Source: a virus
DNA: 34,734 nucleotides
Virus record (IMG/VR): IMGVR_UViG_3300025684_000036
Location: 1-34,734 of that record
Reading direction: 5' to 3' (one strand)
Positions 1 through 34,734 of this stretch are shown in pieces (position 1 is the stretch's first letter; each line of letters starts with the position of its first letter). The position numbers were made by a program, and so were the translations under genes. The notes under the pieces are model-generated. The model saw nothing but the letters and a program-made list of their open reading frames with translations. It was not told the DNA's origin and did not search any database.

Positions 1-317
1 ATGTGCTTTGCAAATGCTGTGCTGTTAACAGAACGTTTGTCTTTATAATACAAATCGTGGTTACCATCAAAGAAGTAAAACTTCTCAAATGCAGCACCTA
101 GCTTTTCCATGCTTCTAATTGTTGCATCCATAGTAGTAAGATTAAGCGAATTTCTGTTATGATGCCAGTCGCCGCAGAAGATACCAGTCTCGCAACCGTT
201 ATCTTTAGCAGTTTGAATGTACCAATCAATAAATTCTTCGCAATCGTCGTTGTGAACACGACTATTGCCTTTTAGACCAAAATGGATATCCGTAAATACC
301 GCAGCTTTTTTAAACAA
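1..317 (-). CDS. 47: gp47-like recombination endonuclease subunit, Mre11/SbcD type (5' part only)
   Basis: In T4, gp47 is the nuclease subunit that pairs with the ATPase gp46 to process DNA ends for recombination-dependent replication. The 105 visible codons give an N-terminal metallophosphoesterase. DIH (residues 10-12), GDWHHNR (49-55) and GNHD (85-88) match the metal-binding motifs DxH, GDxxHxxR and GNHD of the Mre11/SbcD/gp47 family. The reading frame is open at base 1, so the rest of the gene lies outside the window. The start is a TTG codon (317-315): it directly precedes the first conserved strand, has a GGAG Shine-Dalgarno 8 bases upstream, and no in-frame ATG lies nearby. Its position next to gp55 agrees with the 55-47-46 cluster of T4-like phages. 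It has its own sigma70-type promoter inside the end of gp55. Family assignment is firm; SbcD-like naming would be the alternative. Confidence 0.9.
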   Translation of the reverse strand, partial: MFKKAAVFTDIHFGLKGNSRVHNDDCEEFIDWYIQTAKDNGCETGIFCGDWHHNRNSLNLTTMDATIRSMEKLGAAFEKFYFFDGNHDLYYKDKRSVNSTAFAKH

Positions 318-344
318 GGTTATTTCTCCATATATACTTGTTAA

Positions 345-373
345 AGTATACTATATAATTATACACTTGTCAA
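345..373 (-). promoter_or_regulatory. Sigma70-type (early) promoter for gp47
   Basis: On the minus strand TTGACA (373-368) is followed by a 17-base spacer and TATACT (350-345). This is a perfect -35 and a one-mismatch -10 at ideal spacing. Transcription should start near 338, about 20 bases before the TTG start of the gp47-like gene. The -35 box touches the TAG stop codon (376-374) of gp55. Presumably it is read by unmodified host RNA polymerase early in infection. Confidence 0.82.
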
Positions 374-1219
374 CTATTTTTTATCAGAAAAGGCCGATGC
401 ACTTGCTTCTTCATTGCGTTTGACACTTGCTTCCCATTCGCCCTGATTTTGTCTTGTAAAACTAGGATTTAAGTCATTCATTTCAAGAATATCGTCTCGA
501 ATGTTTTGATTACGCTTTTCAATGTTGATAACACGCACAAAACTGTTAGTAACTGCGGCTGTGTAATATGCAAACGGGTTTTGTGATTTACTTTCGTCAA
601 ATTGCAAGCCAATTTGTGAAAGTTGTAGGATTGCTTGGCCTTTCATTTCGTCATTGTAGGTGTATCCACGTACATTCCCACGAGTAGCATAGCGATCAAC
701 AAGTTTTAGCCACATCATAGCAAGATTATTAGTTGCCTTGCCGTGATCCTTGCTAAAACAGCCATTTTCCATACCGCCTTGCCAGTGCGATTTACCTACA
801 CATACCAATTCGTCTTGTTCATTAAATTTATAATGAACAAAAGGAGGAAAATTAAGTTTTGTTTTTGTATCTGCTACAGTTTTAGGATTCTTTTTACGTC
901 CAGGCTCTTCAGGAATATGATCAAATGTCATCACTCGAAAAATTAATTCTTCCTTAGTAATATCAGTATATTTTACTTCGCAATCTGCTTGTTTTACTTT
1001 CTCTCCTGCTATTTTACGTCTTTCGTATTCTTCAGTAGACAATCTTTTTGCTTTGTTTCGTTTGGCTTCGGCAATAGTTCTAATATTAATTTTATCTACA
1101 TCTAATAAAATAATATCAAAATCAGCATACTCAGGTGCTACATAGCTGTTAAATGTATTTTTTGATCTATGTATTTCTTTAAGTATATCTCTATTGTTTA
1201 GATAATTTCTTTTTCTCAT
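374..1219 (-). CDS. 55: gp55-like late-transcription sigma factor, enlarged
   Basis: gp55 is the small sigma factor that directs host RNA polymerase to T4 late promoters. The N-terminus (NYLNNRDILKEI, residues 5-16) matches the NYVNNKELL start of T4 gp55 from memory. Residues about 165-241 form a reduced sigma region-2-like helical core, ending in NPFAYYTAAVTNSFVRVI and a basic IEKRNQNIR segment, as T4 gp55 has NPHAYITQACFNAFVQRI followed by KKERK. The protein is 281 residues against 185 in T4. The extra length is mainly a charged, Lys/Glu-rich insertion at about 30-150. The C-terminus (ASASAFSDKK) does not show the hydrophobic clamp-binding end of T4 gp55. The ATG has GGAG 7 bases upstream. 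The gene lies upstream of gp47 and divergent from the baseplate operon that it probably activates. Confidence 0.87.
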   Translation of the reverse strand: MRKRNYLNNRDILKEIHRSKNTFNSYVAPEYADFDIILLDVDKINIRTIAEAKRNKAKRLSTEEYERRKIAGEKVKQADCEVKYTDITKEELIFRVMTFDHIPEEPGRKKNPKTVADTKTKLNFPPFVHYKFNEQDELVCVGKSHWQGGMENGCFSKDHGKATNNLAMMWLKLVDRYATRGNVRGYTYNDEMKGQAILQLSQIGLQFDESKSQNPFAYYTAAVTNSFVRVINIEKRNQNIRDDILEMNDLNPSFTRQNQGEWEASVKRNEEASASAFSDKK

Positions 1220-1250
1220 TGTTTGGCTCCAGATTCCAGTTGTTATACTT

Positions 1251-1279
1251 ATTATAAACTACTAAGTTAATTTTGTCAA
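1251..1279 (-). promoter_or_regulatory. Consensus sigma70-type (early) promoter for gp55
   Basis: On the minus strand TTGACA (1279-1274), a 17-base spacer and TATAAT (1256-1251) form an exact match to the bacterial housekeeping consensus. The expected start is near 1244, giving a leader of about 25 bases before the gp55 ATG with its GGAG site. The next base on the plus strand (1280) begins a late-type promoter motif reading the other way. RNA polymerase probably cannot occupy both at once. Confidence 0.88.
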
Positions 1280-1287
1280 CTAAATAC
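1280..1287 (+). promoter_or_regulatory. Late-type promoter (CTAAATAC) for the baseplate operon
   Basis: CTAAATAC lies 27 bases upstream of the first plus-strand structural gene. It resembles the T4 late -10 element TATAAATA and the TAAATA-type motifs of marine T4-like phages. Similar elements sit 24-35 bases before other structural genes of this window (9770, 28868, 33467), which supports the call. No -35 element is needed at gp55-dependent promoters. Confidence 0.65.
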
Positions 1288-1306
1288 TAGTGGAGATTAG
1301 TGAATT

Positions 1307-2047
1307 ATGACAACAGCATATGGATACAGTAATAGCGGAGTTGGCAAACAAAATAGAATGGCACAAAATGCTGATCAAAATGTTGGGCCAAATGCAGCGC
1401 CTCAACAACAGCAGTTAGTTAGTGCAAGAGTTGGTCAAAATGCAAGAGAAAATGAAACACATGATTGGCGTGTAACACTTAGTGTTCCTACACAACTTGG
1501 CGGATCAAATATTTTTTCTCCTTTTGAAGCCGCTGGAAACAAATTAATATTTCCTTTTAATCCTACTATTTTGTTAGGCAGTAGTGCAAGTTATTCTTCA
1601 ATACATCCTGTACATACCAACCACCCGTTTTATGCATACGAAAATAGCCAAATTGATAATATAACAATTACAGGAGAGTTTATTCAAGAAAATGAAAGAG
1701 ATGCAAAATATTGGGTAGCAGTTCTGCATTATTTTAGAACTATGACAAAAATGTTTTATGGTGAAAGCAATCCCGTTGGTAATCCGCCATTAGTTGCTAG
1801 ATTAAACGGCTATGGAAAACATGTATTAAATAATATCCCTGTTGTTATTACAAACTTTACTACAGATTTACCACAAGATGTAGACTATATTGAATGTATA
1901 GTAAACGACGAAATTAATTATGTACCGACCCAAAGCACATTTACAGTAACAGTACAGCCGCAATATGCAAGACGTTCACAATCAAGATTTAGTTTAAACA
2001 ATTATATTAATGGAACACATATTAATTCACCGGAAGGATTTGTATAA
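1307..2047 (+). CDS. Tail-tube-fold baseplate protein, gp48/gp54-like (tentative)
   Basis: The protein has 246 residues. The first 45 are polar and Gln/Asn-rich, probably flexible. The rest looks like a single tail-tube-type beta domain: an IFPFNPTILLG strand pair, a segment ending INITITGEF-like (DNITITGEF) followed by an amphipathic helix (AKYWVAVLHYFRTM), and a closing YVPTQSTFTVTVQPQYARR strand. This layout parallels T4 gp54 and gp48, the tube initiator and cap that sit on the hub, where an ITGREL-type strand is followed by a helix and a closing strand. Overall sequence identity looks low, so the name is inferred from fold pattern and position upstream of gp53 and the hub. The ATG has a GGAG 11 bases upstream, rather far. 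The stop overlaps the next ATG (TAATG), suggesting translational coupling. It could also be another tube-like hub adaptor. Confidence 0.55.
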   Translation: MTTAYGYSNSGVGKQNRMAQNADQNVGPNAAPQQQQLVSARVGQNARENETHDWRVTLSVPTQLGGSNIFSPFEAAGNKLIFPFNPTILLGSSASYSSIHPVHTNHPFYAYENSQIDNITITGEFIQENERDAKYWVAVLHYFRTMTKMFYGESNPVGNPPLVARLNGYGKHVLNNIPVVITNFTTDLPQDVDYIECIVNDEINYVPTQSTFTVTVQPQYARRSQSRFSLNNYINGTHINSPEGFV

Positions 2048-2343
2048 TGAAAAATCCACTAAGTCCATACGCAAATACAAAAATTAATGCCGCAGGATAT
2101 CTTGATATTTTTGTTCCTAGGCCCATTCCAGTTGCAGGTGATGACGTAATTTACGAAATACGTCCAGCATATAACCGCAGACCGGATTTATTAGCGTATG
2201 ATCTCTACGATCAAAAAGAATTATGGTGGGTATTTGCTCAAAGAAATCCAGATATTATAAAAGATCCTATATTTGATTTTACAACTGGTACAAAAATTTA
2301 TCTTCCTCAAGGATCAGCACTTAGAGAAAAACTGGGGTACTAA
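2047..2343 (+). CDS. 53: gp53-like baseplate wedge protein (LysM-type)
   Basis: This 98-residue protein matches the LysM-like part of T4 gp53, which ties the wedge to the hub. The diagnostic block runs from about residue 50 to 90: RRPDLLAYDLYDQKELWWVF, then AQRNPDIIKDP, then a TGTKIYLP closing strand. The same architecture is seen in P2 gpX-type tail proteins. T4 gp53 is about twice as long, so this is a compact version with only a short N-terminal extension. It overlaps both neighbours by one base (TAATG at each end). A GGAAGGA about 8 bases upstream of the ATG, within the preceding gene, supplies the ribosome binding site. Confidence 0.87.
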   Translation: MKNPLSPYANTKINAAGYLDIFVPRPIPVAGDDVIYEIRPAYNRRPDLLAYDLYDQKELWWVFAQRNPDIIKDPIFDFTTGTKIYLPQGSALREKLGY

Positions 2344-5300
2344 TGGCTTTTAGATTTAGCAATCCGTTAAGACAAGTAGCTAATGCCCAAACTTCGATTA
2401 ATCGAGGACTTGGTCAGTTTGGGCAAGTGTCATCTGCTCTACAAAATTTTAACGACATACAACGTAATATTGGCCGAGTTAGCAGTAGTATTAGTCAAAT
2501 TTCTAGTAATGCAGAGTCATTATCAGGTACTATCACTAGTATAAGCTCAGCAGGCGACATTTTAAATAGCCTTGGCGGTAACAGTTCTTTATCAAACACT
2601 ATTAGAAGTGTAAGTTCGTTGACACGTGATGTACAGACGTTACTTCCTGGTAATACAAGAGTAGGAAGTCAAGCAGCTACACTTTCGCGAAGAGCCGAAG
2701 ACCTATTTGCAAACACACAAAGAAACATACAAGGTATACAATCTATTAGCGGCGGAATTAATGATGTTCTTAATGGAACATTAGATGTTGGAAATCTTGC
2801 AAATAGGAGTTTAGGAAGTATTACTGGCGGATTAAATTTAGGAAGCATTGTAGGCAGCTCAAATTTAGGAAGTGTGAGTACTTCAGTACAATCGGCAATC
2901 AGTAGAATTACTAGTTCTGCACCAGAATTACAAAATATTGTTAATAATCCTATAAGTGTTGTTCCGAGAAGTGTTGCACAATTAACAGGAGCAATTGGAG
3001 AACGTTATGATGGGTTAAGGCAAGCCTACGATACACTGTCTTCATCAAATTCTTTTATCAACTATGTAGACAGCACATTTAGTCCCTTAGGCCAATCAAC
3101 TGCAATACCTCAGAGTCAGCTAGGACAATTTGCAGATCTTCCTGCTCATTCGTTTGCAGGTGCCGAAATGGGAGCCGGTCAGGCATATAGTAAAATCCCT
3201 AATCCTTTGAGAAATTATTCTAGTTTTAATTATATTATTACACTTGGGATTTTAAGTGCAGAAGAATATAATAATCCTAACTCTTATCGCTCAACTGGCG
3301 GATTTGAAAATTATGTTATCCGTAGCGGAGGCGGCGACTATGCCAAGCGTTACCAAACAGATCAAGAATTAAATAATCAAAATCCTGGACATGCAGAATA
3401 CTTTATAGATAATTTTGAAATGGATGCAGTAATTGCACCAAATCCAAATACTAACGTAGCTTTAGGAACTGCATTAACATTTACAGTATCAGAGCCTTAT
3501 AGTATGGGCAATTTTATTGAAGCAATCATCGGCGCAGCAGCAACAGCAAATTTTAAAAATTATTTAGATGCGCCATTTTGTATAAGAATTGATTTTGTAG
3601 GATGGGATGAATTTGGTGTTGCAAATAAAACAGTAACCCAGCCTATTTTTATTCCAATAAAACTTACTAAAATAGATTTTAGTGTTGATGGTAAAGGATC
3701 AACATATGAAGTTAAAGCAGTTCCGATGAGCGAAGCTGGTTTAAGTGATGATGTTAATGAAATAAAAACTCCAATCAATGCGGCAGGAGATTTTTTACAT
3801 ACTGTATTGGAAACCGGCGCACGAAGTGTTACTGGTATTATGAATGATAGAGTTTCTCGTTTAGAAGATACTGGAGTTATTGCTCCTTATGATAGGTATG
3901 TAATTGTATTTCCAAAGTCGAGAGAAGCATTAACTGATTATTTAAAACAAGATATTATTAATCCGGATGCTCTTACAATTGATGTCAGAGAAAGAGTATT
4001 AGAACGAGTCGGCGGTGAATTTACACTAGAAAATGCTACCGAAACAGGCCGCCTAACAGAACAATATGCTGAAATAAATCAAAATATACGAGCAAATATT
4101 TCAAGCGTTGGCAAAATGTTTGCAAAATTAAAAACATTTGCAGAAGAAGAAGGCGAAATGAATGAAATTGGCCTAAGTGTATTAGTTGAAGATACTGCAA
4201 CCGGCGGCAATCAACCTCAAGGATCACAATCGGGCTCAACTGGACCTGATGACGGTAGTAGAGGGCAAGCTGCAAGGAATGCGCCGGAAACTGCCCCAGC
4301 CGAAAAGTCAAGAGATTATCAATTTAATCAAGGTATGAGAATTACTGAAACCATTGAAAGAATGGTATTAAATAGTGCGTATGCTAGAGAACGTGCTACT
4401 GAGCCTGCACAAAATGGTATTAGAAAATGGTTTAAAATTGATACCCTAACATTTATTGAAGAAAATCCAGAAACGGAAGCACAAATAGGAAGACCGCCTA
4501 AAGTTTATGTCTTCAGTATAATTCCATATGATGCTGACGAAGCAAAGTTTAATGCACCAAACGAGCGCCCAGCAAACACCGAAGGTTTAAAAGCAGCAGC
4601 AGCTAAAGAGTACAACTATATCTATACCGGAAAAAACGAAGATGTATTGAATTTTGATCTTAAATTTAATAATGCATTTATGCAAACAGCATTTTCTAAC
4701 TTTGGACAAAATAGTGCCGCTGCTGCTAGTGGGACATCACAAAGTTTAGTGCAAAGAGATGTATCTACAGGATCTTCCACTAGCCAACAAACTGGTGCAG
4801 GAAATCAAAGTACTACTGGTCAAGTTGGCGAAAGTGCTGCCAATGTAACCGGAGCAGGATACAGTAATGCAGTAGGCGACGGAGATATTCGTCGTAGAAT
4901 TGCAGAACAATTTCATGACAGGATTATCAATCAAACAGTTGATATGGTAACTGCTGAAATGGAAATTATTGGAGATCCATTTTTTATTCCACAAGAAATG
5001 GGCAACTTTGCAGCAAGACAAGGCGACAGACCAAACACAACTGAAGAAGGAACAATGGCTTACCAAGGATCAGAAGTTTTTGCAGTTGTAAATTTTAGAA
5101 CACCGTTTGATTATCAAGTAAACGGTGCAACAATTGAATTTCCTAAAGTAGTTCCAAAGTTTAGCGGATTGTTTAGTATTTGGGCTGTTACCAACAGCCT
5201 TAGCGGAGGAAAATTTACACAAACTCTTAAAATGATTAGACGAAGAGGACAAGATGATCCAGCAACAGATAATAATTTAGGAGCAGTACAAGAAAATCCT

Positions 5301-5687
5301 GAAACAGACATCACTAGTGAAGCTGGTTCTAATAGCGATTCTCAAACAGGGAATTCGGGAGCAAATACAAGTTCGGGGTCATCATATGACGAAGTCCCAA
5401 CAACTCCTAATCGTGTTATTACTTCTACAAATCCGCCTGCAGCAGTTGTTAGAAATCCAACAGATGTAAGGTTTGGGTCTATTGATCAAGCAACTAATGC
5501 AGCAAGGGCATATGCACAAGCAAATCCAGGTTTTACATATGCTATTAGGCCGGGAACAAACGGAGGATTTACTGTCGCAAATAGACCAGCAGATTCGGCT
5601 CCGGTTGCAACTGATTTATCTGCTAGAGTTGAACAAACTGCTAGACAAAGTACGTCTGCGAATCAACCTAGAAGTCCAGCATGTTAA
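2343..5687 (+). CDS. Large baseplate hub protein, gp27-type (tentative)
   Basis: The protein has 1114 residues. Residues 1-270 are Ser/Asn/Gln-rich and helical or coiled in character, with LGSI-type short repeats around 155-185. Two segments look like tube-type beta domains: about 288-475 (starting at FNYIITLGIL, including FCIRIDFVGWDEFG and STYEVKAVPMSE) and about 690-985 (WFKIDTLTF to a closing FSGLFSIWAVTNSLSGGKFTQTL). Closing strands of the SGGKFTQTL kind are typical of phage hub proteins such as T4 gp27, which also has two tube domains. Low-complexity linkers lie near 616-660 and 793-845, and the tail after 985 is disordered apart from a small possibly folded stretch at about 1042-1083. 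The position directly after gp53 and two genes before gp5 supports a hub role. T4 gp27 is only about 390 residues, so this is an inference from fold pattern. Confidence 0.6.
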   Translation: MAFRFSNPLRQVANAQTSINRGLGQFGQVSSALQNFNDIQRNIGRVSSSISQISSNAESLSGTITSISSAGDILNSLGGNSSLSNTIRSVSSLTRDVQTLLPGNTRVGSQAATLSRRAEDLFANTQRNIQGIQSISGGINDVLNGTLDVGNLANRSLGSITGGLNLGSIVGSSNLGSVSTSVQSAISRITSSAPELQNIVNNPISVVPRSVAQLTGAIGERYDGLRQAYDTLSSSNSFINYVDSTFSPLGQSTAIPQSQLGQFADLPAHSFAGAEMGAGQAYSKIPNPLRNYSSFNYIITLGILSAEEYNNPNSYRSTGGFENYVIRSGGGDYAKRYQTDQELNNQNPGHAEYFIDNFEMDAVIAPNPNTNVALGTALTFTVSEPYSMGNFIEAIIGAAATANFKNYLDAPFCIRIDFVGWDEFGVANKTVTQPIFIPIKLTKIDFSVDGKGSTYEVKAVPMSEAGLSDDVNEIKTPINAAGDFLHTVLETGARSVTGIMNDRVSRLEDTGVIAPYDRYVIVFPKSREALTDYLKQDIINPDALTIDVRERVLERVGGEFTLENATETGRLTEQYAEINQNIRANISSVGKMFAKLKTFAEEEGEMNEIGLSVLVEDTATGGNQPQGSQSGSTGPDDGSRGQAARNAPETAPAEKSRDYQFNQGMRITETIERMVLNSAYARERATEPAQNGIRKWFKIDTLTFIEENPETEAQIGRPPKVYVFSIIPYDADEAKFNAPNERPANTEGLKAAAAKEYNYIYTGKNEDVLNFDLKFNNAFMQTAFSNFGQNSAAAASGTSQSLVQRDVSTGSSTSQQTGAGNQSTTGQVGESAANVTGAGYSNAVGDGDIRRRIAEQFHDRIINQTVDMVTAEMEIIGDPFFIPQEMGNFAARQGDRPNTTEEGTMAYQGSEVFAVVNFRTPFDYQVNGATIEFPKVVPKFSGLFSIWAVTNSLSGGKFTQTLKMIRRRGQDDPATDNNLGAVQENPETDITSEAGSNSDSQTGNSGANTSSGSSYDEVPTTPNRVITSTNPPAAVVRNPTDVRFGSIDQATNAARAYAQANPGFTYAIRPGTNGGFTVANRPADSAPVATDLSARVEQTARQSTSANQPRSPAC

Positions 5688-5697
5688 AGAGGTATAA

Positions 5698-6780
5698 ATG
5701 ACAAATTTTCCATTAGACGCAAATGATGAAGACATTCTTCGCCGTGGATTAACTCGTCCAAGTTTAGGAGAAGATCCACTTGCTATTAACTCCGTGTTTC
5801 AGTCAGTAAGGTCTCAGTATGATAATTTTACTGTCGGTGTAACAAGTATTGATAATATCTGGCCACAACGAACTGCAAGAGAATTACAAAATTTAACCGA
5901 AGAACAACGAAGACAAGTTTTAGAATCAAGAGGAGTCATTCCGCCAGCAGGATCATTGCCCTTTGGTACTGAAATTCCAGCAGTGCAGCAGGCTATTCAA
6001 AACGCTGCTCCTGAAATTGATTTAACTGCATTCGGCGGCGCCGGCGCAGCGATACCTACGCCAACAGACAGTTATGGACAATCATTACAGGGTGCTACAA
6101 CTCAACCTAGAGTAATAACAGCATCAGGTAACACAACACCTACTCCAGTTGGAGTACAGCCTAGTTCAGTATCGTCTGATAGTCCGTATGTATATACTCC
6201 GATCGATTTATACGATGATCGCTATGATTTTTTAACAGGAAAAATTATAAGAAAAGGCATTGCTACTGGAGCCAAAGGCGGTGTAGGAACAGAAGAAAGG
6301 TCAACAGTTGCCTCACCTGGATTATCAAACACACAATCAGAAACACCAACAGCGCCTCCGGCACTTAATAATAATGATACAAGTGTAGAAACACGTCAAG
6401 ATCAAAATGACATATCATTAGATGCATTTGGCGGCGCAGGAGCCGACGTGTCTACACCTGCTGCAATACCTACAGACACAACAGATGATGCAAGAGCAGC
6501 AAGACTAAATGCAACAACTGATCCGCGTTCTACAACATATGTTAATCCTAATTCTGCTGATGCTTCTGATCCTAGAGGTCCTCAACAAATTCCTCAACGA
6601 AGAGCACAAGTTAACGAAGCAACGTCTCCGAACGGAACTCCTTTAGGTATTAGTAGATCTGAATATCGTTCGTTATCGGCTAGAGAGCAAGCCGCAGTAA
6701 GAAGACGCACGCCGGGTACAAGATCAAACCAACGATCAATTGATAGAATTAACCGCAATCGCGGCAATACAGGCTTTTAA
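5698..6780 (+). CDS. Disordered baseplate-cluster protein of unknown function
   Basis: I do not recognise this 360-residue protein. It is rich in Thr, Pro, Ser, Ala, Gln and Asn and looks largely unfolded. A motif occurs twice: IDLTAFGGAGA near residue 105 and ISLDAFGGAGA near 238, each followed by a Pro/Thr run. Between them is a more ordered patch (YTPIDLYDDRYDFLTGKIIRKG, near 163-184). The C-terminal 45 residues are strongly basic (RRRTPGTRSNQRSIDRINRN). The start has AAAGAGG 5 bases upstream, and the gene follows the hub candidate by 10 bases and precedes the gp5-like spike. Position suggests an accessory or assembly factor of the hub, or a linker that docks by the repeated motif. No function is claimed. 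Confidence 0.75.
   Translation: MTNFPLDANDEDILRRGLTRPSLGEDPLAINSVFQSVRSQYDNFTVGVTSIDNIWPQRTARELQNLTEEQRRQVLESRGVIPPAGSLPFGTEIPAVQQAIQNAAPEIDLTAFGGAGAAIPTPTDSYGQSLQGATTQPRVITASGNTTPTPVGVQPSSVSSDSPYVYTPIDLYDDRYDFLTGKIIRKGIATGAKGGVGTEERSTVASPGLSNTQSETPTAPPALNNNDTSVETRQDQNDISLDAFGGAGADVSTPAAIPTDTTDDARAARLNATTDPRSTTYVNPNSADASDPRGPQQIPQRRAQVNEATSPNGTPLGISRSEYRSLSAREQAAVRRRTPGTRSNQRSIDRINRNRGNTGF
6013..6450 (+). repeat. Internal duplication of a DxTAFGGAGA-type motif
   Basis: Two copies of a short coding repeat, at about 6013-6060 and 6409-6450, encode (D/S)L(T/D)AFGGAGA followed by a Thr/Pro-rich stretch. The DNA copies differ at many third positions (gcattcggcggcgccggc against gcatttggcggcgcaggag), so the repeat is maintained at the protein level. 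It could be a short linear binding motif. Confidence 0.6.
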
Positions 6781-6795
6781 TAGCATAATTAATAT

Positions 6796-6803
6796 TATAA
6801 AGT
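6796..6803 (+). promoter_or_regulatory. Possible weak late promoter (TATAAAGT) before the gp5-like gene
   Basis: TATAAAGT lies 26 bases upstream of the ATG at 6822, the same distance as the better late motifs in this window, but it differs from TATAAATA at the seventh and eighth bases. It sits in a 41-base intergenic gap that also carries the palindrome GTATTAATAC (6802-6811). The gap itself, unusual in this packed operon, is the main reason to list it. Confidence 0.3.
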
Positions 6804-6821
6804 ATTAATACAGGAAAAAAA

Positions 6822-9305
6822 ATGGCTTCAGGAAATTACACAAGAACCCCATCAAGTAGTAACATTGTTAAGGACTCTGGACCTTTTGAAGCTATAGTAG
6901 TAAATCACCTTGACAGAAAATATATGGGCGGTTTAGAAGTTGAAATACTTCGATATGCAGCTGGCGGCAGCACGCCAGAAAGAACCGGACAACTTGCAAA
7001 CGTAAAATATCTGATGCCATTTTATGGCGTTACTCCTAACAAGGGATTAACCGATAACGACGGTTATGAATACACTCAAAAGTCTTATGGCATGTGGATG
7101 GTACCTCCGGACATTGGCACAAAGGTATTGTGCGTTTTTGCTGAAGGCGACCTCAATATGGGATATTGGATAGGATGTATTCCAGAAGATTATATGAACT
7201 TTATGATTCCAGATGGTCGTGCAAGTACTGAACGTACTACAGATAATACACCACCGAATCTAAAAGGTGCAAAACTTCCGGCCGGCGAATATAACAAAAA
7301 AGTTGAAAAGGGTGAGCTAGTTGATCCCACCCTTTTCAACAAACCTTATAACAAAGACTTTACAAATGTTTTAGAATCACAAGGTTTAATATTTGATGAA
7401 GTCCGTGGAACAACAACATCGAGCGCACGTCGTGAACTCCCTAGTGCTGTGTTTGGAATTAGCACTCCGGGTACTAGAGACAGACGTCCGGGTTCACCAA
7501 AATTTGAAGTTGGTGCCGCGCCCGAAAAACTAAACATTCCTTATAATAGATTAGGTGGATCTAGTTTTGTTATGGATGACGGCGATGCAGCATTTATTAG
7601 AAAAACACATGCTGAAGACGGTCCTCCTGTTTATGTTAACAAAGAAATTGGCGATGAAGGCGGTGACGAAACTATTCCTCAGAATGAGTTATTACGTTTT
7701 AGAACAAGAACCGGGCATCAAATATTACTACATAATTCAGAAGATTTAATTTATATTGGTAACAGTAGAGGAACAGCTTGGATTGAAATTACCAGTGACG
7801 GTAAAATTGACATTCATGCAGATGATAGTATTAGTATTATGACGGATAATGATTTAAACATTACTGCTGAACGAGATATTAATTTTGAAGCTGGCCGAAA
7901 CATTAATATGAAAGCAACTGCACGTTATAGTAAAGGCGGCGAAACTGATTCTAGAGGTTTAGAAAGCGGTAGAATACAGTTTGAGGCACAGCATAATTAT
8001 AATTTACAAGTTGGAAAAGATTCAAAAATTACAGTTGGTAGAGATCAGCATGTAGGTGTTGGTAGAGATCATTATAATTCTAATGGAAGATTTTTTCATC
8101 TTAATAGTGGACAAGATAATAGATTAAGTACCCAAGGATCTACACATATTTCTAGTTCTAGAGAACACAGAGAGACTGCAACATATATTCACATGAATGG
8201 ACCAACTGCTGCACCTGCTGCAAAAGCACAACCAGTTGATCCTTTGTCAACAGTTACGTTACCATATACATTTCCTGGCAGTTTTACACCAGTTGCTTAT
8301 CAAAGTATTCTTACAAGATCTCCGCAACACGAACCATGGCCGCATCATGAAAATATGGATCCATTGTCGTATAAAAAGTCTGAAACAGATAGAGAAGCGC
8401 CCGGCGGGCTACCGACAGCAGACAGGGTTATTACTCCTGATACGTTTGCTAAAAACAAAGGTAATCGAAATTGTAGTGCATATGTTGCAGGAAGCGGCGG
8501 CAACCTAAGTTCAGGTAATGTTGATAGTAGAGCCGGCGGCACTGGCAGCGGGACAGGAACAGCGCCACGGAGCAATTATAGTTCATCTGTAACACTACCA
8601 GACGATGGAACTTATCGTTTAGGAACACTCAGCGCACAGTATGAATCGGGCAGAGATGGTCCTATTGCTATTGGTTGGGATAGCACAGGCGGTTGGAGTT
8701 ATGGACAATATCAGCTTGCTGCAAAGACAGGTGCTATGGGAGAATATTTGTCATGGGCTCAAACAAATGCTCCGCAAGTCTATCAAGCATTATCAAATGC
8801 TGGAGGCGACAGCGCCGCAAGACAAGGTACAGACACATTTAAAAATACTTGGAAAACATTAATGGCAGATGCACATGCTGCTGAATCGCAGCACGAATAC
8901 ATTGCTAACAAATACTATGGAGGCGGCCTACGATCAATTAGAAGTAGAACCGGTGTTGATTTATCTTCTAGAACTCCAATTGTAGCTGATGTAATTTGGA
9001 GTACAAGTGTCCAACACGGCGCAGGCGGATGTGCAAGAATATTTGAACGTGCATTCCAATCATTAGGAACAACTAATCCTAGCGATCAAGCAATTATTGA
9101 AGCAGTATACAGTGAACGAGGAGCAGAAAACGGACAACGATATTTTGGTAGAAGTACTCCTAATGTTAGAGCAAGTTGTGTTAGGCGATTCCAAAACGAA
9201 AAGGCTGATGCATTACGATATCTAGCACAGTATCAAGAATCCGCTCCGCGTCCTACACTTACAGCTGGCGACACTGTAGATAGTAATACTCCTACAGTAG
9301 GTTAA
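6822..9305 (+). CDS. 5: gp5-type baseplate spike with C-terminal cell-wall hydrolase domain
   Basis: This 827-residue protein looks like the needle of the tail. Residues about 18-135 form the gp5/VgrG OB-fold (GPFEAIVVNHLDRKYMGGLE to GYWIGCIPEDYMNFMIPDG). Residues about 290-460 carry short beta-strand repeats (ITSDGKIDIHADDSISIMT, DLNITAERDINFEAGRNINM) typical of the triple-stranded spike helix. T4 gp5 has a T4-lysozyme domain between these parts; here residues 135-285 show no such domain. Instead about 590-790 resembles the C-terminal hydrolase of VgrG3-like and phage tail proteins: YESG with a candidate catalytic Glu608, then GGWSYGQYQLAAKTGAM. This probably cuts peptidoglycan during penetration. 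The ATG follows AGGA by 6 bases. The hydrolase family is inferred from motifs. Confidence 0.87.
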   Translation: MASGNYTRTPSSSNIVKDSGPFEAIVVNHLDRKYMGGLEVEILRYAAGGSTPERTGQLANVKYLMPFYGVTPNKGLTDNDGYEYTQKSYGMWMVPPDIGTKVLCVFAEGDLNMGYWIGCIPEDYMNFMIPDGRASTERTTDNTPPNLKGAKLPAGEYNKKVEKGELVDPTLFNKPYNKDFTNVLESQGLIFDEVRGTTTSSARRELPSAVFGISTPGTRDRRPGSPKFEVGAAPEKLNIPYNRLGGSSFVMDDGDAAFIRKTHAEDGPPVYVNKEIGDEGGDETIPQNELLRFRTRTGHQILLHNSEDLIYIGNSRGTAWIEITSDGKIDIHADDSISIMTDNDLNITAERDINFEAGRNINMKATARYSKGGETDSRGLESGRIQFEAQHNYNLQVGKDSKITVGRDQHVGVGRDHYNSNGRFFHLNSGQDNRLSTQGSTHISSSREHRETATYIHMNGPTAAPAAKAQPVDPLSTVTLPYTFPGSFTPVAYQSILTRSPQHEPWPHHENMDPLSYKKSETDREAPGGLPTADRVITPDTFAKNKGNRNCSAYVAGSGGNLSSGNVDSRAGGTGSGTGTAPRSNYSSSVTLPDDGTYRLGTLSAQYESGRDGPIAIGWDSTGGWSYGQYQLAAKTGAMGEYLSWAQTNAPQVYQALSNAGGDSAARQGTDTFKNTWKTLMADAHAAESQHEYIANKYYGGGLRSIRSRTGVDLSSRTPIVADVIWSTSVQHGAGGCARIFERAFQSLGTTNPSDQAIIEAVYSERGAENGQRYFGRSTPNVRASCVRRFQNEKADALRYLAQYQESAPRPTLTAGDTVDSNTPTVG

Positions 9306-9312
9306 ATACAGT

Positions 9313-9750
9313 ATGAGCGAATTAGAAAAAAATTTATATAAACGAGTTACTGTACCAGCAGTGCCTAAAACTGAATCTGCATCTAGAGCATACCGTGGAT
9401 TTTCCACAGTATATTCAAATACAAATGATTGGACAGTATACGATTTTGAACTTGTAAAGCAAGATCTTATAAATCATTTTCATATACGCCAGGGAGAAAA
9501 ATTATCAGATCCAGAATTTGGATGTATAATTTGGGACTTACTATATGAGCCATTTACACAAGAAGTGCAAACTGCTATTATTGAAAATGTAACTCAAATT
9601 GTTAATTATGATCCCCGACTACAAGTAACAGAAGTAGTAGTTGATACCTACGATCAAGGTATACAAGTTGAAGCAAGTGTAGTGTTTTTAAACTATAATA
9701 TTGCTGATACAATGCGTTTTAAGTTTGATCAAAACAATGGCTTAAATTAA
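9313..9750 (+). CDS. 25: gp25-like baseplate wedge protein
   Basis: The protein has 145 residues, close to T4 gp25 (132). It shows the family block KQDLINHFHIRQGEKLSDPE, then FGCIIWDLLYEPF, and a C-terminal half with DPRLQVTEVVVD. gp25 family proteins join gp6 and gp53 in the wedge core and contact the sheath ring; related proteins occur in type VI secretion (TssE). It lies 7 bases after the spike gene and 49 before gp6, the order expected of a wedge module. A TAAATAC sequence overlaps the upstream stop, but it is only 6 bases from the ATG and is unlikely to serve this gene. The nearest Shine-Dalgarno-like bases (TAGG) are 11 bases away, so initiation may rely on coupling. Confidence 0.94.
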   Translation: MSELEKNLYKRVTVPAVPKTESASRAYRGFSTVYSNTNDWTVYDFELVKQDLINHFHIRQGEKLSDPEFGCIIWDLLYEPFTQEVQTAIIENVTQIVNYDPRLQVTEVVVDTYDQGIQVEASVVFLNYNIADTMRFKFDQNNGLN

Positions 9751-9769
9751 ATACTCGGTTTATAAATCA

Positions 9770-9777
9770 GATAAATA
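9770..9777 (+). promoter_or_regulatory. Late-type promoter (GATAAATA) for gp6 and downstream
   Basis: GATAAATA lies 30 bases upstream of the gp6 ATG and before a strong AAGGA site (9789-9793, 6 bases from the ATG). A second related sequence, TTAAATAC (9747-9754), overlaps the end of gp25. The 49-base gap fits a promoter plus leader. A start near 9785 would give a short leader carrying the ribosome binding site. Confidence 0.68.
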
Positions 9778-9799
9778 TCTAAGTATAGAAGGAAGTGCC

Positions 9800-12700
9800 A
9801 TGTCATCAACAGATAGACAGTCTAGATTACTAGTAGCTGAAGATTGGAAACGCATTTATCAGACCTTTAGAAATGTAGATTTCCAAAGTTATGATTTTGA
9901 TAATTTACGCAGAACAATGATTAATTATCTGCGTCAAAATTATCCTGAAGATTTTAACGATTATATTGAATCTAGTGAATTTTTAGCATTAATAGATATG
10001 ATTTCATATCTAGGACAAAATTTAAGTTTCCGTATTGATTTAAACGCAAGAGAAAATTTTCTTGAAACAGCAGAACGTCGAGAATCAATTCTCCGTCTTG
10101 CTCGCATGCTTGCTTACAATCCAAGACGTAATCAGCCTGCCAACGGCTTATTAAAAATATCAACAGTTAAAACTACAGAAACAATATTTGATTCAAACGG
10201 TATTAACTTAGCAAATACTGTTATTAAATGGAATGACCAGTCAAACACAAATTATTTTGAACAGTTTATTAAACTTCTAAATGCAGCACTCCCTGTACAA
10301 AATACAATTGGTAACCCTTTAAAAACAGCAACTATTAGCGATGTAGTTACACAACAATATAGATTTAATTCAATTAATACCAAACAAGCGTTATATCCTT
10401 TTACAAAACGTATTGAAGGGTCAACTACTAGATTTGAAGTTGTTAGTTCCGATATACAAAATCAAACAATTGTTGAAGAACCGCCACTGCCTGGCAATAG
10501 TCCTGCATTCTTGTTTAGAGACGATGGACAAGGCGCAGCAAGTACAAATACTGGTTTCTTTATGCATTTCCGTCAAGGCAAACTTGAAGAAGGTGCATTC
10601 AACATATCAAATCCTACACCTAATCAAGCAGTATCTATTGACAGCACTAACATCAATGACAGTGATGTTTGGCTTTATAGTGTAGATGATGCAGGCGTAG
10701 AATTGTCAAACTGGACTAAAATTGATTCTGTAGAAGGTAATAACATTATCTATAATAATCTGTTTCAGGGAATAAAAGATGTATTTGCTGTCAGTACTAG
10801 AGTAGGCGATAGAATTAGTCTTATTTTTAGTGACGGTGTATTTGGTAATCTTCCTAGCGGAAATTTTAAAACTTATTATAGAACTAGTGCAAACAAATCA
10901 ATGGTTGTTAGTCCTAGTGCAATTGGCAAAGTTGATATTGAAATAAGATATCAAGGTAGAAATGGCAATAGAGAAACGTTAACACTGGGATTAGAGTTAA
11001 AATACACAGTTGCGAATTCAAATACAAGTGAATCTAACGACGAAATTAGAACAAATGCTCCTGCTACATATTATACTCAAAATAGATTAATTACTGGTGA
11101 AGACTATAATATCGGACCGCTTGCTATTAGCCAAGATATTATCAAAACTAAAAGCACTAATAGAATTAGTGCAGGAATAAGCAGATATTTTGATCTGAAA
11201 GACACTAGCGGAAAATATAGTAACACAGACTTATTTTCTACAGATGGCATTATATATAAAGAAGAGTTTATCGAAAAAACTAAATTTAGTTTTAATACTC
11301 AAAGTGATATTGAAGGCATAATCAATAACACTGTTGAAAATATACTGTCGACTACATATATGAGAAATTTTTATCTAGATAAATTTCCTAGAAATATTGT
11401 AAGTGATCTAAATATTAGCTGGAAAGCAGCAACTACAGCAACAAATAACTTTACAGGCACATTGACAGATATTGATGATGTGGTAGTTGCAGTGGGTTCT
11501 TTTACTGCAAATAGTTTAAAGTTTGTTGAAGCAGGATCGCTAGTTAAATTTGTAGCACCAACTGGGTCATATTTTGATGCCAATAATAACATTGTAGTAG
11601 GAACTCCTGTAAAAAAGAATACTAAAAGTTATATCTGGACAAAAATAATAAGTGTTCAAGATGACGGAAAATTAATTGACGAAAACGGCTTTGGAGCAAT
11701 TACTATTAATGATAATGTTCCAACAGGCGCCCTACTACAAGAAATTGTTCCAAAGTTTAGTAGAGCACTAACTGATGATATTAAAGCACAATTAATTGAT
11801 CAAACATTTAACTATAATGATTATGCATTAAGATATGATGCTACTGCTAGACAGTGGAAATTAGTTCTTGCAGAAAATATTAACATATCAAATGCATTTG
11901 CTGTTGGTAAAACAGGAGATGTTAGTGGACAGAATCTCGATGCAAGTTGGTTATTAAATTTTAAAACTGATGGACAAACATATGAAATAACATATAGAAA
12001 TTTGCGGTTTGTATTTGAAAGTGATACTCAAATCAAATTTTTCTTTGATAGTGCAGACAAGGTTTACGATACTAATACAGGTAAGACTTATAGAGATAAA
12101 ATTGATATCTTAAATATTAATAACAAGCAAGGGTCAACTGATTCGTTTACTAGAGATTTTACTTGGTCCATCCAAGATGCATACAGAGATGCTGAAGGCT
12201 ACGTTGATACTAAAAAAATTATAGTTACATATTTAGATTCAGACGATGACGGCGTAGTTGATGATCCTGAGCTGTTTAGTATATTAGTTGATTATAGTAA
12301 TGAAGAAATTGACAGTGAAGATAAAATAATTTTTCAAAAGAGATATTATACAACAGACGGCGTAGAAAGCTATAAGTATTTTCCAAACGAATCTAATACT
12401 GTATTAATTGTAGCTAATGAATCAGCAATTGCTCCATATAGTGCAAGAACAGAAGGACAAGTATTTTATCTACTTGAAGAAAAGGTGTTTAAAATTTTAA
12501 ACAAGTCTCTTAATAATACGTCTTTAAATATTGATTATAAAGCATATGAAGGCAGAGCAAATTTAAAGTTTCACTATTCTCATGTTGCTGATAGCAATTA
12601 TAGAATAGATCCGGCAGTAAGTAATATTATTGATACTTTTGTTTTAACAAAGTCTTATGATGTGCAACTTAGAAGATGGCTTAAAGAAGAAAACACAATT

Positions 12701-13315
12701 AAACCACTTCCGCCAAGTAATGACGAACTATATAGATCATTTGGATCTAAACTTAATGCAATTAAGTCTATAAGTGATGAAATAATATATCATCCTACAC
12801 AGTATAAAATATTATTTGGTAGCAAAGCAAATTCTGATTTGCAAGTAACTTTTAAAATTGTAAAAAATAGCGAATTAGTTACAAACAATAATGAACTCAA
12901 AGCTGATATTATTAGTGCTATTGATAAATTCTTTGCACTTGAAAATTGGGACTTTGGCGAAACGTTTTACTTCCAAGAATTAAGTACATATGTGTTATCT
13001 CAATTAAGACCAAAATTAGTTAGCTTTTTGATGGTACCTAAACAAGAAACACAGTCATTCGGTAGTTTGTTTCAAATCAAATCAGAACCAAACGAAATAT
13101 TAATCAGTGGTGCAACAGTTAATGATATTCAAATCATTGACGAAATTACCGCAGCATCTCTTCAGGCATCAGGAAATGTTATCCAATCGTCTGATAATAC
13201 AAATTATACGGAAATAAAAAGCAGTGCAAGTACTGGAACTACATATTCAACTACAAATACATCAACAGGTGCCAGTAGTTCAACAAATTCAACAGGTGGA
13301 GGCTATAGCTACTAA
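9800..13315 (+). CDS. 6: gp6-like baseplate wedge protein, enlarged
   Basis: T4 gp6 forms the continuous ring of the baseplate wedge core. The N-terminus is highly characteristic: DWKRIYQTFRNVDFQSYDFD, LRQNYPEDFNDYIESSEFLA, LIDMISYLGQNLSFRIDLNA, and ARENFLETAERRESILRLAR. A C-terminal segment near 1030-1110 (AIDKFFALENWDFGETFYFQ) matches the gp6 ring-forming end. The whole protein is 1171 residues against 660 in T4, with most of the surplus between about 520 and 960. That region contains an EF-hand-like loop DSDDDGVVDDPE (residues 813-824), a possible calcium site. The last 40 residues are Ser/Thr/Gly-rich. Start at ATG with AAGGA; the stop overlaps the next ATG (TAATG), so the giant protein downstream is probably translated by coupling. 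Confidence 0.94.
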   Translation: MSSTDRQSRLLVAEDWKRIYQTFRNVDFQSYDFDNLRRTMINYLRQNYPEDFNDYIESSEFLALIDMISYLGQNLSFRIDLNARENFLETAERRESILRLARMLAYNPRRNQPANGLLKISTVKTTETIFDSNGINLANTVIKWNDQSNTNYFEQFIKLLNAALPVQNTIGNPLKTATISDVVTQQYRFNSINTKQALYPFTKRIEGSTTRFEVVSSDIQNQTIVEEPPLPGNSPAFLFRDDGQGAASTNTGFFMHFRQGKLEEGAFNISNPTPNQAVSIDSTNINDSDVWLYSVDDAGVELSNWTKIDSVEGNNIIYNNLFQGIKDVFAVSTRVGDRISLIFSDGVFGNLPSGNFKTYYRTSANKSMVVSPSAIGKVDIEIRYQGRNGNRETLTLGLELKYTVANSNTSESNDEIRTNAPATYYTQNRLITGEDYNIGPLAISQDIIKTKSTNRISAGISRYFDLKDTSGKYSNTDLFSTDGIIYKEEFIEKTKFSFNTQSDIEGIINNTVENILSTTYMRNFYLDKFPRNIVSDLNISWKAATTATNNFTGTLTDIDDVVVAVGSFTANSLKFVEAGSLVKFVAPTGSYFDANNNIVVGTPVKKNTKSYIWTKIISVQDDGKLIDENGFGAITINDNVPTGALLQEIVPKFSRALTDDIKAQLIDQTFNYNDYALRYDATARQWKLVLAENINISNAFAVGKTGDVSGQNLDASWLLNFKTDGQTYEITYRNLRFVFESDTQIKFFFDSADKVYDTNTGKTYRDKIDILNINNKQGSTDSFTRDFTWSIQDAYRDAEGYVDTKKIIVTYLDSDDDGVVDDPELFSILVDYSNEEIDSEDKIIFQKRYYTTDGVESYKYFPNESNTVLIVANESAIAPYSARTEGQVFYLLEEKVFKILNKSLNNTSLNIDYKAYEGRANLKFHYSHVADSNYRIDPAVSNIIDTFVLTKSYDVQLRRWLKEENTIKPLPPSNDELYRSFGSKLNAIKSISDEIIYHPTQYKILFGSKANSDLQVTFKIVKNSELVTNNNELKADIISAIDKFFALENWDFGETFYFQELSTYVLSQLRPKLVSFLMVPKQETQSFGSLFQIKSEPNEILISGATVNDIQIIDEITAASLQASGNVIQSSDNTNYTEIKSSASTGTTYSTTNTSTGASSSTNSTGGGYSY

Positions 13316-16300
13316 TGGCTAATAATGATCAAAACGAAACCAATCAAGGTAACAGTAAAGTTACTAGTAGTGATTTTCTTCCTAAGTTTTTTAGAACCAC
13401 AGCAAACCAAAAGTTTTTACAAGCAACGCTAGACCAGTTAATACAACCGGGCGAAGCAGAAAAAATTGAAGGTTATTTTGGTAGAAAGACTGCTAAAGCA
13501 TATACAACTAATGATAATTACATTTCTGACGTATCTGATGATAGAGAAAATTATCAACTAGAGCCTGCTCTAATTTCTAAAGACGAGTTTAATAATGTTA
13601 CTTTTTATAAAGACTACAATGATTATATTAACCAATTAAAAGTATTTGGCGCTGACACTAGAGATCATAGTATATTAAATAGTCAAGAATTTTATAGTTG
13701 GAACCCAAATATTGATTGGGATAAGTTTGTAAACTTTCGTGAATATTACTGGTTGCCAAACGGTCCTCAAACAGTAAATGTTAGAGGACAAGCAAGGTCA
13801 GTAACTAGCACGTATACAGTAACACTAGAAGATCAAGGTGACAATAAAGCATATGTGTTTAACGATGGATTAACAAGAAATCCTACACTTAAACTTTATA
13901 GAGGACAAACATATAGATTTGAAGTAGATGTTCCAGGACATCCGGTTGCATTTGCTATTAGTAGAACATTTACACCAGGTACAGCGATTCTTGTTGCAGG
14001 TTCTGAAGGCATTAGGTCTAATGGAATATATGACGGAACATTGTATGATGAAGTTGATGCTAATTATGATTTAGGAGATTTTGTTGTTCTTCCTAGCGGT
14101 GGCAGTGTGTCTTTTGATGAAGACGAAAATGTAAGCACAATTTATTCAGACGGCATTCGCAAGTTAGGCGAAGAAGGCGAAGAAGTTGCTACGGTATATC
14201 TTGAAAAAGGCGTTATAGAATTTACAATTCCAGACAACGCACCTGATAGATTATACTACATCAGTAAAAATAATATTGATACTAGTGGATATGTTAGAAT
14301 AGCTGATATTGAAGAAAATACATTCTTAGATATTGCCGCAGAAATTATTGGTAAAAAGAATTATACAAGTGCAAATGGTGTTGAACTATCTAATGGAATG
14401 AAAATTAGATTCCAAGGCGATGTTACACCTGCAATATATAACACTAATGATTGGTATGTAGAAGGCGTCGGAGATAAAATTAAATTAATCAAAGATGTTG
14501 ACTTAATTATTCCAGCAGTATATTCAGATAAAGTATTAGTTCCGTTTGGAACAGATGCATTTGATACACTTCCTTTTAGTGATGCTACAAGTTATGCAGC
14601 GAATAAAGATTATCTTGTTATTAACCGTTCAAGTCCTGACAAAAATGCATGGAGTCGTTATAATAAATGGTTCCATAGAACTGTAATTCGAGCAAGTGCT
14701 ACATATAATAACACTGAATTATCTCTTGATGAAGCATCGCGAGCAAAGCGTCCAATTATTGAATTTGAAGCTGGTTTAAAACTAAACAAATACGGAAGTT
14801 TTGCAAAGCAAGATGTTGACTTAATTGATACTGTTACTGTTGATGCATTTTCAAATATACAAGGACAAATTGGATACAGAGTAGATGGTACCAACTTAGC
14901 AGAAAATATGAGAGTGCTGTTTACAGCAGATACTGACATATTAGTTAATGGTAAAATTTATCTTGTTAAGTTCATTACCATTGGTAATAAAAGACAAATT
15001 AATTTGGTCGAAGCTGAAGATACTAATCCAAATGTTTTAGAAACTGTGTTAGTTACTCAAGGTGTTAAAAATGCTGGTAAAAGTTACTATTATGACGGTA
15101 CGTCTTGGAAATTAGGACAAGAAAAAACAAAATTAAACCAGCCACCATTATTTGAAGTATTTGATATTGATAAAAATAGTTTTAGTGATTCTACAGCATA
15201 TAGTGCAACAACATTTGCTGGCACAAAATTGTTTAGTTATAGAGAAGGTGCTGGAACAATTGATGCTGAATTAGGATTTCCATTATCATATAGGAATATC
15301 AATAACAGTGGCGACATTGTGTTTGATTTTAATTTATTAACTGATAAATTTTCTTATGAACTAGGAACAGATTATTATAATAAATCAATCAATCCAGGCT
15401 TTATTAAAAAATATAAAAATTTAACCGAGTTTGAGTGGACCAATGGTCTAACAAACAAGCCTAAAAAGAGTATACAAAAAGTACTACGTCAGTATGATGT
15501 AACAGAAGACGAGTTACAAACTTTTGAAATAGACGTGTATAGCGAAGCCGGCACGCTCACTGATATAGTTGTTAATGTATTTGTTAATAATAAGCTAACA
15601 AAAGATTATGTGTTAGACAGAACTAATAAAAAATTATTAGTAGTATTTAATAATGAACTAAAAGAAAATGACATTGTTCTTATCAAAACAAAAACATCTC
15701 AAGCAAAGAAAAATGTTAATGGGTATTATGAATTTCCGATTAACTTTGAACGTAATCCAAAAAACGAAGACTTTAGTGAATTTACACTAGGTGAAGTTAT
15801 TGATCATGTCGACACAATGATTGAGGATTTACAAGATTTTTCGGGCGAATATCCTGGAAAAAGCAATCTTAGAGATTTAGGAGATGTTGATAATTACGGA
15901 AAGCGTTTTGTTAAGCATAGCGGATCTATCAACTTATCTGCTTATCATATTACTAACAAAAAATATAATCTAGTTAAGTCATTAGATTATAGCAGAAGAG
16001 AATATGCTAGATTTAAAAGAAACTTTTTAGACGCAGCAGTAAACTTAGGAGTAGAAACTGAAACTAAGCAGCATGTTGATTTAATATTACAAGATTTAAA
16101 TAAAGACAAATTAAAAACCGAACCGTTTTATTTTAGTGATGCACTTGGATACCAATCTGCTAACATTATAGAATATGAAATCTTAGATGTTCGTACAAAA
16201 AGTTATGCATTATCTCAAGAATTTAATCTTTCAGAATTGTCAACTAGAAGTGTAAATGTCTATATAAATGGAACACAACTAATCCATGGTGTCGATTACA

Positions 16301-19300
16301 ATTTTAATAATGTTGGATTTGTAGATATTTTTGCTGACTTTATTAAAGAAGGTGACAAACTAACAGTTTATGAATATTCAACTACAGATGGTACATTTAT
16401 ACCACCAACACCTAGTAAGTTAGGATTGTATCCTGCTTATGCACCTGAAATAACGTATGACGATACTTTTAGGCCAGCGCCTGAAAATGTTCCAGTTGAC
16501 GGAACTGCTTATAAAATTTATGCACAATCAGAAGAAGGATTTAATGCAGAAGGTAAAATAGGCTGGTTCTATCCTTTATATACAACTATAGCCGCTGCAA
16601 AAGCAGCAGATATTGATGCTGGAGGAACCGGCGCTGCACATCAACATATGTTTAAAGGATCTAATATAATTCTTTACATGCCAACTGTTGGTGCAAACCA
16701 TGCAACTATTGACACTACAATTTACGATGAATATCCAATTGGGCAAGCAATGGTAAGAGGACATGACGGAAGTTATGTTAGATGTTATCAAGATTTTAGA
16801 GATAATCTATTAGTTGAATTAGAAAAACGTTTATTTAATAATATTAAAGTTACTTACAATTCAGATATTTTTAACGTTCATAAATTTATAGGCGGCGAGT
16901 ATAGAAATAGTGATTATACTAGAGAAGAAGTCAATAGTAGTTTATTAAGGACATTTGCAGATTGGCTGTCAATCATTGATAATGATTACACAGATAATTA
17001 TTTTTATCTTAGACAAGACGAGTTTACGTTTAATTACAACTCGATGAAATCTACAAATGGCAATACTCTTCCTGGATTTTGGAGAGGCATATATCAAAAT
17101 GCATTTGATACTGACAGACCTCATACACATCCTTGGGAAATGCTAGGATTTACTGTAAAACCGAGTTGGTGGAATGAAGTATATGGTCCTGCTCCTTATA
17201 CTGGAGATAACTTACTGTTATGGGAAGATTTAGAACAAGGCAAAATTGCCGAACCTGGAAACATAAGATATAATAATAATTATGTTCGTCCTGGATTAAC
17301 TAATCATATACCTGTAGACAGTTTAGGCTTTTTAAAAAGTCCACTAAGATCAAATTTTCTTGATAACTTTGAATTAAGATCAACAAGTAACAATTTTAGT
17401 TTTGGTGACTGGGCTCCTGTTGAAAATGCATGGCGCCGCAGTGCAGAATATCCATTTGCTGTATTAACTTCGATGGTACTTAATAAACCTGCCGAAACAA
17501 TTGGCATTGGCTTTGATATTAGTAGAATACAAAAGAATTTTGCAAATCAATATATCTATAATCCTACTAGTAAAGTACTTCAAATAGAAGAATTGCTTTT
17601 ACCTAATACAGTTCAGTCTTCACAGCGTGTAATGACAGCAGGCTTAGTAAACTATGTTTCTAATTTAATTTCGAGTAATGTATTAAAGGTATATGAAGAT
17701 TACAAAACAGAACTAAAATCGTTATCTAATCAATTAGGATTGAAGATTGCTGGTTTTACAGATAAAGATAAAGTAAATGTGATACTAGACAGTAGAAGCA
17801 TTGTTGAAGATCAAAGTCAAGACGGCGTTTTTGTTCCAGAAGAAAATTATGATGTGTTTTTAAACACAAGTTCTCCAACTGATTTAATTACTTACAGTGG
17901 CATTGTTGTAGAAAAATTAGCTAACGGGTTTGTTGTAAGGGGCTACAGTAAAAATAATCCATATTTTGATTATTATGAACCTAGTGCATCTGCTAAGTCG
18001 CCTGTAATAACTGTAGGCGGTGTTAGTGAAGTGACTACAGAGTGGCAGTCTAATACTCCATACCTTAAAGGACAAGTAATTGATAATGCAGGAAAGTATT
18101 TTAGAGTTAATACTTCATTTACTACCGGAACTACCTTTACTAGAGAAAATCTATCTCAGCTATCATCATTGCCAGTAGTTGGCGGCAAAAGCGCTGAGTT
18201 TAAAAAGAATTTTAACAAACAACAAATTCTTAGAGTACCGTATGGCCACAGATTTTCAACAAGTCAAGAAGTTGTTTCTTTCATGCTTGGATACAACGAA
18301 AGATTAAAAGACTTAGGATTTAATTTTAATAATACACAAGACGGATCACAAATTGATGATTGGAATGATGCTGCTAAAGAATTTTTATTCTGGACAACAC
18401 AGGGCTGGGCAAGCGGCACTGTACTATCTTTAAGTCCTAGTGCCAACAGATTGCAGTTTGATAAACCGTATCATGTTGTCGACGACTTATCTGACCCGTT
18501 TTATGGATATTCGATACTTGATGAAAATGCAAACCCTTTAGATCTTAAGTTTAACAGTATGTTAAGAGATCAAAACAGTTTTGGTATCGAAGTTGTTAAT
18601 ACAGATCACGGTCTTTATCATGTAGCATTACCAGTAGTTCAAAAAGAACATGTTGTATTGTTTGATAACAAGACAGTATTTAATGATATCATTTATCAAC
18701 CATCAACTGGTTATAGACAAGAAAGATTAAAAATTAATGCATATAGAACAGACAATTGGCAAGGCGGATTTAATGTTCCTGGGTTTATTTTTGATGATGC
18801 AAAATATACTGCTTGGAAAGAATATCAAGATTATCAAATTGGAGACATGGTAAAACATAGACAATATTATTATGTTGCTACTCAAAATATTGTTGGTAGT
18901 TCTAATTTTAATAGCAATGTTTGGTTTAGACTAAGTGAAGAACCTGAAAAGAAATTATTAACAAACTTTGATTATAGAATTAATCAATTTATGGACTTCT
19001 ATGATTTAGATAGCGCAGGTTTCGATAAGTCACAGCAAGAATTAGCACAGCATTTGATCGGATATCAAAAGAGACAATATCTTGCTAATATTATAAATGA
19101 TGATGTCAGCCAATTTAAATTTTACAATGGATTTATTCAAGATAAAGGCACTATGAACGCAGTTACTAAACTGTTTGATTCATTATCAGATAACGAAGAA
19201 GATAAGATACAACTATATGAAGAATGGGCAGTACAACTTGGTAGATACGGATCTACAGAAAACGAAAAACAACTTGAATACAAATTAACAGACAAGAAGT

Positions 19301-22300
19301 TAGAAGAAGCACCACAAATATTTGAACTTACAAATACTGTTCCAACAGATATTGACAAAATTTATAGAATATATCCTAGTGATGTATTTGATAAACCTGA
19401 TACTTATATACATACTTCTGCATTTCCTGAAACTGTTCCACAAGAATATCTTAAAACAGGCGGCTATGTAAATCCTGACGATGTTACGTTTACTGCATAC
19501 GACAAGTATGAATTACTTGATGCTGATGTAAATAAAATTGAATTAGGGTCATATATTTGGTTAATTGAAACAGGAAATGATGATTGGAATGTTTACCAAT
19601 TAATTGATACCAAAGTAGTAGCAACAGCATTAGTAGTTGACACTGGTAGATTTAGTGATAAGGGCGAACCTATTAATGAATTAACTATAAACAAGTGGGC
19701 AAAAAATAACATCGAAGCGGGCGACTTGTTTGGAGTTATCGGAGCAGGCGCTGTTGGACTAGACGGAATTTATGAAGTTGAAAGCACGGATCTAAATAAA
19801 GTTTATTTTATAAATGAACAAATAAGCACCACAGCGTTCTCAGACAAAGAGCTTGCTATAGTAAAACTAAGATCAGTAAGAATAAAATCACAAAGTGTTG
19901 CAGTTACACAAGATATAAACAATTTACTTACCGGCACACAGTATAAAGATCAACGTATATGGGTTGATGATTATGCACCGGGATGGTCGGTATTTGAAAA
20001 CAATCCAGTTTATTCTCAGAGACAGGTAATAACTAATCCTAGCGATTGGGATAGTTCGGACCAAGAATTTGGCAATGTAATGGCTTCGAGTGCTGATAAT
20101 AGAACACTAGTAGTTGCTGCACCAAACGATGAAAATGGCAAAATTAATATATATGTGAGAAGTAGAGAAAGTAACAACTTTGTTATTAATCAAGAAATTA
20201 GATTTACTAATGATTTGTTATTTGATATTACAGGATCAAGATTTGGAGAAAGTGTTGACATATCTCCAGATGGAGAATATATTGTAGTTGGTGTACCAAA
20301 TGCATCTAATGTAAAAACAAAACTTACTGGAGAATTTGATCCAACTGTAACATATACAAAGGGAGATATTGTTAAATTTAGAGAAAGTTTATGGCAGGCT
20401 TTGAGAACTATTAATCCAGAAACTGGATCAAAAACATTTTCAACATTTGATAACTATCAAAATTTAATATCGACTGAAGGCGCAGATTCAACAGATACTA
20501 TATTGTTAGTGTCAGGAGATCCAGGATTAGAAAACAATTTTGTTGATCACATATTAGTACGTGCTCCACAAGATATGTATCTAGGTACAAAGGGAAGAGA
20601 CTTTACTCAAACTAGAGAAAGCGGCGAGTTTGCTGGAGATACAGTTAACTTATATTGGCAAGAACGTAGTTATGCTAACCCTACTTTAGACACATACCAA
20701 CCCTTTGACAATGCCTACCCGCAAATTAATCAAGCATGGCTAAGTAGCTCACATGAAATTATATATAAAGTTGATTATATTCTACAAGTGCAAACATTTA
20801 TTTCGCTTCCTGAAGTTGGAGATTTTGTAACTACTACAACAGGTAGAGCCGAAGTAGTTTATGCTGCAAGATCCGGCGATAGTGCAGTAATTTACGTTAA
20901 AGATACAAACGGTACAATAGCAATTACTGGTGAATTGTTTATTGACGACAAAGATTTTGTTGGTTTATATACTTTAGAAAATACATATTCAACAAGTAAC
21001 GCAGTAGGCGGATATTGGTTAATTAAGACATACAATACTACACAGGCACCATTATCTACATGGACGGCAGAAGAATCTGATGCAAATGGATTTGTTTACG
21101 ATAATAAGACTACATGGTATGATGTTGGCCGCGGTCTTGTTTATGCAGATGTTAGATTAGCTGAAAGTTCACGTGATCTCAATGTGTATTATAATGTTCA
21201 AGATACTGTTGCTGATATTGGTACATATGTATTAAACAAAAATAATACAAGTTTTATAACACAACTTTCGTATAGAGGTGATCCCGGAGATATCGAAGCA
21301 TTCCAGCCATCTAACAAATGGCTTGCACGAGTTGGTAAAGAATTTTCAGATACATTAATCGGAAATGAAACATTTAATTTCCGAGTATATGATACTACAA
21401 GATTTGTTGATTATAGTAATGCTTTCCTTGCAAGTGAATTAATTAATAAGTCTCAAACTATTATTGATATGTGGGATGGTTATATTGATTTTAAATTTAC
21501 TCGATTTGATGCATCAGGAAATGTATTTGAACCTGCAATAGGAGATGTATTAGTAGATGTGCAAACACCTAGTGACGGCTCAGGCGGCCTTGCAGCCAGT
21601 AGTTTGGATGCTACTAGTGCAGCAGAAGTTGTGTTTTATCAGCGTAATTTTAACAGTGTTAGAGTTTACGTAAAGTTATTAACTTCTTATAATGGTGTTA
21701 CATATAGCGGAAAATTTGAAGAAGCTAATAACATTGGTAGATATGAAATCAAACGTCTTGCTAACGAAAGCGAAAGAGGCACAGGTGATGTTGATAGAAT
21801 TATTGGACAGGTTGACGATTCTGATAATCAAATAGCAGTAGGTACTTCAAAAGTAGGAAAATTATTAGTATTTGAAAACTCAGTTGATTTTCAAAACACT
21901 AACTTAACTTGGGACAACACTCCTGCGTTAATTGATGAAGAGTATTATTTCTTTAACGAAACTATCGAAAGTGGAATAAAAAAGGAATCAAATCCTCCAT
22001 ATAGTTTAAATAAAGATTATCGACAGTTATATAATCTTCCAACAGATCCAACTGGCACAGCTAGTGGTAATTTAGACGAAGGCGCTATAGTAATATATAG
22101 AAGACAGACCGACAACACTTATGTATTACAAAAAACTCTTGCAAGTATTAATAGTACAGCTGATAGAAAGTTTGGATCTAAGATAAGAATAGTGCAATCT
22201 AACAAATACTTTACTTTATTAGTTGGTACTAGAGGTGTTGATGCAGCAAGTGAAACAATTAATACAGGGCGCAGAGAACATCCAGGCGAAATTGAATTTT

Positions 22301-25300
22301 TCCGTAACGGAGTTATTGGTACAGAAAATGTTAGTGGCTTCCAACTAAGGGCATATACTACTGACGAAGTTGTTATTTACAAAGACGAATACTACAAAGC
22401 TATACGACCAGTAGTGTCAGGAGTATTCCCAACTGATCCAGTTTACTGGAATAATATAAGTTGGAGATATGGTAAAGATATTAATTATCTCGGAACCTGG
22501 GACAATACATATAGTTACGCAGAAGATAACATTGTATTAAAAGATGGATTGTTGTATAAAGCAAAAACTAATATTGCTGAAGATGCAGAATTTACTGTTA
22601 CTGATTGGACCTTACTTGATTCTAAAGTAGATTATTTAGGTTATATTCCAAACCTTACAGTCCAAAAATTATATGATGAAGCAGTATTTGATCCTGGTAA
22701 TATTGCAGACTTTAGTCAAACATTTGATATAAGTGCTGACGGACAAGTTATAATTGTAAAAGCAAATCTTATATCCACAGATAGTACTACACAAAAACGA
22801 ATAGTAGTTTATAGAGAAGCAGATGACAAATATCAAGTATCGCAGATAATTGAATCGCCGAACGATACTACTTCGTGGGGAGAAAATATAAGCCTAACAC
22901 CAAAAGGCGATAAATTTGCTATCAGTGCATCACTTAATGACCAGAATGGTATTGATAGTGGCATAGTTTATGTTTATAAACAAGTAAACGGTATATTTGT
23001 ATTAGATCAAACTATAACTTCACCACAGAATGAAATTGCAGAACAATTTGGTTATGCATTAGACTTTGGCGACAATAATCTAGTAATTTCAAGTTTAAAT
23101 GGCGATCAAAAAATTCCAACAACTTTTGACAGCCAAGAAACAACGTTTGATAATAATTTTACTGAATTTAGAAATATCAAACTCGACAAAGGTGTTGTAT
23201 ATGTTTACGAAAATAGAGAAGCTGGCGCACTTTATAGCGAGCAAATAATTTATCCTTCAGTTCAAGCAACATTTGGTGAAAATTTGTATACTTTTGGCAA
23301 TCACATTTATGTTGGTATACCGCAACAATCATCCGGAGTATGGGATCCGGATGGCGGATCTAACAATGTTGGAGCATTAGACGGATACAGAGGTCAAGTA
23401 GTTGACTTTAGAAAAAATGTTGATACAGCTGGGTGGAAAGAAATTGATGCACAAGTATTGCCAGTTGATGTTGATAAGATTTCTGGAGTAACACTTTATA
23501 ACAGTAGAACAAATGAATTTATTACACGTTTAGACTATATTGATCCATTGCAAGGAAAAATTGCTGGTGCAGCAGAACAAGAAATTGACTATAAAGCAGG
23601 CTTTGATCCAGCAGTTTATAATACTGGATTAGTAAATGACTTCCTTGTAGATCCTGATAGATATTGGGGTAAAGAACATGTAGGCGAAATATGGTGGGCC
23701 ACTGATTCTGCTAGATTTACATATCCTTATAGAGGTTCAACTAATGATCAAAAACGTGATTGGAATAAACTAATCCGTGGATCGAGTATTGATATTTTTG
23801 AATGGGTAGAAAGTGATTACATTCCTCAAGTATGGGATGATCTTGCCGATACAGATAACGGGTTACGTCTAGGAATAAGCGGCCAAAGTGTTTATGGTAA
23901 TACACGTTATTCAACACAGTTAACATATGACAACATTGGACAAACGTTCCGTGCAAAATATTATTTCTGGGTTTTAGGCAAGCGCACCAAACCAACTGAT
24001 TACAAACCTAAAAGAAAACTTAATACTATTGACATTGCTAATCTAATTGAAGATCCTAGATTACAAGGTTATAAATTTGTTAGTTTTATTAGTAAGAATA
24101 AATTTATTCTAAATAATTGTAACGACTTAATCCAAGGCGATGATGTTGTAATACAAATTAGATATAAACAAGATCTTGAAAATAATATTAATAGACACAA
24201 TGAATATCAAATAGTAAGCGAAGGTTTAGAAACTAGTACAATACACCCTGATATTGAACGCAAGTGGTATGATAGTTTAATTGGGTTTGATACTAATCTT
24301 AGACCTGTTCCTGACACAGCTATTCCATCAAATAAAAGGTATGGAGTTCAAAACAGACCAAGACAGGGAATGTTTAAAAATCGCTTTGAAGCACTAAAAC
24401 AGACTATTGAGCGTGTGAATATTAGATTAGCAAGTGAGTTGTTAATTGATAGCTACGATTTATCAGATTTGCTATCAAAAGAAGCTCCGCCTACAAGTGT
24501 ATCTGGTCAGTACGATGTTGCAATAGCATCGTACGACGAATTGCGTTTTGTAAGTACAAATAAAATAGTGCAAGCTGATATTGATTTAATTATTAGTAAT
24601 GGTAGAATTATTAGTGCTAATATTATTAATCCGGGCAGGGGATATAAATTTGCACCATCATATCAGCTTGAGGGAGAAGGAAGCGGCGCAATAATTAACT
24701 TTACTATTAATAATTTAGGACAAATTACTAGTGTTAATATTGATAATGCCGGTTCAGGATATTTAGACTCAACAAGATTAATTATAAGACCGTTTAGTGT
24801 TTTAGTTAATGCAGACTCTAATGTTTTTGGCAAATGGGCAGTATATAGCTGGAACGGAACTAAATGGTTTATTAGTAGCATTCAAGATTATGATGTAACA
24901 AATTATTGGGAATACCAAGACTGGTATGCAGATGAATTTAACCAATTTACTACTATTAATTACACAATAAAGGGAACATATTTACTTCCTTCACTTGATG
25001 CAAATGTAGGTGATATTATTAAGGTCGATTCTACTGGTTCCGGAGGCTGGATATTACTTCAACGTACATCTACAATTGTAGGCGATGATTACACTCAAAG
25101 TCATAAAGTAGTTGGCAGACAAAACGGTACAATACAGTTTAAAGAAAGTTTATATAACTACAGCACAAATGCAGTAGGGTTTGATAATAGATCTTTTGAT
25201 AGTTATTTTTATGATAATAATCCAGTTAGAGAACTAAGAATCATATTACAAACTCTTAGAGATAAGCTACTGATAGGTACGCTAAAATCAGAATATAATA

Positions 25301-28300
25301 ATTTATTCTTTGTTGGCGTAAGATATGCAATGGCCGAACAGCCTGGCATTGACTGGATCTTTAAAACTAGTTTTGTTAAGGCAAAATATAATGTAAGCGA
25401 ATTAAGAAATGACGTAACATTTAACAGTGATAATTTACAAAGTTTTGAAGATTACTTAAAAGAAGTAAAACCGTATAAAACTAAGATCAGAGAATATATT
25501 AATGTTTATAATAAAGTTGAACCTACAAATACAAGTGTAACTGATTTCGATTTACCGCCGTATTACAGCATAAGTGATGGTGGTATTATTCCTAATCAGG
25601 CAGTGTTTAGTTCAGGCACTATTATTAATAGTACTAACGAATTTGAAACATATCCTAAAAAACATTATATTGACAATGTTGGATACGAATTAACTGAAAT
25701 TAAAATTAAAGACGGCGGCAGCGGCTATACGTTTGAACCTAAGATTACTATTGTAGGAAATGCAACTAGACCTGCAACAGCTAAAGCCTACCTTGGTTAT
25801 GGTAAAATTACTTCAATAAAAATTACCGATCCTGGAAAAGGTTATCTTACAACGCCTGCGGTTGTTATTGAAGGGTCTCAAAATGAAAATGCTACTCCTG
25901 CAAGGCTAAGTGCTATATTAGGAAATAGTCCAATTCGAACTGCACACATGCGTGTTAAGTTTGATAGAATAAACAAGTCAGTGTTTATTGAAGAACTACT
26001 AGAAACGCAGACATTTAGTGGCACCGGTGCAAAATCAGTATTTAATTTAGAATGGCCAATGGATTTAGACCGTAAAAAAGTTAAAATTACGATAGACGGT
26101 GTTGAAATGCTCCGTAGTACATATACCTATAAGAATATTGAAAATAATGATAAAACTTACTCGCGCCAGCAAGGACAAATTACATTTGTAGAATCTCCTA
26201 AACTAAATGCAGTAATTTCTGTGGAGTATTATAAGCCAATAGATATGTTAATGGCAACTGACAGAATTCATCATTTTTATGAACCAGTAACTGGAATGTT
26301 AGGTAAAGATTTTGCACAGCTAATGAAAGGCATTGACTATGGCGGAGTTGAAGTTAAATCAATTGATTTCTCAGGTCCATCAGGATGGGATACTGCTGGC
26401 TGGTACACCGATACATGGGATACATTTGATACTACATATGAAGACGAAGTATTCACAGCAGATGGAAGTACAATTTTTGTTGAGCTAAGTAAGCCTTTAG
26501 AAAATAACGTTACATATAATGTTTATTTAGGAACATCAGGTAGTGTTAATTTAACAAGAATTGATGATGTTAATTATGGTACAGATCAACAAGTTAATCA
26601 AGATGCTATTATAAGCAGTATTATTGGCGATGGTGTAACTACTGTTATTGATTTAGATGATTTGGGCATTGCATTCGGAGACGGTGATACACTAATTATA
26701 AGAAAAACTACTAGTGATGGTAGTATTGTTCCAGATCCTACTAGTTATGATACACAATTAAGTGGCGGCGATTTACCATATACAACTGCTAAAGGGGTAA
26801 ATGCCGAAGATATTATAGTTGACGGCGACGGATTTGTAAATCCAATTACACATGCAGGTCCAGAAGAACTAATTCCTGGATTAGTTACTGATGCACTTGA
26901 CATTAAAGTCTATACAAGAGACTCGTCAGGCAATGGAGTAATATACAGCCAAAGTTATACAACAGATGGGATAGCCACTAAGTTCTCATTAGGTACAACA
27001 CCTTCGACTAAAGATGCAGTTTTAGTTAAAGTAGATGACATATTAGTCGAAGATACTACATACAATATTAATTGGAACACAAACGAATTAACATTCAATG
27101 TAGCACCTGCAGCCAATCAAGAACTAAACATTATTAGTCAATCTATTGGCACACAAAGTTTATTAGATTACGGAAAATATACTACAGACGGATCTACAAC
27201 TGAAGTTATAACAACTGTTGATTGGATTAATGGTGCTAGTGTAAGTGCTAGTGTTGACGGCGAAGTATTAGATACGGTAGTATTTAATAGTAACGAAGAA
27301 GGATACGACTTACCAAATGCAAAAGTTGGTATTAGATTCCCTGAAACATTGTTAGAAGGCAGAGTAGTACATTATGCAGTATTCAGTGATGATACAGTTG
27401 TAAATTATAGTAGAATTATTACTAATAATTTTACTGGCAACGGCATCCAAACAGCATTTGTATTAGAGGATGTACCATTTACAGCAATTCCGTTAGAACA
27501 TAAAATTATGGTAAAGGTTGGAAATAAGATTCTTAACCCTGGATATAATATTAAATTTACTATTCCAGAAAATAATCAAAGAACGTATAAGTTCGAAACG
27601 TTCCAGCAGTCAATTGGTAGCTTAGATGTTGAAGAATTAAAAGTATACTTAAACGGTGTTGAAATCCAATCACCTGTTGAATGGCGTTATGATGTTGCTA
27701 ATGCAACAATCTTATTAACTGATGATACTGGTGCTCCGGGAGACACTGTTGAAATATTTGCTATTGCAGATGGTGAATATGCGTTTGGATATTTAAACAG
27801 CGAAGGTGTATGGATAGATACTCCGGGAACATTGTATTTTGATACTGCACCTGCACTAAATGAAAAAATAGAAATATTACAATTTAGTAATCATGACATT
27901 CTTGGTATTGAACGAATTAATTATGATGTAGTTAATAGAAGTTCAACAGATGTACCAAGTGAACTTAAAACATATAGATTGTTAAAATCTGGAACTATTA
28001 CATTACGTAATCCAGCAGTTGATGCACAGTATGTTTGGGTAAGTAAGAATGGAGAATTGTTAACACCGAGTGTAGATTATTATGTAACAGATGATAGACA
28101 GCAAATTAAACTAACTGTTCGTCCTAGTGATAATGATGTAATAGATGTGTTACATTTTACAGCGCCAGTTGGTATTCCTAAATTTGCATACAGACAATTT
28201 AAAGATATGCTTAATAGAACACACTTCAAGCGTCTTGATAAAGCAGAAGTTAGATTACGCCAAGCACTTAACTATTATGATTTGCGTATTGAAGTTGATA

Positions 28301-28872
28301 ATGGAGCACTTCTTGCAGAACCTAACAAAGGCCAAAATATGCCTGGTATAGTATTCATCAACGGTGAACGTATAGAGTATTTTGTTAAAGAAGAAAATAC
28401 ACTGCGTCAGTTACGTCGAGGAACACTTGGAACCGGAGTTAAAGATATACATGAAATAGGGTCAAAAGTTTATGATCAAAATATAAGCAAAACTGTTCCG
28501 TATCAAGATATTACAGTAAGTAAGTCGTTTGTTGCAGACGGCGTTGCTGTTGACTTCGAACCCGGCTTTACAATAGACAATATTAATGAAGTTGAAGTGT
28601 TCGTTGCCGGTACAAGAATGCGCAAAGCAGCAATTCAAGTATTTGATCCTACTCTAGCACTTGACAGTACCGACGGAGATGTAACTTCTGATGCAGAATT
28701 TACAGTTGATAATAATATAGTAACATTAGCAACTGCACCTGCTGATAATGTACAAGTAATGATAGTAAAGAAAACAGGAGCACTTTGGAGCAACCTTGGA
28801 ACCCAGTTAGCACAGACAGAAAATTCAATTGCAAGATTCTTACGTGCAGGCACAAGTGAGTTACCAGAATAA
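13315..28872 (+). CDS. Giant 5185-residue baseplate/fibre structural protein
   Basis: One unbroken frame starts at the ATG that overlaps the gp6 stop. It sits where T4 has genes 7 to 11, so a role in the outer wedge and fibre attachment is inferred. From the N-terminus: a conserved head (FLPKFFRTTANQKF; WDKFVNFREYYWLPNGP near 140); a cupredoxin-like domain (about 189-320: LYRGQTYRFEVDVPGHPVAF to DNAPDRLYYIS); helical segments near 880-920 and 1890-1960; CBM5/12-like motifs near 1577, 1834, 2342, 3013 and 3062; seven FG-GAP-like repeats between about 2249 and 3340; GxGY repeats near 3759-3825 and 4126-4190; a DGDGFVNPITHAGPEELIPG block near 4503; and about eight beta-sandwich repeats in the last 950 residues, ending in RFLRAGTSELPE. 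There is no transmembrane segment or signal peptide. Resemblance to large structural proteins of marine phages is from memory; the function of each domain is not established. Confidence 0.9.
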   Translation: MANNDQNETNQGNSKVTSSDFLPKFFRTTANQKFLQATLDQLIQPGEAEKIEGYFGRKTAKAYTTNDNYISDVSDDRENYQLEPALISKDEFNNVTFYKDYNDYINQLKVFGADTRDHSILNSQEFYSWNPNIDWDKFVNFREYYWLPNGPQTVNVRGQARSVTSTYTVTLEDQGDNKAYVFNDGLTRNPTLKLYRGQTYRFEVDVPGHPVAFAISRTFTPGTAILVAGSEGIRSNGIYDGTLYDEVDANYDLGDFVVLPSGGSVSFDEDENVSTIYSDGIRKLGEEGEEVATVYLEKGVIEFTIPDNAPDRLYYISKNNIDTSGYVRIADIEENTFLDIAAEIIGKKNYTSANGVELSNGMKIRFQGDVTPAIYNTNDWYVEGVGDKIKLIKDVDLIIPAVYSDKVLVPFGTDAFDTLPFSDATSYAANKDYLVINRSSPDKNAWSRYNKWFHRTVIRASATYNNTELSLDEASRAKRPIIEFEAGLKLNKYGSFAKQDVDLIDTVTVDAFSNIQGQIGYRVDGTNLAENMRVLFTADTDILVNGKIYLVKFITIGNKRQINLVEAEDTNPNVLETVLVTQGVKNAGKSYYYDGTSWKLGQEKTKLNQPPLFEVFDIDKNSFSDSTAYSATTFAGTKLFSYREGAGTIDAELGFPLSYRNINNSGDIVFDFNLLTDKFSYELGTDYYNKSINPGFIKKYKNLTEFEWTNGLTNKPKKSIQKVLRQYDVTEDELQTFEIDVYSEAGTLTDIVVNVFVNNKLTKDYVLDRTNKKLLVVFNNELKENDIVLIKTKTSQAKKNVNGYYEFPINFERNPKNEDFSEFTLGEVIDHVDTMIEDLQDFSGEYPGKSNLRDLGDVDNYGKRFVKHSGSINLSAYHITNKKYNLVKSLDYSRREYARFKRNFLDAAVNLGVETETKQHVDLILQDLNKDKLKTEPFYFSDALGYQSANIIEYEILDVRTKSYALSQEFNLSELSTRSVNVYINGTQLIHGVDYNFNNVGFVDIFADFIKEGDKLTVYEYSTTDGTFIPPTPSKLGLYPAYAPEITYDDTFRPAPENVPVDGTAYKIYAQSEEGFNAEGKIGWFYPLYTTIAAAKAADIDAGGTGAAHQHMFKGSNIILYMPTVGANHATIDTTIYDEYPIGQAMVRGHDGSYVRCYQDFRDNLLVELEKRLFNNIKVTYNSDIFNVHKFIGGEYRNSDYTREEVNSSLLRTFADWLSIIDNDYTDNYFYLRQDEFTFNYNSMKSTNGNTLPGFWRGIYQNAFDTDRPHTHPWEMLGFTVKPSWWNEVYGPAPYTGDNLLLWEDLEQGKIAEPGNIRYNNNYVRPGLTNHIPVDSLGFLKSPLRSNFLDNFELRSTSNNFSFGDWAPVENAWRRSAEYPFAVLTSMVLNKPAETIGIGFDISRIQKNFANQYIYNPTSKVLQIEELLLPNTVQSSQRVMTAGLVNYVSNLISSNVLKVYEDYKTELKSLSNQLGLKIAGFTDKDKVNVILDSRSIVEDQSQDGVFVPEENYDVFLNTSSPTDLITYSGIVVEKLANGFVVRGYSKNNPYFDYYEPSASAKSPVITVGGVSEVTTEWQSNTPYLKGQVIDNAGKYFRVNTSFTTGTTFTRENLSQLSSLPVVGGKSAEFKKNFNKQQILRVPYGHRFSTSQEVVSFMLGYNERLKDLGFNFNNTQDGSQIDDWNDAAKEFLFWTTQGWASGTVLSLSPSANRLQFDKPYHVVDDLSDPFYGYSILDENANPLDLKFNSMLRDQNSFGIEVVNTDHGLYHVALPVVQKEHVVLFDNKTVFNDIIYQPSTGYRQERLKINAYRTDNWQGGFNVPGFIFDDAKYTAWKEYQDYQIGDMVKHRQYYYVATQNIVGSSNFNSNVWFRLSEEPEKKLLTNFDYRINQFMDFYDLDSAGFDKSQQELAQHLIGYQKRQYLANIINDDVSQFKFYNGFIQDKGTMNAVTKLFDSLSDNEEDKIQLYEEWAVQLGRYGSTENEKQLEYKLTDKKLEEAPQIFELTNTVPTDIDKIYRIYPSDVFDKPDTYIHTSAFPETVPQEYLKTGGYVNPDDVTFTAYDKYELLDADVNKIELGSYIWLIETGNDDWNVYQLIDTKVVATALVVDTGRFSDKGEPINELTINKWAKNNIEAGDLFGVIGAGAVGLDGIYEVESTDLNKVYFINEQISTTAFSDKELAIVKLRSVRIKSQSVAVTQDINNLLTGTQYKDQRIWVDDYAPGWSVFENNPVYSQRQVITNPSDWDSSDQEFGNVMASSADNRTLVVAAPNDENGKINIYVRSRESNNFVINQEIRFTNDLLFDITGSRFGESVDISPDGEYIVVGVPNASNVKTKLTGEFDPTVTYTKGDIVKFRESLWQALRTINPETGSKTFSTFDNYQNLISTEGADSTDTILLVSGDPGLENNFVDHILVRAPQDMYLGTKGRDFTQTRESGEFAGDTVNLYWQERSYANPTLDTYQPFDNAYPQINQAWLSSSHEIIYKVDYILQVQTFISLPEVGDFVTTTTGRAEVVYAARSGDSAVIYVKDTNGTIAITGELFIDDKDFVGLYTLENTYSTSNAVGGYWLIKTYNTTQAPLSTWTAEESDANGFVYDNKTTWYDVGRGLVYADVRLAESSRDLNVYYNVQDTVADIGTYVLNKNNTSFITQLSYRGDPGDIEAFQPSNKWLARVGKEFSDTLIGNETFNFRVYDTTRFVDYSNAFLASELINKSQTIIDMWDGYIDFKFTRFDASGNVFEPAIGDVLVDVQTPSDGSGGLAASSLDATSAAEVVFYQRNFNSVRVYVKLLTSYNGVTYSGKFEEANNIGRYEIKRLANESERGTGDVDRIIGQVDDSDNQIAVGTSKVGKLLVFENSVDFQNTNLTWDNTPALIDEEYYFFNETIESGIKKESNPPYSLNKDYRQLYNLPTDPTGTASGNLDEGAIVIYRRQTDNTYVLQKTLASINSTADRKFGSKIRIVQSNKYFTLLVGTRGVDAASETINTGRREHPGEIEFFRNGVIGTENVSGFQLRAYTTDEVVIYKDEYYKAIRPVVSGVFPTDPVYWNNISWRYGKDINYLGTWDNTYSYAEDNIVLKDGLLYKAKTNIAEDAEFTVTDWTLLDSKVDYLGYIPNLTVQKLYDEAVFDPGNIADFSQTFDISADGQVIIVKANLISTDSTTQKRIVVYREADDKYQVSQIIESPNDTTSWGENISLTPKGDKFAISASLNDQNGIDSGIVYVYKQVNGIFVLDQTITSPQNEIAEQFGYALDFGDNNLVISSLNGDQKIPTTFDSQETTFDNNFTEFRNIKLDKGVVYVYENREAGALYSEQIIYPSVQATFGENLYTFGNHIYVGIPQQSSGVWDPDGGSNNVGALDGYRGQVVDFRKNVDTAGWKEIDAQVLPVDVDKISGVTLYNSRTNEFITRLDYIDPLQGKIAGAAEQEIDYKAGFDPAVYNTGLVNDFLVDPDRYWGKEHVGEIWWATDSARFTYPYRGSTNDQKRDWNKLIRGSSIDIFEWVESDYIPQVWDDLADTDNGLRLGISGQSVYGNTRYSTQLTYDNIGQTFRAKYYFWVLGKRTKPTDYKPKRKLNTIDIANLIEDPRLQGYKFVSFISKNKFILNNCNDLIQGDDVVIQIRYKQDLENNINRHNEYQIVSEGLETSTIHPDIERKWYDSLIGFDTNLRPVPDTAIPSNKRYGVQNRPRQGMFKNRFEALKQTIERVNIRLASELLIDSYDLSDLLSKEAPPTSVSGQYDVAIASYDELRFVSTNKIVQADIDLIISNGRIISANIINPGRGYKFAPSYQLEGEGSGAIINFTINNLGQITSVNIDNAGSGYLDSTRLIIRPFSVLVNADSNVFGKWAVYSWNGTKWFISSIQDYDVTNYWEYQDWYADEFNQFTTINYTIKGTYLLPSLDANVGDIIKVDSTGSGGWILLQRTSTIVGDDYTQSHKVVGRQNGTIQFKESLYNYSTNAVGFDNRSFDSYFYDNNPVRELRIILQTLRDKLLIGTLKSEYNNLFFVGVRYAMAEQPGIDWIFKTSFVKAKYNVSELRNDVTFNSDNLQSFEDYLKEVKPYKTKIREYINVYNKVEPTNTSVTDFDLPPYYSISDGGIIPNQAVFSSGTIINSTNEFETYPKKHYIDNVGYELTEIKIKDGGSGYTFEPKITIVGNATRPATAKAYLGYGKITSIKITDPGKGYLTTPAVVIEGSQNENATPARLSAILGNSPIRTAHMRVKFDRINKSVFIEELLETQTFSGTGAKSVFNLEWPMDLDRKKVKITIDGVEMLRSTYTYKNIENNDKTYSRQQGQITFVESPKLNAVISVEYYKPIDMLMATDRIHHFYEPVTGMLGKDFAQLMKGIDYGGVEVKSIDFSGPSGWDTAGWYTDTWDTFDTTYEDEVFTADGSTIFVELSKPLENNVTYNVYLGTSGSVNLTRIDDVNYGTDQQVNQDAIISSIIGDGVTTVIDLDDLGIAFGDGDTLIIRKTTSDGSIVPDPTSYDTQLSGGDLPYTTAKGVNAEDIIVDGDGFVNPITHAGPEELIPGLVTDALDIKVYTRDSSGNGVIYSQSYTTDGIATKFSLGTTPSTKDAVLVKVDDILVEDTTYNINWNTNELTFNVAPAANQELNIISQSIGTQSLLDYGKYTTDGSTTEVITTVDWINGASVSASVDGEVLDTVVFNSNEEGYDLPNAKVGIRFPETLLEGRVVHYAVFSDDTVVNYSRIITNNFTGNGIQTAFVLEDVPFTAIPLEHKIMVKVGNKILNPGYNIKFTIPENNQRTYKFETFQQSIGSLDVEELKVYLNGVEIQSPVEWRYDVANATILLTDDTGAPGDTVEIFAIADGEYAFGYLNSEGVWIDTPGTLYFDTAPALNEKIEILQFSNHDILGIERINYDVVNRSSTDVPSELKTYRLLKSGTITLRNPAVDAQYVWVSKNGELLTPSVDYYVTDDRQQIKLTVRPSDNDVIDVLHFTAPVGIPKFAYRQFKDMLNRTHFKRLDKAEVRLRQALNYYDLRIEVDNGALLAEPNKGQNMPGIVFINGERIEYFVKEENTLRQLRRGTLGTGVKDIHEIGSKVYDQNISKTVPYQDITVSKSFVADGVAVDFEPGFTIDNINEVEVFVAGTRMRKAAIQVFDPTLALDSTDGDVTSDAEFTVDNNIVTLATAPADNVQVMIVKKTGALWSNLGTQLAQTENSIARFLRAGTSELPE
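13879..14275 (+). other. Cupredoxin-like domain in the giant protein
   Basis: Residues about 189-320 read NPTLKLYRGQTYRFEVDVPG, then HPVAFAISRTF, then an acidic loop and EFTIPDNAPDRLYYIS. The strand order and the GHP and APDRLYY motifs recall cupredoxin-like domains found in phage and secreted proteins. The Cys expected at a blue-copper site is absent from the YYIS region, so metal binding is unlikely and the role is probably structural. Confidence 0.5.
18043..22608 (+). repeat. Five CBM5/12-like (chitin-binding-type) motifs in the giant protein
   Basis: The pattern W..Y..GD.V...G..Y.A....W recurs. Copy 1 starts at W1577 (NTPYLKGQVIDNAGKYFRV), copy 2 at W1834 (YQIGDMVKHRQYYYVA, closing W1870), copy 3 at 2342 (YTKGDIVKFRESLWQA), copy 4 at about 3013 (EVVIYKDEYYKA, closing W3045), and copy 5 at W3062 (YAEDNIVLKDGLLYKA, closing W3098). 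These match the core of carbohydrate-binding families 5/12. Aromatic residues that would line a glycan site are kept in most copies. Copies 4 and 5 are directly adjacent. Confidence 0.55.
20059..23330 (+). repeat. Seven FG-GAP-like repeats, possible seven-bladed beta-propeller
   Basis: Repeats begin near residues 2249 (EFGNVMASSADNRTLVVAAP), 2310 (FGESVDISPDGEYIVVGVPN), 2952 (KFGSKIRIVQSNKYFTLLVG), 3133 (FSQTFDISADGQVIIVKA), 3188 (WGENISLTPKGDKFAISAS), 3245 (FGYALDFGDNNLVISS) and 3320 (FGENLYTFGNHIYVGIP). Each has an FG or WG start, a hydrophobic strand, a turn (often DG or KG) and a second strand ending near a small-residue motif, as in integrin-alpha-type propellers. Long insertions separate repeats 2 and 3 (about 570 residues) and 3 and 4. 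Confidence 0.6.
24589..25890 (+). repeat. GxGY structural repeats in the giant protein
   Basis: Two modules, at about residues 3759-3825 and 4126-4190, each contain two copies of a pattern with I..P.G(R/K/S)GY followed by P...I. Examples are NIINPGRGYKFAPSYQLEG, NIDNAGSGYLDSTRLIIRP, KIKDGGSGYTFEPKITIVG and KITDPGKGYLTTPAVVIEG. They look like beta-rich repeats of fibre or baseplate proteins. Confidence 0.6.
26005..28800 (+). repeat. C-terminal series of beta-sandwich repeats in the giant protein
   Basis: About eight modules share the pattern (T)DG..T.F.L...P followed by V.V.VDG..L....Y and then L.F...P..G..I.I. Examples are TDGIATKFSLGTTP with VLVKVDDILVEDTTYNI and LTFNVAPAANQELNII, and TGNGIQTAFVLEDVP with KIMVKVGNKILNPGYNI. 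Others start near NLEWPMDLDRKKVKITIDG, EELKVYLNGVEIQSPVEW and VADGVAVDFEPGF. They likely form an elongated fibre-like or Ig-like string. Confidence 0.6.
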
Positions 28873-28875
28873 ATA
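28868..28875 (+). promoter_or_regulatory. Late-type promoter (AATAAATA) for the fibre block
   Basis: AATAAATA overlaps the stop codon of the giant gene and lies 24 bases before the ATG at 28892. The following bases CAGTATAGGAAAAGTG bring the AGGA ribosome binding site. The 12-mer TAAATACAGTAT is also present at 9303-9314. Starting a new transcript after a 15.6-kb gene makes functional sense. Confidence 0.66.
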
Positions 28876-28891
28876 CAGTATAGGAAAAGTG

Positions 28892-29491
28892 ATGAGTAAC
28901 ATGCAAGATAACAATAATTTTTTAGTGCAAGGACATATTAAAATCTTTGACCCTGAAACTCAAGAAGTGCTAGTAAACAAGCGCAATGCAATACATTATG
29001 AAAATATGAGTATTGCAATGGCAGAAAGTTTAGGCAATGCGGGTCAGGGTTATATTACTAGTATGAGCTTTGGCAACGGCGGCACAAGTGTTGACCCAAC
29101 AGGTATTATTACATACCTAACACCAAACAGTACAGGTACAAATGCTAGTTTGTATAATCAAACTTATACAAAAATTGTTGATGACAGAAATGTTAACAAC
29201 ACAGACCCAGCACGTAATAAAATAGAAACACGGCATTTAAGCGGAACAAATTACACAGACATTGTTGTAAGTTGTTTATTAGATTATGGCGAGCCTAATG
29301 GTCAGCAAGCATTTGATACAGCAACCGATGCAAACAACGCATATGTGTTTGACGAGCTAGGATTACGTAGTTATAGTGCAAGCGGAACAGGAAGATTGCT
29401 AACTCACGTTATTTTCCATCCTGTACAAAAGTCGCTTAATAGATTAATTCAAATTGACTACACTGTGCGTGTACAAAGTTTAACAGGTTAA
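28892..29491 (+). CDS. Small virion structural protein of unknown role (baseplate/fibre adaptor candidate)
   Basis: The protein has 199 residues from the ATG at 28892. An in-frame ATG exists at 28829, but it lies inside the giant gene and has no ribosome binding site. The chosen start has AGGA 6 bases upstream and begins MSNMQDNNNFLVQGHIKIFD. The body is beta-rich, with segments such as GYITSMSFGNGGTSVDPTGI, NYTDIVVSCLLDYGEP, AYVFDELGLRSY and LLTHVIFHPVQKSLNRLIQI. The last reads like a conserved strand pair seen in structural proteins of marine T4-like phages, from memory. No catalytic motif, signal peptide or membrane segment is seen. It stands between the giant protein and the fibre paralogues, so it may join fibres to the baseplate, as gp9 or gp11 do in T4. 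That is a guess from position only. Confidence 0.8.
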   Translation: MSNMQDNNNFLVQGHIKIFDPETQEVLVNKRNAIHYENMSIAMAESLGNAGQGYITSMSFGNGGTSVDPTGIITYLTPNSTGTNASLYNQTYTKIVDDRNVNNTDPARNKIETRHLSGTNYTDIVVSCLLDYGEPNGQQAFDTATDANNAYVFDELGLRSYSASGTGRLLTHVIFHPVQKSLNRLIQIDYTVRVQSLTG

Positions 29492-29501
29492 GGAATACAA
29501 T

Positions 29502-31556
29502 ATGGCATACGAAATAAACTATACTGACTCTGTTAACAAAGGCACAATTGTTATCGAAGATGGTACACTTAATCAAGAAACTAGTTTAAGGTTTCCGGGC
29601 AGGCAGCGTACCGATTATGGACAAGCAATTAGTGAAAACTTCCTACATTTATTAGAAAATTTTGCTAATTCGTCTGCACCTAACAGTCCAGTTGAAGGGC
29701 AACTTTGGTATGATAATACAGACGGAGTTGATCAACTTAAAATATATGACGGAACTAATTGGGTAACGGCAGGCGGATTAAAAAAGGCTGCTACTGCTCC
29801 TGAAGTTGCAAATTCAAACCCAGGAGACTTATGGGCTAATACTGATACACAACAATTATATTTGTTTACTGGTTCAAATTGGATTTTAATCGGACCTGAA
29901 TTTAGCGACGGATTGCTTACTGGTACATCAGCTGATAATATCTTAGGCGATGACGATAGAGCATATAATATATTAACAGTTAAAATTGAAGATTCTGTTG
30001 CTGCTATTTTTAGTGCGCAATCATTTATTCCTAAAACAACAATTCCGGGATTTAGAACAGGTATTAATGCAGGTTTAAATTTAAGCACCGAGGCATTAGT
30101 TGGTACAGAAGTACTTAAATATTATGGAACTGCTGAAAAGGCCGAAAGCCTTATTGTTGCAGGAGAAACAATAGCTGCATCAAACTTTTTAAGAGGAAAT
30201 GCAAGTTCAACAACAAACTTTGATCTTAAAGTTAAAAACAATGCAGGCATACAAGTAGGCTCCGGCGGACAATTAAGTGTGTTTATTAGTGGCGAAGCTG
30301 GTGTTATTCAACATAATACTTCTGGCGCAAATATTGATTTTCGTTTAAGAAACGGTGATCTAATACCTACAGTTATGCGATTAGATTCTGCAGGAAACGT
30401 TGGTATCAACACCGGAGCACCAGAAGAAAAATTAGAAGTTTCGGGCAATGTTAAAATTAATTCTGAATCTGGAGTACCTGACAGTGGTTACTTACAAATT
30501 GAAAGTACAGTCCAGGCATCAAATATAAGTACAGGTTCAATAAGAACCAAAGGCGGTATTGGTGTTGCAAGAGATGCATACATAGGTGGAAATCTTAATG
30601 TTCTTGGAGCAACAACAGTAGCAAATATTGCACCCGATGCAAATTCTTCTAGAAATATTGGTACTGCAAATAATAAATTTGATCAAATGTATGCTAATAC
30701 GTTTATTGGTAATGTTCAAGGTAATGTAAGTGGTACAGTTAGCGGCAGAGCAGGCAGTGCAGATAAATTAGCAAGTGCAACAACATTTGCAGCATCAGGT
30801 GATGTAGAAAATGTAAGTTTTGAATTTGATGGACAAACAGGCGGCAGCACAAAAACATTTAATTTAAGAGTTGCCAACAGCTTTATCAGTAATAAAGAAG
30901 TTACATATAATGCAGGTAATGCTGACGAATTATTATTAAATGTAACTACCGGAACAACCGGCGTTTATAGAATTACAAAACGTAATTTCTTAAAAACTAT
31001 TCCTTTAGTTCCGGCAGGAGCAATTATGCCATTTGGTGGTACAACTGCACCAGATGGCTGGTTAATATGCGACGGCAGCGAAGTTAAGATTTCTGATTAT
31101 ACTGCATTGTATAACATAATTAAATATAATTTTAAAGATGCAAGTTTACTTTCGGATGAAGGAGTTAATACATTTGCACTTCCTGATATGCGCGGACGTT
31201 TTCCTTTGGGTCTTGACAACATGGGAGGCCCAAGTGCAAACAGAGTAACAGATATTGCAGCTGATGCAATAGGTGGAAACGCAGGAACAGAAACAAAATC
31301 AATTGCACTTAATAATTTGCCAGAACACGAACACGATATGGAAGGTGATTCAGGTACACAGTATTATGCAACAAGAGTTGGATCAGGCGCAGTACTAGAT
31401 GAAGAAGCTGTTCCTTTAACTATTGAACCTGGTGCAGGCGGCACACAGGGTTTTGCGTCAAGTGGTGGCATCAAAACAACAGGCAGTCTTGGAGATGCAT
31501 TAAACATTATGTCTCCTTACTTGTCATTAAATTATATTATCTATACTGGAGAGTGA
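29502..31556 (+). CDS. Tail fibre/collar protein, fibre paralogue 1 with Phage_Collar end
   Basis: The protein has 684 residues. Residues 1-135 form the module shared with the next two genes: INYTDSVNKGTIVIEDGTLN, ISENFLHLLENFANSSAPNS, GQLWYDN and IYDGTNWVTAGG, then PGDLW and LIGPEF. Next come beta-rich fibre segments (SAGNVGINTGAPEEKLEVSG near 300) with SSRNIGTANNKFDQMYANTF near 380-400. From about 503 a tail-collar domain follows: PAGAIMPFGG, APDGWLICDG, FALPDMRGRFPLGLDNMGG and EHEHDM with His609 and His611. The paired His resemble those of T4 gp12, where they bind zinc. The function is probably a short tail fibre or receptor-binding protein. AAGGA lies 7 bases upstream of the ATG. Confidence 0.88.
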   Translation: MAYEINYTDSVNKGTIVIEDGTLNQETSLRFPGRQRTDYGQAISENFLHLLENFANSSAPNSPVEGQLWYDNTDGVDQLKIYDGTNWVTAGGLKKAATAPEVANSNPGDLWANTDTQQLYLFTGSNWILIGPEFSDGLLTGTSADNILGDDDRAYNILTVKIEDSVAAIFSAQSFIPKTTIPGFRTGINAGLNLSTEALVGTEVLKYYGTAEKAESLIVAGETIAASNFLRGNASSTTNFDLKVKNNAGIQVGSGGQLSVFISGEAGVIQHNTSGANIDFRLRNGDLIPTVMRLDSAGNVGINTGAPEEKLEVSGNVKINSESGVPDSGYLQIESTVQASNISTGSIRTKGGIGVARDAYIGGNLNVLGATTVANIAPDANSSRNIGTANNKFDQMYANTFIGNVQGNVSGTVSGRAGSADKLASATTFAASGDVENVSFEFDGQTGGSTKTFNLRVANSFISNKEVTYNAGNADELLLNVTTGTTGVYRITKRNFLKTIPLVPAGAIMPFGGTTAPDGWLICDGSEVKISDYTALYNIIKYNFKDASLLSDEGVNTFALPDMRGRFPLGLDNMGGPSANRVTDIAADAIGGNAGTETKSIALNNLPEHEHDMEGDSGTQYYATRVGSGAVLDEEAVPLTIEPGAGGTQGFASSGGIKTTGSLGDALNIMSPYLSLNYIIYTGE

Positions 31557-31557
31557 T

Positions 31558-33462
31558 GTGAGTTATCAATTAAACAAAACAAACGGAGATTTATTAATAG
31601 ATCTAGTAGACGGTCAAATTGATAACACATCAACTAATTTAGTACTAGTTGGTAGAAATTATACCGGATATGGTGAGTATTTTAACGAAAACTTTATTAA
31701 ATTATTAGAAAATTTTAGTAATACTGCTGCTCCAAGTAATCCATTAACTGGACAAACTTGGTGGGATAATTCAGATCAGCGTTTAAAAGTATACGATGGA
31801 ACAGTTTGGAAAGCGTCTGGCGGTCCATTTGTACAAAACACAGTTCCTTCTATGGTAGCAGGAGATTTATGGATTGATAATCTTAAAAATCAATTGTATG
31901 CATTTGATGGTACAGATTTATTTTTAGTTGGACCTCAATATACTACAGCACAGGGAAAAAGTGGATTCGAAATTACTAGTATACTTGACGAACAAAGTAG
32001 ATCGCGTACTGTTATAAATCTATATGTAGCTAATACACTTACTGCTGTGATCAGTTATTTAGATTTTACTCCAATTTATGCACAACGAATTTTAGGTTTA
32101 GTTACTGCTGATAATCCAGACGGAAGAATATTTACTGGCTTTAACATTATTGACAAAGCCAACTTTAAATTTAGAGGTATTGCAGATTCTGCAAACGCTC
32201 TTGTTACTGGCACAGGCGTAGTTAGAACAGCTGACAGCTTTCTTCCATCAAATGCAAATGGTGAAACAGTTGGTACATTAAAGGTTCTTAATAATGGTGG
32301 TATAACAATTGGTGCATCGCAAGCGCATGTTCAAAAAGTTGTCGGCCCTAGAGTTTACTTTGAAAATCAGTTAAACGATAATGATATAAGTCTTAGAGTT
32401 TCAAGTTCGACATACGGTAGTATTACAGTTGATGCAATATATATTGATGCAAGCTCAGGTAAGGTTGGAATATTTACTACTGAAAGGTTACCTGAATATA
32501 CGCTAGATGTTGAAGGCGATTTGCGTGTAACTGGAAATTTATTAGTAGAAGGTGAAACTACAAGTATTGATGTTGCTACGCTAAGAATTGAAGACAAAAA
32601 TATCGAAATAGCAAAAGCAGCAGACGGTGCCACATTAACTGGTGTAGCAGCAGACGATGCAGGTTTAATATTAGATACAAGTGATGTAGGTTCTAAAACA
32701 TGGACTTGGAAAACTGCACAAGATGCATGGACGTCTAATGTTAATGTAGATATAAGCTCAACAACAAAAACTTATCAAATTGCTGGTGTAGATAAACTTA
32801 CAAATACAAGTTTAACAAATATTACAAAAGCATTGGACTTAGATGAAATCGGAACGTTAATAGATTTAAATGTAGATGATATTAATATTAACGGTAGCGT
32901 TATTACTTGTAACCCGGCAGCACTAGGTGCATTGACTATTACGTCATCAACTGGTATTAATATTACTGCCGGCGGAAACATTGCAATTCAAGATAGTAGA
33001 AGAATAACCGGTTTAGGCAATCCTGCACAAAATCAAGACGCAGCAACAAAATATTATACAGACAACCAAATTGCAACAGAAACTATTGTGTTTTCTTTAG
33101 ATATTACAGGGTTTAACACACCAAATCCAATTGGAACAGGTGATGGTCCAATAACAAACGTTGCAGCAGTTTTACAGTCTTTATATCCGGCTGCGACAGA
33201 AAATAATGGTAAAATAGCAAAGATACATACAACATCATATGCTGGCGCAAGTGCTACACTTGCTGCGGCTGATATTAACGCTGCTATTAACTATTCAAGA
33301 CTTGATGTTGATAGTAACGGTACACAAAATGAATCAGTTGTACAAGATTTTACATTTGATGATATTGCAGGTGACGTTACACTTGCTCCATTACGATATA
33401 CTATGACATTCCAATCAACTGGTACAACATGGTCGCATGTTACAACAGTAGCATATACGTGA
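31558..33462 (+). CDS. Fibre paralogue 2, shared N-terminal module with a different C-terminus
   Basis: The protein has 634 residues and starts at GTG (31558), one base after the TGA of paralogue 1; GGAG sits 6 bases upstream. An ATG overlapping by two bases is out of frame and hits a stop at once. Residues 1-125 repeat the paralogue 1 module (YGEYFNENFIKLLENFSN, GQTWWDN, VYDGTVWKASGG, AGDLWID, LVGPQY). The middle is beta-rich, with YTLDVEGDLRVTGNLLVEGE near 320-340. Near 485 comes SRRITGLGNPAQNQDAATKY, typical of fibre proteins. The last 130 residues (from ETIVFSLDITGF) show no collar domain and differ from paralogue 1. The role is presumably another fibre of the same family; the receptor is unknown. 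Confidence 0.86.
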   Translation: MSYQLNKTNGDLLIDLVDGQIDNTSTNLVLVGRNYTGYGEYFNENFIKLLENFSNTAAPSNPLTGQTWWDNSDQRLKVYDGTVWKASGGPFVQNTVPSMVAGDLWIDNLKNQLYAFDGTDLFLVGPQYTTAQGKSGFEITSILDEQSRSRTVINLYVANTLTAVISYLDFTPIYAQRILGLVTADNPDGRIFTGFNIIDKANFKFRGIADSANALVTGTGVVRTADSFLPSNANGETVGTLKVLNNGGITIGASQAHVQKVVGPRVYFENQLNDNDISLRVSSSTYGSITVDAIYIDASSGKVGIFTTERLPEYTLDVEGDLRVTGNLLVEGETTSIDVATLRIEDKNIEIAKAADGATLTGVAADDAGLILDTSDVGSKTWTWKTAQDAWTSNVNVDISSTTKTYQIAGVDKLTNTSLTNITKALDLDEIGTLIDLNVDDININGSVITCNPAALGALTITSSTGINITAGGNIAIQDSRRITGLGNPAQNQDAATKYYTDNQIATETIVFSLDITGFNTPNPIGTGDGPITNVAAVLQSLYPAATENNGKIAKIHTTSYAGASATLAAADINAAINYSRLDVDSNGTQNESVVQDFTFDDIAGDVTLAPLRYTMTFQSTGTTWSHVTTVAYT

Positions 33463-33466
33463 TAAA

Positions 33467-33474
33467 GATAAATA
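33467..33474 (+). promoter_or_regulatory. Late-type promoter (GATAAATA) for fibre paralogue 3
   Basis: GATAAATA lies 35 bases before the ATG of the last gene, in a 39-base gap after the stop of paralogue 2. It matches the element before gp6 exactly. AGGGG (33489-33493) downstream is the ribosome binding site, 8 bases from the ATG. Confidence 0.66.
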
Positions 33475-33501
33475 ATACTAATAGCACTAGGGGTTACTTA
33501 A

Positions 33502-34734
33502 ATGGCATATCAAATTGATAGATATAATAATACACTGTTAACAACAGTTGAAGACGGCACAATTGATCAAACTACTGATCTTAAATTTATTGGCAAAAAT
33601 TATGCAGGTTATGGCGAAATACAAAACGAAAACTTTTTATATTTGCTAGAAAACTTCAGCGGAGCAAATGAACCATCGAGACCAATAAGTGGCCAAGTAT
33701 GGTTTGATAGTGCTAATAGTAAAATGAAATTTTATGACGGCACACAGTGGCGTACAGTAGGCGGAGCAGAAGTTGCAGCAAATGAACCTACAGGATTAGT
33801 AAGTGGTGATTTTTGGTGGGACACTAATAATGAACAATTATATGCTAAAGGTGCTACTGGATTTGTACTAATTGGCCCACAAAATGCCGGCGAAGGCGTA
33901 ACCCAAATGCAAAGTGTCGAAGTGCTCGATACTACAAGTGCTACAAAAGTTATTATTGCAGCATATGTTGCTGATACAATTGTTTATATAATTAGCCCAG
34001 ATCAATTTGAATTGAATTCAAGCGAAACGGCCATTAAAAGTCAAGGGTTTGATGTAATTAGAAAGGGTCTTACTCTAAAATGGACAAAAAATGCCGATAA
34101 CGGAGTTACTAACAGTAGCCAAGTTGCAGGTAATGACTTCGAATATCACGGTACTGCTTCAAATGCTTTAAAACTAGGCGGATTACCTGCTTCAAACTTT
34201 GTCCAAACAGGTGTAGGCAACACATCATTTACTAGTGCAGTTGAATTTCCTGACGCTGGATTGTTAATTGGCGATAGTCAAGATTTACAATTAAAAATTG
34301 AAAACGGTGATGAAGCAGTTATTCAAAACGTAACAGGCACAGATAGCATTATTAAATTTAAAGCTACAGACGGCGCCGGCACACTAACTAATATTGCAAC
34401 TATCACTTCAGCCGGGCTACGTCCAGATGTAGATAACGCAAAGGATATTGGTACAAGCTCTTTAGCATTTAGAGATGTTTACGCATACAGTTTTGTAGGA
34501 GAAGCTACAAAATCTACAGCAATGCGTGTTGGCACAGATTTCCGTACAGCATCAGTAAGTGCTTCGAACAACACGGTTGCTGTTAGAGATGCAACAGGCA
34601 ACATTGCTGCAAACCTATTTCAAGGTACTGCTACTCAAGCACGTTATGCTGACTTGGCAGAAAAATATTCTACTGCTGAAGAATTGCCAGCAGGTACAGC
34701 AGTTGCAGTAGGCGGCGAAGCAGAAGTAACTCCA
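33502..34734 (+). CDS. Fibre paralogue 3 (3' end outside the window)
   Basis: The frame is open for 411 codons to the window edge, so the protein is longer than this. Residues 1-130 repeat the shared module (MAYQIDRYNNTLLTTVEDG, YGEIQNENFLYLLENFSG, GQVWFDS, FYDGTQWRTVGG, SGDFWWD, LIGPQN). Later parts are fibre-like: KLGGLPASNFVQTGVG near 232 and LRPDVDNAKDIGTSSLAFRD near 307-326. The visible end reads ARYADLAEKYSTAEELPAGT AVAVGGEAEV, a motif recalled from marine phage tail fibres near a C-terminal intramolecular chaperone or tip domain. The start is ATG with AGGGG 8 bases upstream and a late promoter of its own. This gene has no stop codon in the window but is clearly real. Confidence 0.86.
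   Translation, partial: MAYQIDRYNNTLLTTVEDGTIDQTTDLKFIGKNYAGYGEIQNENFLYLLENFSGANEPSRPISGQVWFDSANSKMKFYDGTQWRTVGGAEVAANEPTGLVSGDFWWDTNNEQLYAKGATGFVLIGPQNAGEGVTQMQSVEVLDTTSATKVIIAAYVADTIVYIISPDQFELNSSETAIKSQGFDVIRKGLTLKWTKNADNGVTNSSQVAGNDFEYHGTASNALKLGGLPASNFVQTGVGNTSFTSAVEFPDAGLLIGDSQDLQLKIENGDEAVIQNVTGTDSIIKFKATDGAGTLTNIATITSAGLRPDVDNAKDIGTSSLAFRDVYAYSFVGEATKSTAMRVGTDFRTASVSASNNTVAVRDATGNIAANLFQGTATQARYADLAEKYSTAEELPAGTAVAVGGEAEVTP

Follow-up and report, generated by a model that had tools for sequence, protein, structure and literature searches.

A single gene of 5185 codons in the baseplate region of a T4-related jumbo-type phage is intact and conserved, overlaps the stop codon of gp6, and encodes a protein with two conserved blocks and clade-specific modules between and after them. 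We lean towards reading this giant as an enlarged member of the virion protein family PHROG 10938 that holds the gp7 slot of a T4-type baseplate operon, likely as an oversized wedge arm.

The giant gene and its setting

The window, meaning the whole stretch of DNA analysed, is the complete IMG/VR record IMGVR_UViG_3300025684_000036 (34,734 bases); the record is classed as linear, so the window is probably a fragment. Its genes run in the order gp55-like sigma factor, gp53-like protein, large virion protein, hub, gp25, gp6, giant, PHROG 11259 protein and three fibres. The baseplate and fibre genes are as follows.

2047–2343, + strand, gp53-like baseplate wedge protein (PHROG 7145 'baseplate wedge subunit', E 4e-25; T4 gp53, E 0.0065)
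6822–9305, + strand, gp5-like hub lysozyme; its C-terminal domain belongs to PF21277, the VgrG3-like C-terminal family of type VI secretion (E 1.2e-34)
9313–9750, + strand, gp25, baseplate wedge (PF04965, E 6.5e-10)
9800–13315, + strand, gp6, baseplate wedge (PHROG 10646, E 1.3e-294; PHROG 219; T4 gp6 profile against its first 130 residues, hhalign E 8e-5)
13315–28872, + strand, giant gene, 5185 aa, ATG start, matching PHROG 10938
29502–31556, + strand, separate fibre with T4 gp12-like collar domain (Collar, PF07484, E 4.5e-18; hhalign to T4 gp12 over the collar domain, E 9e-7)
31558–34734, + strand, two more fibre-like genes; the window ends within the second

Reading of the frame at 13315–28872 confirmed what the earlier note had described as a single unbroken 15.6-kb gene for a 5185-residue protein: there are zero internal stops, and the ATG shares one base with the gp6 stop codon (TAATG). 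Its placement between gp6 (upstream, 9800–13315) and the fibre genes (from 29502 on) also held, as did the figure of roughly 2500 residues for the T4 wedge and pin proteins, since T4 gp7, gp8, gp9, gp10 and gp11 sum to 2475.

The three tandem fibre genes (29502–34734) share, by eye, an N-terminal motif ENFLxLLENF ... P...GQxWxD and look like paralogues; the Pfam Collar match is in the first only. Between the hub genes lies a 360-aa frame (5698–6780) of low-complexity look, for which neither Pfam nor PHROG gave a match at E 0.001.

The long frame is authentic

An assembly or sequencing error that fused several genes would explain so long a frame, and the earlier note had named it as a refutation. 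Every comparison spoke against it. Contig G001 (85,750 bases), an independent assembly, spans the window at 99.8% identity with no gap openings (mismatches in overlapping pieces: 41 in 21,800 bases, 33 in 17,665, 3 in 5,866 and 3 in 3,314). The giant gene itself has 31 single-base differences between the two, and 14 of these are silent. A scan of IMG/VR with giant residues 1–600 found 389 relatives; in all 80 loci kept, the frame was open to the end of the available DNA (624–3949 codons). Scans with the N- and the C-terminal part had fifteen contigs in common: one begins within the gene, and the 14 others give it a length of 5091–5260 codons (mean 5163). In two further contigs the open frame runs to 5136 and 5296 codons. 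In four homologous pairs, changes were fewest at codon position 2 and most at position 3, the pattern of coding constraint, and isolated phages carry homologues of 3326–4449 aa (five opened). Nothing was found in favour of an artefact, and we rule it out on the independent contigs and the coding-constraint pattern; its probability is negligible.

In Salmonella phage records OR699181, OR699182 and OR699183 the region matching the giant is divided among two to four annotated genes, perhaps through frameshifts or sequencing errors. Downstream of the fibres in G001, 4 of 10 scanned frames matched the radical-SAM family PHROG 14086 (L193:12064-13449, L194:414-1928, L194:5282-6664 and L194:8517-9782); this unusual cluster beside fibre genes could perhaps serve surface-sugar or peptide modification.

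A family of giant virion proteins

The giant matched PHROG 10938 'virion structural protein' with E 4e-247 over its first 2500 aa and 2.7e-73 over the rest. We searched 11 records: T4, five complete relatives (Atu_ph07, PA5oct, RaK2, SCTP-2 and CBB) and five metagenome contigs of 86–156 kb. All but T4 contained a PHROG 10938 protein (10/11). In a tblastn search with giant residues 1–1200, relatives appeared in 57 of 50,697 phage records (a count that includes one phage twice, under GenBank and RefSeq numbers), among them RaK2, K64-1, PBECO4, 121Q, Munch, GAP32, CBB, PA5oct, Atu_ph07, SCTP-2, Phosso and a Vibrio phage. Those opened encode proteins of 3326 aa (RaK2), 3340 (CBB), 3807 (SCTP-2), 3857 (PA5oct) and 4449 (Atu_ph07). 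The window clade, at 5091–5296 aa, has the longest family members among those compared. Such lengths are probably not new among phage structural proteins, to judge from the PHROG 701 profile with its 6136 positions.

Some relatives are known from virions. CBB_236, which we checked as a relative of the giant, was found there with 21 unique peptides and 7.72% coverage (PMC5259590). The record note for the PA5oct giant gives ESI-MS/MS. Gp245 of phAPEC6 was found with 17 peptides (381.88 kDa; PMC7247149), and we place it in the family by its size and its position after gp244 'baseplate wedge' only. The 4455-aa 'structural protein' gp58 of Sinorhizobium phage AP-J-162 is 49.6% identical to Atu_ph07 and is numbered beside a 1198-aa wedge protein (PMC11242549); it is probably another member. 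Membership of the giant in a virion-protein family is thus supported, virion presence being known for relatives rather than for the window's protein. The open-licence PubMed Central papers searched named no role for the PHROG 10938 giant.

Gene position is nearly constant. Of the 57 records, 56 have the giant match beginning 39–208 bases away from that of gp6, both on one strand, and among the five RaK2-like jumbo phages opened the giant directly follows gp6 in four, as in the window. The exception is SCTP-2, with gp6 about 92 kb from the giant and on the opposite strand. There (L005 10609–19899; record position 231230–234949) the giant is preceded by another giant gene (9291 bases), not by gp6.

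Two conserved blocks and clade-specific modules

We mapped conservation along the giant against the five complete relatives, modelled residues 951–2150 and 3340–4140 with AlphaFold2, and compared the models with known folds. The parts recognised are as follows.

13315–19614, + strand, conserved core A, residues 1–2100, common to RaK2, CBB, PA5oct, Atu_ph07 and SCTP-2 (conservation map)
16165–16389, + strand, fibre-docking-like small beta domain, residues 951–1025 (AlphaFold2 model, VIA-align)
18034–18168, + strand, CBM5/12-like fold, residues 1574–1618 (VIA-align; Pfam PF02839, E 0.021)
18805–18939, + strand, second CBM5/12-like fold, residues 1831–1875 (VIA-align Z up to 6.4; Pfam E 0.02)
18979–19194, + strand, candidate gp7-type core helices, residues 1889–1960 (INQFMDFY ... 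FYNGFIQDKGT; gp7 profiles M1 and M2)
19762–23424, + strand, clade-specific insert, residues 2150–3370, with FG-GAP-like and CBM5/12-like units
20233–20310, + strand, FG-GAP-like unit, residues 2307–2332 (24.8 bits, cut-off 23)
20335–20403, + strand, CBM5/12-like unit, residues 2341–2363 (18.1 bits alone, below cut-off)
22495–22566, + strand, weak CBM5/12-like unit, residues 3061–3084 (17.5 bits, below cut-off)
22903–22977, + strand, weak FG-GAP-like unit, residues 3197–3221 (20.5 bits, cut-off 23)
23425–25674, + strand, conserved core B, residues 3371–4120 (conservation map)
24571–24789, + strand, GxGY repeat module, residues 3753–3825 (PHROG 701, 2885, 719, 22827)
24943–25125, + strand, tailspike-like small module, residues 3877–3937 (weak; VIA-align Z 5.6 to the Acinetobacter phage P1 tailspike over 60 residues)
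25675–28869, + strand, clade-specific C-terminal extension, residues 4121–5185 (conservation map; beta repeats by eye)
25681–25890, + strand, second GxGY module, residues 4123–4192 (PHROG 460, 19630, 708)
28231–28476, + strand, module also inside a cyanophage gp7-slot giant, residues 4973–5054 (hhalign E 8e-6 and 1.1e-5)

The RaK2-like jumbo phages share both conserved blocks with the window giant, which differs from them in its insert and its C-terminal extension. Within core A, stretches around residues 151–300 and 1051–1125 are poorly shared. The insert has almost no match in the five reference phages, and the RaK2 giant joins the two blocks almost directly, with its residues 1703–1825 between. 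In the C-terminal extension, PA5oct is the only one of the five to align in order (about residues 4958–5042); Atu_ph07 has one out-of-order repeat unit matching residues 4121–4193. The beta repeats of the giant were noticed by eye in the protein sequence, and a DNA repeat search returned short imperfect copies only.

Model quality was moderate in both cases (mean pLDDT 69.5 and pTM 0.45 for residues 951–2150; 70.5 and 0.42 for 3340–4140). Foldseek against the PDB gave nothing at E <= 0.001 for either, and phmmer against PDB chains found no homologue of the giant (one match at E 0.89). Against predicted viral proteins, core B matched 'YHYH domain' proteins of uncultured phages (best E 9e-79) and the Atu_ph07 giant (E 4e-35), and weakly some cyanophage proteins (TM about 0.1), one of them named 'baseplate wedge initiator'.

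VIA-align picked out single small domains. Residues 951–1025 resemble the cyanophage A4 tail, residues 190–250 of CBA120 TSP4 and the N-terminus of T7 gp17, with Z 8.7 (72 residues), 8.0 (61) and 6.9 (64), where values of 7–8 can mean a common arrangement only and those under about 8 may be chance. Residues 1574–1618 align with the C-terminal part of a chitin-oligosaccharide deacetylase (Z 6.9, rmsd 1.3, 45 residues), and chitinases C and B are among the matches for residues 1831–1875 (881–925 of the model). By Pfam, CBM5/12 (PF02839) reached 35.1 bits over the first 2500 aa (cut-off 26.2), each copy scanned alone falling under the cut-off, and FG-GAP_2 matched in the insert with E 2.5e-5 and 5.4e-4. 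The conserved N-terminal head, propeller-like region and glycan-binding-like motifs that the earlier note had read from the letters are broadly borne out by these three lines of evidence. The annotation of the gp6 homologue of Vibrio phage 2.275.O (MG592671 290914–294765) reads 'carbohydrate-binding module family 5/12', a hint that CBM-like units are present in gp6 of the giant-bearing group too.

The GxGY module at residues 3753–3825 is also found in other phage structural families. We rejected the matches to PHROG 701, 2885 and 460 as evidence of orthology because their best stretches cover GxGY modules only.

Several of these modules would suit an adhesin or receptor-binding arm that is fixed to the outside of the baseplate and forms no wedge scaffold, its place after gp6 reflecting operon order only. 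The fibre-docking and CBM5/12-like domains fit such a role, as do the tailspike-like module at 3877–3937 and a weak T7-fibre-like Pfam match at about residues 4618–4656 (E 0.037); residues 2150–3370 and 4121–5185 vary between clades, as receptor parts do, and the separation of giant and gp6 in SCTP-2 points the same way. Against it, cores A and B have stayed conserved in phages that infect very different hosts, and the position after gp6 recurs in 56 of 57 records. The T4 gp7 profile, moreover, finds no other candidate in the relatives, though a wedge core of (gp6)2-gp7 type has been described as a well conserved feature of T4, XM1 and other injection systems (PMC10457771). We consider an external adhesin unlikely.

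The gp7 slot

That the giant stands in the gp7 gene slot, directly after gp6, is supported by comparison with other T4-related phages. The gene order of the window (wedge, hub, small wedge, gp6, X) is like that of phiM7, where an HNH gene intervenes and where the T4 numbers of the two small wedge genes are our own assumption. The phiM7 X, the gene after gp6, matched T4 gp7 with E 6.5e-5. Genes directly after gp6 encode 1006 aa in phiM7, 767 in Cr30, 283 in Menlow, 335 in K414 and 3007–4458 in four cyanophages, and their products carry a helix pair, M1 (QFPxFY...) and M2 (FYxxKGT), also seen in T4 gp7. These landmarks were chosen by eye; P10VF (875 aa), which showed no such pair, did not enter the profiles.

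In XM1, (gp16)2-gp17 is homologous to T4 (gp6)2-gp7, and the gp7 counterpart gp17 has 242 aa, as against 1032 in T4 (PMC10457771); gp7 size is therefore elastic. T4 gp7 and its shorter counterparts in Cr30, K414, Menlow and XM1 (the last by that paper's homology only) share the slot after gp6 with the giant, which is about five times the length of T4 gp7 and has no significant sequence or fold match to any of them. As in T4 gp7, a helical core may be preceded by a long N-terminal part.

The best place for M1 in the whole giant is residues 1890–1907 and for M2 residues 1934–1960, adjacent and in the correct order. The stretch 1889–1960 is among the most conserved of the giant and is predicted helical at low AlphaFold2 confidence. 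Column-shuffled profiles reached the giant's score in 5 of 26 cases for M1 and 2 of 26 for M2, so that neither is significant alone; what is unusual is their side-by-side placement, which occurred in 13 of 676 shuffled pairs (1.9%). With a joint core profile in hhalign, the top four of 86 windows all contained residues 1940–1960 (E about 0.02), and in hmmsearch the joint model did not score the giant above decoys. Among 65 windows, single-family gp7 profiles ranked the 1889–1960 region 4th–5th (cyanophage), 3rd and 5th (T4) and outside the first six (phiM7). A third landmark, M3 (YQxYSY...HPxG), which T4 gp7 itself lacks, had its best place at 3175–3204, not at the conserved end of core B. The gp7 Pfam families PF21427, PF21428 and PF21456 were absent among the giant's Pfam matches, and T4-type gp7 (PHROG 964) had no match in G001, which contains the giant gene. 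Taken at the level of sequence, homology of the giant to gp7 is no more than suggestive. An alternative gp7 core at the N-terminal LPKFF stretch (E 0.47) was dropped, being unsupported by the single-family profile ranking.

Cyanophages too have giants in the gp7 slot. Directly after gp6, as in the window, MED4-213 has CPMG_00035 (4458 aa, 'baseplate wedge subunit'), ACG-2014f a 4225-aa 'baseplate wedge initiator', S-RSM4 a protein of 3515 aa and S-SSM6a one of 3007 aa. The S-RSM4-type giant and ours share a GxGY module, by PHROG matches, and one inserted module. Unlike ours, the cyanophage giants show an evident gp7 core close to their N-terminus; the S-RSM4 profile matched T4 gp7 with E 4e-5. 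A separate gp8 follows the giant in S-RSM4, so a giant gene in the gp7 slot need not swallow its neighbours. A different protein, VrlC of pelagi- and cyanomyophages, has been proposed as a substitute from another family for the missing T4 gp7 (PMC7029224); its likeness to the giant, compared here through its description rather than its sequence, lies in that proposal of a substitute outside the gp7 family.

The other wedge and pin proteins

Profiles for gp7, gp8 and gp11 had no match in the five complete relatives or the five metagenome contigs (0/10), while T4 was found as positive control, in line with the earlier note, which saw no separate homologue of these three. T4 gp8 (PF09215) scored 2e-199 in T4 and was found in none of the ten other records; gp11 (PF08677) was found in T4 alone among the 11. 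The search tool's control genomes gave one gp8 match (under cut-off) and one gp7 match. For gp9 and gp10, PF07880 had no match in G001; the gp9/10 N-terminal domain was found in T4 and gave one borderline match, at the cut-off, in contig G003, in a separate 241-aa frame (26 bits with in-frame neighbours), and weak matches inside the G003 giant and in SCTP-2. The G003 matches lie at 1924–2220 and 103990–104235. Matches to the gp8-type PHROG 438 in seven records, T4 included, were rejected as gp8; outside T4 they cover profile positions 166–280 only, and they lie inside giants except for one each in G002 and G003.

No match to T4 gp7–gp11 was found by hhalign for 13 segments of the giant. The ends, where the earlier note would have looked for likeness to gp7, gp8, gp10 or gp11, were among them (first 160, first 700 and last 585 residues, plus ten more). 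The best of 65 comparisons was to gp8, at E 0.017 and a probability of 2.7%. The T4 alignments for gp7 to gp11 are shallow (17, 15, 32, 19 and 1 sequences), and misses are possible: the method linked the window gp6 to T4 gp6 (E 8e-5) and the first fibre to gp12 (E 9e-7), but gp53, certain by PHROG, reached only E 0.0065. No gp7 or gp8 fold was among the VIA-align matches listed, models of 801 and 1200 residues testing single domains poorly. T4-type gp7, gp8 and gp11 are thus absent or unrecognisable in the relatives, as far as profiles can tell; profile absence is not functional absence.

Could one giant chain replace gp7, gp8, gp9, gp10 and gp11 together and form the whole wedge periphery? 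The silence of the gp7, gp8 and gp11 profiles in all ten non-T4 records would fit, and so would a length more than twice the T4 sum. The giant also has many small domains, one of them matching CBA120 TSP4 residues 190–250, which we take to be one of that protein's T4 gp10-like XD domains. XD domains have been described in CBA120 TSP4 (PMC10253068). Yet no segment of the giant matches gp8, gp9, gp10 or gp11, the S-RSM4 giant coexists with a separate gp8, the gp12 collar sits in the neighbouring fibre, and the borderline gp9/10-type N-terminus is in a separate G003 frame. Such wholesale replacement seems to us improbable. We are equally doubtful of its fullest form, in which one chain with a buried gp7 core would have taken the whole periphery (gp7–gp11) in the RaK2-like lineage, as six arms, each some 570 kDa in mass (5185 residues, taking about 110 Da per residue), bearing docking, glycan-binding and propeller modules, with non-core parts swapped between clades to change baseplate contacts. 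Host-contact fibres have not been taken into the giant, because the next genes are separate fibres, one of them with a gp12 collar. Of the proposal that the giant stands in for T4 gp7–gp11, what remains is a virion family, the gp7 slot and the absence of gp7, gp8 and gp11 profiles; we found no evidence of a takeover of gp8–gp11, which is unproven.

Discussion

If the giant is an enlarged wedge arm in the gp7 slot, it would be made together with gp6 by overlapping translation, as read from their junction. One copy per wedge, hence six per particle, would join two gp6 chains by a short helical core near residues 1889–1960, as gp7 does. Cores A and B would build the wedge and inner arm. The docking, CBM5/12-like, FG-GAP-like and C-terminal beta parts, among them the modules that differ between clades, may point outward, where they could hold neighbouring fibres or touch cell-surface glycans and pass a contact signal to the sheath. 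Gp8–gp11 may have been lost or replaced by unrelated proteins, and not all fused into the giant.

Databases already list giant virion proteins of PHROG 10938 as well as cyanophage giant wedge genes that follow gp6. What is new here is the linking of this virion-protein family to the gp7 slot, and a clade whose members are longer and have modules of their own. T4-type gp7, gp8 and gp11 are undetectable by profile in the five complete RaK2-like phages, which raises the question of what builds the outer wedge in their baseplates; for the gp7 share of it, at least, no candidate is better than the giant gene. The division into conserved blocks and clade-specific modules is a guide to which parts would be expected near gp6 and which outside.
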